From Candidatus Pseudothioglobus singularis PS1 (GTDB lineage: Bacteria; Pseudomonadota; Gammaproteobacteria; PS1; Pseudothioglobaceae): DNA of 64,000 bases. The notes below the pieces were generated by a model. That model had not been told where the DNA came from, searched no databases, and was given only the letters and a program-made list of their open reading frames with translations. Location of the stretch: contig NZ_CP006911.1 in NCBI RefSeq assembly GCF_001281385.1, positions 1,364,001 through 1,428,000 of the forward strand, given 5' to 3'. Positions 1-64,000 of this stretch are shown piece after piece. A program made the translations under genes and the position numbers. Positions within the stretch are counted from its first letter, which is position 1, and every line of letters begins with the position of its first letter.

Positions 1-1020
1 GAGATAGAAATCATTAATATAATTGATATATTCAATTTTTTCAATCAATATAAGTAACAAATCAAAGAAAAAATATAAAAAAGCAACTAAAAAAAGACAT
101 ATAAGTAATGATCTTTTAAGCATCACTTTTATTAAGCTATCAGACTTCGAAACCTCTTCATTCTCATAAGCTTGGAGAATCTTAGAGTGATCAAAAGCAA
201 CAGATGAGCTCCAAACAAATAGAGGAATAGCAAATATAAAACCAGAGTATAAAGTATAAATACCGGCTTCAACTTGAGCATTAATGATTTGAAGTGAGAA
301 TCTTCCAGATAGTTCAAACACAATTAATGAAATTCCAGTAACAAAAAAAGGCAGTGTTAAGTAGATCTGTCTTCCATAAGTCTTAATTGAAGGTAATGTT
401 GCAAATACTGACATTCCATAATATTTAATTAACTTAATAAATACTAAAAAACACCCAATGATTACAGATAAAGCCCACATAAAAAGTATATTTCTTATAC
501 TCAAGTTAAAAATATTTAGAGATACAAAAATCACTGTTAAATAAGCCCAAACTCCTGATTTAATGAAATCAACTACTGATGAATAAACTGGTTGATTTAG
601 AGAAATAAGAATTTTTTTATGCTCCGTAGAATAAGATTCACCATAAACAATAATAAAAAATAAGATTACCATATCTAAGCTTAAAGTCACCTTCGAAGTA
701 ATAAATAAATAAGATATAGGTGAGATAAGAAAAAACATAATTAAGGTAAAAATTGTTAACCCAAAAACTGTTTTTTGTTTACATAAAAAATCTTTACAAT
801 TTATTATTTGCCTTGCTGTAATGCTTCCATGCTCTAATCCAGCAATATAAACTGTTGCAAAAATTGCAGCTGTTATAAATCCATATAATCCTAAATCAAC
901 CACTGAAAGCTTTCGTGCCATATAAACAATTAGGAGAAACTTAGATACAAGAGTTGCCCCTCTAATTATAAAAAGTATAGTTCTTGCATTTAAAATTGAA
1001 TTTTTTAACAATATTTCCAT
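1..1020 (-). CDS. Wzx-like polysaccharide flippase / polysaccharide biosynthesis membrane protein (partial, 3' end outside window)
   Basis: The minus-strand frame is open from an ATG at 1020 to the window edge, giving 340 codons without a stop, so the C-terminus lies outside. The translation is strongly hydrophobic with many predicted membrane helices. It begins MEILLKNSIL and soon has RGATLVSKFLLIVYMARKLS, which resembles the N-terminus of Wzx/RfbX-type flippases (MATE/MOP superfamily) that move lipid-linked glycans across the inner membrane. Its place at the edge of an O-antigen locus fits. It is divergent from the radical SAM gene at 1128. The family call rests on topology and general N-terminal resemblance, so another multi-spanning export protein is possible. 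Confidence 0.72.
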   Translation of the reverse strand, partial: MEILLKNSILNARTILFIIRGATLVSKFLLIVYMARKLSVVDLGLYGFITAAIFATVYIAGLEHGSITARQIINCKDFLCKQKTVFGLTIFTLIMFFLISPISYLFITSKVTLSLDMVILFFIIVYGESYSTEHKKILISLNQPVYSSVVDFIKSGVWAYLTVIFVSLNIFNLSIRNILFMWALSVIIGCFLVFIKLIKYYGMSVFATLPSIKTYGRQIYLTLPFFVTGISLIVFELSGRFSLQIINAQVEAGIYTLYSGFIFAIPLFVWSSSVAFDHSKILQAYENEEVSKSDSLIKVMLKRSLLICLFLVAFLYFFFDLLLILIEKIEYINYINDFYL

Positions 1021-1068
1021 TAAATGATATTTAGGAGCATTAAAAGTGAATTGGGATTTTTGAAACTA

Positions 1069-1096
1069 TTGAGGAATCATTTTTTTAAGATATAAT
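1069..1096 (+). promoter_or_regulatory. Candidate sigma-70 promoter for the 1128 radical SAM gene
   Basis: A -35-like TTGAGG (1069-1074) is followed after 16 bp by a perfect TATAAT (1091-1096). The ATG lies 32 bp after the -10 box, and the intergenic region is divergent. Seen by eye only. Confidence 0.5.
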
Positions 1097-1127
1097 TATC
1101 TTTGATTTTATATTACTTGGTAAGAAT

Positions 1128-2360
1128 ATGAATAATGTTATTAATTACGATTCAATTGCCCAATTAAAAGAGTCTTTAGAAAAAGAAGAAGATGTTTATA
1201 TTTATGGTTTTGGAATTTCTGGTCGGTGGCTTGCTGCAAATATTGATATACCAATTCAAAATTTTATCGATACTGATACAAAAAAATCAGGGAGAGAGTC
1301 GACTGGTATAAGCTGTATTACGCTTGATGAAGCAAAAGAAAAATTAACAAAAAATTCTGTAATAATAATCTCTGTCATAGACATCCAAGACGTTCTTCCA
1401 AACGTAGAAAATTTAAATATAAAAAAATGGCTTGCTCTTGGCCTATTTTTAAACAATCATCCTGTGCATATAAATCCAACAGACGAAAGTGAGGATTTTG
1501 TTAAGTACTCTCTTCAGGCAGTTGAAAAATGCCATAAATCATATCTTGTAACTCAAAGCTTATATTTAAGAAGTGTGGATGTTGTAATTACTGAAAAATG
1601 CTCATTAAAGTGCAAAGACTGCTCTAATCTTATGCAATACTATGAAGCTCCAGTTGATATTTCTTTTGAAGAAATTAAGGCAGACTTTGATGAATTAACA
1701 TCAAAAGTAGAATATATATACGAAATTAGACTAATTGGTGGTGAGCCATTTATGAATAAAGATATATATAGAATAATGGATTATTTTAATAATAATAATA
1801 AAATAACTAAACAAGTTGTATATTCAAATGCAACCATACCCCTTAAAGAGGAGTTTGTTAATATTCTTAAGCATCCCAAACTAGTCTTCACCTTAACTGA
1901 TTATCGTAAAGTAACTAAGGGAGCTATTGAAAGAAATACAGCTAAAGTTCACGAAGCCTTAAAAAGGTTAGAAGTGCCGCATAGATTGCATGATCCAGAG
2001 AATTGGACTGATAGTGGCGTTCTCCAAGACTTTAAGAGGGATGTACCTGAAATGAAGGAAATGTTTCTTGATTGTTGTGCTCGAAATTTAATAACACTTA
2101 CGGACAACAAATTATATCGCTGTCCATTTGCTGCAAATGCCGATAGATTACAAGGTATGCCTGATGATAAAAGAAACTATGTTTCCGTTAATGCATCAAC
2201 AAATGATATTAAAAAATATATAAACGATATCGAGTTTATACCCGCATGCAACTTTTGCAAAGGCAGGTCTTATAGCGCTCCAGAAATAGAGTCGGCAATT
2301 CAAACGTCCAAGCCAATCCCTTATGAAAAGTATATTAATGTTCCAATTGAAATCTTATAG
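1128..2360 (+). CDS. Radical SAM protein with N-terminal Rossmann-like domain
   Basis: The protein has 410 residues. Residues 22-110 look like a nucleotide-binding Rossmann fold (GFGISG at 27-32, then alternating hydrophobic strands). The radical SAM domain follows, with the CX3CX2C iron-sulfur motif at C158, C162 and C165 (CSLKCKDC) and a SAM-binding GGEP at 204-207. More cysteines occur near the C-terminus (DCC, RCPF, ACNFC), which could bind an auxiliary cluster. The enzyme would reductively cleave SAM to a 5'-deoxyadenosyl radical; the substrate is unknown. It is the only plus-strand gene in the left part of the locus, divergent from the flippase and convergent with a GT2 gene (12 bp between stops). 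A role in modifying a surface sugar is inferred from neighbours only. Confidence 0.82.
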   Translation: MNNVINYDSIAQLKESLEKEEDVYIYGFGISGRWLAANIDIPIQNFIDTDTKKSGRESTGISCITLDEAKEKLTKNSVIIISVIDIQDVLPNVENLNIKKWLALGLFLNNHPVHINPTDESEDFVKYSLQAVEKCHKSYLVTQSLYLRSVDVVITEKCSLKCKDCSNLMQYYEAPVDISFEEIKADFDELTSKVEYIYEIRLIGGEPFMNKDIYRIMDYFNNNNKITKQVVYSNATIPLKEEFVNILKHPKLVFTLTDYRKVTKGAIERNTAKVHEALKRLEVPHRLHDPENWTDSGVLQDFKRDVPEMKEMFLDCCARNLITLTDNKLYRCPFAANADRLQGMPDDKRNYVSVNASTNDIKKYINDIEFIPACNFCKGRSYSAPEIESAIQTSKPIPYEKYINVPIEIL

Positions 2361-2372
2361 TTAAGAATACTG

Positions 2373-3368
2373 CTAATTAATAAATCTGTAAAACATAATC
2401 ATTAAAGTTATAATTAATTTGGATTTAAACATCCAGTTTTTTATTAGTGGCATTTTTTTACATTCAATATTATAAAATTTTAATGATTCAATAACTGAAT
2501 CCTCAAGCAAAATCTTTTCAATAGCCGATTTGACAAATCCAAAGCTTCTATTTTGTATTTGTACCATTAATTTCGACACATAAAAATTAGTTGCAGAATG
2601 CTTTAAATCTATTGCATTAAATATTCCATGATTTTTTAAAAATTGATAATAAACTTCAACATGAAGACTAAATTTACCTATACCGTTTTCTGAAAAATAA
2701 GATAAGCCGCCTTGATGAACCCAATGACTATATATCTCAATATCTGAAATTTTAATAGTATTAGCATTAGTAATAACTTCGCTGATAAACAGAGAATCTT
2801 CAAATTTCTCAATGGATTCATTAAAAAGCAATGAATTTTCTATTAAAAATTTTCTTTTATAAATAGAAGCCCAACAGTGAATGAGGATTGAACTACCAAC
2901 TGGTGATTTTAAATAATCAATTATTAAAGAAAGTCTTCGTTTCTTATCTAACTGGCCATTTTGATTGTGGTTAAAGGATTTTTGTTGAAAATTATATTTA
3001 TCCTTACTTTGATGTTTAAATATGATTAAATCATTTTCCTGCTCAAGAGTATCGCTCAAATTATTGATTTGACTTAAATCTAAATCATCGTCTACGTCAC
3101 AAAACATTAAAAAATCAGAACGACAGTTTCTTATACCAATATTTCTTGATTTAGATACTCCAAATTTTTTGGGATTTTTTATAAAAACAATATTATTTTC
3201 TTCAACTTCTTTTTTAATCAAATCAAGAAGGTCATCTTCCGAACCATCATCGATTAGTATAAAACTAACTTGATTTGATTTATTTCGACTTAAATTATTT
3301 AAGATTATTTCTTTATATCTAATTGCGTTATAAAATGGAATAATTACTGTTAAAAATTCACTTTTCAT
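2373..3368 (-). CDS. Family 2 glycosyltransferase
   Basis: This 331-residue protein has the GT-A fold start LTVIIPFYNA, the nucleotide-binding IDDGSEDD around 39-46, and an acidic metal-binding stretch DVDDD at 91-95. These are the usual marks of GT2 inverting transferases that add one sugar from an NDP-sugar to a lipid-linked or LPS acceptor on the cytoplasmic face. A C-terminal KLIITLMIMFYRF segment may associate with the membrane. It is last in the minus-strand series and ends 12 bp from the convergent radical SAM gene. Donor and acceptor cannot be read from the sequence. Confidence 0.85.
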   Translation of the reverse strand: MKSEFLTVIIPFYNAIRYKEIILNNLSRNKSNQVSFILIDDGSEDDLLDLIKKEVEENNIVFIKNPKKFGVSKSRNIGIRNCRSDFLMFCDVDDDLDLSQINNLSDTLEQENDLIIFKHQSKDKYNFQQKSFNHNQNGQLDKKRRLSLIIDYLKSPVGSSILIHCWASIYKRKFLIENSLLFNESIEKFEDSLFISEVITNANTIKISDIEIYSHWVHQGGLSYFSENGIGKFSLHVEVYYQFLKNHGIFNAIDLKHSATNFYVSKLMVQIQNRSFGFVKSAIEKILLEDSVIESLKFYNIECKKMPLIKNWMFKSKLIITLMIMFYRFIN

Positions 3369-3475
3369 TGAATCTCGTATTAAATAAAATTAATTTTAAT
3401 TAACATATTTTATGAAATATAAGTAAGTCTAGAAGTTTATTTTGAGATAAATACTAGATTGAATTTATCAACTGA

Positions 3476-4648
3476 TCAGTCTTTGAAATAACTAGACTTA
3501 CTTTTAGCTCCTTGTTTTAGACCATGATTGAATAAAAGTAGATTTTTTAACTCCTCTGAAAAAGAATTAAGATTTTCTTCACCTATGATTAACTGATGAT
3601 TTTCCTCAAGAGCCATCTCAATTAAATGACTGGCAGCAAAGCATGCTAAAAGTGCAACCCTATTTTTGTTGGTACTATTTTCTCCACTTTTATGCCACAA
3701 ATGCCCAGTCCAAATAACCATTGAGCCTTTGGGTGCAATCATTTTAACTAATTGTTTTTTATGTTTTTGTTCATCACTAAATGTGGGCTTCGAAAGAATT
3801 TTATGTGAGCCTGGAAGACAAACTGTTGCACCATTATCTGCAGTATAGTCCTCAACAATAAAATTAATATTAGCTCTTATTATCCAAGGTGGAATTGGTT
3901 GTGGCACTGCAGAGTCTAAGTGAAACTTTTGCTCTTCCCCTCCACCAGGAATGATATTTGCATGCCAACTACTTAAAGTATACTTATCATGCAAGGTTTC
4001 CCTGTCAAATAAGTCATTCATAATATATTCTACTATTGGAAGTGTTAACAATTCACCGAGTTTATGTGATTTATTTACTAGATTATAAATTCTTTGAAAT
4101 CTATTATTAAAACCATAAAAATATCCGCTATTATTTAACTCTTCTTCTTTTGCAATATTTATAACAATTTCCCTATAGTGGTCACACTCTGCACTAGACA
4201 AAACATCAGGAATTACCACATAACCATTATCATTGAAAAAATTTCTTTTACTTAAATTCCATTTTTCTCGTGTATCACTATTTATATTTTTTTGTTCATC
4301 AAACTCCCTCAAAATAACAACTCCTAAGTCTTTCAGAAAGTCTAAGTTATTACTTGAATTGCCTCCAATTTGATTATCAAGTTCATTTCCAATTGAAAAT
4401 TTATAAAGTGAATTTTGTTCTTGCAGATACTCAACATTAATAGCATTTAAAAAATATCGATTAGCTTGAAAATTGTTAACTTCTTCAATTTTTTTACCCA
4501 GCCAAAAAAGACTTAAAATGATTAGAGCATTGTCTTTTTTTAATAATTCTAACTGTTGCGAAGAGAAACCTTGTTGATTTAAATTTAACCAATCATGGAA
4601 GAATACAACAATTTTATTTAAATTAGTATAGGATTTAATTGAGTTCAT
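3476..4648 (-). CDS. Phytanoyl-CoA dioxygenase (PhyH) family Fe(II)/2-oxoglutarate oxygenase
   Basis: Of the 390 residues, 135-345 match the PhyH fold: NGYVVIPDVLSSAEC near 141-155, the iron ligands HLD (H243, D245) and a distal H319 in LWHKSG, with R330 a candidate 2-oxoglutarate anchor. DNGATVCLPGSH at 271-282 is the usual strand before the metal site. The first about 130 residues match nothing I recognise. Such oxygenases hydroxylate small molecules or sugars using O2 and 2-oxoglutarate. Lying between two glycosyltransferase genes, it may hydroxylate a glycan residue or an attached acyl/aminoacyl group, which is inference. The gaps of 107 and 115 bp on either side are wide for this locus, so it could have its own promoter. 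Confidence 0.82.
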   Translation of the reverse strand: MNSIKSYTNLNKIVVFFHDWLNLNQQGFSSQQLELLKKDNALIILSLFWLGKKIEEVNNFQANRYFLNAINVEYLQEQNSLYKFSIGNELDNQIGGNSSNNLDFLKDLGVVILREFDEQKNINSDTREKWNLSKRNFFNDNGYVVIPDVLSSAECDHYREIVINIAKEEELNNSGYFYGFNNRFQRIYNLVNKSHKLGELLTLPIVEYIMNDLFDRETLHDKYTLSSWHANIIPGGGEEQKFHLDSAVPQPIPPWIIRANINFIVEDYTADNGATVCLPGSHKILSKPTFSDEQKHKKQLVKMIAPKGSMVIWTGHLWHKSGENSTNKNRVALLACFAASHLIEMALEENHQLIIGEENLNSFSEELKNLLLFNHGLKQGAKSKSSYFKD

Positions 4649-4763
4649 TTTGAAAAAATAATAAGCTCAAAAATAGTTTTGAACTATATGAATTGTAATG
4701 ATATTCATTTTATACTATTTTCTTTTGGGGGTTCTTTGCGTTAAATCTATTATTTAAATTGAC

Positions 4764-5744
4764 CTAATTACTCCTAAAACCAATTAATGAAGTTGTTTTT
4801 TTAGGTAACTTTGTTAAAAGGTAAAATAGAATTATTAGAATAAATCTTGGGAAAATTGACATTAGCATTACAATAAATTTTGGGTATTTCACTATAATTC
4901 CAATTTCTTTTGAATATTTTTTATAGCTAGTATAAGTCAAAATTCCTCTGAACCTCATCAGAGCGATACCTCTCAACGTAAATAGTTTACTTAAAATTCC
5001 AAAATTTTTAATACACTTCAATTTACTATTAAAAGAGTAATTTGGAGGCAATGAAAAAACAGAATTAATCCACTGTCGAGAGCCAAACTCAAGAGCTCTA
5101 AAGTCATGACTCCAATTTTTTCTTATTACTCCTTTTGGATTAATAGCATAGACTGAGTATTCAGGGTTCCATAACACATGAAAGTCTTTATCAGTTAAAT
5201 ATTCAAATATCGAGCAAAAATGAGCAAATCCAGAACTATCAAACTTTTTAAAATCAAGCTCTTTGAGGACCTCCTTTCTAATCAATAGTGAACTAACGCA
5301 GGTCATTAAGGGGCCTAGATCAGTTAACAATAATTCTGAATTAGTGTAGTCAGCTGAAGGAATATTCTTTACCATATCTTCAAGATTCAAAACATAAAGA
5401 TCGGTCTCAGGATTTAATTTTATTGACTCCAAAACATACTTAATTGTCTTTTCAGGGATAAAATACCTATCACCCATAAGCCATACAAAATCAGTTGTAG
5501 CAAGATTTAAAGCTAATTCTGTATTTTTTGTAAAATTCACATGCCTTGGAACTTTTCTTGAAGTAATCAATGAATATTTAACTTTCCATTTATTTATTAT
5601 TTCGTTTGTATTATCAGTAGAATCATTGTCCGAAATAAAAACTCTGATTTTGTACTTTTCAAACAATGGAGTATTTGTTTCCAATAAATAATCCAAGAAC
5701 TCAGCATTATTATAAGTTGGTATTGCAATAGAAATAGAACTCAT
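4764..5744 (-). CDS. Family 2 glycosyltransferase
   Basis: The 326-residue protein starts with the GT2 signature ISIAIPTYNNAEFLDYLL and has ISDNDSTDNT around 37-46 for nucleotide-sugar binding. The usual DXD position reads LMGDR rather than an Asp-rich triad, which is somewhat atypical. Near the C-terminus is a hydrophobic stretch (FILIILFYLLTKL), probably a membrane anchor. The gene starts 10 bp after the HAD gene ends, so the two are probably co-transcribed. Probable role: addition of one sugar to the O-antigen or core oligosaccharide; the sugar is unknown. Confidence 0.82.
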   Translation of the reverse strand: MSSISIAIPTYNNAEFLDYLLETNTPLFEKYKIRVFISDNDSTDNTNEIINKWKVKYSLITSRKVPRHVNFTKNTELALNLATTDFVWLMGDRYFIPEKTIKYVLESIKLNPETDLYVLNLEDMVKNIPSADYTNSELLLTDLGPLMTCVSSLLIRKEVLKELDFKKFDSSGFAHFCSIFEYLTDKDFHVLWNPEYSVYAINPKGVIRKNWSHDFRALEFGSRQWINSVFSLPPNYSFNSKLKCIKNFGILSKLFTLRGIALMRFRGILTYTSYKKYSKEIGIIVKYPKFIVMLMSIFPRFILIILFYLLTKLPKKTTSLIGFRSN

Positions 5745-5754
5745 AATTTATGCA

Positions 5755-6423
5755 CTATTTAATATTAAGTAATTTATTAATTAAATCTAATGGTGATAAG
5801 ACATTAACTGTATCCAATAATTCTTCTTTATTATCATAGCCCCAACAAGCCATTATAAAATCAATGTTGCTAAAAAATGAAGCGGTTTTATCATCCTCAC
5901 GATCGCCAACATAAACTGTATTTTCTTTTGCAAGGTTATTATTTTTCATAATAGTAGATAGCAGCCTACCTTTTGATAAAGCTGGCGGTGAAATAGAATC
6001 TAAAGCATAAATGCCTTCAAAAAAATCGCTCCACTTTAGTAAATTAATAATTTTCTGAGTAGGATAAATTCGTTTGTTAGTTGCAATATAAATCTTTAAA
6101 CCACTTTTCTTGACCTCAGTAAGCATTTGAACTATACCTGGATAAACTATTGTATTCTTGTAGCCATACGTATCATAATGAGACTTAAATTCAGCCGACA
6201 AATTATCCAAAATTTTCTTATTAGAAGTGCCAGACAATTGTTCAAGTATCTCCACTAATGGTGGGCCAATAATATCTGAATTTAGAGACTTTATTGGAGT
6301 TATACCACAGGATAGAAAAGCACTTTTAAAACTAGCAACAATACTAGAGGAAGAGTCTATTAAAGTCCCATCTAGATCAAATATAACCGTTTTTAGAGAT
6401 TTATTCTTTAGATTTACTGGCAT
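5755..6423 (-). CDS. HAD-family phosphatase (phosphoglycolate-phosphatase-like)
   Basis: The protein has 222 residues with the classical HAD motifs: FDLDGT with nucleophile D16 and acid/base D18, TNK at 115-117 as motif II, and GDREDD around 173-178 as the Mg-binding motif. The cap between residues 22 and 90 is helical, as in Gph/PgmB-like enzymes. It overlaps the upstream epimerase gene by 23 bp, which implies coupling. In this sugar locus it could remove the phosphate left by the NeuB-like synthase or activate a sugar phosphate. That role is inferred; a general phosphatase is the safe call. Confidence 0.85.
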   Translation of the reverse strand: MPVNLKNKSLKTVIFDLDGTLIDSSSSIVASFKSAFLSCGITPIKSLNSDIIGPPLVEILEQLSGTSNKKILDNLSAEFKSHYDTYGYKNTIVYPGIVQMLTEVKKSGLKIYIATNKRIYPTQKIINLLKWSDFFEGIYALDSISPPALSKGRLLSTIMKNNNLAKENTVYVGDREDDKTASFFSNIDFIMACWGYDNKEELLDTVNVLSPLDLINKLLNIK

Positions 6424-7441
6424 CTCTTAACCTGTTAATTGATAAATCTAAATCAATCCATATATCTAAATTAAATTCATTTGTGGCTCGATCTATATTA
6501 GGCACATAGTAACTACGTGAAAAATTTCCTACGGAATGAGAAGTGTCCCCTTGAATCACTATTTTTTTATTGGGTGATATTATTTTTTGTATTTTTTTTG
6601 CTAAATCTATAATTGACAATGCTTGATTTGAGCCTACATTATAAATCTTATGTTTGCAATTAATTGACATAAAACTTAAAAGCCACACTGTTAAATCGTT
6701 AACATCCATGTAAGATCGATATGCTTTACCATCACTTTTAATATTAATTGTTTCATTATGCATTGCATCAAATACAAAATTTCCAATTGCATAATGAAGT
6801 TGTAAAGGAAGATTTGGCCCAACAAATGAAAAACATCTTGCAATCACAAAGTCAAAACCGTACTTATCAGCATAATATGATATTAGAAACTCGGCACCTC
6901 TCTTTCCTTGAGCAAGTGCTGAAGAAGGTGAACTCGTATCAGGAGAACCAAAGTAAGTTTCACTAACATTCTTTACTCCCTCTGGGAGTTTGCCATAAAC
7001 AACTCCAGAGCTTGTAAAAACTATCTTCTTTACGTTGCTAAATGCTGCAAATTGAAGAACTCTTTCTGTTCCTTCAACAAGTGTCTTGTATTTTCTTAGT
7101 TGATCTTCTCCTTTGAAAGTTTCGAAAGCAGAAGTTGTCGCTAAATGAAATAATTTTGAAAATTTCTCTTTTGGAAAATCAAAATTTCTAACTTCACCCT
7201 CTAACAGGGTAATAAAACTTGATTTAACTATTTCAGCATGTTTAATTGTAAATGAACTAATATTTCTTGTAAGTACTGTGACTCTTATATTTAAATTGCT
7301 CCTTTTGTTTGACTCAATTAGTGAGTAAAGAAGCGCTGAACCAATAAAACCAGAGCCCCCAGTAATAAAAATAGACTCACCAGCTAATTCAGACCATCCA
7401 CTAAATTCCCTTTCAGAGATATTTATCTCTTCAGAATTCAT
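6401..7441 (-). CDS. NAD(P)-dependent epimerase/dehydratase-like protein lacking the catalytic Tyr
   Basis: This extended-SDR protein has 346 residues. The nucleotide-binding GGSGFIG is at 28-34, the serine strand FTSSGVVYG at 142-150, and VGPNLPLQLHY follows the active site. The usual YXXXK is not intact: the lysine (K180) lies in LAQGKRGAE, but the Tyr position is Leu176. The bases read cleanly as a CTT codon and the frame is uninterrupted. The protein may therefore work without the Tyr, for example as a reductase/decarboxylase with another acid, or be non-catalytic. Its start overlaps the stop of the upstream unknown gene (ATGA). It is a candidate for the ketone-reducing step of branched-sugar synthesis (YerF-like), but that is only contextual. 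Confidence 0.8.
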   Translation of the reverse strand: MNSEEINISEREFSGWSELAGESIFITGGSGFIGSALLYSLIESNKRSNLNIRVTVLTRNISSFTIKHAEIVKSSFITLLEGEVRNFDFPKEKFSKLFHLATTSAFETFKGEDQLRKYKTLVEGTERVLQFAAFSNVKKIVFTSSGVVYGKLPEGVKNVSETYFGSPDTSSPSSALAQGKRGAEFLISYYADKYGFDFVIARCFSFVGPNLPLQLHYAIGNFVFDAMHNETINIKSDGKAYRSYMDVNDLTVWLLSFMSINCKHKIYNVGSNQALSIIDLAKKIQKIISPNKKIVIQGDTSHSVGNFSRSYYVPNIDRATNEFNLDIWIDLDLSINRLRDASKSKE

Positions 7442-8268
7442 TCAATCGATGCAAATAAAGTCAGGCCACCAGACCATTGTTCAGAGACTTGTTTCTGTCC
7501 TGGAGTAAGCATCTGACTCATGCACCAAAACTCGAGATGCTGACCATAAGCTTTAAAACATAACATTAAACGTTCGTCAGTGTGCTTAAGAGCTGAAAGA
7601 CAAAGTACTGGTGGATAATCATCTATGTTGACCAATAAGTCAGGCGAGCCAATTAGGGCTGCTGCGGTATCTACAGCACCACTAAGGACCAGATTTTCAT
7701 GAAGTGGTAAAGTTTTCATTTGAGCTCGTTGAGAATCAATATCATACTCCTGCAAAGCTTGTGGAAAATACCATCCAACCACTGCACCTCTTTGTTGTGC
7801 ATCAAGAAAGGAGTCATATCGTGACTTATTATCGATGCTTAATTCGCCCTCTAATTTTGAACTACCCTGAAGTGTAGCTTTACAATGAAGCTCTGGAAAA
7901 GTGCCTTTAAATGAGGCGGCAACTGATGGTAATGTTGTTTTTTCTAATTCTATTCCTAAATCAATTTCTGGCTCTCTCTTAGGGCAAATAAAGGGAACAT
8001 GAACTCCAGTGAAAAGGTTTTTTAAGAGAGGTTCATTCTCTAAATTTTCTTTCAAATCTGTACATGTTGATTCAAAAGATTCAAGTTTAATGCCAGGATC
8101 AACACTAGAAAATTTCTTACTGTTTGTTAAAATTTCTGGAAAATTATAAGAAGATTTACTTATTTTATAATACGACAATGACTCTTCATTAAAAACCCTC
8201 ATACCACTGAATGGAATTCTTCTTCCTTTCTGATCAAACAAACTCTCATTATTTTCTTCTAAGCTCAT
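7438..8268 (-). CDS. Conserved-looking protein of unknown function, coupled to a radical SAM gene
   Basis: The 276-residue protein matches no family I recognise. It looks soluble: there is no signal peptide, no clear membrane helix, and the N-terminus is acidic. Towards the C-terminus is a compact region with WYFPQAL, PLHENLVLSGAVDTAA and LVNIDDYPPVLCLSALKH, alternating as in an alpha/beta domain. The gene starts 1 bp after the radical SAM gene ends and overlaps the next gene by 4 bp, so all three are probably translated in series. Its base composition is slightly richer in G+C than the neighbouring glycosyltransferase genes. It could be a partner or substrate-presenting protein of the radical SAM enzyme; this is inference only. 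Confidence 0.6.
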   Translation of the reverse strand: MSLEENNESLFDQKGRRIPFSGMRVFNEESLSYYKISKSSYNFPEILTNSKKFSSVDPGIKLESFESTCTDLKENLENEPLLKNLFTGVHVPFICPKREPEIDLGIELEKTTLPSVAASFKGTFPELHCKATLQGSSKLEGELSIDNKSRYDSFLDAQQRGAVVGWYFPQALQEYDIDSQRAQMKTLPLHENLVLSGAVDTAAALIGSPDLLVNIDDYPPVLCLSALKHTDERLMLCFKAYGQHLEFWCMSQMLTPGQKQVSEQWSGGLTLFASIE

Positions 8269-8269
8269 T

Positions 8270-9466
8270 TTAATCCTTTAATTGGTTCGTTGTATTTTCA
8301 ACATTAGGAAATGCTATATTACTCACCTTACCCGAGTCTTTAGACAACCCAGCAATAGCAAAACCTTTTTCATAAGGAACCGGAAGTAAAGGTGATTCTT
8401 TAAGATGGTCCGTAACAGTATCATTATGAAACTTAATAAAATCGAAGTTTTCTCCAATAATACATTCATCTCTGTAAGGTCCAAGCCATTTATCCTGCAT
8501 TCCACGATCAAGAATATCAGAGAGTGGCATAGTCATAACATTTCCAATTGATAGGTCCATGTATGGACATGGGACAATCTCTCCATCATGATTAATTGTA
8601 TTGATACCTTTTACAGTAATGCATTGACCCGGACGGCCATACGAAGGGGTCATGTGAGTAAAAATATTATACTTATCTTCTAAAAGTTTGAGGTAATCCA
8701 CATCATCTTTGGTACATACCCACTCATCATGGCCTCGAGCACTACCTACAGGCTTAGCAAGAGTAACGTATAAAGGTATATCTTCTTCATAGCAATATTC
8801 ACAAAACTCGTCAAATTCCTTTGAAAAAACTCTATCTTTTACAATACATGTAGAAATCAATAACTCAAGACCAGCCTCTTTTGAGGCTTTAACAGCTCTA
8901 AGCGCCCTCTTGTATGATCCAGGCTTTACACGAAAAGAGTCATGCTCTTCTTCTATAAAGCTATCCAATGAAATTTGAACTTTATAACCACCTAGAGCTG
9001 CAAACCATTTTGCCTTTTCTTCATCAAAAGTCCATCCATTCGTATCTAGGATAATGAGGTGCTTCATTGGATCAAGAGCAATAATTAACTCTTCAAGATT
9101 TTTATCTAATAGCGCCTCTCCTCCAGTTAAAACGAAACGATAAATTCCATATTCATCGGCTTGTCTAGATAACTCAGCATAATCATCAATTGTCATTTGA
9201 TGCCTGGGATCAATAGTACCCGTTTTCTTTTTTAAATCCCTGCTCATGTAGGGCTCTTCACAGCAATGTAAGCAGTGAAAATTACAAAGTGATCTATTTA
9301 TTTTAAGGCGAAGAATAGGACTTATTACACCATCAGCCATATTGCCAAAATAATTCTGGATTTTTTCATAAACCCTGGGTCTTTTAATACTTTGATCTTG
9401 ACGCTTCTTACCTTCAATTTCAGTAAGTGCAGCCTCTTCAGCATAAATTGGAATTGCAGTTTGCAT
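8270..9466 (-). CDS. Radical SAM protein with SPASM/Twitch-like C-terminus
   Basis: The protein has 398 residues. The cluster motif CX3CX2C is at C61, C65 and C68 (CNFHCLHC), GGEA at 115-118 is the SAM-binding site, and ISLDS around 165-169 is the usual MoaA/PqqE-like strand. C282, C300 and C335 in the C-terminal third (QCITVKG, VPCPYMD, DECIIG) could bind an auxiliary iron-sulfur cluster. It resembles the MoaA/NifB/PqqE group, including aminosugar and peptide-modifying members. It is first in a tight trio with the unknown 276-residue protein and the epimerase-like protein. The 105-bp gap upstream could hold its own promoter. The substrate is unknown; a sugar or an amino acid attached to the glycan is possible. 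Confidence 0.83.
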   Translation of the reverse strand: MQTAIPIYAEEAALTEIEGKKRQDQSIKRPRVYEKIQNYFGNMADGVISPILRLKINRSLCNFHCLHCCEEPYMSRDLKKKTGTIDPRHQMTIDDYAELSRQADEYGIYRFVLTGGEALLDKNLEELIIALDPMKHLIILDTNGWTFDEEKAKWFAALGGYKVQISLDSFIEEEHDSFRVKPGSYKRALRAVKASKEAGLELLISTCIVKDRVFSKEFDEFCEYCYEEDIPLYVTLAKPVGSARGHDEWVCTKDDVDYLKLLEDKYNIFTHMTPSYGRPGQCITVKGINTINHDGEIVPCPYMDLSIGNVMTMPLSDILDRGMQDKWLGPYRDECIIGENFDFIKFHNDTVTDHLKESPLLPVPYEKGFAIAGLSKDSGKVSNIAFPNVENTTNQLKD

Positions 9467-9571
9467 AATATAATTTACTCCTTTAACAGAAAATTTTATG
9501 AACTAAGATTAATAAATTAAACTTTGAATAATTATAATAAGATTAATAAACAAAAGAATATATTTTTAAAA

Positions 9572-10066
9572 TTACAATCCTATCTTGTCCCTATATATTT
9601 CATGTTGATAAATTAAATTATCAGGACAACTTTGAAACCAACACCAGCTTCCATTTTTAGGAGAATTTTTATCGAACTTAGTTGCTTTATTTAGTGAGCT
9701 TGTTAAACTACATTCATACAATAAGGACAAAAAATGGCCTCTTAAATCACGTTCTTTATTCATAATTTCATTAATCTCAATAGGCTTCTCAATAAAAGAT
9801 ACTGTAGCATCAAGTTCATTTAATGCTACTTTATTCACCCTAGTTTCAGCTAGTTCTTTAAATCTTATTATTCCACCAGGCAAATGCCAATCTGGCCCAT
9901 AAAATTCATCATGTCTCCATGTTAATAAAGTTCCTTTCAATGGATCTTTAATTAAAAGCTCTACATTGACCATTGGTGTTAACTGACTTACAAATAAAAA
10001 TACCTCTTCTGGCAAGCCCTTTCTTGGATTAGCAATTTTACTTAATAGTTCTTTGATTTCTCTCAT
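9572..10066 (-). CDS. NUDIX hydrolase (GDP-mannose mannosyl hydrolase-like)
   Basis: The 164-residue protein contains WHLPGGIIRFKE followed by a degenerate Nudix box: the GX5E part is intact, but the usual REXXEEXG reads KVALNELDA. Such a relaxed box is also seen in Gmm/GDP-mannose mannosyl hydrolases, which use a different catalytic base. LLTWRHDEFYGPDWHLPGG resembles the Gmm pattern of a sugar-recognition loop before the box. It would hydrolyse an NDP-sugar or related nucleotide in the cytoplasm. The gene starts 3 bp after the methyltransferase gene ends, so it belongs to the same transcript as rfbFGH. Substrate unknown. Confidence 0.8.
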   Translation of the reverse strand: MREIKELLSKIANPRKGLPEEVFLFVSQLTPMVNVELLIKDPLKGTLLTWRHDEFYGPDWHLPGGIIRFKELAETRVNKVALNELDATVSFIEKPIEINEIMNKERDLRGHFLSLLYECSLTSSLNKATKFDKNSPKNGSWCWFQSCPDNLIYQHEIYRDKIGL

Positions 10067-10069
10067 GAT

Positions 10070-11206
10070 TCAGTCTTCAAATAACTCTAGTCCAAACTCT
10101 CTTAAAACTGCAATTTCAATTAAAGGATATTTCGATTTCATAATTTTAATAATTTCGTCAGAATAACTCCCTGCCATTATAATTAGTGCATCGACAGGAT
10201 CTTCTATTAATTTATCTTCTGAAACTATCTTAATATGGCTCGAAGGTGAGTATCTACCTTGTTTGAAAACAGCAGAATCAACAATATATTTAATATTTTT
10301 CTCAATTTTAGTTAATGAAATAGTTGCAAGTGCTTGGTGCCCTGCTCCCCAGATAGCAACGCCCTTTTCAGGGAATTTTTTTATGAAAAAATCTAAATCA
10401 TACTTTACTTTTTTCTTAAAGTTTTCAAAAAAATCTAAATTAGTTTTAATTCTTTTTCTTACAACCGCTGACAAAATATAGTTATGCCAAATCGATTTAC
10501 AACTTAAAACTTCAAAACCATTAAGTTGCAAAGTAAAAATTAAAGTCTCTTTAGTAAAGTACATAAGATGATCTGAGATAAATTCGGAGTATAAACCCTT
10601 TTCTAAAATCATATTAAAATTTGGAACTTCTATAAGACCTATTGAACCTTCATTTAAAATCTTTGAAAGTTCACCAAGGACTTTATTTGGATCAGGCCAA
10701 TGTTCCATAAAACTAAGACACATAAATCCATCAAATTTTTGATTTTCTATATCTGAATGTTTATCGCCTAAAAACCCCTGAGATACAGATAAATTATTAT
10801 TCACACAATAATCAACTGATTGTATTGAATACTCAATTCCGTGTGCCTCTGCACCAACAGTAGATAAAATTTCAAGGTATTCGCCCTTACCACAACCAAC
10901 TTCTAATACTTTTTTATTGGTTAAATTAAATTCTTTTACCCAAGACTTAAACTGCTTTAAGCGGAATTTTTTCATCTCTTCTGAAAAAGAACTTGCTCGA
11001 ATTACTTCCTTAAAGTATGGAACAGGAGCATTGTCAAGCTGAATCAAACCACAAGACTTACATTGAACAATAAAAAGACTTGAACCTGCATCAAATTTTA
11101 AATCTTCAGTTGTTAAAAATCCTTGAGCCGATGAAGGCATATTACTATAACTTAATAGATTATTTTTGTAGCATATAGCGTCGCAAACTCTGCAATTAAT
11201 TGACAT
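10070..11206 (-). CDS. NDP-sugar C-methyltransferase-like SAM-dependent methyltransferase
   Basis: An upstream ATG exists at 11227, but the ATG at 11206 is preferred: it follows the preceding stop by 1 bp and starts directly at the zinc-ribbon cysteines (CRVC, later CKSCGL). The resulting 378-residue protein shows three domains of the TylC3/NovU type: an N-terminal zinc-binding region, a SAM-binding core with VLEVGCGKGEYL, and a C-terminal Rossmann-like domain with VAIWGAGHQAL. These enzymes C-methylate 4-keto-deoxysugar nucleotides, usually at C3. Here a 4-keto CDP-sugar from RfbF/G/H is the natural candidate. Some relatives in glycan loci are not proven methyltransferases, so the exact reaction is open. 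Confidence 0.8.
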   Translation of the reverse strand: MSINCRVCDAICYKNNLLSYSNMPSSAQGFLTTEDLKFDAGSSLFIVQCKSCGLIQLDNAPVPYFKEVIRASSFSEEMKKFRLKQFKSWVKEFNLTNKKVLEVGCGKGEYLEILSTVGAEAHGIEYSIQSVDYCVNNNLSVSQGFLGDKHSDIENQKFDGFMCLSFMEHWPDPNKVLGELSKILNEGSIGLIEVPNFNMILEKGLYSEFISDHLMYFTKETLIFTLQLNGFEVLSCKSIWHNYILSAVVRKRIKTNLDFFENFKKKVKYDLDFFIKKFPEKGVAIWGAGHQALATISLTKIEKNIKYIVDSAVFKQGRYSPSSHIKIVSEDKLIEDPVDALIIMAGSYSDEIIKIMKSKYPLIEIAVLREFGLELFED

Positions 11207-11207
11207 T

Positions 11208-13037
11208 TCAATTATCTCTGTTAGCATTTCTAGAAATATCTAGAAGACTTATAATCATTTCTGACTCAAGTATTTTGAGAGGAAGAAGTGGGGTCATATC
11301 CTCCAGTGGCATAGAATAAATTGAACCATCTTTTTGAGGTAAAGCTGAAACTTTAGGAAGTAAAACCTCATTCTTGACTAATCGAACATCAATTATTACA
11401 GGCTGATTTGAACCTATACATTTTTGAAGAGTTTCATCTAATTCAGAAGCATCAATTACTTTTTCAAACTGAATATTATAAGTAAAAGATAATTTTTCAA
11501 GATCTGGTAATACTAGGCCAGACTCTGGGCCAGTACCAACGTATCTTTCTTCGAAATAATTACGCTGAGTATTTCTGATAGAAGCATATCCATCATTGTT
11601 CATAACCACTAATACAATCGGCAGGTTAAAGGCCTTAACTGTAGCCAACTCTTGAATATTGAGCTGCAAACTTCCATCACTTTCAATAGCAACCATTGGC
11701 TTTTTATTATTAGCAAAACAGGCACCTATAGCAGACGGTAAGCCATAGCCCATTGCGCCTAAACCAGAGGTGAGAAAAACTCTTTGGCCAACCCTATTAC
11801 GAAAAACGGTGTAGAAGGCTTCAACTGCGAGACCAGAACTTCCTGTAGAAATCAAAGTTTCTTCAGGAATATTATTTGACAAAGAATTTGCCAGATGATA
11901 GTGGGAGATCTCACCTTTATTTGGAAAAGGTTTTCCTTTATTAACTCCATATCTAGTTTTCCAATCATTGCAAGTGTCTTGCCAAAATTTAAGACCAGAA
12001 GAAGTTTTTATTTTTGTTTTTTTGATGGAATCAATAAATTTACCCGCATCAGAAACAACTGAAATTTCAATATCCATTTCAAGTTTCTTGATCTCATTTG
12101 AATCAACATCTACAATGATTTTTTTAGCCTCTCTAGCAAAGCCTTTTGAATTATATGCCGTAATGATATTATCTAATCGGCAACCAATACTTATTAATAA
12201 GTCGCAATTTTGAACAGCAAAATTTGGACCTCTTAATGCAACAACCCCTGGACGGCCAACATAAAGAGGATGGTTGAATGGTAATAGGTCAAGAGCGTTC
12301 CAAGTGCTTACCACAGGAACTCCAAGCTCCTCAACCCAATCTTTAAATGATTCAGCAGCATTTGCTAAACGAATACCATGTCCTGCAATAATTAGAGGTC
12401 TCTCTGAATTTGAGATTAAATTCTGAATATCCTTAATTACTTTATTAGGAATGTCTTTTACTTTATCTGTATTATTATTTTGCCAAACAGGAAGGTTTTC
12501 CAAAGATAACGGAGCCCCTTGAACATCAAGAGGAACATCAATCCAAACAGGTCCAGCTCGTCCATCTTTAGCCATATGATAAGCCTCTTCCAACACAGAC
12601 CTTATTTCCTGTGGGTTTTCAACAATTTTTGAGTATTTAGTAATACTCTTAACCATTTTAACAATATCAACCTCTTGGACTCCCTTTTGCCTCAAAGGTG
12701 AGTCACGAAGCATGTCACTTCTTTTACATTGACCAGATATGATCATTAAAGGAACAGATTCGATCCAAGCACCGGCAACTGCAGTGATAGCATTTGTAGC
12801 ACCTGGACCTGTAGTAACCATTGCTACACCGATATTTTCACTAATCCTTGAGTAAGCTTCTGCAGAAATTGCTGCTGCCTGCTCATGAAGGCAGGCCACT
12901 ACTTCAATTTGCCTATTCTTACCAACTGCGTCCACAAGGTGCATTGCACCACCTCCTGGCAAAAGAAAGACATTTTTAACCCCAATTTTTTCAATAAAAT
13001 CTGCTATGTAGTCAGCAACTCTATAAGTTTCACTCAC
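11208..13037 (-). CDS. ThDP-dependent acetolactate-synthase-like enzyme, candidate YerE-type sugar acetyltransferase
   Basis: The 609-residue protein has the three-domain ThDP layout: the catalytic Glu E52 in LHEQAAA, a TTGPGATNAI loop, a central Rossmann-like domain, and a C-terminal cofactor site ESDGSLQLN followed about 27 residues later by NND. Overall it looks like IlvB/acetohydroxyacid synthase. No regulatory subunit or ilv gene is near; it lies 4 bp downstream of the NeuB-like gene, in the rfbFGH transcript. In Yersinia the homologue YerE transfers a two-carbon unit from pyruvate to C4 of CDP-4-keto-3,6-dideoxyglucose to make yersiniose. The same reaction here is a strong contextual hypothesis, not proven by the sequence. 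Confidence 0.82.
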   Translation of the reverse strand: MSETYRVADYIADFIEKIGVKNVFLLPGGGAMHLVDAVGKNRQIEVVACLHEQAAAISAEAYSRISENIGVAMVTTGPGATNAITAVAGAWIESVPLMIISGQCKRSDMLRDSPLRQKGVQEVDIVKMVKSITKYSKIVENPQEIRSVLEEAYHMAKDGRAGPVWIDVPLDVQGAPLSLENLPVWQNNNTDKVKDIPNKVIKDIQNLISNSERPLIIAGHGIRLANAAESFKDWVEELGVPVVSTWNALDLLPFNHPLYVGRPGVVALRGPNFAVQNCDLLISIGCRLDNIITAYNSKGFAREAKKIIVDVDSNEIKKLEMDIEISVVSDAGKFIDSIKKTKIKTSSGLKFWQDTCNDWKTRYGVNKGKPFPNKGEISHYHLANSLSNNIPEETLISTGSSGLAVEAFYTVFRNRVGQRVFLTSGLGAMGYGLPSAIGACFANNKKPMVAIESDGSLQLNIQELATVKAFNLPIVLVVMNNDGYASIRNTQRNYFEERYVGTGPESGLVLPDLEKLSFTYNIQFEKVIDASELDETLQKCIGSNQPVIIDVRLVKNEVLLPKVSALPQKDGSIYSMPLEDMTPLLPLKILESEMIISLLDISRNANRDN

Positions 13038-13041
13038 CCAA

Positions 13042-14544
13042 CTAGCCCATCCAATGTGTCAATATAGTTTTTCTATTCTCATTAAGAGAGATACTTTCAT
13101 CTGTATAAAATGAATCATTAACAAAATGAGTACTAGAGATTTCTTCAATAACTGCTCCATCATGACTTATAAATGCATGACGCGTTTCTGGTTCAATAGT
13201 TAGCACATCTCCAGGAGAACAAGTCTGAGTCACGCCATTTAATACAATTTCTACAGTGCCATATAAAACATGAAAAGTTTCTTCTTTTTGCTTATGATAT
13301 TGTTCAGGATGTTTTTGTCCAGGAAGTGACACTAATAATTTTTTACAATAATCCCTATTTACAACAGTCAACATTGTAAGGCCAAACTCATGAAACTTTT
13401 CTAATCCATAATGATGTGATATTTCAAGCTCAGCTGATCCTGGTATTACAACATTACTATCCTTTATAATTTTTCTAACTTTTTTAACTATATCCCAAAT
13501 TTTTTCTCTCGAATCTGTCTTAATGGAATTACTAGGTGAAATTGCATCATTAACATGAATATCTTCTTTAGCATGAAATGAAAAATATTTTGACCAGTCA
13601 TTTGCAGTAAATTGTCCCTCTTCTGGAGGAAATGCAAAAAAAACATTTTCAATAGTCAATGCATCACCTTTATGTATATCTCGCTTAGCAAAAACCCCTC
13701 TTCTAAGAGAAAGCAAGCTTGCAGCCTCTTTAGGATTAACAGGAAGTCTGACATCACTAACACCACAAGTTTTTTGAGCATATAAAGCAGACTCCAGCCA
13801 AGCGTCAACCTGTTCAGGGGTTGCTGAATATTTATTAATTCCATATTTTTCAGTTTGAACAGCTACATGTTTTTCAAAAATGCTAGCACCTTTTGCAACA
13901 GCCATCTTAATGAAGTCAGTGTTAGATGTATCCTCATGCGTAGAAAAACCAATCCGAACATCTGGATAGCGATTTTTAAGAAAATCAATTTGAGAAATAT
14001 GCATTTTATCATCTGGTGTAGGATATTCACCAACACAGTGAAGAATCGCGAATTCTTTATTTCGATGCTTTAGAAAGCTTATTACTTGGTCAATAAGTTC
14101 AATAGTAGCGCCAGCAGTTGAAGCAATAATAGGCTTATCTGTTTGACTTATTTTCTCTAAAAGGGGCCAGTCACCAAAGGAACAACTTGGAATTTTAATA
14201 ATGTCTAAATCCTGAGATTCAATCACATCCACTGATTCCTCATCAAAAGGAGTTGACATAGTTAGAAAACCTTGTTTTTGAATTTCTTTAACTAGACGAT
14301 CATGATCTCCTCTTGTCAGTCGGGTTTCAGAAAATCTTTTAATATATGGAATATCGTCCCTTCCCTTCATACTAGGATGAATAAATGAATCTAGCTGACG
14401 ATATTGCAACTTAAATGCAAAAGAAAAAGGATACTTTTTGCATACTTTTCCAAATTCTTGAATTACATGAATTCCATGTTCAATATCACCCATATGATTA
14501 TTTGCTAACTCAAGAGTAAATAAATTTTCTGGTATTTTTTTCAC
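13042..14544 (-). CDS. NeuB-like sialic-acid-synthase-family protein fused to SAF and cupin domains
   Basis: The frame runs upstream to an ATG at 14625, but GGGAGAG lies 4 bp before a GTG at 14544, and that start gives the normal family N-terminus (KKIPENLFTLELANNHMGD). The protein then has 500 residues: a NeuB TIM barrel to about 270, an SAF/antifreeze-like segment (LRRGVFAKRDIHKGD), and a C-terminal cupin (HPEQYHKQKEETFHVLYG, then GDVLTIEPETRHAF). NeuB enzymes condense phosphoenolpyruvate with an aldose to form nonulosonic acids. No neuA or neuC is seen, so classical sialic acid synthesis is unsupported. With the adjacent ThDP enzyme it may extend or branch a deoxysugar. Confidence 0.83.
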   Translation of the reverse strand: MKKIPENLFTLELANNHMGDIEHGIHVIQEFGKVCKKYPFSFAFKLQYRQLDSFIHPSMKGRDDIPYIKRFSETRLTRGDHDRLVKEIQKQGFLTMSTPFDEESVDVIESQDLDIIKIPSCSFGDWPLLEKISQTDKPIIASTAGATIELIDQVISFLKHRNKEFAILHCVGEYPTPDDKMHISQIDFLKNRYPDVRIGFSTHEDTSNTDFIKMAVAKGASIFEKHVAVQTEKYGINKYSATPEQVDAWLESALYAQKTCGVSDVRLPVNPKEAASLLSLRRGVFAKRDIHKGDALTIENVFFAFPPEEGQFTANDWSKYFSFHAKEDIHVNDAISPSNSIKTDSREKIWDIVKKVRKIIKDSNVVIPGSAELEISHHYGLEKFHEFGLTMLTVVNRDYCKKLLVSLPGQKHPEQYHKQKEETFHVLYGTVEIVLNGVTQTCSPGDVLTIEPETRHAFISHDGAVIEEISSTHFVNDSFYTDESISLNENRKTILTHWMG

Positions 14545-14575
14545 AAAACTCTCCCTATATTTATTATTTGGTTTG

Positions 14576-15886
14576 TTACCAACCGATTCCAAAAAGTTCT
14601 TCCAACTTTGACACAACAAAGTCAAGATGTTGTTTCTTTAATCCAGGATATAATCCAATCCAAAATGTCTGGTTCATAATGATATCAGTATTTTTCAAAC
14701 TGCCCACAACTCTATACTCTCTATTTTGAAAATAAGGTTGTCTAGTGAGATTCCCAGCAAAAAGAAGGCGAGTTCCAATATTATAACTATCCAAATGTTT
14801 GGTCAACATAACTCTACTTATGCCAGAATCTTCTTTAATGGTTATTGGAAAACCAAACCATGATGGAGAAGAGTTCTCGGTAGGCTTTGGAAGTATTAAG
14901 AATTCTTTTAAGGTTTGTAGTTTTTCTGTCAAGTACTCAAAATTATCTTTTCTAGCTTTGACAAAATCATCAATACGTTCGAGTTGAGCCAAACCACAAG
15001 CAGCCTGCATATCCGTAATTTTTAAATTATATCCAAGATGAGAATATGTGTATTTGTGATCATAGCCTTTTGGTAAGTCTCCAAGCTGCCAGTCAAAACG
15101 CTTACCACAGGTATTATCGCAACCAGGCAAACAATAGCAATCCCTTCCCCAGTCTCTAATTGACTCAATACACATTTTTAACTGGGCATTATTTGTAAAA
15201 ACTGCTCCACCCTCCCCCATGGTAATATGGTGTGCAGGATAAAAACTTAAAGTACCAATATCTCCAAAAGTCCCAACTCTTTTACCATCATATTCAGAAC
15301 CAAGGGCATCACAAGTATCTTCAACTAGCCATAAGTTGTATTTTTCAGTAAATTTTTTGATAGCCCTAAGATTATAGGGATTGCCTAAGGTATGAGCTAT
15401 CATGACAGCTTTTGTTTTGTCAGAGTATGCTTCTTCAAGAAGATCTACATTAATATTATAAGTTGGAATATCAACATCTACAAAAACAGGCACACAATTA
15501 TTTTGAATAATTGGATTAACAGTTGTTGGAAAACCAGCTGCAACAGAAATCACCTCATCCCCAGGCATTAATCTTCTATCCCCTAGCTTAGGAGAAGTAA
15601 GAGCAGAAAATGCACACAAGTTAGCAGATGAGCCAGAATTTGTTGTAAGAACATATTTTGCACCTAAATAGTCACCAAGTTTTTTTTCAAACTCAGTATT
15701 AAAACGACCCGTTGTCAGCCAACCGTCCAAAACTGCATCTGTCATCATTTTAAGTTCATTGCTACCTATAACTTTTCCTGATGGAGGAATTATATCTCCC
15801 TCCTTAAAGGAATCATTGTTTAGATGCTCGTCACCATACTGGACAACTAAGTTCAATATTTTTTCTCTTAATTCTTTCTTGGTCAT
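14576..15886 (-). CDS. rfbH: CDP-4-keto-6-deoxyglucose 3-dehydrase (E1, RfbH/DdhC)
   Basis: This DegT/DnrJ/EryC1/StrS-fold protein has 436 residues. It carries the E1-specific [14 protein letters not shown] at 214-227, where H220 replaces the PLP-binding Lys of ordinary aminotransferases, so PMP is used for C3 dehydration. C250, C252, C256 and C260 ([12 protein letters not shown]) match the region of the [2Fe-2S] ligands of E1. The product, after reduction by an E3 partner, is CDP-4-keto-3,6-dideoxyglucose, the precursor of abequose, paratose, tyvelose, ascarylose and yersiniose. It starts 8 bp after rfbG ends. The usual E3 reductase (DdhD/AscD) is not encoded in this window. Confidence 0.94.
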
Positions 15887-15894
15887 TAATATTC

Positions 15895-16980
15895 CTATTT
15901 ATTTTGATAGTTTTGAATTTGGTTTAAACATATTTCCTTACATTTTGAAGGATTTGATCTCTCTTCTTTATGCCACTCTACAATTTTAGTTAGAGCTTCA
16001 TCTAAAGTCCATTTAGGCTTCCAATTTAAATTTTTCAAGGCTTTACTGCAATTAAGCTTAAGAAAGGCAGCCTCGTGTTCATGGAAATTTTTGTCCATAG
16101 TCCATTGTGATTTGTCACCCCACAAATACGCAATTCTTTTTACAATCCACTCTACTGGTCGAGCATCTTCATCATTTGGTCCAAAATTCCATGCTTCTGC
16201 ATGAATAGAGCCCTCTGTAAATAGTAATTCAGCTAATAGCATATAACCAGAAAGTGGCTCTAAAACATGCTGCCATGGCCGGACTGCATGAGGATTTCGG
16301 ATCTTAACTTTTTCTTTTTTTTGAAAAGCGTCAATTATATCTGGAATTAGTCTATCTTCAGCCCAATCACCACCGCCAATAACATTACCAGCCCGAACAG
16401 AGGCAATAGCTGTATTATTTTTCTGAGAATTTGTATTTGCAAAAAAACTATTTCTATATGATGAAATTAACAACTCAGAAGCACCTTTGCTACTACTGTA
16501 GGGATCAAAGCCCCCCATTGGGTCATCTTCTACATATCCTTCATAGCTCCCTGTATTTTCATAGCATTTATCAGAAGTGACCATAATTGCAGCTTTAACA
16601 TTACCAACATTTTTTATTGCTTCAAGAATGTTGACTGTGCCCATTACATTGGTTTCATATGTTTCTAAAGGGTTTAAGTATGAATATTTAACTAGAGATT
16701 GAGCAGCTAAGTGAAATACAATTTCAGGCTTGTATTTTTGAAAAATTTTTGTTAAACCTTGAAGGTCGCGTATATCTTGCCTATGACTTATTATATCATT
16801 AGCAATATGAGCTTTTAAATACAAACTTGGCTTTGAAGGTGGGTCTAGTGAAACTCCAATTACTTCAGCACCTAGGCTTTTCAGCCATAAAGTTAACCAA
16901 CTTCCTTTAAAGCCTGAATGCCCAGAAATTAGTACTTTCTTACCAGACCAGAAACTATAATTCACTTCCAAACACGCCAT
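15895..16980 (-). CDS. rfbG: CDP-glucose 4,6-dehydratase
   Basis: The 361-residue extended SDR has the family-typical [18 protein letters not shown] near 16-33, [13 protein letters not shown] with the catalytic Tyr and Lys, and [19 protein letters not shown], all diagnostic of RfbG/DdhB. It converts CDP-glucose to CDP-4-keto-6-deoxyglucose with bound NAD+. The ATG at 16980 overlaps rfbF by 19 bp. A GTG at 16965, overlapping the rfbF stop as GTGA, would give the shorter [10 protein letters not shown]-terminus that aligns better with known RfbG proteins. Neither start has a convincing Shine-Dalgarno sequence. Confidence 0.94.
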
Positions 16981-17735
16981 GGTGCTTTAGAATTAGTCCA
17001 GAGATCCTCAAGGTAATTCTTATCCCTTAAAGTATCCATAGGCTGCCAAAAGCCATCATGATTAAAAGCAATCATGTTGCCTTTTTGAGCTAAAGTCTCC
17101 ATTGGCTCATGCTCCCAAAAGGTAGTATCATCAGCAATGAACTCAATTACTTTGGGTGAAAGGACAAAAAAACCACCATTGATTCTTGCACCATCTCCTC
17201 TTGGTTTTTCTACAAAGGTCTTAACTTGTCCATTTAATATCTCTAGAGCACCAAAACGCCCAGGAGAGAAAACTGCTGTAAGAGTAGCTAGTTTTTGATG
17301 TGCCTTATGATGTCTTATCAGAGCGGCAATATCTACATTACTAACCCCATCTCCATAAGTTAGGCAAAATGCCTCTTCATCTTTAACATAGTCAAGTACT
17401 CGTTTAATTCTCCCTCCAGTCATAGTATTTTCACCAGTATCAACCAAAGTAACTGTCCAAGGCTCTGCTCTTTCTTGATGAACATGCATTTTATTGTTCT
17501 TCATATCAAATGTTACATCAGACATGTGGAGAAAATAATTTGCGAAATATTCCTTTATTAAATAACCCCTGTAGCCACAACAAATAATAAAATCATTTAC
17601 GCCATGATATGAATAAAGTTTCATAATATGCCAAAGTATCGGTTTATTTCCAATTTGAATCATGGGTTTTGGAATATTATCAGTTTCCTCACTAATCCTA
17701 GTTCCAAACCCACCCGCTAAAATAACTGCCTTCAT
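16962..17735 (-). CDS. rfbF: Glucose-1-phosphate cytidylyltransferase
   Basis: An upstream start at 17774 would overlap mtnA. The ATG at 17735 has GAAGGA at good spacing and gives the normal [13 protein letters not shown] start, so it is chosen (257 residues). The protein has the nucleotidyltransferase loop [28 protein letters not shown], and the closing [14 protein letters not shown] typical of RfbF/DdhA. It makes CDP-glucose from CTP and glucose-1-phosphate, the entry to CDP-dideoxyhexoses. The start lies 4 bp after the mtnA stop, so the CDP-sugar genes continue the salvage operon upstream. Confidence 0.95.
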
Positions 17736-17739
17736 GAAC

Positions 17740-18780
17740 TTATCCTTCAAATAATTTAGATATTTTTTTGGCATTAGGACTGAAAATAACTCCTTTTTCA
17801 GTAATTAAACCAGTTACAAGATCTGCTGGGGTGACATCAAATGCAGGATTTCTAACAGACACTCCTTTTGAAGCCCACTGATAATCTCTGAAGCCAGTAA
17901 CCTCATTTGCTGACCTTTCTTCAATAGGTATTTCATCTCCAGAAGATATTGATAGATCGATTGTTGATAAAGGACATGCAACATAAAATGGAATATTGTG
18001 CCTTTTAGCTAATACAGCTACCATATAAGTTCCAATTTTATTTGCAACATCTCCGTTACCTGCAACCCTATCAGTCCCAACCACTACAGCATCAACCTTC
18101 CCTGTTTTCATCAAATGGCCAGACATATTATCGGAGATAAGTGTAACTGGAATCTTTTCTTGGACCATTTCCCATGCAGTAAGGCGAGCACCTTGAAGAA
18201 AAGGACGAGTTTCATCAGCAATTACTGAAATTGATTTCCCTGATTCAACTGCAGATCTCACAACCCCAAGAGCTGTTCCATGTCCAGCAGTTGCTAGTGC
18301 TCCAGCATTGCAATGAGTAAGAACGCTTGAATTATTGGACAAAACTTCTGCGCCAAAACTACCCATAGTTTTGTTAATTTCAATATCCTCTCTTAATATT
18401 TTGTGCGCTTCTTTCAAAAGAATTAAAGCAATAGCTTCAGGTTCTTCATTCGTTTCAGCCATTAAATTTTTCATTCTATCTACAGCCCAAAAAAGATTTA
18501 TAGCCGTAGGTCTGCTTTCTAATAAAATCTTAAAAGCAACCTCCATACCAACCAAAAAATCCTCCAAATTAGCTTTACTTAAGCATAGTGCTTCTAGGGC
18601 TACTCCGTAAGCAGCAGCACAACCAATAGCAGGGGCTCCGCGAACCACCATGGAGTAGATTCCATCCGCAACTGATTTAGCTGTATAGTAGGATATATAC
18701 TCAAAATTTTCCGGCAATATCCTTTGATCAATCATTTCAAGATGATCTTCATTCCATCTTAAAGTTTCAATATTTTTCAC
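17740..18780 (-). CDS. mtnA: S-methyl-5-thioribose-1-phosphate isomerase
   Basis: The 346-residue protein has RGAPAIG near 47-53, the active-site cysteine C157 in [18 protein letters not shown], and D237 in [16 protein letters not shown], all diagnostic of MtnA rather than eIF2B or R15P isomerase. It isomerises 5-methylthioribose-1-phosphate, and in some bacteria 5-deoxyribose-1-phosphate, to the ribulose-1-phosphate. The start is GTG, 6 bp after the apt stop, with GGGGAG overlapping the end of apt. No mtnB, mtnC or mtnD follows, so the usual methionine salvage branch is absent here. The aldolase first in this operon is a better candidate for the next step. Confidence 0.95.
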
Positions 18781-18786
18781 AATTAT

Positions 18787-19314
18787 TTACTCCCCTTCAA
18801 ATTCGCATAAAGTAAAGACCTTCTGCCCCATATTTTGAAGTCGCTCTCTACCACCAATGTCAGGCAAGTCAATTACAAAGCAACATTCAATTATTTCTGC
18901 CTCCATTTTTTCAACTAATCTTACTGCAGCTGCAACTGTACCTCCAGTGGCAATTAAATCATCAACGATCAATACTCTTTCACCTTTTTTAATAGAGTCT
19001 ATATGGATTTCAATCTTGTCAGTTCCATACTCTAAATCATATTCTTCAAAAATGGTTTTTGAAGGCAATTTACCAGGCTTTCTAATTATGACTAGACCAA
19101 TATTCAACAAGTAAGCTAACGGGGCACCAATAATAAAACCTCTTGCCTCAACTGCAACAATTTTATCAATTTTTAAATCCTTATAACGATTATAAAAATC
19201 GTCTATAACTTCTTTAAATCCACTAGGGTCATTCAATAATGTAGTTATATCCCTGAACATAACTCCCTCAATTGGATAATTTTTTATTGTTCTGATTTTA
19301 GATTTGATAGACAC
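18787..19314 (-). CDS. apt: Adenine phosphoribosyltransferase
   Basis: The 175-residue protein has the PRPP loop VDDLIATGGT at 117-126, EARGFIIGAPLAY near 56-68, and RKPGKLP, as in Apt. It makes AMP from adenine and PRPP, recovering the adenine released by the MtnP just upstream in the operon. The start is GTG at 19314 with AGGAG 7 bp before it, and it begins 9 bp after mtnP ends. Length and motifs are complete. Confidence 0.95.
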   Translation of the reverse strand: MSIKSKIRTIKNYPIEGVMFRDITTLLNDPSGFKEVIDDFYNRYKDLKIDKIVAVEARGFIIGAPLAYLLNIGLVIIRKPGKLPSKTIFEEYDLEYGTDKIEIHIDSIKKGERVLIVDDLIATGGTVAAAVRLVEKMEAEIIECCFVIDLPDIGGRERLQNMGQKVFTLCEFEGE

Positions 19315-19323
19315 AGATAACTC

Positions 19324-20208
19324 CTAATTATTGTTCAAAACTCTTCCAGCAATAGCCTCTAACTTTCTAACTAATTTCTTATCTCTAAAGTTCTGTTGGG
19401 TAATAATTGCATTATTGAGACTTTCTTTGCAAATGCATTCTGCACTCTTGGAGTCAGCATCTATTATTGGGGCAACTTTTTTTACTAAATATCTTGCATT
19501 ATCAGCATTGTCACTTAATACCTTTATCATAGACTCAACACTTACATTATCATGATTAGGATGCCAACAATCATAATCTGTAACCATGGCCACTGAAACA
19601 TAGCATAATTCCGCCTCTCTTGCTAATTTAGCTTCAGGCATATTTGTCATTCCAACAACGTCACACCCCCAACTTCTATATAGCTCAGACTCTGCAACTG
19701 AAGAGAATTGTGGCCCTTCCATTGCAATGTATGTGCCTCCTCGGACAGTCTTAATTGACGCATCGTTTGCAATCTGTTCTATATGATGACCCAAACGATT
19801 ACAAACTGGATGAGCCATAGAGACATGCGCAACTAAACCTGGCCCAAAAAAACTTTTTTTTCTTTCAAAAGTTCTATCAATAAATTGATCAATAATTACA
19901 AACATGCCAGGTCTTAAGTCCTCCCTAAGAGAGCCAACAGCACTAACTGAAATTACATCTGTCACACCTGCTCTTTTCAAGACATCTATATTTGCTCTGT
20001 AATTTACTTCAGAAGGTGGAATACGATGACCTCTTCCATGTCTTGGAAGAAAAACCATTTTTTGCCCATCTAGTTCTCCAAATAATAGTGAATCAGATGG
20101 CTCCCCAAAAGAAGAGTTAATTTTTTTCCATTGCGTATTTTTAAGGCCATCAATTTCATAAACTCCACTTCCCCCAATAACTCCAAGAATCGTTTCTTGA
20201 TTTTTCAT
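19324..20208 (-). CDS. mtnP: S-methyl-5'-thioadenosine phosphorylase
   Basis: The 294-residue protein shows GVIGGSGVYEIDGL at the start, the phosphate-binding PRHGRGH, SAVGSLREDL, and the adenine-site MTNMPEAKLARE, all typical of MTA phosphorylases. It splits methylthioadenosine, and probably 5'-deoxyadenosine, into adenine and the 5-substituted ribose-1-phosphate. AGGAAT lies 5 bp before the ATG. It sits between the aldolase-SDR fusion and apt, and its adenine product feeds Apt. Confidence 0.95.
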   Translation of the reverse strand: MKNQETILGVIGGSGVYEIDGLKNTQWKKINSSFGEPSDSLLFGELDGQKMVFLPRHGRGHRIPPSEVNYRANIDVLKRAGVTDVISVSAVGSLREDLRPGMFVIIDQFIDRTFERKKSFFGPGLVAHVSMAHPVCNRLGHHIEQIANDASIKTVRGGTYIAMEGPQFSSVAESELYRSWGCDVVGMTNMPEAKLAREAELCYVSVAMVTDYDCWHPNHDNVSVESMIKVLSDNADNARYLVKKVAPIIDADSKSAECICKESLNNAIITQQNFRDKKLVRKLEAIAGRVLNNN

Positions 20209-20231
20209 GATATTCCTAATTGATGTAAAAA

Positions 20232-22205
20232 TTAAATAACTCTTTCATTCCCACCATCCACTGAGACTTGAGCTGCAGTAGTCCTAGAAAATAATGGTCC
20301 ACACATTTCAGCTGCTAATTCAGAAACATCAAAGCTACTTATTTCGATTTTTAGTAAATTATTTGATTTATATTCATCAACTGAAAGTCCATAATTTTCT
20401 GCTCGAGATTTTAAAACTTCCTCTGTCCAAATTCCTGTATCGAAAACAGCATTTGGATGAACTGTATTTAATCGAATACCATCCTCACCCCATTCCATTG
20501 AGAGCACTCGCATCAATTGATTAAGAGCCGCCTTAGAGGCAGAATATGCAGCTGCGCCTGGACCAGGAGCAGGAACATTTTTTGAACCAATAAAAACCAC
20601 TCTTCCAGAATTAGGTGCAAGCTTTAATATTGGATAAATTAAACGAAGTAAGTTAAAGTTAGCATCTAAATTAATTGAAAAAATACTTCTCCATTCTTTA
20701 AAAGGCAACTCTGAAACTTTATGAGCTGGGGGGAAAATTCCAGCATTAAGGACGGCCATATCTATTCCACCAAAATAACGAACTGCCAATTCAATTGATT
20801 CTTTCAACTCATCATCATTAGTGAGATTACAAATTATTCCCAAATAATTTTTATCATTTGATACTTCTTTAATAGATGAATCAATATCAAGTCCAATAAC
20901 GGCCGAACCTCTATTTAAAAAAGACTCAACACAAGCCCTTCCAATTCCAGAAGCTGCTCCAGTAATTAATACAACCTCACCCTCAAACACAAAGGAATTA
21001 ATATTTTTTTTCAATTTGGCTTGTTCAAGATCCCAATATTCAAGGTCAAAAATATCCGAACTTGGAAGCGCCTTAAAACCACCTAATTTTTCAGCTCGAA
21101 TAATACTCAACATAGTATGCTCATAGATGTCCGAAACTATCCCGACTTCTTTCATGTTTTTGCCAATTGAACATACTCCAAACTCACTATCAATAACGAT
21201 TCTTGGTAAAGGATCAAGCATTGTTTTTGATTCTTTTGCATTTAAAACATTATGGTCAAAGTAAGAGGTGTATTCTTTTATATACTTTTCAACATCTCGC
21301 CCAATCATTGGAACTCTTTTAGTTCGAATCACATGATCTGGAGTAAGTGGACCTTGATTTGCAATTTTTTTTAAATCAGGTCGTTTTGAAAAATGAACTC
21401 CAATTTCTTTATCACTAAGATTAAGTAAAAGTGGTTTTTTTGCATTTTTAGAAATTAATTGTCTTAACTTAGGTATTTCTGTAATTAAGCTTTCATTTGA
21501 AGAGGGTGGAGAAGATATTTGAATATCCCAAGCATTTTGTTCGTGAATATAATTTTCAGCATCAGCTACTAGGTCAATCATTCGATCATAAGACTCTTTG
21601 GCAGAATTTCCAAAAGAAAAAATCCCATGATTCATCAAAATTATTCCTTCTGTTAAGGAAGTAGCTTGTTCAGAAAATATCTTATCAACTGACTTTGCAA
21701 GATCAAACCCAGGCATAACATAGGGAACAACTAGAACCTTATCACCATAAATTTCTTTAATTCTTTCTTCGCCATTTGAAGTATTAGAAATTGTAACTAC
21801 AGAATCAGCATGGGTGTGATCTACAAATTTAAAAGGCAATATCGCGTGCAGAATTGTTTCAACAGAGGGCGCTGGCGCATTAGCATCAGTTAGCTGAGTT
21901 TTTAACTCATTAACCATTTCTGGATCAGAAAGTGATTCTAGTTTAGCCAGACTTACCATATGAGACATACGAACTGGTGAAAATCCAGCCCTTTCAATTG
22001 ATACTAGATCCCAGCCACTCCCTTTAACATATAGAATTTGTTCTTCATCACCTAGTAAATTTTTCTCAAGAATTTTGACTGATGTATTTCCACCACCATG
22101 CAAAACTAGAGATGAGTCTTGTCCAAGTAACCTTGATGAATAAACTCTTGCATCTAAATCATCCTCAAAAGAAAAAGTGTTAGACTTGTCCCATAAATTT
22201 TTCAT
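20232..22205 (-). CDS. Bifunctional class II aldolase / short-chain dehydrogenase
   Basis: This 657-residue fusion has an N-terminal class II (RhaD/FucA-like) aldolase domain to about 400 with HGGGNTS at 36-42, E116, H130, H132 and H193 as probable catalytic/metal residues, and a C-terminal SDR domain with TGAASGIG at 415-422, S541, Y554 and K558 intact. Relatives act on rhamnulose-1-phosphate and oxidise the aldehyde formed. Rhamnose genes are absent; mtnP, apt and mtnA follow directly. The likely substrate is therefore methylthioribulose- or 5-deoxyribulose-1-phosphate, cleaved to DHAP plus an aldehyde handled by the SDR domain. It is first in the long minus-strand operon; ribosome-binding sequence before the ATG is weak. 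Confidence 0.88.
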   Translation of the reverse strand: MKNLWDKSNTFSFEDDLDARVYSSRLLGQDSSLVLHGGGNTSVKILEKNLLGDEEQILYVKGSGWDLVSIERAGFSPVRMSHMVSLAKLESLSDPEMVNELKTQLTDANAPAPSVETILHAILPFKFVDHTHADSVVTISNTSNGEERIKEIYGDKVLVVPYVMPGFDLAKSVDKIFSEQATSLTEGIILMNHGIFSFGNSAKESYDRMIDLVADAENYIHEQNAWDIQISSPPSSNESLITEIPKLRQLISKNAKKPLLLNLSDKEIGVHFSKRPDLKKIANQGPLTPDHVIRTKRVPMIGRDVEKYIKEYTSYFDHNVLNAKESKTMLDPLPRIVIDSEFGVCSIGKNMKEVGIVSDIYEHTMLSIIRAEKLGGFKALPSSDIFDLEYWDLEQAKLKKNINSFVFEGEVVLITGAASGIGRACVESFLNRGSAVIGLDIDSSIKEVSNDKNYLGIICNLTNDDELKESIELAVRYFGGIDMAVLNAGIFPPAHKVSELPFKEWRSIFSINLDANFNLLRLIYPILKLAPNSGRVVFIGSKNVPAPGPGAAAYSASKAALNQLMRVLSMEWGEDGIRLNTVHPNAVFDTGIWTEEVLKSRAENYGLSVDEYKSNNLLKIEISSFDVSELAAEMCGPLFSRTTAAQVSVDGGNERVI

Positions 22206-22463
22206 TTTTTTTATAAAATCTCAAAAAAAACTCTCTTATTAATGATAATAATTTTAACTCATTTACTTAACTTTAAGCACAGATTTTAAAGCAATAATAA
22301 AAAATATCTTATAAAAAACTAGAGTTTTAAATTGGTTTAATAAATTCATAAAAAAATTTTAAAAATCCTTATCTTTTTGGTATTAAGCTTAGCCATTGAA
22401 TCACTCCTAGCCTATATAATAAAGCTTAAACAAATAAGATGATGTTATGCATTACTAACTAAT
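22206..22463. promoter_or_regulatory. Divergent intergenic region between the salvage/O-antigen operon and hldD
   Basis: This 258-bp, very AT-rich spacer must hold the promoters for both the large minus-strand operon and the plus-strand hldD-hldE-gmhA operon. A TATAAT at 22415-22420 could be the -10 box for hldD, but no good -35 lies at the right distance. Two AAGCTT hexamers (22385 and 22422) flank it. I cannot place the minus-strand promoter with confidence. Confidence 0.4.
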
Positions 22464-23468
22464 ATGATATATAACAAAATAAATTTTAATAATAAGACTA
22501 TATTAATTACAGGAGGAGCGGGCTTTATTGGAAGCAATTTAGCATTTTATTTTCAAGAGAATTTTCCAGATTGTCATGTAGTTATTTTCGATTGTTTTAG
22601 AAATGAAAAAACTTTTTCAAATAACAACTTAAAGAGTTTTGGTCATTATAAAAACTTAATTAATTTTAAAGGTGATGTGATTTGTGGAAATATTAATATT
22701 AAAGACGATCTTAATCTCCTGAATAAATATAAATTTGACTATATATTTCACCATGCTGCAATTTCTGATACACGCGTCTATGATCAAGAAATTATATTTA
22801 AAACAAATATTAATTCTTTTTACGACATCTTGAATTTAGGCAAAAAAGATCATGCAACAATTGTTTATGCCAGTTCAGCAGCAACTTATGGTGACTTGCC
22901 TTCACCCCAGACAGAAGGTTGTGAAAAACCGGAAAATCCATATGGTTACAGTAAATTTATGATGGATCAAATTGCTAATCATTTTTCAAAGTTAAATCCA
23001 TCCATGAGTATTGTTGGGTTAAGATTTTTTAATGTTTATGGGCCTGGTGAATTTTACAAAAACCAAACATCATCTATGGTTATTCAGCTAGCAAATCAGC
23101 TATTATCTGGAAACAAACCTAGATTATTTAAAAATTCTAACAAAATTTTTCGTGATTTCATATATATTGATGATGCTATACAAGCCAATATAAAAGCGTG
23201 TGATCCAATTAAAAATGGAACTTACAACGTGGGAACTGGAATTCCTAGAAGCTTTAAAAATATAGTTGATATTTTACAATTAGAGTTACAAACTAATCAA
23301 ACAATTGATTATTTTGACAACCCATATAAAGATTATCAAAATCATACGCAGGCAAATCTTTCAAAAGCAAAGGAATTTCTTCACTTTGAGCCAAATTTTT
23401 CATTAGAACAAGGAATTAAAAAATATATACCTGAGATAAGGCTCTCATATGGAAGAAATATTTCATGA
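22464..23468 (+). CDS. hldD: ADP-L-glycero-D-manno-heptose 6-epimerase-like SDR
   Basis: The extended SDR has 334 residues: TGGAGFIGSN near the start, HHAAISDTR, YASSAATYGD, the intact catalytic pair in YGYSK, and RFFNVYGPGEFYK, which is characteristic of HldD/RfaD. It epimerises ADP-D-glycero- to ADP-L-glycero-D-manno-heptose, the last step of LPS heptose synthesis, in the cytoplasm. It overlaps hldE by 4 bp, and hldE overlaps gmhA by 4 bp, which supports the call over a generic UDP-sugar epimerase. Confidence 0.9.
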   Translation: MIYNKINFNNKTILITGGAGFIGSNLAFYFQENFPDCHVVIFDCFRNEKTFSNNNLKSFGHYKNLINFKGDVICGNINIKDDLNLLNKYKFDYIFHHAAISDTRVYDQEIIFKTNINSFYDILNLGKKDHATIVYASSAATYGDLPSPQTEGCEKPENPYGYSKFMMDQIANHFSKLNPSMSIVGLRFFNVYGPGEFYKNQTSSMVIQLANQLLSGNKPRLFKNSNKIFRDFIYIDDAIQANIKACDPIKNGTYNVGTGIPRSFKNIVDILQLELQTNQTIDYFDNPYKDYQNHTQANLSKAKEFLHFEPNFSLEQGIKKYIPEIRLSYGRNIS

Positions 23469-24889
23469 TTAATTTTAAGAACAAAACTCCAAAAATACTA
23501 GTTATTGGTGATTTAATGATCGACCAATATCTTTGGGGATCCTGTGATCGTATCTCTCCTGAAGCTCCAGTTCAAGTAATCAATGTGGATAATGAGAGTG
23601 TATTATTAGGAGGTGCAGGGAATGTTATTAATAATCTGAATGCTCTCAAAGCAAATGTTGATGTAATTAGCGTAATTGGAGAATGTGAAACTTCAACTGA
23701 ACTTAAGGGCTTGCTGGCCAAGATAAATATAAATACTCAATTCTTAGTTACTCAAAAAAATAGAATCACAAGCAGAAAAAGTAGAATTATTTCTGCTCAA
23801 CAACAAGTAGTTAGGTTCGATCGTGAAAGCAATGAAGAAATTAATGAAAAATCTCAAAAAATTATTCTTTCTACCTTTAAAAAAATAGTTATTAATTATG
23901 ATATTGTTTTACTCTCAGATTATGGAAAAGGCGTACTTACTCCAAATCTAACAAAAAAATTAATTAAAGTTGCAAACCAAAATAATAAAAAAATATTGGT
24001 AGATCCAAAGGGCTTGGACTTTTCAAAATACACAGGAGCGTACCTTTTAACTCCAAATAAAAAAGAAGCTAGCGAGGCAACAAATATTATTATTAGAGAT
24101 AAAGATAGTCTTACTGACGCTATATTACATCTTAAAAATCACTACAAATTGAATGTATCTTTGATCACTTTGAGTGAAGATGGTGTGGCAATTTATGACA
24201 AAAATTTACGTATCCATCCCACTACTGCAAGAGAAGTTTATGATGTAACAGGGGCAGGTGATACAATTCTTGCATCACTTGGTTTTGCTTTGTCATGTGA
24301 TATAGATATAGATCAGGCTGTTCAATTTTCAAACCTTGCTTCAGGCGTAGTTGTTGGAAAAATTGGTTCAGCTGTTGCAACTCTAGACGAAATCATAGAA
24401 TATGAATCGAGCCTTAAAAAATCAAATAGTAGAGAACACATTAAAAACTGGAGTGAAATTAGTGTAATAGTTAACTCTTTAAGAATCAAAGAAAGAAAAA
24501 TTATTTTTACTAATGGATGCTTCGATATTCTCCATTTTGGACATATTAAATATTTAGAAAAAGCTAAAAGCTTTGGTGATGTATTAATTTTAGGCCTTAA
24601 TTCAGATGCCTCAATTAGAAAACTTAAAGGTCAGAGTCGTCCAATAAATCCCCAAAATGATCGTGCATATATTCTTGCTGCTTTAGAAGTTGTTGATTAT
24701 GTTGTGATTTTTGAGGAGGAGACGCCATACGAATTAATCAATTTAATCAAGCCAGATATCTTAGTTAAGGGCGGAGACTATAAGGGTAAAGAAGTAATTG
24801 GAAAAAATATTGCAAAAGAATTAAAGTTGGTAGAATTTATTGAAGGCAAAAGTTCTTCTGATACTATTAAAAGGATTCAAAAAGGATGA
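23465..24889 (+). CDS. hldE: Bifunctional heptose-7-phosphate kinase / heptose-1-phosphate adenylyltransferase
   Basis: The 474-residue protein is a full-length HldE/RfaE. The N-terminal ribokinase/PfkB domain has GGAGNVINNL and DVTGAGDTILA (catalytic Asp in the last). The C-terminal domain starts about residue 338 with the cytidylyltransferase-type FTNGCFDILHFGHIKYL (HXGH as HFGH). It phosphorylates D-glycero-D-manno-heptose-7-phosphate at C1 and, after GmhB removes the 7-phosphate, adds AMP. All four enzymes of the pathway are in this window (gmhA, hldE, gmhB, hldD). Confidence 0.96.
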   Translation: MINFKNKTPKILVIGDLMIDQYLWGSCDRISPEAPVQVINVDNESVLLGGAGNVINNLNALKANVDVISVIGECETSTELKGLLAKININTQFLVTQKNRITSRKSRIISAQQQVVRFDRESNEEINEKSQKIILSTFKKIVINYDIVLLSDYGKGVLTPNLTKKLIKVANQNNKKILVDPKGLDFSKYTGAYLLTPNKKEASEATNIIIRDKDSLTDAILHLKNHYKLNVSLITLSEDGVAIYDKNLRIHPTTAREVYDVTGAGDTILASLGFALSCDIDIDQAVQFSNLASGVVVGKIGSAVATLDEIIEYESSLKKSNSREHIKNWSEISVIVNSLRIKERKIIFTNGCFDILHFGHIKYLEKAKSFGDVLILGLNSDASIRKLKGQSRPINPQNDRAYILAALEVVDYVVIFEEETPYELINLIKPDILVKGGDYKGKEVIGKNIAKELKLVEFIEGKSSSDTIKRIQKG

Positions 24890-25452
24890 AAGAGCTTATT
24901 AATAATGAATTTAATGCACACATAAAAACTGCAAACTTACTACATAATTTAACTGATGTTGTAGCTGAATCTGCCAAAATATGTATTGATTGCCTTAAAA
25001 ATGGTGGAAAGATTCTATTAATTGGCAACGGAGGGAGTGCTGCAGATGCCCAACATATTGCTGCAGAGTTAGTTGGGAGATACAAAACAGAACGTAAAGG
25101 CATACCAGCAATTGCACTTACTACAGACTCATCTATTCTCACTTCAATTGGTAATGATTTTGGATATGAACATATATTTGATAGGCAGATTGAAGCAATA
25201 GCTCAAAAGAATGATGTATTAATTGGAATTAGCACAAGTGGTAGAAGTAAGAATATAATTAGCGCACTCAAAACAGCATCTCTCTTAAAGTGTCTTACAA
25301 TTGGTTTTAGTGGTAATGGTGGTGGCGAGATGAATAATATTTGTGATTTAAATATAGTTATACCCTCTGAAGATACGGCAAGAATTCAAGAAATGCACAT
25401 AATAATTGGGCATACAATCTCTCACCTTATTGATCAAGAATTTAGCAATTAA
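24886..25452 (+). CDS. gmhA: Sedoheptulose-7-phosphate isomerase
   Basis: The 188-residue SIS-domain protein has LLIGNGGSAADAQHIAAEL, RYKTERKGIPAIALTTD and GISTSGRS, as in GmhA. It converts sedoheptulose-7-phosphate to D-glycero-D-manno-heptose-7-phosphate, the first step of ADP-heptose synthesis. H38-type and E-type active-site residues in QHIAAEL and in the C-terminal QEMHIIIGHTISH are present. It ends in a 4-bp convergent overlap with waaF. Confidence 0.95.
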   Translation: MKELINNEFNAHIKTANLLHNLTDVVAESAKICIDCLKNGGKILLIGNGGSAADAQHIAAELVGRYKTERKGIPAIALTTDSSILTSIGNDFGYEHIFDRQIEAIAQKNDVLIGISTSGRSKNIISALKTASLLKCLTIGFSGNGGGEMNNICDLNIVIPSEDTARIQEMHIIIGHTISHLIDQEFSN

Positions 25453-26375
25453 CATAGGCCTTTAACTGCTTCTAATACATCTTCTGATTTAATAAGTTTC
25501 ATGCAGTTATGATGATGAAGAGGACAAATGCGTTGCATACAAGGCTGGCAAGCTAAATTTTTTTTCACTATTACACTCTTCTCATTTAGCCATTGAGAAG
25601 TTTCATATTCATTTGTTGGCCCAAAAATGGTCACTGTTGGAACATGAAATGCAGCCGCAATGTGCATAGGGCCACTATCACCAGTAACAAATAAATCTAG
25701 CTTTGAGATTAAATCTACTAATTGACTGATTGAAGTCTTAGTTGAGAGATTTTTATAATTTTTAATACCTTTTTTAATTAAACAAATTTCAATATCTTTT
25801 GCAATATCTTTTTCACCTAACCCGCCAAAAATAATAATATCAAATTGATTAGAAAGATCAATTGCGACTTCAGCAAATTTTTCAGGATGCCAGCGTTTAG
25901 CGCTTCCATAAGATGCACCTGGATTAATGCCAAGTAATTTACTTTTTTTATATCCAGAATATTTTTTATTTGGTAACTTTAAGTTGCTAGCTTGAGAATT
26001 TATAGCAAAACTATCATTTATAAATTTATTATATTTTTCAACTTGATGACCATTAGTATATTTATTTTTGTCAAATTGAAACTTTAGTTCAGAAGAAACA
26101 ATAAATTTAATAAATTTTGAGCGATAAGAACCTCTAAAAGACAAAAAAATATCAAATTTATCTAAATTTTTTAAAAAGTTATATAAATTTATAATTTTTT
26201 TCTCAAGCACATGTGAATCGATTACTTTTGGATGATTTTTTAAAACCTCTATTGAAACTTGAGAACCAATTAAAGTTATTTCTGCAGATTTAAAATGCCT
26301 TACAAGGTTCTCAATCGCAGGAGTTGCCATAACACTATCCCCGAGCCATGAGGGCATTTCAATTAAAATTTTCAT
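25449..26375 (-). CDS. waaF: ADP-heptose:LPS heptosyltransferase II
   Basis: The GT9 protein has 308 residues. MPSWLGDSVMATPA at the N-terminus is the WaaF acceptor-site pattern, GINPGASYGSAKRWHPE is typical of heptosyltransferase II, and the ADP-heptose-binding TGDSGPMHIAAAFHVPTV precedes IFGPTNEYETSQW. It transfers the second heptose to the LPS inner core at the cytoplasmic membrane. It overlaps the upstream glycosyltransferase gene by 4 bp. Confidence 0.92.
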   Translation of the reverse strand: MKILIEMPSWLGDSVMATPAIENLVRHFKSAEITLIGSQVSIEVLKNHPKVIDSHVLEKKIINLYNFLKNLDKFDIFLSFRGSYRSKFIKFIVSSELKFQFDKNKYTNGHQVEKYNKFINDSFAINSQASNLKLPNKKYSGYKKSKLLGINPGASYGSAKRWHPEKFAEVAIDLSNQFDIIIFGGLGEKDIAKDIEICLIKKGIKNYKNLSTKTSISQLVDLISKLDLFVTGDSGPMHIAAAFHVPTVTIFGPTNEYETSQWLNEKSVIVKKNLACQPCMQRICPLHHHNCMKLIKSEDVLEAVKGLC

Positions 26376-27232
26376 CTTACGGTTTTATAATGTTTTTTAC
26401 TTAAATCAATTCCAAAAAGTTTCTCAAGCCTTATCATAATTCGGTGTTTTTTTTGCTTAAAACTTAAATTATATTTACTATCCACCTCAAATAATCCTTT
26501 TTCTTTTGGAAGCCAGTCCCTAATAATATCTGGATGCGTCCCATTAAATTCTTTAATTATTGATTTATCCATTTGAGAATATTCAATAATCTTAGGATCA
26601 TCATTCCAATATTTTTGAACGTGAGTACTTTTTAAATTCATTTGCTCCTCACTTCTAACCCAGCCATAATGAAAACAATTTATTCCAATTTTTTTCGCTT
26701 TAGGGTATCTACCTTTTTTATTAGAGCTCAGTACTAGCCAAAAAAGACCATCTGGGGCATATGATCGAATTGATGTTTTTATAATTCGAGCTTCAGAACG
26801 ATACCAGCCAGGTGAATTCAGATAACTATTTGCGTTACCATAGAAATGAATAAAGTCAAATGCAATTGCCTCAACATTTGGATCATTCAAATAGATTTTC
26901 ATAGACTTTTTAATTTTCTCTAAATCTTTCTCATGATAAATTTCGTCACCTTCAATGTAAAAAGCCCAATCACCAGTGCAATTAAATTGAGAAATCATTT
27001 TTTGTTGGCCATAGACATAGCCTCGATTTTTCATACTATCATTCCACTTAGATTCAATAATACGAATTTTTTTATCTTTAAGTGTTTTAATAATCTGCAA
27101 AGTATCATCCTCACTCTTTCCAACATTGATAATGAACTCATCAACTATTGGGAGAATAGACTTAATAGACTCCAGAAATGGATAGCCAAGTATCTGTCCA
27201 TTTTTAATAAATGTAAATGCACTAACTTTCAT
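26372..27232 (-). CDS. Glycosyltransferase, GT2-like
   Basis: The 286-residue protein starts VSAFTFIKNGQILGYPFLES, the pattern of a GT2 subgroup seen in LPS loci, and has YIEGDEIYHE near residue 101 as a probable metal-binding DXD variant. It lies between another GT2 gene (11-bp overlap) and waaF (4-bp overlap), so it probably extends the core oligosaccharide. The sugar is unknown. No membrane helix is evident. Confidence 0.78.
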   Translation of the reverse strand: MKVSAFTFIKNGQILGYPFLESIKSILPIVDEFIINVGKSEDDTLQIIKTLKDKKIRIIESKWNDSMKNRGYVYGQQKMISQFNCTGDWAFYIEGDEIYHEKDLEKIKKSMKIYLNDPNVEAIAFDFIHFYGNANSYLNSPGWYRSEARIIKTSIRSYAPDGLFWLVLSSNKKGRYPKAKKIGINCFHYGWVRSEEQMNLKSTHVQKYWNDDPKIIEYSQMDKSIIKEFNGTHPDIIRDWLPKEKGLFEVDSKYNLSFKQKKHRIMIRLEKLFGIDLSKKHYKTVR

Positions 27233-28022
27233 TAATTTCTCTTGAATTCATTCCATTTTCACACCAGGCAATTCTATTGTTTATTGAATCCTGTAACATC
27301 TCATTATTCTTTTTTAAGGCTATTCTTTTATTTTCATTGTGCCATAAATGAAATTGAATCGCTTTAAATCTGATGTTTTTTCTCTTAATCCCACTATTAA
27401 TTAGTCGAACTGCAAATTCACTATCTTCCCTCCCCCATCCTTCAAATTCATTATTAAATCCATTGATTTTGATACAATCTTTTCTGAAAAAACTTAAATT
27501 ACAAGTTTTAATTCCCCTCAAACCATTTTTTTTATTTGAAAATAAATATGATAGGCATTTTGAGCGAATTGAATTTTTTCTATTTTTAAAGTTCGAAGAA
27601 AAAAATGGAAAAATAATCTTTTTCTTTAATAAAGCCCTACTAGTTTGCATCCTAGATAACAAAACTCGAGAGCCTTGAACAAAGTAACCTTGCTCTGAAG
27701 CTGCAATATGGTCCAGAACAAAGTTTTTGTCAAGTATGACGTCGCCATCGATTAGTATAATGTAGTCACATGTTGACTTAAGTATCGCCAGATTTCTTGA
27801 TCTTGCGGCTCTAAAACCCATATCCTCTTGCCAAGAATAAATAATATTTAATTCAGAATTATTTTGAAAAACCTCAACTTGAGATCTAGTCTCTAAAGTA
27901 CTTCCATCATCTGCAATTATTACCTCATTTGGTAAAATAGTCTGATGGTTAACACTTTCTAGAACTAGTAAAAGTGATTCTGGCCAATTATAAGTTGTGA
28001 TAATTAGACTAATTTTCATCAA
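27222..28022 (-). CDS. Family 2 glycosyltransferase
   Basis: The protein has 266 residues with LIITTYNWPESLLLVLESV, IADDGS around 36-41, RAARSRNLAI, ILIDGDVI as the DXD motif, and WGREDSEFAVRLINSG as the acceptor/C-terminal element. This is the pattern of GT2 enzymes with a C-terminal galactosyltransferase-like region. It starts a three-gene minus-strand set with the next GT and waaF, divergent from the KdtX-like gene at 28132. Donor sugar unknown. Confidence 0.86.
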   Translation of the reverse strand: MMKISLIITTYNWPESLLLVLESVNHQTILPNEVIIADDGSTLETRSQVEVFQNNSELNIIYSWQEDMGFRAARSRNLAILKSTCDYIILIDGDVILDKNFVLDHIAASEQGYFVQGSRVLLSRMQTSRALLKKKIIFPFFSSNFKNRKNSIRSKCLSYLFSNKKNGLRGIKTCNLSFFRKDCIKINGFNNEFEGWGREDSEFAVRLINSGIKRKNIRFKAIQFHLWHNENKRIALKKNNEMLQDSINNRIAWCENGMNSREINES

Positions 28023-28131
28023 AGCTCAAGTTATTGGATAAAATAAGAAGAAATTATAAGCAATATATTGCCTTAAAGAGCTTTATGATAGAAATACCTT
28101 CTATTAGCAAATTTAAAACTTAAAAAATATT

Positions 28132-28923
28132 ATGAAAATATCAGTTTATATTATTGCTTTTAATGAGGTTGAAAAAATACGTGATTGTATTAATAGTGTT
28201 TTATGGGCTGATGAGATTATAGTTGCTGACTCAAATAGTACTGATGGAACCTCTGAAATTGCTGAAGAACTTGGAGCAAAAGTTATTCACATTCCTTTTA
28301 AAGGTTATGGTGACCTAAGAAATCAAGCTATTACTCATTGCCAAGGTGAGTGGATAATGAGTCTTGATTCCGATGAAAGGTGTACAAAGGAAGTTCGTGA
28401 TGAAATTATTGAACTGATTGATAACGCACAATTTGAGATATACAAAGTTCCAAGAAAGAATTTTTTTATGGGTAAATGGATTATGCATTCTGGATGGTAT
28501 CCAAATTTTAGACAACCTCAGTTATTTAAAAAAGGAAAAATGACATACACGATGGATTCAGTTCATGAAGGCTTTATTTGTCATAGCGATAAGGATATTG
28601 GAAAATTAAAAAATGTTATTTGGCAATTTCCTTTCAAAAATACTGAGGAAGTAATGTACAAAGCAAATCGTTATTCAACTCTTGGAGTTTTAAAGTTGAA
28701 AGAAAAAAATATAAATGGAAGTGTATTAAAAGCATTTTTACATGGTCTATGGTCCTTTATTAAACACTACATAGTCAAACTGGGCTTTTTAGATGGTGGT
28801 GCAGGCTTTGTAATAGCCTTTGGTAATTTTGAAGGAACTTTTTACAGATATTTAAAACTAACTGAATCTCAAAAAAAATGGAATCCACCGAAAACTCAAC
28901 CAATAAAAAAAGATAGCAAATGA
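28132..28923 (+). CDS. LPS core glycosyltransferase, WaaE/KdtX-like
   Basis: The 263-residue GT2 protein has SVYIIAFNEVEKIRDCINSV, VADSNSTDGTSEIAEELGAKV, RNQAITHCQGEWIMSLDSDER and YPNFRQPQLFKKGK, the pattern of the WaaE/KdtX group that adds beta-glucose to the first heptose of the core. The C-terminal region has hydrophobic segments near FLHGLWSFIKHYIVKLGF. It overlaps manC by 4 bp and is divergent from the 28022 gene. Family confidence is high; the exact linkage is inferred. Confidence 0.86.
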   Translation: MKISVYIIAFNEVEKIRDCINSVLWADEIIVADSNSTDGTSEIAEELGAKVIHIPFKGYGDLRNQAITHCQGEWIMSLDSDERCTKEVRDEIIELIDNAQFEIYKVPRKNFFMGKWIMHSGWYPNFRQPQLFKKGKMTYTMDSVHEGFICHSDKDIGKLKNVIWQFPFKNTEEVMYKANRYSTLGVLKLKEKNINGSVLKAFLHGLWSFIKHYIVKLGFLDGGAGFVIAFGNFEGTFYRYLKLTESQKKWNPPKTQPIKKDSK

Positions 28924-30323
28924 TTTTTCCAGTCATTCTTTCAGGTGGAAGTGGCACAAGACTATGGCCATTATCCAGAAAACAGTACCCAAAACAATTT
29001 ATTAGTCTCATTAATGATACTTCTTTGTTTCAAGAAACAATTAATCGTCTTCCTGCTAAAGCATCAAAACCTCTAATAATTTGTAATGAAGAACATCGAT
29101 TTATAGTGGCTGAACAACTACGCCAAATAAAGTCAAAAAATAATGGCATTATTTTAGAGCCTGTTGGTAAGAACACTGCACCTGCAATAGCCCTTGCTGC
29201 TTTTTACTTAAAAAATAAAAATATTGATCCTACATTACTAGTTTTATCTGCAGATCATCTTATTGATAATAATCAGAGGTTTCATGAGGCAATTGAAATC
29301 GCTGAAAAATATGCAAATCAAGGCAAATTAGTTGCTCTTGGAATTAAACCAAAAAACCCAGAAACAGCCTATGGTTACATTGAAACAGACAATTCATTAA
29401 ATAATGATTTTTATAAAATTAAATCATTTACTGAAAAACCAGATTTAGAATCTGCAGAAAAATATATTGAAACTGGAGGTTATTACTGGAATAGTGGAAT
29501 ATTTATTTTTAAAGCCTCTGTTTACTTAAATGAATTAGAAAAATATGAACCTGAAATCTTTAAATATTGCAAAAATTCCTGTTTAAATAATTCCGAAGAT
29601 CTTGATTTTGTAAGATTTGACAATGATGAATTTGTTAAGTGTCCAAGTAAATCAGTTGATTATGCTGTAATGGAGAAGACCAATAATGGTATTGTTGTCC
29701 CCCTAAATACCTATTGGAGTGATATTGGATCATGGAATGCCTTATGGGAGTCAAAACCAAAAGATATTAATAACAATGTCAATGAAGGTGACGTTATAGT
29801 TAATAACGTCAAAAATTCATTTATTTATAGCTCTAATCGACTTATTGCTGCCAATGGCATTAATGGTCTTGTAATTGTTGATACTCAAGATGCACTTTTA
29901 ATAACTGATAAAGAACACTCTCAAGAGATAAAACATATAGTAGAGCTTATTGATGATAAAAATCGAATTGAATCAAAGAATCATAGAAAAGTATATAGAC
30001 CATGGGGCTACTATGATTCAATAGATTCAGGAGTTGGCTTTCAAGTCAAAAGAATCTTTGTCAAGCCCTATGCCAAACTATCTTTACAAAAACACAAAAA
30101 GAGAGATGAGCACTGGGTAGTTATTAAAGGAACTGCATTGATAACTTGTAATGACAAAGTATTCTCACTAAAAGCGAACAAGTCTACATATATACCAAGG
30201 GGATCAATTCATAGGCTTGAAAACTCTACGAATCAAACTTTAGAAATAATTGAAATACAAACTGGTGATTACTTTGGAGAAGATGACATTATCCGTCTAG
30301 CAGATGATTATTCCCGTAATTAA
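28920..30323 (+). CDS. manC: Mannose-1-phosphate guanylyltransferase / mannose-6-phosphate isomerase
   Basis: This 467-residue type II PMI-GMP protein has the pyrophosphorylase signature LSGGSGTRLWPLSR, QYPKQF, ENTAPAI-like GKNTAPAIAL, and FTEKPD. The C-terminal cupin isomerase domain has QKHKKRDEHWVVIKG and GSIHRLENST. It makes GDP-mannose, and possibly mannose-6-phosphate from fructose-6-phosphate. GDP-mannose may serve core/O-antigen transferases; the NUDIX protein at 9572 may act on a related nucleotide sugar. It ends in a 4-bp convergent overlap. Confidence 0.95.
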   Translation: MIFPVILSGGSGTRLWPLSRKQYPKQFISLINDTSLFQETINRLPAKASKPLIICNEEHRFIVAEQLRQIKSKNNGIILEPVGKNTAPAIALAAFYLKNKNIDPTLLVLSADHLIDNNQRFHEAIEIAEKYANQGKLVALGIKPKNPETAYGYIETDNSLNNDFYKIKSFTEKPDLESAEKYIETGGYYWNSGIFIFKASVYLNELEKYEPEIFKYCKNSCLNNSEDLDFVRFDNDEFVKCPSKSVDYAVMEKTNNGIVVPLNTYWSDIGSWNALWESKPKDINNNVNEGDVIVNNVKNSFIYSSNRLIAANGINGLVIVDTQDALLITDKEHSQEIKHIVELIDDKNRIESKNHRKVYRPWGYYDSIDSGVGFQVKRIFVKPYAKLSLQKHKKRDEHWVVIKGTALITCNDKVFSLKANKSTYIPRGSIHRLENSTNQTLEIIEIQTGDYFGEDDIIRLADDYSRN

Positions 30324-32320
30324 TTTCTATATTCTTTGATTTTGAAAAATCTTTGTTTTATTAATGTAAAAAATGGACGCTTAATCTTAATCTTCTGTGC
30401 TAAATAAACTTGATCTTTAATAGAAAGCAGCTTGTTTTCCTGGAAAAATTTTGATAGTATTTGAACAGCATGCTCTTTTTTTCTTCGAGTTGAATATAAA
30501 CTTACAAATCTTTTTCCTTCAACTATTTGATATTTTTTTAATAAGATTTCTGATAATGAAAATGACTCAATTGTATGTGATGGCACAATTTCAAAAAACT
30601 CAAGCATCAACTTATCAGCCCAATCCAGACTGGAAAGCATATTTGGCATTACTCCTATCATAAGAGAGCCCCAAATTTCTGAATTTGGACTTAATTCATA
30701 ACACTGTCCACCATATTCAATTTTTTGATCTTTTAAACTTTCCAAATAAACCTTAAATCTTTTTCTATTGTATATTAATCCCTCATTTAAATAAAAAACT
30801 GCCTGATTGAATTTAATTAATTCAAACAATGGAAATGGTGATTTATGAAAATATGTATCAGTATCAAAAAATAGAATCTTATCATGAGAATTAAGTTTCA
30901 TTTTATTCATCACATAAGCCAAACCTCTATTTTTAATCCTAAATTCATAAGCACCAGATAAGGACCATTCTTTTTTTTGATGTGCTTCAATTAAGAGAGT
31001 CTTAACTGGATAACCAATAAATTTTTCTGGTTTTTCAGTTAAAACTATTATTTCAATTGGATCTTTCTCTTCTATCCAATTCATTAGAGTTAAAAAACTA
31101 TATTTTGCTCCATCATAATAACCTTCATCATTACCATAAACTATATATAGAATTATTTTTCGATTTTGTTGTTCTATACTAATACTTTGTTGTAATTGAA
31201 CTTGAGAATCTTTTCGTAAAAGCCAATTATTAAACTCATTGAAAATATTTTTTGGTTTAATTTTATCTAAACAATCACTGTGCAAGTGAAGATCATTACA
31301 TCCTGCTTTACCACATGCTACACATGGAAGATTTGCTTGGAAAAGTGTAATATTTCCATAATTTTGTATTGGAGCATCTTTTCGTGCTGATCTAAAAATA
31401 GTATTGGACCATGGTGACCACATGTTTATGTTTGTAGGGCCAAAAATTGCAAAAATTCGTTTATTTTGTGAGGCTGCTATATGCATATTCAATGTGTCCA
31501 TACCAATGTAGGCGAGCGACAAATGACTTAATGCAAAATATTCTTCTAAGGTTGTTTCACCAATTAAATCAAATACATTGGGCAATATAGGTAAAGAGTT
31601 TTTTATACTTAAATCAATTTGGTTGTTACTTCCAGTTACTAAAACACTTATTCCAATAGAACTCAAATGGACTAAGAGCTCATGTCTTAATTTTTTTGGA
31701 TAAATTTTGTACTCATATTGAGTAGATGGATGAAATATTACAAAATTATTGATGCCTTTTTTAAATAATTTCTTTTTAACATTTGTAATTGATTCTTTTT
31801 TTATAAGAGGACATTCTTGAATACTTTCGTGAGGAATTTTAAGCAAATTCAGTGGCTCTAAATTATTTAATAAGATATGTTTATTTGAATCAAAAAAATA
31901 GTAATCATTTGGTAAGATTTTTTTCCACCAAGATTTTTTAATGTTTTCGTCAATAGCCGTAATAGATTTTCTACTTGCTAAAAGAGAGTAGATTACACTC
32001 CTATCACTAGAAGTTAAATTAATACTTAAATCGTATTTTCTATAAATACTCTTTACTAATGTTTTCTCTTGAGTCCATTGAGCTTCCTGTTTTTTTTTAT
32101 AAGAAAATGTATGAATATAATTTATGAATTGCATTAATTTTGCAATTTGAAGAGTATCGTCATTAACTAATAAGTCAATCTGGGGAGAATTATAGTGCTT
32201 ATAAATAGATGATATTAATGATTGACTTAAAAAAACATCACCATTAGATCTTTGAATAACTATAAGAATTTTTTTAATTTTTTTCAAAATCTCTATAAAT
32301 AAAAGAGCTAAAAAATACAA
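30320..32320 (-). CDS. Two-domain glycosyltransferase: GT9 (heptosyltransferase-like) fused to a GT8-like domain
   Basis: The protein has 666 residues. Residues 1 to about 370 are GT9-like: KKILIVIQRSNGDVFLSQ, FHPSTQYEYKIYP, YIGMDTLNMHIAASQNKR and IFGPTNINMWSPW. From about 387, IILYIVYGNDEGYYDGAKYS, FFDTDTYF (DTD at 486-488) and WGSLMIGVMP suggest a retaining GT8-like nucleotide-diphospho-sugar domain. Two transferases in one chain would add two sugars in sequence. The ATG overlaps the ligase gene by 47 bp; a TTG at 32287 preceded by AGAGAT would give a more usual GT9 N-terminus. An unbroken frame argues against an assembly join. Confidence 0.75.
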   Translation of the reverse strand: MYFLALLFIEILKKIKKILIVIQRSNGDVFLSQSLISSIYKHYNSPQIDLLVNDDTLQIAKLMQFINYIHTFSYKKKQEAQWTQEKTLVKSIYRKYDLSINLTSSDRSVIYSLLASRKSITAIDENIKKSWWKKILPNDYYFFDSNKHILLNNLEPLNLLKIPHESIQECPLIKKESITNVKKKLFKKGINNFVIFHPSTQYEYKIYPKKLRHELLVHLSSIGISVLVTGSNNQIDLSIKNSLPILPNVFDLIGETTLEEYFALSHLSLAYIGMDTLNMHIAASQNKRIFAIFGPTNINMWSPWSNTIFRSARKDAPIQNYGNITLFQANLPCVACGKAGCNDLHLHSDCLDKIKPKNIFNEFNNWLLRKDSQVQLQQSISIEQQNRKIILYIVYGNDEGYYDGAKYSFLTLMNWIEEKDPIEIIVLTEKPEKFIGYPVKTLLIEAHQKKEWSLSGAYEFRIKNRGLAYVMNKMKLNSHDKILFFDTDTYFHKSPFPLFELIKFNQAVFYLNEGLIYNRKRFKVYLESLKDQKIEYGGQCYELSPNSEIWGSLMIGVMPNMLSSLDWADKLMLEFFEIVPSHTIESFSLSEILLKKYQIVEGKRFVSLYSTRRKKEHAVQILSKFFQENKLLSIKDQVYLAQKIKIKRPFFTLIKQRFFKIKEYRN

Positions 32321-33449
32321 ATAATAAACTAGTATAGTGCCCCAATAGATAGGAATCCCCCAACATCAGGACTAAAAAAAGTGTTGGTAAAGCTATACCA
32401 ATATTTTTCATTAATTCATTTTTGGATTTCCAAGCAAATAAAAGTTGTTGGTAAAAAATTGAAAACATGCTCATTAAGCCTAAAAGACCAAGTTGAGCTG
32501 CCACTAGAACATACATGTTATGAGGATTAGTGGCATTAGGGGAATTTGGCGATTTGATGGAGTTTATTTTCTTATATTCAACTGGAAAATCTCCTGTACC
32601 AACACCAAGAAACATATTTTCTTTAATTATTTCCCATGAATTAATTGCGAAAGTTAATCTTGGATCACCATTAGATAATGCATTAATGGTACTATCAATT
32701 CGTAACTGAAAATATGGACTTGCCTGATAGGCCAAAATAAAAATTGATGGGATTACAAGACATATAACAAGTAGTGATTTAATTTTTTGATACTTAATAT
32801 ATTGAAAAATTAACAGCGCAATAACAAAAAAGAAACCTAGTTGGCCTGCTCTTCCTAGAGTCAAAAACATATTGAAACTCATGGCAATTGCAAAAAGAAT
32901 TAATAAAACTAATTGGTATCTATTTAATTTTTTATTAAATAAAACTTCATTCAGAACAAGATATATAGCAAAAGCCAATATAGGATTAAATGAAACATGG
33001 GTCATGAATGGCGTAGGATCAAAAATGTTAGCATTTTTAAAAGGTGCAATAATTTCAAACCATATAAGATAAGATAAAATTTCTGTTAGAAAAATTGCTA
33101 AGAGAAATGAAAAAATATAATATCTAATATGTTCTTGTTTTACGACAGTATAAAGAACAGGTAATAGTAATAAAAAATACCACATTTTGTGAACAATATG
33201 AAGACCCCACGCCAAATCCTCTGTCCAAATTAATCCAATGAGATGAATCAAAAAGAATATTATTGATGCTATCATGATCTTACTATTTACTATAAGATCA
33301 TATTTGGCTAGATAGTTGCCTGAAAATAACCATAAAAGGACAATAATCACAATAATTAAGTTGGCCCCAAAAACTGTAAGTGGCAATAAGAATGCGAGAA
33401 TTATTAATAAGTATTGGTAAATTTTATCTATAGCAGTTTTTTCTAGCAT
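32274..33449 (-). CDS. waaL: O-antigen ligase (WaaL-like)
   Basis: The 391-residue membrane protein has about ten to twelve hydrophobic segments and one long periplasmic loop around 240-310. The loop contains GVGTGDFPVEYKK and NATNPHNMYVLVAAQLG, the Wzy/WaaL-family pattern with the conserved NPHN-type His. It joins undecaprenyl-linked O-antigen to lipid A-core on the periplasmic side. A Wzy polymerase is an alternative within the same fold, but the setting among core genes favours ligase. It is divergent from gmhB, 54 bp apart. Confidence 0.82.
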   Translation of the reverse strand: MLEKTAIDKIYQYLLIILAFLLPLTVFGANLIIVIIVLLWLFSGNYLAKYDLIVNSKIMIASIIFFLIHLIGLIWTEDLAWGLHIVHKMWYFLLLLPVLYTVVKQEHIRYYIFSFLLAIFLTEILSYLIWFEIIAPFKNANIFDPTPFMTHVSFNPILAFAIYLVLNEVLFNKKLNRYQLVLLILFAIAMSFNMFLTLGRAGQLGFFFVIALLIFQYIKYQKIKSLLVICLVIPSIFILAYQASPYFQLRIDSTINALSNGDPRLTFAINSWEIIKENMFLGVGTGDFPVEYKKINSIKSPNSPNATNPHNMYVLVAAQLGLLGLMSMFSIFYQQLLFAWKSKNELMKNIGIALPTLFLVLMLGDSYLLGHYTSLLFVFFSSFIYRDFEKN

Positions 33450-33503
33450 CTAAATTTTTTTTATTGATTACAAGCCAAACATTAATTATACTCACCTTAT
33501 ATT

Positions 33504-34031
33504 ATGGCTACAAAAGCAATTTTCTTAGACCGCGATGGTGTTATTAATAAAGAAATAAACTATTTGTATAGAATAGAAGACTTTCAATTTATTAATGGTA
33601 TATTTGAAGCTTGTCAATTTCTTGAAAGCTTAAACTATAAAATCATTGTCATTACTAATCAATCTGGTATTTCGCGTGGTTACTACACTGAAATTGACTT
33701 TCAAAAAATAACTAAATGGATGTTGGATCAATTTTATAAGAATAATATAGAAATATTAGATGTAATTCATTGCCCCCACCTCCCAAGCGACTGCTGTGTC
33801 TGTAGAAAACCAAAACCAGGCATGTTGCTGTCTGCTAAGTCTAAACATTCTATTGATATGGAAAAATCTTGGATGATTGGAGACAAAGAAGAAGATATTA
33901 TGGCAGCAAATGCTGTAAATATTAAAAATACTATTCTGGTAAGAAGTGGTCATAAAATTAATGAAAAAATTACAAAAGCCAAATTTGTTATTGACTCTTT
34001 AAAAGAATCAAAATATGTAATCAATAAATAA
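33504..34031 (+). CDS. gmhB: D-glycero-D-manno-heptose-1,7-bisphosphate 7-phosphatase
   Basis: The 175-residue HAD protein has FLDRDGVINK with D9 and D11, ITNQSGISRG as motif II, the zinc-binding CPHLPSDCCVCRKPKPGM near 90-107, and MIGDKEEDI as the Mg site. This layout identifies GmhB. It removes the 7-phosphate between the two HldE reactions. It stands alone on the plus strand between the ligase and the broken carbamoyltransferase gene. Confidence 0.95.
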   Translation: MATKAIFLDRDGVINKEINYLYRIEDFQFINGIFEACQFLESLNYKIIVITNQSGISRGYYTEIDFQKITKWMLDQFYKNNIEILDVIHCPHLPSDCCVCRKPKPGMLLSAKSKHSIDMEKSWMIGDKEEDIMAANAVNIKNTILVRSGHKINEKITKAKFVIDSLKESKYVINK

Positions 34032-34070
34032 AAAATATCTTGACTTGCTTATTAAGATATAAGGCTAAAA

Positions 34071-35895
34071 TTATTTAGCTTTTACTTTAAAACCCTCGAT
34101 ATATAATTCATCAATATTACAATCAAGAAAATCTAGTATTGCATCTTGTGGAGTACGGACAATTGTTCTTCCATGAAGATTAAATGAAGTATTCAAACTT
34201 ACACCATAGCCTGTGATGTCCTTTAATGCTTTTAAGTATGAATAATAGTCAGGGTTGTCTGCTTCTTCAACAAATTGAGGCCTTGCAGTTCCATCAACAT
34301 GAACAGCACATGGCAGGTCTTTTATAAACTCTTCCTTCATACGAAATGCAATAGCCATATGCTTATGAGAAAAGCTATTCTCAAAAAGTCTCTCTCTTTC
34401 CTCCTCTAAAATTGAGGGACAGAATGGCTGATAAGAAGGTCTCATTTTCACCTTACTATTAATGATCCTTCTAGTTTCTTCTAACATCGGATTCCCAATA
34501 ATTGATCTATTGCCTAAAGCTCTAGGCCCAAATTCCATCTTGCCATGAAATAATGCGCATACTTTACCTTTAGATACAGATAAAGCGGCATGCTTGGGCC
34601 ATTCATCTTTCAAATCTTCAAACGAAATATTAGGATAGATCTCTAATGCTTTTTTTACTTGTTCTCTAGAATATGAGTCACCAAAATATGGCATTTGAAA
34701 GTTTTTGAGCCAACTAATATCTTGATTAAATTTTAAAGCAGTTAATATCGCACTACCTAAGGCAAGACCATCATCTGCCATTGATGGCAATACAAAAATA
34801 TTTTTAATATTAGTTCGCTCATAAATATTTAAACTCATAATAATATTTGCAGATACACCGCCAGAGAGGCATAAGTTCTCTATGGGGTATTTCTCATAAA
34901 CACATTTAAGATAATCCACTATAGTATCTTCTAGATAATCTTGAACTACTGCACAAAAACCTTCATCTCCTATTCTAGCTCTCTCATTTTTTAAAAAAAT
35001 TTATATCAAAAAAAAGATTTAATTTCTTTGCGTCATAATTAATACATAAGTTTGTGCTATCAATTTTTGTAGTATTTTTTAATTCATTTAACAGTTTTTG
35101 GTCTGCAACTCCAAAAGCAGCTAAAGCTTCTACTTTGCCCTCGTCACTATTTGGATGAAGGTCCATGGCTTGAGTAAAATAATTATAAATACGACCGATA
35201 GAAGAAAATCTATCTCCGTCACCAATCAAATTAGCTTCTGAATGTCCAATTAACTCATAGTCATTCGCACTATTAAAAAGATATAATTTACTAAAAAAAC
35301 CATCTCCTTGACCATCAATAGTCAAAGCAATTGCCTTCTTTTCACTAAATGGTGAAAGACAATAAGATGGAATGGCGTGACACAAGTGGTGATCAAAATA
35401 AAAGACTTCTTTAGGGTAAAGTTTGAATAAGCTAAAATTCCTTTTTATGTAATTAGTAAATGCAATTTTATTACCTAAAGTAGTCTCTGATATCAATGCC
35501 CTTTGAATTTTTGCAAAATAATACATTCTCACCGCTTTAAAATTTCTGAATAAAGATTTAAAAATTAATTTATTTTTTCTTGATCTCGTAATTCGAAGAT
35601 CTTTAATATATTTAGGTTTAACTATGAGTCGAATGGCTTTTTCAATATCCTTGTTATAGGTCATTTTTTCTCTTAGCTCGCCATCATTTCCTTTATCTTC
35701 AAAATCATTATAAGAATGGGAGACAAAATCAACATAATCAAACATATATTCTTCAAGAATTGGAGTTATGTCTAAGTAATCATGCTTAATTCTAGTTACT
35801 CTCTCAGTACTCATTGCAAAAATAGTTTTTTCTTCAGTGTCTATTAAGCAAAGAGCGCTATCGTGACCACAATATTTTGTACCCATAATTTTCAT
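34071..35895 (-). pseudogene. NodU/CmcH-family carbamoyltransferase interrupted by a frameshift
   Basis: Two minus-strand frames make one carbamoyltransferase. The N-terminal part (35895-34984, 303 residues) has GTKYCGHDSALCL, FDHHLCHAIPSY and TIDGQGDGFFS. It stops just after a T7A6 run (coding strand, about 35004-34988). The C-terminal part is open from directly after the run (ERARIGDEGF onward) to 34071, including LCLSGGVSANI and FGPRALGNRSIIGNP. Together they give about 607 residues, normal for this family. A one-base indel in the run explains the break. Intact relatives such as WapO add a carbamoyl group to LPS heptose, which fits the GT9 neighbours. Sequencing error, decay or slippage-based phase switching are all possible. 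Confidence 0.85.
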
Positions 35896-36975
35896 TTATT
35901 TTTCCTCTAAAACATTAATTATATTTATTGCTGAGGTAACCACTTCATCAACACTATAATTATAAAGACCAGACTTACTCTCAGCAAAAATCGTCTTACT
36001 TAATGATGACTTGGGTGCCCATAATCTGAAACTTTTTTTATTATTTTCGTGGATTGAAATTACTGGTGTATTAAATGCAGATGCAATATGAATAATTGAA
36101 GTATCTGGTGAAATAATAATATCAATTTGATTTATTAAAGAAGCTACATCAATTATAGTTTTTGTTTCATATGACAAGCAGACGAAACTCAAATTCATTT
36201 CACTAACTATTTTTAATAAACTCTTTCTATATTTCGGTGATGATAGTAATATTATTTTAATATCTTTTTTTTCTTTATATATATTCTCACAAATTCTAAT
36301 TAACTCAGATGTTTTTAATCTCTTGTCTGGTGAAAAAGCTTCAACATTAATACCAATTTTTAATTTATTAGCAATATTTGAAATAAACAATTTTGCTTTT
36401 TGATTTTCATAATCACCAAGAAAAAAATCATAATTACTTGATAACGAACTTAGTCCAAAAAAAGTTAGGGTATCAAGCCAAATGCTTGAAAAATGATTAT
36501 TTTCATTTTTATATGTAAAATAATCATAAAGTTTAAGTTCCTTTGCTTTAACACCATATCTCTCATATTTATATACAGAAATTATTTTTTTGGGTTTTAT
36601 GATTTTGTGCCTAATAATCGTATGCGGTACTATTGAATGCTCTAGCTCAATGCAAACATCAAAATTTTTAAGTCTTAACTTAATCAAAGTATAGAAGTCA
36701 AAAAGTAAATTATTTTTATAGTTAGTATATATTTGCTTGATATATGGATTGTAACGTAGCACATCTTTATTGGCTTTACTAGCTAAAACACTTATTTCAA
36801 TTTCTGGATAAGCTTTTTTTAGTTCTCTGAATAATGGAGTTGTTAGAATCATATCCCCTATTCGGTCATATCTAAAAATTAAGATTTTTTTTGATTTTTT
36901 TATATCAAAGTTAACATTTTTCTTCTTTGTTAAAAACCTAAGAATGAGGGATTTAATTTTTTCTTTTCCTGCCAT
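35896..36975 (-). CDS. GT9 (heptosyltransferase-family) glycosyltransferase
   Basis: The 359-residue protein has ILIFRYDRIGDMILTTPLFREL at about 31-52, the GT9 N-terminal glycine/Asp loop, NVEAFSPDKRL mid-protein, and ISPDTSIIHIASAFNTPVISI near the C-terminus as donor site. It is closest in style to WaaF/WaaQ-type enzymes. Its stop abuts the carbamoyltransferase start, and it follows another GT9 gene by 13 bp. It probably adds heptose or another sugar to the core; the exact donor is unknown. The basic N-terminus (KEKIKSLILRFLTKKK) may bind the membrane. Confidence 0.87.
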   Translation of the reverse strand: MAGKEKIKSLILRFLTKKKNVNFDIKKSKKILIFRYDRIGDMILTTPLFRELKKAYPEIEISVLASKANKDVLRYNPYIKQIYTNYKNNLLFDFYTLIKLRLKNFDVCIELEHSIVPHTIIRHKIIKPKKIISVYKYERYGVKAKELKLYDYFTYKNENNHFSSIWLDTLTFFGLSSLSSNYDFFLGDYENQKAKLFISNIANKLKIGINVEAFSPDKRLKTSELIRICENIYKEKKDIKIILLSSPKYRKSLLKIVSEMNLSFVCLSYETKTIIDVASLINQIDIIISPDTSIIHIASAFNTPVISIHENNKKSFRLWAPKSSLSKTIFAESKSGLYNYSVDEVVTSAINIINVLEEK

Positions 36976-36988
36976 AAAAATGATGCAG

Positions 36989-38110
36989 TTATCTTATTAA
37001 ATTTTCTGAGAGCAAATCATCTGCATAATTAACAACTTGATCTGTATTAATCGACTTTAAATTATTATATTCATCAGAAAATATAACATGATTTAAACTT
37101 GAGATAGGCGACCACTTATCGTAATTACTCCTGTTATTTTCATATATTGCAATCAAAGGTTTATTGAATGCACACGCCATGTGTACTATTGAGGTATCAG
37201 GAGAAATAATTAGATCAACATTACTTATAATTGCAGCAATATCTAGTACTGAAGTAGTTAAAAAACATGGATAAGCAATGGCATTATTCGTTTCAGCAAT
37301 TATGTCGTTACTTATTTTGCTATTTCCTGGCTTATTTATCAAAATAAAAATGATATTTTTATGTATCCTAGCTAAATCATCCATTATTTTAGCTGCATCT
37401 TCCTTAGATATTCTTCTTTCTATATTTGCACCTTCTAGATTAAACGCTATCAAAAATTTTGACTTATCAAATGAAGACAAGAATGTTAATGCTTTTTTCC
37501 TGTGACTCTCTTCTAAATAAATATCATAATATTTATCAATAGGCTCTATATTCAATAATCTTAGGATATCAAGTGCTGTATCCCTTTGATGAGTTAATTC
37601 AGGATTGGTATAGAAATCATATGGTAGAACTTCATCAGGCGCCATATCATACCTCCCCTCAGTTTTACTAACTGCTAGGGTTCGTCTGGGATTAATAATC
37701 TTTAACATTATAATTACCTTGGTTATAACCTTGGCTTCGAGCTCAATAACAAAATCAAACTTTTGTTTTCTTAGATGCACAAGAACTGGTAATAAGTTGA
37801 ACCATTTATTTCTATAAATATGAACTTTATCAATATGAGGATTTGCTTTAGACATTTCTTCATTTACTGGGTTTATAAGAACTTCTAACTCTGAATTTGG
37901 AAATGCTAACTTTATCTCTCTTATAATTGGACTACAAACAATCATATCACCAATATTTTGATTCATTAATATCAAAAAACTTGGACAATCAGATACTGAA
38001 AGTGATTTAACCTTACTCTTACAAATAACTTTTAAAAAATTAGACTTAAAATGATTAACTAATTTTTTTTGTAATATAAAAATAAAGTGGATAGAGCTTT
38101 TTTTAAACAT
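36989..38110 (-). CDS. GT9 (heptosyltransferase-family) glycosyltransferase
   Basis: The protein has 373 residues with FLILMNQNIGDMIVCSPIIREI near 45-66, LLNIEPIDKYYD, FNLEGANIERRIS and IISPDTSIVHMACAFNKPLIAIYENN. Its layout matches the gene immediately downstream, so the two may descend from a duplication. It starts by sharing a base with the preceding stop (TAATG), a sign of coupled translation. Role: transfer of a core sugar; substrate not determinable. Confidence 0.87.
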   Translation of the reverse strand: MFKKSSIHFIFILQKKLVNHFKSNFLKVICKSKVKSLSVSDCPSFLILMNQNIGDMIVCSPIIREIKLAFPNSELEVLINPVNEEMSKANPHIDKVHIYRNKWFNLLPVLVHLRKQKFDFVIELEAKVITKVIIMLKIINPRRTLAVSKTEGRYDMAPDEVLPYDFYTNPELTHQRDTALDILRLLNIEPIDKYYDIYLEESHRKKALTFLSSFDKSKFLIAFNLEGANIERRISKEDAAKIMDDLARIHKNIIFILINKPGNSKISNDIIAETNNAIAYPCFLTTSVLDIAAIISNVDLIISPDTSIVHMACAFNKPLIAIYENNRSNYDKWSPISSLNHVIFSDEYNNLKSINTDQVVNYADDLLSENLIR

Positions 38111-39186
38111 TAAGGTTGATCCAAAAATTCTTTGACTTCTATATATTTTTTATATATGACTTCAGTATTGATATTATTAACATCCTTATTGTCAAATAAT
38201 GGATAGGCATTAATAGAATTTGTCAGTCTCATTTGCTGATTAACCCTTGCAAATAATGGAATAAAACATGTATCTACTGCACAAGCAGCATGCATTAAAC
38301 CTCCATCGCAGCAAAATAATACTTCCCCTTTCTTAATAATATACGCAGTTTGCGTGAAGGAAAATTGTGAAACACAATCATATACATTAAAGTTTTCAAA
38401 TTGATCCATAATAATCTTTGCACTATGTCCTCCATTAGAAGATCCAACAATAACTATATTTAAATTATTATCTGCATGCAAAATTTTTTTTAAAAGTGTA
38501 TCCCATTTAGTAAAAGTTCTAAATGGCCACTCACCTCCTAAGGCGACAACAATATATTTGGTTGGTAAATTTTGAATTTTAACAATTTCTTTATCATTCT
38601 CCGAAATTGTCAATGATGGTTTTGCGATTTCATTAATTCTTTTTTCATTACTCACATAGCCAAGCAGATGATTTAATCTATGAAAACTAAACAGTGTTCG
38701 ATTAATATCTGGACCGTTATAAAAGCCATACATTCCAACAAAAGGTGTTGATGGTGCAATGTCAAATTTAACCTTTAAACTTCTTGTGCTATATGAATCT
38801 ATAATTACTAGATTATATTTTTTTTTAATAATTAATTTTTTGTCAGTGAATACATTTGAAAATATCTCATCTTCTGAATAAATACTACTATCTGTAATAT
38901 TCGTAAATAAATCTACATTTTTGTTTTGAAGCAACACTCTGCTAGAAAGATCCATCAAACTATCACCAAAACTTGGTGCCGAGATATTAATCCACAAGAT
39001 GTTTTTATGCTTTTTACTTATATTATCTAATTCCAGAGAATACTGACGAAGAAGATGGACAATAAAACATCGTTTTATGAATTTTAAATAGCGCTTAAAA
39101 ATAGAATTTTGCTGAAGATAGACTATTGCATCATTTTCAACTTTGTATTTAAAGGGTAATTTATAAGTTCTATCGAATTTAAACAT
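38110..39186 (-). CDS. Divergent GT9-like glycosyltransferase
   Basis: The 358-residue protein has INISAPSFGDSLMDLSSRVLLQ around 70-91 in place of the usual GT9 loop, VVALGGEWPFRTFTKW as the second-domain start, and LFCCDGGLMHAACAVDTCFIPLF as the donor-site element. These are recognisable but less canonical than in the two GT9 genes that follow. The N-terminal about 60 residues are basic and may contact the membrane. It probably belongs to the same operon. Sugar unknown. Confidence 0.78.
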   Translation of the reverse strand: MFKFDRTYKLPFKYKVENDAIVYLQQNSIFKRYLKFIKRCFIVHLLRQYSLELDNISKKHKNILWINISAPSFGDSLMDLSSRVLLQNKNVDLFTNITDSSIYSEDEIFSNVFTDKKLIIKKKYNLVIIDSYSTRSLKVKFDIAPSTPFVGMYGFYNGPDINRTLFSFHRLNHLLGYVSNEKRINEIAKPSLTISENDKEIVKIQNLPTKYIVVALGGEWPFRTFTKWDTLLKKILHADNNLNIVIVGSSNGGHSAKIIMDQFENFNVYDCVSQFSFTQTAYIIKKGEVLFCCDGGLMHAACAVDTCFIPLFARVNQQMRLTNSINAYPLFDNKDVNNINTEVIYKKYIEVKEFLDQP

Positions 39187-39259
39187 TTTTTATTTTTCAA
39201 TCATCGGATATTAATTATCTCAATTTTTTTGTTAATTGATTAATAAAATAGCTCAAGAT

Positions 39260-40255
39260 TTAGCTTAATAATTGACTAGCTAAATTAGCTACATCAGCTA
39301 TTTTAATTTCCTTTATTGAATTATCATTTTTATCGATTTTTCTTGGATTAACAATTGATTTTGATTCAAGAATTTTGTTTATTTTTGTTACTCGGGTATT
39401 GCGATAGCCTGGTGTTGGCCCAAACAAAGTTATTGAGGGAGTATTTAGAGCCCAAGCCATATGTGTAGGCCCAGTATCTGGGCCAATTACAAGATCAACT
39501 TGCTTAATTAATGATATTAGCTCATCCAAGGGAAATTTATTTAATATTCTTACCGATGGCGCAAGATTCTTTATCTTTAAAGCCTTCACTTTTTCAACAT
39601 CATTTCCCCAAATAATTAAAAAATTTGCTTGCATTATATTTATTACTCCAGCAATTTTTTCTAATGGGAAGCATTTAGCCTCATAAGAAGCTCCAGGAAT
39701 AATAACTACATTAGGTAATGTATTTGATAGTTCTTCAATTAAAACATTGCTCCCTGAAAACAAAAAAGGTTTTTTTTCATCGATGAACTTTGATAGAAAA
39801 TCAACATTTATTCCATTTGCTACGATTGCTAAGTTTCGTTCGATTATGTTATCTTCATATCTACACTTAAAAGTCTTATTATAGAAAAATGATGCGTATC
39901 TTTCTTTCAATGATTTACCATCAAAGCCCATAGTTATTTTAGAAGGAATAAATCGAGCTAACATTGCCGATTTAATCAAGCCTTGCATATCTATAACTAA
40001 ATCATATTGCTTAAAATTAGAAAATTGTCTAAGCTCTTTTAAAAAAAGAAAAACTGATTTTTTTCGTTTTGCTTTTTTGATATTCACTGTATGAACTTTT
40101 CGAATATCTGGATTAAATTCTAATATACCTTTAAATGCTTCTTCAACAAACCAATCAACTTCAATCTCAGGATTATTATTTTTTATATATTGCAAAACAA
40201 TCATGGAGTGGATAATGTCACCCAATGCTGAAAGTTTAACTATAGCTATTTTCAT
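39260..40255 (-). CDS. waaC: LPS heptosyltransferase I
   Basis: The 331-residue GT9 protein begins MKIAIVKLSALGDIIHSM, has YDLVIDMQGLIKSAMLAR near 94-111, VIIPGASYEAKCFP, and VIGPDTGPTHMAWALNTPSITLFGPT split across the donor site. This set is characteristic of WaaC/RfaC, which adds the first L-glycero-D-manno-heptose to Kdo. It leads the GT9 series on the minus strand and is divergent from glnS. Confidence 0.93.
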   Translation of the reverse strand: MKIAIVKLSALGDIIHSMIVLQYIKNNNPEIEVDWFVEEAFKGILEFNPDIRKVHTVNIKKAKRKKSVFLFLKELRQFSNFKQYDLVIDMQGLIKSAMLARFIPSKITMGFDGKSLKERYASFFYNKTFKCRYEDNIIERNLAIVANGINVDFLSKFIDEKKPFLFSGSNVLIEELSNTLPNVVIIPGASYEAKCFPLEKIAGVINIMQANFLIIWGNDVEKVKALKIKNLAPSVRILNKFPLDELISLIKQVDLVIGPDTGPTHMAWALNTPSITLFGPTPGYRNTRVTKINKILESKSIVNPRKIDKNDNSIKEIKIADVANLASQLLS

Positions 40256-40314
40256 AAAAAGTATTTTACAACGTCATTCACTTTTCAAGCACTTCATATT
40301 AAATTAGTCTTTAA

Positions 40315-40323
40315 TGATATAAT
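40315..40323 (+). promoter_or_regulatory. Candidate extended -10 promoter element for glnS
   Basis: TGATATAAT (40315-40323) is an extended -10 (TGNTATAAT) in the 95-bp divergent region between waaC and glnS. No clear -35 is seen, as is usual for extended -10 promoters. Confidence 0.42.
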
Positions 40324-40358
40324 TTATTTTGGTTAATTTATCCTGAACATTGTCAACA

Positions 40359-42026
40359 ATGCCTCCAAAGAAGACATCTGAAAAGTCAAGAAATTTTATA
40401 CTAAATGTCATTGACGAAGATCTGTCAACTGGTAAACATTCTAGTGTTATTACCCGCTTTCCTCCTGAGCCAAATGGTTATCTTCATATCGGCCACGCTA
40501 AATCAATATGTCTAAACTTTGGGACAGCGAAAAATTATAATGGATATTGCAACTTAAGATTTGATGATACTAATCCATCAAAAGAAGATATTGAGTTTGT
40601 TAACTCTATAAAAAAAGATGTTAACTGGCTTGGCTTTAGCTGGAATAATGAAGTTAAGTTTAGCTCAAGCTACTTTGATATATTCTATCAATCTGCTGTA
40701 GAACTTATCAAGAAAAATTTAGCCTATGTGTGTTTTTTAAGTCCTGAAGAAATTCGCAAATATAGAGGTACTTTAAAAAAACCTGGCAAAAATAGTCCAT
40801 TCCGTGATTCAACTATAAATGATAATATAGTTCTTTTTGACAAGATGAAAGCAGGTGAATTCAAGGAGGGAGAGTGTGTACTCAGAGCAAAAATTGATAT
40901 GGCTTCAAGCTTTATGTGTATGCGGGATCCAACCCTATATCGTATTCGCTTCGAAACGCATCACCAAACTAAAGATGATTGGTGCATCTATCCAATGTAT
41001 GATTTTGCTCACTGTCTTGGTGATGCAATTGAAGGTGTAACTCATTCTATATGCACTTTAGAATTTCAAGATAATCGAAGAATTTATAATTGGACATTAG
41101 AAAATTTAGATGCCTTTAACAAACCTGATAGACCTCATCAATATGAGTTTTCTCGATTAAATCTTGAGTATGCAACGACTTCTAAACGAAAACTAAAACT
41201 TCTTGTTGATAATGATTATGTTTCAGGCTGGAATGACCCTAGAATGCCAACAATCTCTGGCCTTAAGAGAAGAGGCTATACTCCAGCCTCAATTAGAGAC
41301 TTTTCAGAGCGAATTGGCGTTTCAAAGGTTAATAGCCTTACTGATATTTCTATTTTAGAGTCATCTATTAGAGATGATTTAAATCTAACTGCGCCTCGAG
41401 CAATGGCTGTAATTAATCCAATAAAACTCGTGATTGAAAACTATCCTGAAGGAAAAATTGAATCTCTTAGTGCACCACTTCATCCTCAAAATGAAGAAAT
41501 GGGGGCCAGGAAGATTTTCTTTAGTCGTGAGATTTATATTGATAAGGATGACTTTACAGAAGTAGTTCCAAATAATAAATATAAACGCTTATCAATTGAT
41601 AAAGAGGTTCGCCTAAGAAACTCATATGTAATAAAGGCGTCACGGTTCAATAAAGATGAAAATGGAAATATATCTACTATTTATTGCACTTATGACCCAG
41701 ATACTTTAGGTAAAAATCCAATTGATGGAAGAAAAGTTAAAGGTGTTATTCATTATGTTGAATCTACTAAAGCTATTAGTGCTAAATTTAAAATATATGA
41801 TCGCCTTTTTTTAGACTCAAATCCTTCTCAATTTGATGATATGTCATTAGCACTTAACCCAAACTCACTAATTATAAAAAATGGCTATGTTGAGTATAGT
41901 CTTAAGAATGTTGAAATAGGAAAAGCATATCAATTTGAACGAGAAGGATATTTTTGTAGAGATACTGAATCAGAAGGATTAGTATTTAACAAGACAGTTG
42001 GCTTAAGAGATACCTGGAGTCAATAA
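40359..42026 (+). CDS. glnS: Glutaminyl-tRNA synthetase
   Basis: The protein has [17 protein letters not shown] with the class I HIGH motif, [27 protein letters not shown], and TTSKRK as the KMSKS-equivalent, all GlnRS-specific rather than GluRS. It is full length (555 residues from the ATG at 40359, 558 from a TTG at 40350). The ATG is preferred; neither has a strong ribosome-binding site. It charges tRNA-Gln directly, which is typical of gamma- and betaproteobacteria. It ends in a 7-bp convergent overlap with surE. Confidence 0.96.
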
Positions 42027-42766
42027 TTAATTTTTTCAAGCCAATCGGTTACTTGCTGAATTTCAGGATATTTAGTTAGATCAATCTGAAGAGGTGTGAC
42101 AGATACAAAATTATTAGAAATTGCATGAAAGTCTGTACCTTTTTCGTTATCAGACTCTTTGCCATTCTCCCCAATCCAAAATAAAGATGGATCTTTTAAA
42201 TCTTGAATACTTGGCTCAGACTTATGCCGATTTCCTAAACGAGTACTCTTAATTCCCTTAATTTCACTCATTGGGATATCAGGAACGTTAACGTTAATAA
42301 TTGTATTGTAAGCAAGAGGTGCCTTCTCAATTTGAGCAACAAGAAGCTTGGCTATCTTTCCAGCAGTCTCAAAGTGCTTACATTCCCAACTCGCTAATGA
42401 AACGGCAATAGATGGAAGACCTAAAAATCGCCCCTCAATTGCTCCTGCTACAGTTCCAGAATAAATAACATCATCTCCAAGGTTGGCACCTAAATTAATC
42501 CCAGTAACAACTAAATCAATTGACTCTTTAATAAAACCACATAAAGCCAAATGCACACAATCACTTGGGGTTGCATCAATCGCATAAACATTTTTTTCGA
42601 TTTGAATTGGCTTTAATGGCTTACCTATAGTCAATGAACTACTGGCTGCTGATTTATTTTCACTTGGAGCAACAATAATAACTTCTGAAATTTCACTAAG
42701 TGATTTCGCAAGCTGGATAATTCCCTCAGCTTTATAGCCATCATCGTTACTTATAAGAATTCTCAT
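42020..42766 (-). CDS. surE: 5'/3'-nucleotidase SurE
   Basis: The 248-residue protein has the SurE metal site [14 protein letters not shown] (D8, D9), [24 protein letters not shown], and [22 protein letters not shown]. It removes phosphate from 5'- and 3'-nucleotides and short polyphosphates in stationary phase or stress. It begins directly after the clpA stop with no spacer, so both may share a transcript, although surE more often pairs with pcm/nlpD. Confidence 0.95.
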
Positions 42767-44986
42767 TTAAGAGATGTTTAGGGTAATTTTATCTTTATTG
42801 ATACCAACTTTAACAGTTCCGCCATTACTTAATTTTCCAAAAAGAAGCTCATCAGCTAAAGGCTTACGAATCTCTTTTTCAATTAACCTTATCATTGGCC
42901 TTGCCCCCATGTTTGAATCGTAGCCATTTTCTGCAAACCATGTTCGGGCATTATCTGAGACAATTAGAGAGACATTTTTTTGCTCTAGGACATCCTCAAG
43001 CTCAAAAATGAATTTATTAACTACAAAAACCACTATATCTTCACTTAATGAATTAAAGTAAATAATTTCAGAAAGTCTATTCCTAAATTCAGGTGTAAAG
43101 GTTTTTTTTAGCTCTCCTTCATAATCCAATGAATGGTCTTGTTCATTAAATCCTATTGATGCTCTTTGAACATTTTGGGCACCAACATTAGAAGTCATAA
43201 CAAGAATAACATTACGGAAATCAACTTCGCGTCCATTTGCATCAGTTAGCATGCCATGATCCATGACTTGCAAAAGAAGATTAAAAACATCTGGATGAGC
43301 TTTTTCTATTTCATCCAGTAAAAGAACTGCATAAGGATTTGAGTTTACCGCTTCAGTTAGAAGTCCGCCTTCATCATACCCAACATATCCGGGAGGGGAG
43401 CCAATTAGTTTTGAAATTGAATGTCTCTCCATATATTCAGACATATCAAAACGCAATAATTTAACACCCATAATTCTGGATAACTGCTTACAAATTTCTG
43501 TTTTACCTACACCAGTTGGACCAGCAAATAAAAATGAGCCCATCGGTTGTTCAAGAGGAGAAAGTCCAGAGCGAGAAAGTTTAATAGCTGTTGATAATGA
43601 GTCAACAGCATTATCCTGTCCAAAAACACCTAGTTTTAAATCTTTTTCAAGGTTTTGAAGTTGAGTCTTATCATTGCTGTTAACTTGCCTAGATGGAATA
43701 CGAGCTAGTTTAGCAACAATATTCTCTATATCTGAAACACCAATATTTATTTTTCTTTTAGATTTGGGCATTATTTGTTGAAGCGCTCCAACCTCGTCCA
43801 TGACATCAATTGCTTTATCTGGAAGACGCCGATCACCCATATGTCTGTGTGTTAATTCAGCAGCAGAAGCAAGCGCTGCAGACGAAAATTTAACCTTATG
43901 GTGTGATTGATAATATTTCTTTAAACCATGAAGAATCTTAATTGTGTCTTCTACAGATGGCTCTTCGATATCAATCTTTTGAAAGCGCCTAGCTAGAGCA
44001 TGGTCTTTTTCAAAAACTTTTCTATACTCTTCATAAGTAGTAGAACCAATACATTTGAGTGTGCCATCAGCCAATGCTGGCTTTAGAAGATTAGACGCAT
44101 CTAAAGATCCACCAGACACACTTCCAGCTCCAATTAAAGTATGAATTTCATCAATAAAAAGAACAGCATTTTTATCTTTTTCAAGTTCATTTAAAACCGA
44201 TTTAAGTCGTTTTTCAAAATCTCCACGATACTTTGTGCCTGCAATTAAAACACCGACATCTAAAGAATATATCGTCGTTTTCTTTAGAACGTCAGGAACT
44301 TGGCCGTCAACGACTCTTTTAGCAAGTCCTTGAGCAATTGCAGTCTTTCCAACTCCAGCCTGCCCAACAAATAAAGGATTATTTTTTCTTCGTCTCGATA
44401 GAACCTGGACTGTTCTCATGACTTCTTCTTCCCTTCCAAGTAATGGGTCAATTTCACCTAATCTAGCCTTATCACATAGGTTCCTAGTGAAGGATTCAAG
44501 TGAAGAGGGCTTTGTTGACTTTTCACCTTCAACTTGTTTAGTTTCCTCAGTCGGTGAATCGGCCAATTGAGATGAAATCCCCTCCATCACATCAAGCCTA
44601 GAAATATTATTTAGCTTAAGCATGTAAACAGCATGTGATTCTTTCTCAGAAAAAATACTAACAAAAACATTCATTGCATTCACAGAATTTTTTTGTGCAG
44701 ACTGAGCTTGATAAACACTTCGTTGCAAAACTCTTTGAAAGCCTACAGTTGGAACAATGTCAATTTCTGCATCTTCAGAGATTATGGGTGTATGTGAGTC
44801 TATGTATTGTTCTAGCTCTGCTCTTAATTCATCAATATTTACTCTCTTACCTCGAAGAAAAGCTACCACCTCATCCATGTTTAGCAGCGCTAATAGCAGA
44901 TGCTCAACAGTCACAAACTCAAGGCGGCGATTTCTCGCCTCAGTCATTACCATATTAATTTCTTGTTGAAGTCCTTGTTCAATCAT
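42767..44986 (-). CDS. clpA: ATP-dependent Clp protease ATPase subunit ClpA
   Basis: The 739-residue protein has the Clp N-domain (repeat motifs near 1-140), the first AAA+ module with GQAGVGKTA and LFIDEIHTLIGAG, and the second with GPTGVGKTE and LLLDEIEKAHPD. The ClpP-docking loop reads IGF (in ASIGFNEQD) in place of the E. coli IGL. No ClpB-type middle coiled coil is present, which separates it from the disaggregase. It unfolds substrates, including N-degron proteins delivered by ClpS, for ClpP. clpS is two genes upstream, with a dioxygenase gene between them. Confidence 0.96.
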   Translation of the reverse strand: MIEQGLQQEINMVMTEARNRRLEFVTVEHLLLALLNMDEVVAFLRGKRVNIDELRAELEQYIDSHTPIISEDAEIDIVPTVGFQRVLQRSVYQAQSAQKNSVNAMNVFVSIFSEKESHAVYMLKLNNISRLDVMEGISSQLADSPTEETKQVEGEKSTKPSSLESFTRNLCDKARLGEIDPLLGREEEVMRTVQVLSRRRKNNPLFVGQAGVGKTAIAQGLAKRVVDGQVPDVLKKTTIYSLDVGVLIAGTKYRGDFEKRLKSVLNELEKDKNAVLFIDEIHTLIGAGSVSGGSLDASNLLKPALADGTLKCIGSTTYEEYRKVFEKDHALARRFQKIDIEEPSVEDTIKILHGLKKYYQSHHKVKFSSAALASAAELTHRHMGDRRLPDKAIDVMDEVGALQQIMPKSKRKINIGVSDIENIVAKLARIPSRQVNSNDKTQLQNLEKDLKLGVFGQDNAVDSLSTAIKLSRSGLSPLEQPMGSFLFAGPTGVGKTEICKQLSRIMGVKLLRFDMSEYMERHSISKLIGSPPGYVGYDEGGLLTEAVNSNPYAVLLLDEIEKAHPDVFNLLLQVMDHGMLTDANGREVDFRNVILVMTSNVGAQNVQRASIGFNEQDHSLDYEGELKKTFTPEFRNRLSEIIYFNSLSEDIVVFVVNKFIFELEDVLEQKNVSLIVSDNARTWFAENGYDSNMGARPMIRLIEKEIRKPLADELLFGKLSNGGTVKVGINKDKITLNIS

Positions 44987-45085
44987 ATAATATTCTTATT
45001 AATTCATAATCTATAAGTAAGATTTTAACACCTCTGAAAGGAATTTGATTTAAAAAAAATTCAATTTATGTGGTAAATTATCCAA

Positions 45086-46189
45086 CTAAATTGACCTCAG
45101 CTTACTTTCAAAATCCTCACGATTATGATAGCCACCACAAAGCTGTCGATAGCCAGTGAGTGAAGAGCGTGCATGAAGAACTCTCCAGTTATCAAATGTC
45201 AAAACTTTGCCAGGCTCCAACATAAACTGAAATTGACGATTTTCATCATTAGCCAAATTATGGAAAACCTTGTAAGCCTCATAAAATGAGTTCATTAAAT
45301 CATTTTCAAGCCTAAAAGGAGCTCTATCGTGATTATTAAAACTTACTTGAACAACTTTACCCTCATCATTAACTCTGAATAAAGGCCGCTTAGCCTCTAA
45401 ATATGTATCGGTCTTAATATATCTTCCTGGAATATTGATTGAGGAAAGTATTTCAAAATATTCAGGATACTCAATTCTCATTTTTTCAGCAATTGCAAGC
45501 CCATCTACTAATTGATTCTCGCCGCCAATTGAATCTTTCTTAAGGCAATGAAGTGTTTGAAGTCCAGGCGCATCATGAACATAGGTTCCATCAGTATGAG
45601 GCTCAATTGCAAGTGAAGTAAAGGCAGTGTCATCTGGATTTTCAAGCTTGTTATCCCAAACTGAAAAACCACCAAATATTGAATTTCTTACATAAGCCAT
45701 TCTTTCCATAATCTCTTTTGTTGCACTCGCAGAAGCTGGCGCTTCATTTACCAACACGAAACCATTTCTTTGAATATGTCCAAGCCATTTTTTTAACCCT
45801 CCATCATCCATAAACTCATCATAAATCATCTCTGGAAAAAATTTAATTTCACTAGTTGAATTCCAATAGATACCATTATCTAGAGCTTGCGCAGAAGGCG
45901 GCTTAACTACCGACATAGAGTCAAGCAGATCAAACGAAATACAGCTTTCAGAGTGATCTACCCACTCAACTATTACATTTTTTTCATTTTGGTCTAGTGT
46001 TGCATTAATTATAGAGTTATCTGGCGTCTCACTGAATACATCAACTTGACGCTGTTTTGAGTCTGGATGAAGATCAACTTTGCTCTCACTATGGTCTCTT
46101 ATCCAAAGCCAAGGAAAACAGCTAGACGATCCATCATTCCAAACTATAATTAACCCATCATTTTGTGGGTTTATTGATTGAATTGACAT
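45086..46189 (-). CDS. Gamma-butyrobetaine-hydroxylase-like Fe(II)/2-oxoglutarate dioxygenase (TauD family)
   Basis: The ATG at 46189 is chosen over an upstream frame start at 46204 because GGAGGT lies 7 bp before it. The 367-residue protein has an N-terminal DUF971-like domain (WLWIRDHSESKVDLHP), then the TauD fold with iron ligands H198 and D200 in EPHTDGTYVHDAPG and a distal H339 in WRVLHARSS. The zinc-binding cysteines usual in the BBOX1 N-terminal domain are not seen. Relatives hydroxylate gamma-butyrobetaine to carnitine, trimethyllysine, or trimethylaminoethylphosphonate. Substrate here is probably a quaternary amine; it is not fixed by the sequence. Its position between clpS and clpA is unusual. 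Confidence 0.83.
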   Translation of the reverse strand: MSIQSINPQNDGLIIVWNDGSSSCFPWLWIRDHSESKVDLHPDSKQRQVDVFSETPDNSIINATLDQNEKNVIVEWVDHSESCISFDLLDSMSVVKPPSAQALDNGIYWNSTSEIKFFPEMIYDEFMDDGGLKKWLGHIQRNGFVLVNEAPASASATKEIMERMAYVRNSIFGGFSVWDNKLENPDDTAFTSLAIEPHTDGTYVHDAPGLQTLHCLKKDSIGGENQLVDGLAIAEKMRIEYPEYFEILSSINIPGRYIKTDTYLEAKRPLFRVNDEGKVVQVSFNNHDRAPFRLENDLMNSFYEAYKVFHNLANDENRQFQFMLEPGKVLTFDNWRVLHARSSLTGYRQLCGGYHNREDFESKLRSI

Positions 46190-46212
46190 AAATAATACCT
46201 CCAAAAAGATAA

Positions 46213-46512
46213 CTAAAAACTACCTTCCCTAAGAACTGACATTAGAGGCTGGTCGTTTTTTCGAGAATATTCTATCACTTGCGAAACTTTTGTTTGAGCA
46301 ACATCATATGAATATGAACCACAAACTGCCTCACCATCGATATGAATTTTAAGCATAATTGCTTCTGCTGCAAAAAATTCTTTATGAAAAAACCTCTTAA
46401 GTACCTCTACTACAAAGTCCATAGAGGTGTAGTCATCATTTAATAAAAGCACCTCAAAACGACTAGGCTGTTTTAGCTTTTGTTTTGAAGTTTTTGTTTC
46501 GTTCATTGACAT
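46213..46512 (-). CDS. clpS: ATP-dependent Clp protease adaptor ClpS
   Basis: The 99-residue protein has a flexible N-terminal tail, then FEVLLLNDDYTSMDFVVEVL, the ClpS core that binds N-degron residues, with FFHKEFFAAEAIMLKIHIDGEAVCG and a C-terminal YSYDVAQTKV strand. It hands N-end-rule substrates to ClpA. It ends 23 bp before the dioxygenase start and begins 3 bp after lptG ends, so it could be co-transcribed with lptG. Confidence 0.94.
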   Translation of the reverse strand: MSMNETKTSKQKLKQPSRFEVLLLNDDYTSMDFVVEVLKRFFHKEFFAAEAIMLKIHIDGEAVCGSYSYDVAQTKVSQVIEYSRKNDQPLMSVLREGSF

Positions 46513-46515
46513 TCT

Positions 46516-47598
46516 TTATTGATTTGATTTATTCATTAATACTATAACTGCAATCAACATTATTACTATTGCAGGCAAGAAAGAACTAAATATTGGGCTA
46601 AAATCAAAACTTAGTGCCAAAGCGCCACCAATTCGAGTAAATAATTCAAACAATAAACCTAATGCCGCACCAAAAAATATTTTCCTTCCAAGTGTTACAT
46701 CACGTGTAGATCCAAAAATAAACAGCATAGCCAGTAAAATCATTGCAATAAGAATTAATGGCCTTGCTAGTCTCTTATATAGTTCTACCTCAAATACTTC
46801 TGCTCTTAACTTATTATCTGTTAAAAAATTTATCTGCTTAAGAATAGTAAAAGTTGTTAGATCTTTAGGCTCTTTCTCAAGACTATCAATCATATCCTGG
46901 TCGAAAGCAACACGCTTATTATATAAATTTCGCTCTTTTAATGCGATTTTGTCAAATGTATTTGATGAGCTAATTGAAAAAATATTTGTAGCACCCATAT
47001 TAAGAATTTGACCGTCAAAGATTGCACTTTTAGATTCAACAACTCTCTCAATCTTATTCGATTTATTCACTTCAATAATAGTTACTCCATTTAGTAAACT
47101 CCCATCAATATTATTTTCAACATTTATAAAATTATCTCCATCTCTAATCCAAAAACCATCTTGATTAGTCGAAAAACTATTTTGACCCAAGGCAATTGAA
47201 CGCTCATCTTCTGCATATTTAGTTATAACTGGGGCTACTAACTCACCAATTACAGTTAAGAAAATTAAGAAAATAATTGCATTTTTCAAAGTAAGCCAAG
47301 TAATTTTTAGTATTGAAATGCCTGAAGCTCTAAATATAATTAATTGTCCAGTAGTTGCTAAATGCCCCATACCAAGGATACATCCTAATAGAATTACTGG
47401 TGCTACCTGCTCATAGGCTACCTCAGGTATCTGCAGTAAAATATAACTAAATGCCTTAAGAATTGTATAGTTAACTGTTCCAACACTATTGAGTTCAGCT
47501 AAAAAATTAAAAAAACTATAAATACTAAGCCAAACTATTAGAACAACTAGTGAATAAGTTAAAAGAGTTTTAGCAATGTAGCGATCTTTAATTTTCAT
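46516..47598 (-). CDS. lptG: LPS export permease LptG (YjgP/YjgQ family)
   Basis: The protein has 360 residues, with about three N-terminal membrane helices, a central periplasmic beta-rich domain (about 130-270), and three C-terminal helices, as in LptF/LptG. RYIAKTLLTYSLVVLIVWLS at the start and LGQNSF/DGFWIRDGDNFINV in the periplasmic part fit LptG better than LptF. It forms the inner-membrane LptB2FG complex that extracts LPS. lptF is not adjacent on the side visible here; guaA is divergent, 47 bp away. Confidence 0.88.
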   Translation of the reverse strand: MKIKDRYIAKTLLTYSLVVLIVWLSIYSFFNFLAELNSVGTVNYTILKAFSYILLQIPEVAYEQVAPVILLGCILGMGHLATTGQLIIFRASGISILKITWLTLKNAIIFLIFLTVIGELVAPVITKYAEDERSIALGQNSFSTNQDGFWIRDGDNFINVENNIDGSLLNGVTIIEVNKSNKIERVVESKSAIFDGQILNMGATNIFSISSSNTFDKIALKERNLYNKRVAFDQDMIDSLEKEPKDLTTFTILKQINFLTDNKLRAEVFEVELYKRLARPLILIAMILLAMLFIFGSTRDVTLGRKIFFGAALGLLFELFTRIGGALALSFDFSPIFSSFLPAIVIMLIAVIVLMNKSNQ

Positions 47599-47645
47599 TA
47601 AAATAACATCTATAAATAAATAATTTTCTATTAAACATTTTCATT

Positions 47646-49220
47646 ATGTCAAACATACTTCATCATAAAATTTTAATTCTCGATTTTGGCTCTCAGTATA
47701 CTCAGCTAATTGCTCGAAGAGTCAGAGAGGCTGGAGTATACTGTGAACTTCTTCCTTACGATGTTAGTTCCCATTTTATTGAAAATTTTAATCCGAGTGG
47801 GATTATTCTTTCTGGTGGTCCTGATTCTGTAACTGATGAAAATTCTGCAAGAGCTCCTGAAATCATATTTGATCTTAAAGTTCCAATTTTAGGTATTTGT
47901 TATGGTATGCAAACATTAGCTATACAGTTGGGAGGAGATGCGACTAGTGCTAAAAAAGCTGAGTTTGGCTTTGCAAAAATTCGTGCTAGAAATCATTCTG
48001 ATCTCTTAAATGAAATAAATGATGGAAAAAACTCTGATGGCCATGAATTTCTTGATGTTTGGATGAGTCATGGCATAGAAGTTACAAAATTACCTCCTGG
48101 ATTTGAACTCATTGCATCTAGTGAAAACTGTCCAATTGCAGGCTTTGTAAATAAAGATCAAAATTACTACGGGCTTCAATTTCATCCTGAAGTTACTCAT
48201 ACAAAACAAGGGGTAAAAATTTTAGAAAGATTTATTTCTAATATCTGCAAATGTGAAAGAAAGTGGACCACAGAAAATATTATTAAAGACCTTTTACTTA
48301 AAATTAAATCTCAGGTTGGTGATCAAAAAGTTCTTTTAGCTCTTTCAGGAGGTGTTGACTCTTCGGTAGTAGCTGCACTTCTCCATAAAGTAATTGGTGA
48401 TCAACTCACATGTGTTTTTGTTGATAATGGGTTATTGAGACTTAATGAGGGTGATGAGGTAATGCAAACCTTCGAAGAAAATATGGGAGTTAAAGTAATT
48501 CGTTCTAATGCCCAACAGCATTTTTATGAGCAATTATCTGATGAAAGTAATCCTGAAAATAAAAGAAAAATTATTGGTAATGCATTTATTGAAATTTTTG
48601 ATCAAGAAGCTAAAAAATTAAACAATATTAAGTTCTTGGCTCAAGGCACTATTTATCCTGACGTTATTGAGTCTGCAGGTGCGGCATCAGGTAAAGCAAA
48701 AGTAATAAAATCTCACCATAATGTTGGTGGTCTCCCAGAAGATATACAATTTGAGCTAGTTGAACCTCTTAAGGATCTCTTTAAAGATGAAGTAAGAGCT
48801 ATTGGAATAAAACTTGGTCTACCAAAAAAAATGCTCTACCGTCATCCTTTTCCAGGTCCTGGCTTAGGTGTTAGAATTTTAGGACCAATCAATAAAGAAT
48901 TTGCAGAGACTTTAAGGCACGCTGATAGTATTTTCATAGAAGAACTTAATAACTTTAATTTGTATGATTCAGTTAATCAAGCTTTTGCTGTCTTTCTTCC
49001 TATCAAGTCAGTTGGGGTAGTGGGAGATGAGAGAAGATATGAAAATGTAATTGCATTAAGGGCTGTAGAAACTATTGATTTCATGACTGCAAGATGGGCA
49101 AGACTCCCTCATGACTTCTTGGACCATGTTTCAAATAGAATTATAAATGAGATTTCAAAAGTTTCTAGGGTAGTTTATGATATCTCAGGAAAACCTCCTG
49201 CAACAATTGAGTGGGAGTAA
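47646..49220 (+). CDS. guaA: GMP synthase (glutamine-hydrolysing)
   Basis: The 524-residue protein has the class I amidotransferase domain with [10 protein letters not shown] (nucleophile Cys) and FHPEVTHT (His, Glu), then the ATP pyrophosphatase domain with [14 protein letters not shown], and the C-terminal dimerisation domain with [14 protein letters not shown]. It converts XMP to GMP. guaB is not adjacent in this window. It is full length and canonical. Confidence 0.97.
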
Positions 49221-49252
49221 TTAAAATCCTGGCATTAATTAAATAATTAATT

Positions 49253-50038
49253 ATGAAATCACAATTCACACTGCCCAAATTTCTTCAACCAAAAAAAATA
49301 TCCTCTTTAAAGCGCATTGGTGGAAATAATGATGGAGGTTACGTTATTGATGAAAGAAATATTTCAAATTCAGATATTTTAATTGGTCTTGGAATGAGTG
49401 ATAATTGGCACTTCGAAGAGGAGTTTAATTCAATTAATTCAGTCCCTACATATATCTATGATGGAACTGTGAGCTTAGAAATTTTCTTAAAAAAATGCAA
49501 AAAGTATTTCATAAGGATAAATAAACCTAAAATTTTTATTCACTGGCTTAAAACTTCATATAACTACATTAAATTTTTTAAAGATGATAAATTTCATCTA
49601 AAGAAACTTGTTGGTATTGATGATCCACCAGATTATGTTTCTCTTTCAACAATTTTAAATAAATCAATTATTAAAAACTATTCACATATTTATTTAAAAA
49701 TTGATATTGAAGGCTGGGAATATCGCTTACTGGCAGATTTGATAAAATATTCTGAGATAATAGAAGGATTAGTAATTGAATTTCATGATGTCGATCTTCA
49801 TATCGATAAAATTGAAAACTTTGTTAGTCAATTTCCTCTCAACCTTATTCATATCCATCTTAACAATTATGGTCCCTTAACTATAAATAAGATTCCTCAT
49901 ACGATTGAATGTTCTTTTTCTTCAGGGCCAGTCAATCAAGTCTTAGCTTCAGATTTTCCAAATAATTTAGATATGCCTAATAATCCCAATTTAGATGAAT
50001 ACACCTTGAGTTTCTCAAATAAAAACTTTAATACCTAG
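49253..50038 (+). CDS. FkbM-like methyltransferase-fold protein of unknown function
   Basis: The 261-residue protein has IGGNNDGGYVIDE near 22-34, LIGLGMSDNWHFEEEF, and IYLKIDIEGWEYRLL around 147-161. The last resembles the KIDVEGFE motif of FkbM-family SAM-dependent methyltransferases, although the glycine-rich SAM loop is not clear. Such proteins often methylate glycans. It follows guaA by 32 bp and its stop overlaps the GTG of the LysE gene. It is very AT-rich compared with guaA, as are the LPS genes, which hints at accessory origin. Confidence 0.6.
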   Translation: MKSQFTLPKFLQPKKISSLKRIGGNNDGGYVIDERNISNSDILIGLGMSDNWHFEEEFNSINSVPTYIYDGTVSLEIFLKKCKKYFIRINKPKIFIHWLKTSYNYIKFFKDDKFHLKKLVGIDDPPDYVSLSTILNKSIIKNYSHIYLKIDIEGWEYRLLADLIKYSEIIEGLVIEFHDVDLHIDKIENFVSQFPLNLIHIHLNNYGPLTINKIPHTIECSFSSGPVNQVLASDFPNNLDMPNNPNLDEYTLSFSNKNFNT

Positions 50039-50655
50039 TGATATCAGCTTTTATTACCGGTTTTTTACTTGGACTTTCTTTAATTGCGGCAATTGGTGCT
50101 CAAAATACTTTCGTTATAAGCCAGGGTATTAGTGGCAAACATGTTTTTTATGTTGCGCTATTTTGTGCAATTGCTGATGGACTGTTAATTAGTATTGGTG
50201 TTTTAGGTGCTTCTTCTGTATTAAACAAATTTATTACTGATTTCTCCAACGTAATTTTTGGTTTAGCTTCAGTTTGGCTTTTTGGATATGGAGTCATGAA
50301 GTTAAAATCATCTTTTCAAGCTAATAAAAGTCTTGAAATTATTAATTCAAACTCAAAGAGCTTAAAATCTACTATTGGTATTTTAGTAATTCTAACTTTC
50401 GCCAACCCTCATGTATATCTAGATACAATGGTACTTATTGGAACATATTCACAACAATTTATTGGAGTAAAAAAATTTGCATTTTCAATTGGTGCTATAT
50501 TTGCAAGTTTTGTTTTTTTCTTTAGCCTAGCATATGGTGCAAAAAAAATAGCACCTATAATGAGGAGTTCGACTTCTTGGCAAATTCTTGACTTTATAAT
50601 CGCTTTAATTATGTTTTCAATAGCTTTTAATTTTGCTTCTTCAATAGACTGGTAA
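50038..50655 (+). CDS. LysE/ArgO-family amino-acid exporter
   Basis: The 205-residue protein has about six hydrophobic helices and the family N-terminus FLLGLSLIAAIGAQNTFVISQGI, followed by FANPHVYLDTMVLIGTYS in the middle, as in LysE and ArgO. It would export lysine or arginine (or analogues). The start is GTG, overlapping the upstream TAG stop by one base. Length is normal. Substrate specificity is not certain. Confidence 0.9.
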   Translation: MISAFITGFLLGLSLIAAIGAQNTFVISQGISGKHVFYVALFCAIADGLLISIGVLGASSVLNKFITDFSNVIFGLASVWLFGYGVMKLKSSFQANKSLEIINSNSKSLKSTIGILVILTFANPHVYLDTMVLIGTYSQQFIGVKKFAFSIGAIFASFVFFFSLAYGAKKIAPIMRSSTSWQILDFIIALIMFSIAFNFASSIDW

Positions 50656-50689
50656 TAAATTTGAGTGGTTTTTTTATTAAAATATACTT

Positions 50690-51142
50690 ATGGTAGAAGA
50701 TGAAAAATGGATGAAATTTGCAATTCAAGAAGCCGAAATTGCAATGGAAAAGGGCGAGGTTCCAGTCGGCTCTGTTCTAGTTCATAATAATCAAATTATT
50801 GCAAAAGCTCATAATTGTCCTATCTCAAAAAATGATCCTTCTGCTCATGCCGAAATTGAGGTTCTTAGAAAATCTGGCCAAAAATTATTGAACTATAGAT
50901 TACCAAAAACAACAATGTACGTTACCTTAGAGCCTTGTGCAATGTGCCTTGGAGCTATGATTCATGCGCGTATTGAAAGAATTGTATTTGGGGCTTTGGA
51001 TCCTAAAAGTGGTGTTTGTGGCTCAGCTGCAAACCTTTTATTTGAACCTTTTTTTAATCATAAGATAGAAGTTAATGGTGGAGTTCTAGAGCAGGATTGT
51101 AAGAAAGTCCTGCAATCATTTTTTAAATTACGCAGAAAATAA
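50690..51142 (+). CDS. tadA: tRNA-specific adenosine deaminase
   Basis: The 150-residue protein has the zinc deaminase motif HAE (H53, E55) and PCAMC (C83, C86), with ARIERIVFGALDPKSGVCGS, diagnostic of TadA. It deaminates A34 to inosine in tRNA-Arg(ACG). It lies 34 bp downstream of the LysE gene on the same strand. Full length, high confidence. Confidence 0.96.
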   Translation: MVEDEKWMKFAIQEAEIAMEKGEVPVGSVLVHNNQIIAKAHNCPISKNDPSAHAEIEVLRKSGQKLLNYRLPKTTMYVTLEPCAMCLGAMIHARIERIVFGALDPKSGVCGSAANLLFEPFFNHKIEVNGGVLEQDCKKVLQSFFKLRRK

Positions 51143-51235
51143 AATACCTTTTATATGTCGTATTGAATTTAATTAATATGTAAAGCTAATTTTAATTCTA
51201 TAAAATAGAATTTTGATTAACTAAATTAATTAATA

Positions 51236-52084
51236 ATGAGCAGTAATTTAAGCACGCCTCAATTCGTTGAAAATGAAATTGATTTTCGAGAAATAATAAA
51301 AGCACTTAAAGAATCTAAAAAATTAATAATTTCAACTATATTAATTATTACGACTATTTCTATTTTTTATACCATTTCTCTTAAGCCTATATTTAAGTCA
51401 ACAACTCTAATTGAGATTGGTTATTTTGAGATGCCTGGCGGGGTTAAAGAGATAATTGAAACACCTTCTATCTTAACTGAAAACTTAAAAGTAGACTTAA
51501 TATATAAAAATCTGGATGATTATTTACATGATGCTCTCACAATTCAGGCTTTAGAAAATAAATTAATTAAATTTGAATTCACTTCAAAGTCATCTGAAAC
51601 AAATAAAGAGCTATTGAATCGTATTATTAATTACATTTATGAGCGTCATAATCGTCTTTCTAAATTAATTTATTTGAAGAAAAAGAATTTATTAACTGTT
51701 GAGATTGAAAGCATAAAAGCAGAGATATCTTATATCAAGTTAAAATTATCAGACCTAAATCAATCCACTTATCTAAATATTATTGAAAACTTAAAACATG
51801 AAGCTCAAGCAACTAGTCGTTTAAATCTTCTGAATGAGAATGCAGGAGCTACTGATAAATTATTTAATTTAAATCAAAGACAGTCAGCCTTATTGAATAA
51901 ATTAGAGATACTTAATAGTCAAAATATAATCGGCAGTCAAACTATTGGTGATATAAGGACAATAACTATAATGCCAAAAAATAAATTAATAATATCATTA
52001 GGTTTTGTTATTGGATGCATATTTAGTATTTTTTTGGTATTTTTAAAAAATTCTATCCATATAAATAGAGAGCTCAAAACATAG
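51236..52084 (+). CDS. Wzz-like chain-length determinant protein
   Basis: The 282-residue protein has a membrane helix at about 29-48, a periplasmic region with long helical stretches (about 110-240), and a second helix near 251-270 (LIISLGFVIGCIFSIFLVFL), the topology of Wzz/polysaccharide co-polymerases. The segment EIDFREIIKALKESKK before the first helix and LKPIFKSTTLIEIG after it fit the Wzz domain. It would set O-antigen length. It is far from the O-antigen cluster and convergent with fabG. Confidence 0.82.
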   Translation: MSSNLSTPQFVENEIDFREIIKALKESKKLIISTILIITTISIFYTISLKPIFKSTTLIEIGYFEMPGGVKEIIETPSILTENLKVDLIYKNLDDYLHDALTIQALENKLIKFEFTSKSSETNKELLNRIINYIYERHNRLSKLIYLKKKNLLTVEIESIKAEISYIKLKLSDLNQSTYLNIIENLKHEAQATSRLNLLNENAGATDKLFNLNQRQSALLNKLEILNSQNIIGSQTIGDIRTITIMPKNKLIISLGFVIGCIFSIFLVFLKNSIHINRELKT

Positions 52085-52090
52085 AGTTTT

Positions 52091-52831
52091 TTATACAGTA
52101 TACATACCACCATTTACATGAAGGGTTTGGCCAGTAATATAAGATCCACTATCCCCTGCTAGAAATAATACTACCTGTGCGATTTCATCAGGAGTTCCCA
52201 ATCTCCCCATTGGAATTTGAGAAGCCAAAGCATCTTTTTGTTCATCAGGCAAGCTATCAGTCATATCAGTTTCGATAAATCCAGGCGCTATTGCATTGAC
52301 AGTTATCCCTCTAACTCCAACTTCTCTTGCCAATGACTTTGTAAAGCCTATCATCCCAGCTTTAGCTGCTGCATAATTTGACTGTCCCGCATTTCCCATG
52401 GCTCCAACGACTGAAGTAATTGAAATAATTCTTCCTGAACGATTTTTAATCATCCCCCTTAATACAGATTTTGACATCTTAAATACTGAAGAAAGATTTG
52501 TATCGATAATATCCTCCCATTCATCATCTTTCATTCTGAGAAGTATATTGTCTCTGGTAATACCAGCATTATTAACAAGAATATCAATAGATCCAAAATC
52601 ATCATTTACAATCTTAAGCAAACTAGAAATTTGCTCATTATCAGTAACATCTAGTTTTATACCTCTTCCAGATATTTTATTTTCAGCAAAAACTTTTGAA
52701 ACATTATCAGCGCCATTTTCAGTAGTCGCTGTTCCAATAACAGTTGCTCCAGCCTCACCTAAAGTTAATGCAATTGCTTTACCTATTCCTCTGGATGCAC
52801 CAGTAACAAGAACTAATTTTCCATCAAGCAT
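52091..52831 (-). CDS. fabG: 3-oxoacyl-[acyl-carrier-protein] reductase
   Basis: The ATG at 52831 is preferred over 52846: GAGGAG lies 7 bp before it, it yields the normal length (246 residues), and it overlaps the fabD end by only 8 bp. The protein has TGASRGIG at 10-17, VNNAGITRD, the Ser in ITSVVGAMGN, YAAAK, and PGFIETDMT, all FabG-typical. It reduces beta-ketoacyl-ACP with NADPH in fatty-acid elongation. Confidence 0.95.
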   Translation of the reverse strand: MLDGKLVLVTGASRGIGKAIALTLGEAGATVIGTATTENGADNVSKVFAENKISGRGIKLDVTDNEQISSLLKIVNDDFGSIDILVNNAGITRDNILLRMKDDEWEDIIDTNLSSVFKMSKSVLRGMIKNRSGRIISITSVVGAMGNAGQSNYAAAKAGMIGFTKSLAREVGVRGITVNAIAPGFIETDMTDSLPDEQKDALASQIPMGRLGTPDEIAQVVLFLAGDSGSYITGQTLHVNGGMYTV

Positions 52832-53759
52832 TTGATATCTCCTCAATAGTAGATTTTAATGAACTTACATCTATTATAGCTGAAGCACTTAATGATTTAT
52901 CTATACGCCTTGTAAGCCCTGTAAGGACTTTACCAGGCCCTGACTCAATAAGCCTCTTCACACCTGAACCCTTCATCTTTTTTACTGAGTCAGTCCAAAG
53001 AACTGGCATATACAGTTGGTCAACCAACTTATCTTTTATATTTTCAATATCACTTCCAAAATTTGCGTCGACATTATGAATCACTTTAACATTTCCATCC
53101 TTAAAGTCAACATGATCTATATAAGTTTTAAATTCAGCAGCAGCATCTTTCATCAAAGAACAATGGGATGGGACACTTACTGGAAGAACTAGCGCGCGCT
53201 TTGCTCCAACATCTTTCATAAGTTTACAAGCATGAGAAACTGCATTTTTTTCACCAGCAATAACAACTTGCCCTGGAGAATTAAAGTTAACTGCTTCAAC
53301 AATTCCTCTATTACTAGCTTTTTGACATATTTCAACAATAACCTTATCTTCTAGACCAAGTATTGCTGCCATTGAACCTGTGCCATTTGGAACAGCTGCT
53401 TGCATTAATTCACCTCTTTTTCTAACTAATTGAATCGCATCATAAAAACTCATAGTGTTTGATGCTACCAGTGCAGTGTACTCTCCCAAACTATGGCCAG
53501 CCATAGATACAGTAGTCAGACTAATCTCCTCTGACAAAACCTTATAAGTAGCATATCCTGCAGCAAGCATTATTGGCTGAGTGTTTTCAGTAAGATTAAG
53601 TGCCTCTTGATCATTATTAATGATCTTCCAAAGATCAACACTAATAGAGTCACTTGCCTCTTGAAAAACTTCATTTACAACTGAAAAGTTACTATTTAGA
53701 TCAGATAGCATTCCTAAAGATTGTGACCCTTGGCCAGGAAAAACGATTGAATATTTCAT
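52824..53759 (-). CDS. fabD: Malonyl-CoA:ACP transacylase
   Basis: The 311-residue protein has FPGQGSQ at the N-terminus, the nucleophile S90 in AGHSLGEYTAL, and the catalytic His in PVSVPSHCSLM. It loads malonyl onto ACP for fatty-acid synthesis. It precedes fabG in the common fabD-fabG order; plsX, fabH and acpP are not in the window. An intrinsic terminator lies just upstream, so it starts a separate transcript from rplU-rpmA. Confidence 0.95.
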   Translation of the reverse strand: MKYSIVFPGQGSQSLGMLSDLNSNFSVVNEVFQEASDSISVDLWKIINNDQEALNLTENTQPIMLAAGYATYKVLSEEISLTTVSMAGHSLGEYTALVASNTMSFYDAIQLVRKRGELMQAAVPNGTGSMAAILGLEDKVIVEICQKASNRGIVEAVNFNSPGQVVIAGEKNAVSHACKLMKDVGAKRALVLPVSVPSHCSLMKDAAAEFKTYIDHVDFKDGNVKVIHNVDANFGSDIENIKDKLVDQLYMPVLWTDSVKKMKGSGVKRLIESGPGKVLTGLTRRIDKSLSASAIIDVSSLKSTIEEISNA

Positions 53760-53790
53760 AATGAAGTAAATTATAAGTGAGATTAATAAT

Positions 53791-53816
53791 AAAAAAGCGC
53801 CTGAAGGCGCTTTTTT
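53791..53816 (-). terminator. Intrinsic terminator of rplU-rpmA
   Basis: AAAAAAGCGCC, a TGAA loop, and GGCGCTTTTTT form a perfect GC-rich hairpin with a U-tract on both strands. It lies 21 bp past the rpmA stop and 32 bp before fabD. Confidence 0.9.
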
Positions 53817-53836
53817 AAATAATAAATATCTAACAA

Positions 53837-54094
53837 TTAGGCAGTTTGAATCGAGACATATTGACGATTAAATTTGCCTTTCTTTTCAAATTGGACTTTT
53901 CCATCAGCAACTGCAAACAATGTATCATCTTTTCCTTTCTTGACATTAGTTCCAGGGTGGAACTTTGTGCCTCTTTGACGAACAAGAATATTTCCTGCAA
54001 GAACTGCTTGACCACCAAAACGTTTTACACCAAGTCTTTTGGATACCGAATCTCTACCGTTATTAGTACTACCGCCAGCTTTTTTATGTGCCAT
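53837..54094 (-). CDS. rpmA: 50S ribosomal protein L27
   Basis: The 85-residue basic protein starts [15 protein letters not shown] after Met, followed by GVKRFGGQ and [13 protein letters not shown], the L27 signature. The N-terminus reaches the peptidyl-transferase centre of the ribosome. It follows rplU by 10 bp in the conserved rplU-rpmA operon, with ACTCC on the plus strand, i.e. GGAGT before its ATG. obgE, which often follows, is not here. Confidence 0.97.
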
Positions 54095-54104
54095 AAATTA
54101 CTCC

Positions 54105-54416
54105 TTATGCCTTAATTTTATCGATCTGTACTTCTGTGAACAACTGACGATGTCCTTGTTGCTTCATGGAGTGCTTACGACGTTTAAATTTTAGAATATG
54201 TACTTTTTTACCTTTACCCTGAGAAATGACTTTAGCTTCGACAGTTGCCTTTGCAACAAGCGGCGAACCAACCTGAACTTTGTCACCATCTGCAACCATC
54301 AACACCTCGTCAAAGGTAACTTTTTTTCCAGGTTCGACTTCAAGCTTTTCAATCTTTAGTATTTCACCTTCAGATACTCGGTACTGCTTTCCACCTGTTT
54401 TAATTACTGCGTACAT
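54105..54416 (-). CDS. rplU: 50S ribosomal protein L21
   Basis: The frame extends to 54467, but the ATG at 54416 has AGGA 6 bp before it and gives the canonical [14 protein letters not shown] start, so 103 residues. [14 protein letters not shown] near the C-terminus is the L21 signature. It is a 50S subunit protein that contacts L20 and 23S rRNA. Confidence 0.97.
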
Positions 54417-54452
54417 AACAAATCCTAATATGATTGTTAAAAAAAAGAATGA

Positions 54453-54480
54453 ATTATACTTGAACACTGCTCTTAATGAA
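54453..54480 (-). promoter_or_regulatory. Candidate promoter for rplU-rpmA
   Basis: On the minus strand a perfect TATAAT (54458-54453) is preceded at 16 bp by TTCATT, a weak -35. It lies 36 bp before the rplU start in the divergent region with ppiB. A TATAAT at 54502-54507 on the plus strand may serve ppiB. Confidence 0.38.
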
Positions 54481-54536
54481 AGTAGTGTTAACTAAATAAG
54501 TTATAATTCCATCTTTTAAATTAACTGAGATTAAAC

Positions 54537-55025
54537 ATGATTATTTTAGAGACCAATATGGGTGAAATTCATATTACTGTTGATGCTGAAAAAGCACCAA
54601 TTACTGCCAAAAACTTCACCGATTATGTGGAAGAAGGATTCTTTGATGGCACTATTTTTCATAGAGTGATTCCAAACTTTATGATTCAAGGTGGCGGTAT
54701 GACAGAAGACATGGTCCAAAAAACAACAAAGGCTACAATTGAGAATGAAGCTAAGAATGGCTTAAAGAATGTCAAATATAGTCTTGCTATGGCTAGAACA
54801 ATGGCTCCTCACTCAGCTAGTTCACAGTTTTTTATAAACACAAATGATAATCAGTTTTTAGATTTTCCTGGCCAGGATGGCTGGGGATACTGCGTTTTTG
54901 GTGAGGTAGTTGCAGGTCAAGATATCGTTGATAAGATTGAAAAAGTTGAAACAATCAACCTTGGAGGACATGCTGATGTTCCAGGCGAAGCTGTCATTAT
55001 TTTAAAGGCAACGATACAAGATTAA
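54537..55025 (+). CDS. ppiB: Peptidyl-prolyl cis-trans isomerase (cyclophilin B type)
   Basis: The 162-residue protein has FHRVIPNFMIQGGGM (catalytic Arg in FHRV), ASSQFFINTNDNQFLD and WGYCVFGEVVAGQDIVDKI, the bacterial cyclophilin pattern. There is no signal peptide, so it is cytoplasmic. It speeds proline isomerisation during folding. lpxH follows 37 bp downstream, an arrangement common in gammaproteobacteria. Confidence 0.95.
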   Translation: MIILETNMGEIHITVDAEKAPITAKNFTDYVEEGFFDGTIFHRVIPNFMIQGGGMTEDMVQKTTKATIENEAKNGLKNVKYSLAMARTMAPHSASSQFFINTNDNQFLDFPGQDGWGYCVFGEVVAGQDIVDKIEKVETINLGGHADVPGEAVIILKATIQD

Positions 55026-55062
55026 TTTCATTGTGCTAGATGAACTCTAGCGCGAATAAAAT

Positions 55063-55770
55063 ATGCTGAGCACATTAATTATTTCTGATCTCCATCTAAC
55101 AAATGTTGAGCTGGATAAGGTCAAGCTGTTTGAAAATTTTTGTATTGAACAGGCCTCAAAAGTAGATCAACTTTTTATCTTAGGAGATCTTTTTAACTCC
55201 TGGATTGGAGATGATGCTTCTCTAGCAAGCTATAAAGTGATCACCTCGATCCTTAATAATCTTTCAGACAAAACAAATGTTTTTGTTATGGCTGGTAATC
55301 GTGATTTTTTACTATCAAAAAATTTTGAAAAAGAATCTGGTTGTAAGCTAATCAAAGAACCATTTGAACTTGAGCATAACTCAAAAAAATACCTTTTAAT
55401 TCATGGGGATAGCCTCTGCACTGATGATATAAACTATCAAAAATTAAAGAAAGTCCTTAGAAATCCAATCATTCAGTTCATTTTTTTAAATTTATCAAAA
55501 AATATGAGGCTTAAGTTAACAGGACAACTGCGAAAGAAAAGTATTGAGGCGCAGGCTTATAAATCTGAAAAAATTATGGATATAAATCAAAATGCAACCG
55601 ATTTATTAATGTCCCAATACCCTGGCTATGATCTCATTCATGGACATACGCACAGACAAAATACTCATAATGATAGCAATTACACTAGGCATGTTTTAGG
55701 TGACTGGTCGACTCAAAAAGGCAACGCAATAAAGTTAGATAACAAGTTAGAGTGGCTTGAAATCAATTGA
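55063..55770 (+). CDS. lpxH: UDP-2,3-diacylglucosamine pyrophosphohydrolase
   Basis: The 235-residue calcineurin-fold protein has ISDLHL, GDLFNSWIGDD, AGNRDFLL, IHGDSLCTDD and HGHTHRQN, the full set of metal-binding motifs of LpxH. It makes lipid X in lipid A synthesis at the inner face of the inner membrane. It ends in a 24-bp convergent overlap with the RNB exonuclease gene. Confidence 0.95.
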   Translation: MLSTLIISDLHLTNVELDKVKLFENFCIEQASKVDQLFILGDLFNSWIGDDASLASYKVITSILNNLSDKTNVFVMAGNRDFLLSKNFEKESGCKLIKEPFELEHNSKKYLLIHGDSLCTDDINYQKLKKVLRNPIIQFIFLNLSKNMRLKLTGQLRKKSIEAQAYKSEKIMDINQNATDLLMSQYPGYDLIHGHTHRQNTHNDSNYTRHVLGDWSTQKGNAIKLDNKLEWLEIN

Positions 55771-57570
55771 TCTCTCAAACAAATTACTTGAAATAACCTT
55801 CAGCTTAATCTCTTCTTCTAACTCAACTTTTGATTTGAATTTGACTTGAGTAATCATTGCAAGCTCAGGAATTAATACAGAAGCCTTTTGGCCTTTAACT
55901 TCAACAATAACCCCCTCTCCTTCCCATTGTTTATTTTGTTTGAAATAAAGGCATCTGAAGTGCTCAACACTCTGTCTTGTGGCTTTATTGACTTTTGAAA
56001 CTGAAGCATTGACCACTTTAATTCTCTCTTTAATATCACTATCATTCAATAGATCACTCTTATTAAGAAATCTAACCAATTGTTGCTGAACTAGTAAATC
56101 TAGATAGCGTCTCATCGGGCTTGTTACTCTTAAATAAGCCTCTAAACCCAATCCTGAGTGTAATGAGTGCTTCACAGATAGTTTAGATCTATTAAACCCT
56201 CTTGCAGCCTCTTTTCGAAAAAGGGGAGAAAGGTTATTAATATTTTTAATAACTTCATCACTGAAATTTCCTGGCTCTTGCGATAGATAGGGCATTGATA
56301 TACTATTCTCAACTGAAAACTCTGCAATGACTCGCCCCGCAAGAATCATCATCTCTGAGACCAAACTTCTGCTCTCGCTAACTGTTTGAGGAAAAATGTG
56401 AACCTTACTATCTTTAAGCTTTATATCCGTATTTGGAAGATTGAGTTGGATGGCGCCATTAGTATCTCTATGAGCTTTATGAGCTATAGCTATTTTATTT
56501 AATGAAGCTAAAGTTTTATTTGAATTGATTTCCTCATCAGCTACCTCATAGCTCATTTTTGTCACCTTAATTTCACTCAAGTAAATTTGTATATCATGGA
56601 CTTCAAATTCATTGAGCACGAATCCAATTGAAATAGCATTTGACACGTCATTAGCTCCCAAGGAACAAGCCTCAGATAGCCTTGGTGGAAGCATATGAAA
56701 AATTTGATCTGGGAGATAAAGATTAGATACCCTTTTCCTTGCAAATATATCAAGTTCACTATCAATTTCTACAAAACTAGCTACATCTGCAATATGAACC
56801 CATATTCTATCTCCATCGATACTGATTGCATCATCTGCATCACTGGAATAGCTATTATCAATTGCAAGACACGTCAGGTGAGTTAAATCTTTTCTATCTA
56901 ACTTGACTGCATCAAACTCTAAATCTGCATCAGGATAAATTTTATTTCTCTGTGGGTAGGGATTATTGAACTCTGACCAATAATTAATATTAAGAAGTAA
57001 CGAGTGGGCATTTTCTGGTGAATTTTCGATTGATAAAGCACTCATTACCTTAGAGTGCTTCGATTGATTAAGGGCAACCTGTTCTACCTCATTAATCCAA
57101 AAAATATCCTCACCATCAAATAAATTATTTTCTAGGTTTTTAATACACCTATTTAAGCTTTCTTGCTCTAATGCTTTATCTTTTCTTTGATTCTTAATTG
57201 ATTGAATTTGCTCTGGAGTTCTAAGAATCAATAAATCCTTATTCCAGTAAAAATACAAACTATCTTCACTCATCAAGTAAACATACCAGGCACTTTGTGG
57301 GGTAAAGTCATCAAAAAGCCACTCAGTAATCTCTTGAAGTGGCAATGACTCAGCATCCAAATCGGACAAAATTGAAGCATCTACATCAGGACAATTTTGG
57401 TTGATTGTATTAAATTCAGGGTGAATAAAACGAAAATCCTTCTCTCTTACTTTCTGGCTAGTACCATCTGAAAAAGTGATCTCATATTTATGCATTGTTG
57501 CAGAGACCACTTTTGCTGGTTTACTTTTGTATGCTACGAGTGCACCTATTTTTGACAAGGATCTCTCCAA
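55747..57570 (-). CDS. RNase II/RNase R-family exoribonuclease
   Basis: The 607-residue protein has the RNB catalytic signature LAIDNSYSSDADDAISIDGD, with clustered Asp, HIADVASFV, and SPMRRYLDLLVQ. The N-terminal region is not a clear pair of cold-shock domains, and the C-terminal S1-like part is short (EGVIVEVKGQKASVLIPEL). The length lies below RNase R (about 800) and near RNase II (about 640). It degrades RNA 3' to 5'. A distinct VacB-like subgroup is possible. Confidence 0.88.
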   Translation of the reverse strand: MERSLSKIGALVAYKSKPAKVVSATMHKYEITFSDGTSQKVREKDFRFIHPEFNTINQNCPDVDASILSDLDAESLPLQEITEWLFDDFTPQSAWYVYLMSEDSLYFYWNKDLLILRTPEQIQSIKNQRKDKALEQESLNRCIKNLENNLFDGEDIFWINEVEQVALNQSKHSKVMSALSIENSPENAHSLLLNINYWSEFNNPYPQRNKIYPDADLEFDAVKLDRKDLTHLTCLAIDNSYSSDADDAISIDGDRIWVHIADVASFVEIDSELDIFARKRVSNLYLPDQIFHMLPPRLSEACSLGANDVSNAISIGFVLNEFEVHDIQIYLSEIKVTKMSYEVADEEINSNKTLASLNKIAIAHKAHRDTNGAIQLNLPNTDIKLKDSKVHIFPQTVSESRSLVSEMMILAGRVIAEFSVENSISMPYLSQEPGNFSDEVIKNINNLSPLFRKEAARGFNRSKLSVKHSLHSGLGLEAYLRVTSPMRRYLDLLVQQQLVRFLNKSDLLNDSDIKERIKVVNASVSKVNKATRQSVEHFRCLYFKQNKQWEGEGVIVEVKGQKASVLIPELAMITQVKFKSKVELEEEIKLKVISSNLFERSIDFKPL

Positions 57571-57600
57571 TTAGAGAATTTAATCTGTGTAAGAAATTAA

Positions 57601-58260
57601 CTAGGAATCAGTTTGCTTCTCTTTAATGTGCTTACTGAGCATTAATACTGTAATGATGATTAAAACTAAAGTAAGACCCAAGGTACCAAACAATTTAAAG
57701 TTCACCCAAGATTCTTCTGAGCTTTGAGCGATTAAACAAAGGCTTTCAAGCGGGCTCTGGCTACAGTCAAAATTTTTCAGATCTATCTTAGGATTAACTA
57801 TTGAACCACTAGTTAAGAATAGATTTCTCGCACTGAGGGCTGTATTGACAAAAAAAGCGTTAATGATGGCAATAATAATAAATCCCAAACTCCAAAACCA
57901 AGTTAAATTAACCCATGTGTTTCTGGGCAACTGAAGCTCCTTACCCATCATCCTTTCAAGTAAAGTTTTACTCCCTACATAGTTACTTCCAATAAGAACT
58001 GCCGCAAAAATTACATAAAGAACACTCACCTTCCACATGACAAATGCTGGATCTCTAAGAACAATACTAATTCCTCCAAAAACAACAAGAAGAGCAAAAG
58101 TGAGAACCTGTGATGTAACAAATTTTCCAGTTGTTACCCTTGAGTACATAATTTGAACAAATGTTGATGCAATCATTGCGTAAATTGCTGCATAAAGTCC
58201 ATAGTACTTATAGACTATAAAAAATAGAACGATAGGACCAAAATCTAATAGAAACTTCAT
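57601..58260 (-). CDS. yciB: Intracellular septation protein A / YciB family
   Basis: The 219-residue membrane protein has the YciB N-terminus LLDFGPIVLFFIVYKYYG, about six helices, and LPRNTWVNLTWFWSLGFI and NFKLFGTLGLTL near the end. YciB affects envelope integrity and septation in E. coli. It is longer than E. coli YciB (about 180) because of a roughly 35-residue polar insert with two cysteines (CSQSPLESLC) before the last helix. A PP0621-type gene precedes it by 6 bp. Confidence 0.92.
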   Translation of the reverse strand: MKFLLDFGPIVLFFIVYKYYGLYAAIYAMIASTFVQIMYSRVTTGKFVTSQVLTFALLVVFGGISIVLRDPAFVMWKVSVLYVIFAAVLIGSNYVGSKTLLERMMGKELQLPRNTWVNLTWFWSLGFIIIAIINAFFVNTALSARNLFLTSGSIVNPKIDLKNFDCSQSPLESLCLIAQSSEESWVNFKLFGTLGLTLVLIIITVLMLSKHIKEKQTDS

Positions 58261-58266
58261 TTCAAT

Positions 58267-58476
58267 TTACTCCGCATGCTCTTTTGAGCAGTAATTTTTA
58301 CCATTTTTAATAACAACATCAGACTCAGGAACATGAGTGTCACAAATGACACAGGCAACCATTTTTTGACCGGCACCTTTTTGAGATGATCGATTTGAGT
58401 TTGAAACCTTAAACCTTTTAATAAGACTAAACCCAGTCCAGCCTAATAACAAAACCAATATTAATTTAATGATCAA
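58267..58476 (-). CDS. PP0621-family small membrane protein
   Basis: The 69-residue protein has one N-terminal helix (IIKLILVLLLGWTGFSLIK) and a C-terminal zinc-ribbon-like domain: MVACVICDTHVPESD and NGKNYCSKEHAE, with CXXC plus CXXXH. It matches the small PP0621 proteins of proteobacteria, whose function is unknown. It is 6 bp upstream of yciB, with which it may be translated. Confidence 0.85.
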   Translation of the reverse strand: MIIKLILVLLLGWTGFSLIKRFKVSNSNRSSQKGAGQKMVACVICDTHVPESDVVIKNGKNYCSKEHAE

Positions 58477-58555
58477 AGAAATATCCTCGAGAATTGCGAT
58501 TTAAAATAGTAAATTTTACAGAATTATTTTGCACTCTGAAAGAAAGGCTATATTT

Positions 58556-59473
58556 ATGAAAAATGAAATTTATCAAAGTCAAACTGGATCACAAATTAAT
58601 CTCTACAGTCTGATTCCAAATAATGAGGTAAAGGCAATCATACATATTTCTCATGGAATGGTTGAGCATGCACTGAGGTATAAAAGATTTGCAAATGAAC
58701 TCTGTAAATCAGGTTATGCAGTCTACACTCATGACATAAGAGGCCATGGTCAAACACGGGCTCATGATGCGTCTCAAGGTGTGTTTGCTAAATCAAATGG
58801 CTTTGAGTTAATCCTAGAAGATCAAAATGAAATAGTAAAGCTGGCAAAAAAAAGTCATCAGAATAAACCCGTCATTTGCTTTGGTCACTCTCTTGGCTCC
58901 ATCGTAAATTTGAATTTTGCTCTCAAATACCCTGAACATGTTAATGCCTTAGCTTGCTGGAATAGTGGAATTGAAACTGGTTTATTACCAAGAGCATCTA
59001 GAGTCATTCTATCTCTCGAATCAATTTTTAGAAAAACTCACTTACCAAGCCTCTTTGCTTGGAAGCTCTCTTTTGGGGCTTGGAATGCAAAATTTAAACC
59101 CAATCGAACCGAATTTGACTGGCTCTCACAAGATGAAAAAGAAGTTGACCTTTATGTAGATGACCCCCTTTGCGGATTTGAAGCATCCATATCAATGTGG
59201 ATGGATATCCTAGAGGGTGTTTTTTACGCCGGACATAAAAATAACCTAATAAGATTATCTAATAACCTTCCAGTTCATATTATTGGAGGTGCTGAAGATC
59301 CATGCACAAATAATGGAAGAGATATGATTAAACTTGCTACAAAACTTAAAAATCAAGGGATGAAAGATGTCACTAGTTCAATTTTAGAGGGCACTCGTCA
59401 TGAAACTTTAAACGAAATCAATCGGGATCAAACTACCACCGATTTTATTGAATGGCTTAATGAAAGATTTTAA
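58556..59473 (+). CDS. Alpha/beta hydrolase (monoacylglycerol lipase / lysophospholipase-like)
   Basis: The ATG at 58556 is preferred to a TTG at 58529 because AAAGG precedes it at 8 bp and the alignment to family starts is natural. The 305-residue protein has ISHGMVEHALRY, the HDIRGHGQTR stretch, nucleophile Ser in FGHSLGS, Asp in GGAEDPCT, and His in GTRHETLNE. This is the Hydrolase_4 pattern of monoacylglycerol lipases and PldB-like enzymes. It would hydrolyse acyl esters in the cytoplasm. A Fur-box-like site lies 29 bp past its stop. Confidence 0.88.
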   Translation: MKNEIYQSQTGSQINLYSLIPNNEVKAIIHISHGMVEHALRYKRFANELCKSGYAVYTHDIRGHGQTRAHDASQGVFAKSNGFELILEDQNEIVKLAKKSHQNKPVICFGHSLGSIVNLNFALKYPEHVNALACWNSGIETGLLPRASRVILSLESIFRKTHLPSLFAWKLSFGAWNAKFKPNRTEFDWLSQDEKEVDLYVDDPLCGFEASISMWMDILEGVFYAGHKNNLIRLSNNLPVHIIGGAEDPCTNNGRDMIKLATKLKNQGMKDVTSSILEGTRHETLNEINRDQTTTDFIEWLNERF

Positions 59474-59501
59474 GATTTGGATAGTATCTTCAATAATAAA
59501 T

Positions 59502-59520
59502 GATAAAAATAATTATTATC
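59502..59520. promoter_or_regulatory. Fur-box-like inverted repeat
   Basis: The 19 bp match 16 of 19 positions of GATAATGATAATCATTATC. The site lies just before a -10-like TATAAT (59528-59533) that precedes tRNA-Leu. Low composition bias-corrected weight, because the region is very AT-rich. Confidence 0.35.
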
Positions 59521-59527
59521 GATAGTA

Positions 59528-59533
59528 TATAAT
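59528..59533 (+). promoter_or_regulatory. Candidate -10 box of tRNA-Leu
   Basis: TATAAT lies 22 bp before the mature tRNA 5' end and is followed by the GC-containing stretch TTTGCCG, as in stable-RNA promoters. No good -35 is present at 16-18 bp. Confidence 0.45.
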
Positions 59534-59555
59534 TTGCCGTTCTCCAAACATCTCT

Positions 59556-59644
59556 GCCCGGGTGGTGAAATTGGTAGACACACAGGACTTAAAATCCTGC
59601 GGAGGTTAAACTCCGTGCCGGTTCGATTCCGGCTCCGGGCACCA
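59556..59644 (+). tRNA. tRNA-Leu (anticodon UAA)
   Basis: The acceptor arm GCCCGGG pairs with TCCGGGC (one G-U), the D arm contains GGTGGTGAAATTGGTAGAC, and the anticodon stem CAGGA/TCCTG encloses CTTAAAA with TAA at positions 34-36. A long variable arm and GGTTCGATTCC T loop follow, and CCA is encoded. It reads the UUA codon, which is abundant in this AT-rich sequence. Confidence 0.97.
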
Positions 59645-59651
59645 TCAAATA

Positions 59652-59684
59652 AATCACAACAATCACAACAATCACAACAATCAC
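59652..59684. repeat. Short tandem repeat, 9-bp unit AATCACAAC
   Basis: There are three full copies plus six bases of a fourth, starting 8 bp past the tRNA-Leu CCA end. No coding role is seen. Confidence 0.85.
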
Positions 59685-59772
59685 TTAAGATACTAATCTA
59701 AATTAGAGAGTTTAAATCAATGATATTTTTTCATTAAATATCAATTAAAACCCTAAAAAAATTGTGTTAATA

Positions 59773-59797
59773 TGTCACTTGTTGACAATTCCTGTCA
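59773..59797. promoter_or_regulatory. Three phased half-sites upstream of the NCS2 permease
   Basis: TGTCA (59773), TGACA (59783) and TGTCA (59793) lie exactly 10 bp apart in alternating orientation, so each adjacent pair is an inverted repeat with a 5-bp gap. They overlap a TTGACA (59782-59787) that could be a -35 box. One helical turn of spacing places them on the same face of the DNA. A dimeric regulator or its chained binding is likely; identity unknown. Confidence 0.45.
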
Positions 59798-59826
59798 GCA
59801 TTTTTTAACTTAAAAGGGGAGTTAAT

Positions 59827-61200
59827 ATGAGTGATTCAGAGTTAATTTACGAACTCGAAGCAGATCCGCCACCTGCTGAAAAGTTCTTTGCCGCACTTCA
59901 ACATGTGCTTGCAAGTTTTGTTGGTGTTATCACGCCGACCTTAATCATTGGTGGTGCACTTGGACTTGGTGAGCAAATACCTTATCTAATCAGTATGGCG
60001 CTAATGGTCTCAGGAGTTGGCACAATCATCCAAGCTAAAAAACCAATGAATGTTGGTGCTGGAATGATCTGTGTCCAAGGAACAAGCTTTGCGTTTCTTA
60101 GCTCAGTTCTTGCAGCCGGCTTTTTAGCGAAAGCACAAGGCGGTGGACCAGAGGAAATTCTTGCAATGATTATGGGTGTGTGTTTCTTGGGAGCATTTAT
60201 AGAAATCGGCTTGAGTCAGTTTCTACCGCAACTCAGAAAACTCATCACACCAATCGTGACTGGAACAGTCATAACAATCATTGGAATCAGCCTCATCAAA
60301 GTTGGCTTGACTGATCTAGGTGGTGGACAGTGGCTACTGGATAATAAACCTGAGTTCTGGGGCTCATTATCTAAAATAGCACTTGGCTTTATAGTGATGA
60401 TCTCAATCATTATTTTGAACCGTTCAAATAATCAATGGATCCGTTTATCTTCAATTGTTATTGGCTTAGTAATTGGATTTATTATTGCCTTAGCCATGGG
60501 AGAAGTAAATACAAGTCAAGTATTTGCTGTTCAAGAATCTATAAGCATCCCTATACCATTTAGGTATGGATTTGATTTTGATATTATTGCTTTCATACCT
60601 ATTGCGTTAATATATGTCATTACAGCCATTGAATCTTCTGGTGATATAACTGCAAACTGCATGATATCCAAGCAAGATGTTAAAGGTGAGGGCTATATCA
60701 ATCGAATCAAGAATGGTGTCCTAGGTGACGGTGTTAATTCTGCAATCGCTGCAGTTTTTAATACTTTCCCAAATACAACTTTCAGTCAAAACAATGGCGT
60801 GATACATCTAACTGGTATTGCTAGTCGTCATGTGGGTGTGTGGATTGGTGGAATCTTAATACTAATGGGCTTATTTCCACATGTAGGCTCAATATTGAGG
60901 GCACTTCCAGCATCAGTTCTTGGCGGTGCAACTATCGTGATGTTTGGTACGGTCGCTATTGCGGGAATTAAAATTCTCTCAACAGTTGACATGAACCGTC
61001 GAAATATGTTGATCCTAGCCGTTTCATTTGGTATGGGCCTAGGTGTTCTCTTAGTACCGCAATTTGCTGGTGCTTTAGCGAGCAATATTGGTGGTACATT
61101 TGGCAAGCTCATGGGCAGTATCTTTAGCTCTGCAATTACTACAGGTGGTTTAACTGTTTTAATTTTGAGCGCCATTATGGGCGAAAAAGTAGAAGACTAA
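59827..61200 (+). CDS. NCS2-family xanthine/uracil permease
   Basis: The 457-residue protein has about fourteen hydrophobic segments, NVGAGMICVQGTSFAFLSSV, AIESSGDITANCM with the conserved Glu, and FPNTTFSQNNGVIHLTG, the NCS2 signature motif. It takes up a purine or pyrimidine base with protons or sodium. The motif variants are closer to xanthine/uric-acid permeases than to UraA, but I do not fix the substrate. AGGGGAG precedes the ATG by 6 bp. The 354-bp gap upstream holds tRNA-Leu, a short tandem repeat and phased half-sites. Confidence 0.93.
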   Translation: MSDSELIYELEADPPPAEKFFAALQHVLASFVGVITPTLIIGGALGLGEQIPYLISMALMVSGVGTIIQAKKPMNVGAGMICVQGTSFAFLSSVLAAGFLAKAQGGGPEEILAMIMGVCFLGAFIEIGLSQFLPQLRKLITPIVTGTVITIIGISLIKVGLTDLGGGQWLLDNKPEFWGSLSKIALGFIVMISIIILNRSNNQWIRLSSIVIGLVIGFIIALAMGEVNTSQVFAVQESISIPIPFRYGFDFDIIAFIPIALIYVITAIESSGDITANCMISKQDVKGEGYINRIKNGVLGDGVNSAIAAVFNTFPNTTFSQNNGVIHLTGIASRHVGVWIGGILILMGLFPHVGSILRALPASVLGGATIVMFGTVAIAGIKILSTVDMNRRNMLILAVSFGMGLGVLLVPQFAGALASNIGGTFGKLMGSIFSSAITTGGLTVLILSAIMGEKVED

Positions 61201-61217
61201 TAATTGTTAGTTTTAAT

Positions 61218-61243
61218 AAGGCGGCTTATAGCCGCCTTTTTTT
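61218..61243 (+). terminator. Intrinsic terminator after the NCS2 permease
   Basis: AAGGCGGC, loop TTATA, and GCCGCCTT followed by T7 form a strong hairpin starting 18 bp after the permease stop. Confidence 0.92.
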
Positions 61244-61317
61244 ATGAATGTTTAATGTATTTTGAAATAATTAAATCATCAATAAACTTTAGAATCAAAA
61301 TAAATGCATTGTTTTTG

Positions 61318-61331
61318 TTCCAATATTGGAA
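61318..61331. promoter_or_regulatory. Palindrome, possible operator upstream of the polyamine-type ABC operon
   Basis: TTCCAATATTGGAA is a perfect 14-bp palindrome. A related imperfect copy, CCAATCAATATGG, starts 10 bp downstream (near 61341). They lie in the 330-bp gap that also contains a terminator and the promoter-like elements below. Regulator unknown. Confidence 0.4.
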
Positions 61332-61405
61332 ACATTCACTCCAATCAATATGGTATATTTCGTTTTAGTGTTGAGGATTTTTGTTGAATTAAGCTCGATT
61401 TGCGC

Positions 61406-61434
61406 TTTACAAAAGGCTTTTATTAAAGTAAATT
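61406..61434 (+). promoter_or_regulatory. Candidate promoter for the polyamine-type ABC operon
   Basis: TTTACA (61406-61411), 17 bp, TAAATT (61429-61434): five of six and four of six matches to sigma-70 boxes, about 97 bp before the potA-like ATG. Apart from this, the terminator and the palindromes, I see nothing in the rest of the 61201-61530 gap. Confidence 0.35.
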
Positions 61435-61530
61435 TGTAGCAAAAGTTTGATGTAATTTCAATCTCTTAAAACCATATAAAGGTGATTAATTTCATCTTGG
61501 TATTTTTTTTTGTTAAAAAAGTGTTTATTT

Positions 61531-62619
61531 ATGAGTAATACAGAACCGTTAGTAAAATTTGAAAACGTTCAAAAAAGTTATGATGGTGAGATACTGGTTG
61601 TCAAAGATTTCAACCTAGATGTTGCTCCAGGGGAGTTTGTTACTATGTTAGGACCCTCAGGTTCTGGAAAGACGACCTGCCTGATGATGCTTGCAGGTTT
61701 TGAACCAACTACAAATGGAACAATTTACTTAAAAGATAAGCCGATCAATAATGTCCCTCCTCACAAAAGAGGCATTGGAATGGTGTTTCAAAACTATGCA
61801 CTTTTCCCACACATGACGGTTGCTGAGAATTTGGCATTCCCACTAGAAGTTCGCAAAATGGGTAAAGCTGAGAGGGAAGCAAAGGTTAATCGTGCTCTTG
61901 ATATGGTTCAGCTTGGTGATTTTGGTAATAGACGCCCAATGCAACTATCTGGAGGACAACAACAGCGTGTTGCAGTAGCAAGATCTCTCGTATTTGATCC
62001 CGATTTAGTTTTAATGGATGAGCCTTTAGGCGCACTTGATAAAAATTTAAGAGAGCAAATGCAGTACGAAATTAAACATCTGCATGAGAGTCTTGGATTA
62101 ACCGTAGTCTACGTTACCCATGATCAAACTGAAGCGCTCACGATGTCAAATCGAATCGCAGTATTTGATGATGGTGTCGTTTTACAGTGCTCTTCTCCAG
62201 AGGATCTTTATGAAAAACCTGAAAATGCTTTTGTAGCTAATTTTATTGGTGAAAATAATCGATTGATGGGAAATGTTGAATCCATTGATGGTGATAAGGC
62301 AACTGTTAAAACTGACTCAGGAGATATAGTTATAGCCACAAAGGTTAACGTTAATAAGGCCGGTGACCGAGCTACCTTATCGTTAAGACCTGAAAGAATT
62401 ATGGTTTCTCCTTCTAAAGGTAAAACCCCAAACACGTATTCAGCCAAGGTAGAAGAATTAATCTATCATGGTGACCATATTCGCACACGCTTTAGTGTGT
62501 GTGGACATGACGATTTTATCGTCAAAATTCCAAATTCAATTGATAATGTGACCCTCAAAGAAGGTAAACAAGTTGATATCGGTTGGATGTCGGAGGATTG
62601 TCTAGCTTTAGATGGATAA
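61531..62619 (+). CDS. potA: Spermidine/putrescine-type ABC transporter ATP-binding protein
   Basis: The ATG at 61531 is preferred to a TTG at 61510, giving 362 residues that begin SNTEPLVKFENVQKSY. The ATPase domain has Walker A GPSGSGKTT, Q-loop FQNYALFPH, signature LSGGQQQRVAVAR, Walker B LVLMDEPLGALD and the switch His in THDQTEAL. A C-terminal TOBE-type domain follows (residues about 240-360). PotA is the closest family; related ATPases take up other solutes. The binding protein gene lies 30 bp downstream. Confidence 0.9.
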   Translation: MSNTEPLVKFENVQKSYDGEILVVKDFNLDVAPGEFVTMLGPSGSGKTTCLMMLAGFEPTTNGTIYLKDKPINNVPPHKRGIGMVFQNYALFPHMTVAENLAFPLEVRKMGKAEREAKVNRALDMVQLGDFGNRRPMQLSGGQQQRVAVARSLVFDPDLVLMDEPLGALDKNLREQMQYEIKHLHESLGLTVVYVTHDQTEALTMSNRIAVFDDGVVLQCSSPEDLYEKPENAFVANFIGENNRLMGNVESIDGDKATVKTDSGDIVIATKVNVNKAGDRATLSLRPERIMVSPSKGKTPNTYSAKVEELIYHGDHIRTRFSVCGHDDFIVKIPNSIDNVTLKEGKQVDIGWMSEDCLALDG

Positions 62620-62649
62620 AGTCTAGATTTAACATAAGGAGAAATATAA

Positions 62650-63735
62650 ATGAAAAATGTAATATCAAAAACTCTGGTTGCAAGTGCTATTTCAACAGCG
62701 ATGTTGGCTGGTGCAGTGCAAGCAGATGTAACTTTGGTTTCTTGGGGTGGTGGCTATTCAGCTTCACAACAAAAAGCCTACGTTGATACTTATTCAAGTG
62801 GAAACGTTAACATGATCAGTTACAACGGTGGTCTGGGTGAAGTTCGTGCTCAAGTTGAATCAGGAAATGTTCAATGGGATATCGTTGACGTACTTCCATC
62901 TCAAGCTCGTACAGGTTGTGATGAAGGCCTATTTGAAGAGCTAGATAGAAGCATCTTCTTACCTGCGCCTGATGGCACACCAATGGACCAAGACTTAATG
63001 GTTGACGTTCCAAATGACTGTGTTGTTCCGCAGATCTGGTGGTCATATGTTCCTTTCCACAAAGCGGATACGTTCTCTGGTGAGCAACCTTCTACTATCC
63101 AAGACTTCTTTGACGTAGAAAAGTTCCCAGGCAAGCGTGGTGTTCACACTTGGGCTAACGCTATCGTTGAGATGGCTTTGTATGCTGACGGTGTAGCAAT
63201 TCCTGATATCTATGATGTACTAAGTACTCAAGAAGGACAGGATCGTGCTTTCAATAAACTTGATTCAATCAAAGACCACGTAGTATTTTGGTCTGCAGGC
63301 GCTAAGCCACTCGATCTAGTTAACTCTGGTGAGGTATCAATGTCACTAGCCTACAACGGACGTATCGGTGGTGCTGTTCTAAATGACGGTGCTGACTACG
63401 TTACTGTCTGGGATGGACAAGTTCTAGAAGAGGAATGGTTAGTGCTTATGAGTGGAGCTCCATCTTGGACTGCAGCTCTTCACTTCCTAGTACATGCTTC
63501 AAGTACTCAGGCACAAGCAGATCAAGCTAAATGGATCAACTATGGTCCTATGCGTCCATCTGCTCTTCCTCTAATGGAAGCCGGTGAGCCATGGTTCAAT
63601 ACTGGTGTAAATATCATGGAGCATATGCCTAATACAGATGAGCATATGAAAGGTGGTATCCTTGCTAACCCAGATTGGTGGGCAGATAATGGTCAAGCAG
63701 TAAACGACCGTTATGCAGCATGGATGGCTAATTAA
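62650..63735 (+). CDS. potD: Polyamine-type ABC transporter periplasmic substrate-binding protein
   Basis: The 361-residue protein has a signal peptide (SKTLVASAISTAMLAGAVQA, cleavage after A25) and the PotD/PotF-like fold: VTLVSWGGGYSASQQKAY, VEVLP-like VDVLPSQA, and WSYVPFHK. It binds the solute in the periplasm. Codon use is visibly richer in C-ending codons than in neighbouring genes, a mark of very high expression. AAGGAGA precedes the ATG by 6 bp. Ligand is inferred as putrescine or spermidine, but other cationic or acidic small molecules are possible in this family. Confidence 0.87.
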   Translation: MKNVISKTLVASAISTAMLAGAVQADVTLVSWGGGYSASQQKAYVDTYSSGNVNMISYNGGLGEVRAQVESGNVQWDIVDVLPSQARTGCDEGLFEELDRSIFLPAPDGTPMDQDLMVDVPNDCVVPQIWWSYVPFHKADTFSGEQPSTIQDFFDVEKFPGKRGVHTWANAIVEMALYADGVAIPDIYDVLSTQEGQDRAFNKLDSIKDHVVFWSAGAKPLDLVNSGEVSMSLAYNGRIGGAVLNDGADYVTVWDGQVLEEEWLVLMSGAPSWTAALHFLVHASSTQAQADQAKWINYGPMRPSALPLMEAGEPWFNTGVNIMEHMPNTDEHMKGGILANPDWWADNGQAVNDRYAAWMAN

Positions 63736-63776
63736 TTAGCTAACCCTAATACGAGTTTATATATTTAATCTCGTTG

Positions 63777-63808
63777 AAAACAGGTCAGTTTTTTACTGGC
63801 CTGTTTTT
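63777..63808 (+). terminator. Hairpin terminator/attenuator after the binding protein
   Basis: CAGGTCAG (63781-63788), loop TTTTTTA, CTGGCCTG (63796-63803), then TTTTT. It lies between the binding protein and the permease, and so could let the binding protein be made in excess. Confidence 0.82.
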
Positions 63809-63849
63809 CTTAAAACTTAACTATAAATTTTGTACGTATTGGTGTTTAT

Positions 63850-64000
63850 ATGAGTGATAATTCCACTATAGATTCTCAGGGTCAGTTACTGACGAATGAT
63901 GGTGTACCCCTCAAAGAAAGTTTAAGAAAGTCCCTGCGTCGTTCTAAAATTCGCTCGTTCCTTCTTCTATTACCTCCTCTTCTATTCCTATTAATTATGT
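63850..64000 (+). CDS. ABC transporter permease, N-terminal part (runs off window)
   Basis: The frame opens with ATG at 63850 and continues to the window end (50 codons). The start is a polar segment of about 35 residues, then RSKIRSFLLLLPPLLFLLIM, the beginning of the first membrane helix, as in PotB/PotH-type permeases. It is third in the polyamine-type operon. The family is called from the position and this start only. Confidence 0.75.
   Translation, partial: MSDNSTIDSQGQLLTNDGVPLKESLRKSLRRSKIRSFLLLLPPLLFLLIM

Follow-up and report, generated by a model that had tools for sequence, protein, structure and literature searches.

The 64,000-nucleotide stretch of Candidatus Pseudothioglobus singularis PS1 analysed here (the window) raises the question of why a radical SAM gene (R) within a nucleotide-sugar gene cluster is followed directly by the gene of a protein of an unnamed family (P), and what this partner contributes to the chemistry of R.

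The R-P locus and its sugar cluster

The sequence-only reading had placed R and P 1 bp apart, with P running 4 bp into the next gene, and the ORF calls confirm this layout (Table 1): a single base (8269) separates R from P, and P and the SDR gene overlap at 7438-7441. The assignment of R to the radical SAM enzymes also holds, with a match to PF04055 (Radical_SAM) at 65.2 bits (cut-off 29.5) and a CxxxCxxC motif. DdhA, DdhB and RfbH, which mark the CDP-4-keto-3,6-dideoxyglucose pathway, all score above their curated cut-offs. The ThDP enzyme matches the AHAS equivalog TIGR00118 at 379.8 bits, below the cut-off of 538.35, with no YerE model among the matches listed. According to PMC12247030, CDP-4-keto-3,6-dideoxyglucose is joined to pyruvate by YerE and to a hydroxylated alpha-keto acid by ErwE, and for most branched CDP-sugar clusters the sugar is not yet identified. 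Judged by its gene content, the cluster in the window (DdhA, DdhB, RfbH, ThDP enzyme, NeuB-cupin protein, C-methyltransferase, Nudix-like protein, SDR and HAD phosphatase) points to a CDP-linked C4-branched deoxysugar, and its product is probably an unusual branched cell-surface sugar. DdhA, DdhB and RfbH would supply CDP-4-keto-3,6-dideoxyglucose, which the YerE/ErwE-type ThDP enzyme would branch at C4, the NeuB-like enzyme perhaps being the source of the alpha-keto acid for this step, and the C-methyltransferase, SDR and HAD phosphatase would decorate the branched sugar.

Table 1. Genes of the R-P locus and the surrounding sugar cluster, in window coordinates.
Feature	Coordinates	Strand	Description and evidence
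HAD-family phosphatase	5755..6423	minus	PF13419 98.4 bits
SDR (NAD-dependent epimerase/dehydratase)	6401..7441	minus	PF01370 97.5 bits
P	7438..8268	minus	276-aa partner protein; soluble-looking; undescribed family
R	8270..9466	minus	398-residue radical SAM enzyme; scores for PF04055 and PF13186 exceed their cut-offs
Nudix-like protein, immediately upstream of R	9572..10066	minus	PF00293 13.6 bits, below 21.1 cut-off
Sugar C-methyltransferase-like protein (CMeT)	10070..11227	minus	PF08484 (Methyltransf_14) and PF13489
ThDP enzyme, acetolactate-synthase-like, YerE-like by context	11208..13037	minus	three TPP domains
NeuB-family synthase with SAF and cupin domains	13042..14625	minus	PF03102, PF08666, PF07883
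RfbH-type PLP enzyme (CDP-4-keto-6-deoxyglucose 3-dehydratase)	14576..15886	minus	NF011936 744 bits, cut-off 423
DdhB, CDP-glucose 4,6-dehydratase	15895..16980	minus	TIGR02622 497.9 bits, cut-off 278.45
DdhA, glucose-1-phosphate cytidylyltransferase	16962..17774	minus	TIGR02623 453.7 bits, cut-off 300.25

Sequence features of R and P

The cluster motif of R (C61xxxC65xxC68) and three further cysteines (282, 300 and 335) are kept in all 14 close R sequences, the window's included. The SPASM domain PF13186 scores 25.6 bits in the window R (cut-off 21.5) and 18.4 bits, below that cut-off, in the R-P fusion of genome G1370. The seven-cysteine motif of SPASM domains provides for two auxiliary clusters; it is not found in R, where only three auxiliary cysteines are invariant among the 14 sequences and Cys335 is the last cysteine of the window protein. 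Twitch, a shortened SPASM with one auxiliary cluster, has the pattern C-x9-15-G-x4-C plus a later cysteine, and C-x12-G-x4-C is present in R of the window, of L002 and of seven genomes lacking P; the other five P-bearing R retain the cysteines but deviate from the pattern. R would bind the radical SAM [4Fe-4S] cluster, and the three extra cysteines would probably hold one auxiliary cluster. Among the best 25 of 46 NCBIfam matches of R, no named radical SAM equivalog exceeds its cut-off (AhbD 74 of 500, MoaA 72.9 of 284.05, BlsE 38.8 of 400).

By sequence comparison, P is a real gene, given its homologues in six other genomes (29-43% identical to the window P) and the recovery of the window P at E 1.4e-47 (database size set to 100,000) by a profile built without the window and L002. 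It had been put forward as the window's best candidate for an undescribed family and keeps that place: searches of Pfam, NCBIfam, PHROGs and PDB sequences gave nothing credible, and no known sugar enzyme emerged from the profile searches. The window P alone has no Pfam or NCBIfam match at E<=1; the seven P members match no Pfam family and, in NCBIfam, DicB alone (E 0.046, in one of the seven); three members have no match in PHROGs; and the best PDB sequence for the seven-member profile (E 0.085) is no credible relative. Foldseek comparison of the P model (AlphaFold, three sequences; pLDDT 46.5, pTM 0.49) with the PDB returned nothing (best E 0.33, probability 0.02), as expected from a weak model. 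A phmmer match of the window P alone to Ika8 (E 5.8e-6) was discarded, with no single stretch passing by itself and the match gone when profiles were used. We likewise rejected the idea that P is a piece of R or of some other protein in the cluster: when its profile was compared with 323 ORFs from the window, L002, L004 and L035-L041, the three P were the only hits, and the next candidate reached a probability of 10%. P was not found in viral contigs, plasmids or phages, and in overlapping sets of genomes the searches returned only the window's own P from 58 relatives and from 369 genomes of the window's class, only that of G066 from 48 genomes of the G066 class, and none from 190 genomes of the G060 class. 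Between the window and L002, P (43% identity) diverges about as fast as CMeT (45%) and SDR (37%).

Distribution of the pair across genomes

P is known from seven genomes (window, L002, G066, G1400, G1348, G1435 and G1370). Far from never adjoining a radical SAM gene, it lies directly after a close R homologue in six of them, with gaps of 1 (window), 0 (L002), 59 (G066), -10 (G1400), 16 (G1348) and 46 bp (G1435), and in the seventh, G1370, R and P form one 630-residue ORF, a fusion seen in this genome only. The P of L002 and G066 were found by P queries and the four other non-window P through R, so these four show that the R lineage comes with P, not that P never lacks R. Surveys with R queries, including 299 genomes of the G781 family and 29 of the window's genus, could find only a P that stands beside R; at 1e-30, R was present in one of the 299 and one of the 29, in each case an already known genome. 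The proposal of a fixed pair is supported with a qualification: P is beside or fused to R in all seven genomes where it was found, but seven of the 14 close R occur without P.

P is tied to one R clade among these 14. In the R tree (LG+G4), the seven P-bearing R split from the seven P-less R and five outgroups with a UFBoot of 99; the P tree is poorly resolved (support 34-46 among five members). R-R and P-P identities correlate over 21 dependent pairs (r 0.94), a correlation that vertical inheritance alone suffices to give. In G1400, G1348 and G1435 the gene that comes right after P encodes a HAD-family phosphatase, and nine of the other 13 R loci include a homologue of the Nudix-like protein (46-58% identical). 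Lower-scoring radical SAM relatives (<=181 bits; 22-28% identical to the window R), from a survey in which at most four candidates were scored per genome, were treated as paralogues, and P is absent from nine of their loci.

The sister R of the seven further genomes are 36-40% identical to the window R. P is not detectable in these genomes, two of which are 82 and 65% complete, so that a P could be missed there. Each P-less R locus shares three or more cluster enzymes with the window (within limited stretches, a ThDP enzyme in 5/7, a close RfbH in 4/7 and NeuB in 1/7), so a cluster of this type does not require P, which belongs to one R lineage rather than to the pathway as such. The SDR measures 346-369 aa in five genomes with P and 466-499 aa in five without, but G066, a genome with P, has one of 499 aa; the sugar made by the P-less clusters could be another one.

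In G066, which belongs to another class than the window genome, contig C15 carries the R-P pair, and the sugar cluster is found on C20 and includes neither R nor P. The G066 R resembles Burkholderiales R, being 73-78% identical to those of G1400, G1348, G1435 and G1370 and 44-47% to seven R of its own class. Two of the four compared cluster enzymes look native: the ThDP enzyme is 69-71% identical to four own-class sequences, as against 58-59% to those of the same four genomes, and NeuB 65% to one own-class sequence, as against 56-58%. For CMeT and SDR a native origin is not clear, the SDR tree grouping G066 weakly (0.801) with the P-bearing side. From these identities we infer that G066 acquired the R-P pair as a unit, by joint horizontal transfer.

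Role of P and comparison with known systems

We regard it as highly probable that R and P form one functional module, and the two proteins very likely work together. We infer their physical contact, substrate and reaction as follows. In this two-gene module within a surface-polysaccharide sugar pathway, R would cleave SAM and remove a hydrogen from either the CDP-sugar or one of its precursors, thereby oxidising, dehydrating or epimerising it, and P would bind R and hold or gate the substrate, or complete the R active site; the sister R lineage would act without P in clusters of this type. To P as a dedicated accessory subunit of R, rather than a separate enzyme, we assign a probability of about 0.5. 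Against a subunit, gene pairing and fusion are just as typical of enzymes that catalyse successive steps, P is enzyme-sized with invariant charged and aromatic residues and diverges at about the rate of CMeT and SDR, and the predicted P model (pLDDT 46.5) lends an R-P interface no structural support.

The main rival to the accessory subunit is a next-step enzyme: P would be an enzyme in its own right acting on the product of R (e.g., a reductase, isomerase or hydrolase), pairing and fusion would reflect channelling, and the P-less clusters would make a related but different sugar. The fusion in G1370, the size of P, its 31 columns invariant across seven members (among them R16, D103, R150, Y218, Y241, E263 and W265) and, G066 excepted, the difference in SDR length all suit such an enzyme, for which AprD4/AprD3, where a radical SAM enzyme is closely coupled to the next-step reductase of a sugar pathway, may serve as an analogue. 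However, no enzyme family matches P credibly, and the HH pair and PCL motif present in 5/5 other P and the SRH motif present in 4/5 are all replaced in the window and L002, which is odd for an active site. We hold this rival to be possible, if rather doubtful. The lack of invariant cysteine or histidine in P argues against an Fe-S enzyme.

The sequence-only reading had suggested an enzyme with its partner or substrate; the pairing is supported, but the substrate version is not favoured. P would here be a working component that R modifies post-translationally, and it is true that peptides or proteins are frequent targets of SPASM-type radical SAM enzymes, that the best PDB sequence match of R is the peptide maturase SkfB (E 9e-13) and that the P gene directly follows R. 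Yet sister R do without P in 7/14 close R, a substrate fused to its maturase would be modified once only, and the 31 invariant positions of P include no Cys, Ser, Thr, Asn or Lys; a protein substrate is thus improbable. P might instead be a passenger or a regulator that plays no part in the reaction of R. This fits its lack of a recognisable function but is very improbable beside the 7/7 adjacency, the G1370 fusion and, in G066, the pair lying apart from the sugar cluster.

Returning to the accessory subunit, we tentatively propose that P represents a new family, possibly a new fold, which serves one radical SAM lineage as an exchangeable R-P cassette able to replace a self-sufficient R in the same nucleotide-sugar pathway, as seemingly in G066, the step being radical chemistry on a C4-branched sugar carried by CDP. 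One enzyme occurs in both versions, with and without a partner of ~270 residues, in seemingly the same kind of pathway, and the two R versions, the fusion and the apparent replacement make the partner's role directly testable.

Radical SAM enzymes are known chiefly as stand-alone proteins or with small peptide-binding partners. BlsE, DesII, AbmM, viperin and MoaA have the radical SAM fold and cluster motif in common with R, and none of them is known to have a P-like partner. The predicted R model, itself weak (pLDDT 53.8), aligns with viperin-like 6b4c (Z 14.6, rmsd 3.9, 231 aligned), MoaA 1tv7 (Z 14.1, rmsd 4.3, 238 aligned), AbmM 8wm2 (Z 13.6, rmsd 4.2, 236 aligned), BlsE 7vob (Z 13.2, rmsd 4.0, 230 aligned) and DesII 8hzv (Z 9.8, rmsd 5.4, 243 aligned). 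The peptide enzymes PqqE 6c8v (Z 14.3, rmsd 4.6, 237 aligned) and SkfB 6efn (Z 13.7, rmsd 4.1, 253 aligned) align as well as these sugar and nucleotide enzymes, so the R fold does not tell the substrate. AprD4/AprD3 resembles the pair in joining a radical SAM enzyme to a tightly linked second protein, but AprD3 is a reductase of known fold whereas P matches no family.

In a literature search confined mostly to open-access papers, 'radical SAM' was not found with 'yersiniose' or 'YerE-like', and no paper on radical chemistry of CDP-linked C4-branched sugars came up; where 'radical SAM' and 'branched-chain sugar' co-occur, they do so only in reference lists, on other matters. The term 'radical SAM' is also absent from the main text of PMC12247030. 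The yersiniose, erwiniose and caryophyllose clusters of the YerE/ErwE type share DdhA, DdhB, RfbH and the ThDP enzyme with the window; the radical SAM step is the feature that the window adds, and R would thereby bring a radical step into branched CDP-sugar clusters.

The radical SAM gene and its partner in the window

The radical SAM enzyme (R) and its adjoining partner protein (P) are encoded in a sugar gene cluster, and the open reading frames confirm the spacing described by the sequence-only reading, with 1 bp between R and P and a 4 bp overlap of P with the following NAD-dependent epimerase/dehydratase (SDR) gene. R carries C61xxxC65xxC68 and three further invariant cysteines at 282, 300 and 335, and it falls under the cut-off of every NCBIfam model among the matches listed (best 25 of 46). 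Elsewhere in the window, two neighbouring ORFs at 34071-35895 (minus; 282 and 303 aa) resemble halves of one gene, presumably of carbamoyltransferase type, broken near an A/T run.

Features of the R-P neighbourhood (window positions)
Feature	Position	Strand	Remarks
R	8270-9466	minus	398 aa, radical SAM protein
P	7438-8268	minus	276 aa
SDR gene	6401-7441	minus	
NeuB-family synthase	13042-14625	minus	SAF domain and C-terminal cupin
MtnA, adenine phosphoribosyltransferase, MTA phosphorylase, bifunctional class II aldolase/SDR	17740-22205	minus	family matches

The suggestion that P belongs to an undescribed family is borne out: Pfam matched none of the seven members and PHROGs none of the three searched, NCBIfam gave nothing credible (DicB at E 0.046 in one of seven), and PDB sequences yielded no relative (best E 0.085, seven-member profile). 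A phmmer match of the window's P to an entry named Ika8 (E 5.8e-6) contained no single significant stretch, and profiles did not recover it. The seven members look soluble (maximum 19-residue hydropathy 1.16 to 1.56), and their alignment holds 31 invariant columns, including R16, D103, R150, Y218, Y241, E263 and W265, with neither Cys nor His among them. All five members other than those of the window and of L002, a locus of a Burkholderiaceae MAG, have an HH pair and the motif PCL; SRH occurs in four of these five, the exception being genome G066. The window and L002 members are without HH and PCL and have RY where the others have RH, so that P comprises at least two subtypes.

Distribution of P and of close R homologues

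Scanning genome_contigs for P returned one locus, L002, and a profile search of 398 genomes of the phylum found G066, whose class (which we take to be Magnetococcia) differs from the window's. Among 198 genomes of L002's order, an R-profile search gave four R besides that of L002, all accompanied by P. Each of the seven genomes with a known P has it either immediately after R or joined with R in one frame; the spacings in the six unfused genomes are 1, 0, 59, -10, 16 and 46 bp (window, L002, G066, G1400, G1348 and G1435). In the seventh, G1370, a single open frame of 630 residues holds R (10-369) and P (378-629) with a short linker between them, a fusion seen in one genome and possibly a sequencing error. 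Since four of the seven P-bearing genomes were reached via R, the statement that P never occurs without R rests on the P queries, which found P only next to R (searches including genome_contigs, the 398 phylum genomes and 48 genomes of G066's class).

The proposed fixed pairing thus holds from the side of P, whereas seven of the 14 close R known stand without it. These seven, all from G066's class, are the close homologues found in the 398 genomes besides those of the window and G066 (372-382 bits; next tier 181 bits or less). P was not detected in their genomes (completeness 100, 100, 99, 93, 90, 82 and 65) when 48 genomes of the class were searched at E <= 0.001, nor among the ORFs (60 residues or longer) of the regions surrounding their R. 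A maximum-likelihood tree of the 14 R and five outgroups splits the P-bearing seven from all others (UFBoot 99), as does a FastTree with fewer R members (0.978). P is a genuine family, not described in any library searched, that partners a single lineage of radical SAM enzymes; its role is at candidate level.

Apparent replacement of R in G066

The R-P pair of G066 lies on contig C15 beside a gene for a MobA-like nucleotidyltransferase (PF12804; L004:10944-11543), which follows the pair where sugar genes stand elsewhere. Contig C20 carries a sugar cluster in which a C-methyltransferase adjoins a Nudix gene, without R and P; tblastn found no remnant of them there. The R of G066 shares 73-78% identity with the four R of the R-profile search, with which it groups (UFBoot 95), versus 44-47% with R of its own class. 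For its acetolactate-synthase-like ThDP enzyme the identity is 69-71% with four own-class sequences versus 58-59% with Burkholderiales ones, and for its NeuB 65% (one own-class sequence) versus 56-58%. Identity does not separate the two sides for the C-methyltransferase (own class 51-59 versus 50-54%) or the SDR (36-43 versus 36-41%); in the unrooted cluster-enzyme trees, the SDR groups weakly with the P-bearing side (0.801), yet its 499 aa are of own-class type. The simplest reading of these sequences is that the pair would have entered G066 as a unit and displaced a P-less R.

Six SDRs of G066's class (e.g., L036:3557-5056, L056:11596-13095) measure 466-499 aa, and one of two scanned has an HAD_PNKP match, under cut-off, at its C-terminus. 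The HAD-family phosphatase is a separate gene in the window, G1400, G1348, G1435 and G1370, making SDR-HAD a possible second fusion in the same pathway.

The sugar cluster and a candidate role for P

Beside the pair in the window, DdhA, DdhB and RfbH each score over their curated cut-offs, accompanied by the ThDP enzyme, C-methyltransferase, SDR, HAD phosphatase and a Nudix-like protein (match under cut-off). The NeuB-family synthase is a possible source of the alpha-keto acid that the ThDP enzyme would use as donor. The MtnA-to-aldolase/SDR genes stand directly upstream of the cluster. Another radical SAM protein of the window (1128-2360, plus) shares 51% identity with L002:10748-11959, which lies close to the R-P pair of L002; between that gene and the pair stands one more radical SAM gene (L002:9711-10712). 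These clusters may need several radical steps.

Relatives' ORFs were compared by BLAST with the window's cluster proteins in stretches fetched around R, the cluster being cut by a contig end in some genomes. ThDP enzyme and NeuB stand near R in the window, L002, G1400, G1348, G1435 and G1370; RfbH occurs in the window, L002, G1348, G1370 and the separate G066 cluster, and was not found within 20 kb around R of G1400 and G1435. C-methyltransferase, Nudix and SDR were not found in the stretch fetched for G1348. Each of the seven P-less loci has three or more enzymes of the cluster (ThDP enzyme in five, one partial; close RfbH in four; NeuB in one), and L035, of G066's class, has C-methyltransferase, Nudix and SDR with distant RfbH and DdhB only. 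Among 11 selected genomes, the C-methyltransferase is present in 9/9 with R and 0/2 without.

Because the sister R manages without P in apparently the same kind of pathway, we favor P as an accessory subunit of R, with a probability of roughly 0.5. R would make a 5'-deoxyadenosyl radical and act on a CDP-sugar or precursor, and P would bind R and complete or gate its active site; the observations behind this proposal are the radical SAM enzyme, P accompanying one R lineage, the fusion and the cluster. Fusions are equally typical of consecutive enzymes, the divergence of P is ordinary for this cluster, the sugar may differ from that of P-less clusters, and structure modeling did not yield a predicted R-P interface; all four count against an accessory subunit. 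A separate enzyme for the next step is the main rival, less likely but plausible. That P is the substrate of R appears unlikely, and that it has no role, given its constant company with R, highly improbable.

Among the papers accessible to our search, none mentions radical SAM together with yersiniose or YerE-like enzymes; in two papers that mention both radical SAM and branched-chain sugar, these terms occur in the reference lists only. On the basis of PMC12247030, the combination of DdhA-DdhB-RfbH with a YerE/ErwE-like ThDP enzyme suggests a C4-branched CDP-deoxysugar as the probable product of the window's cluster.
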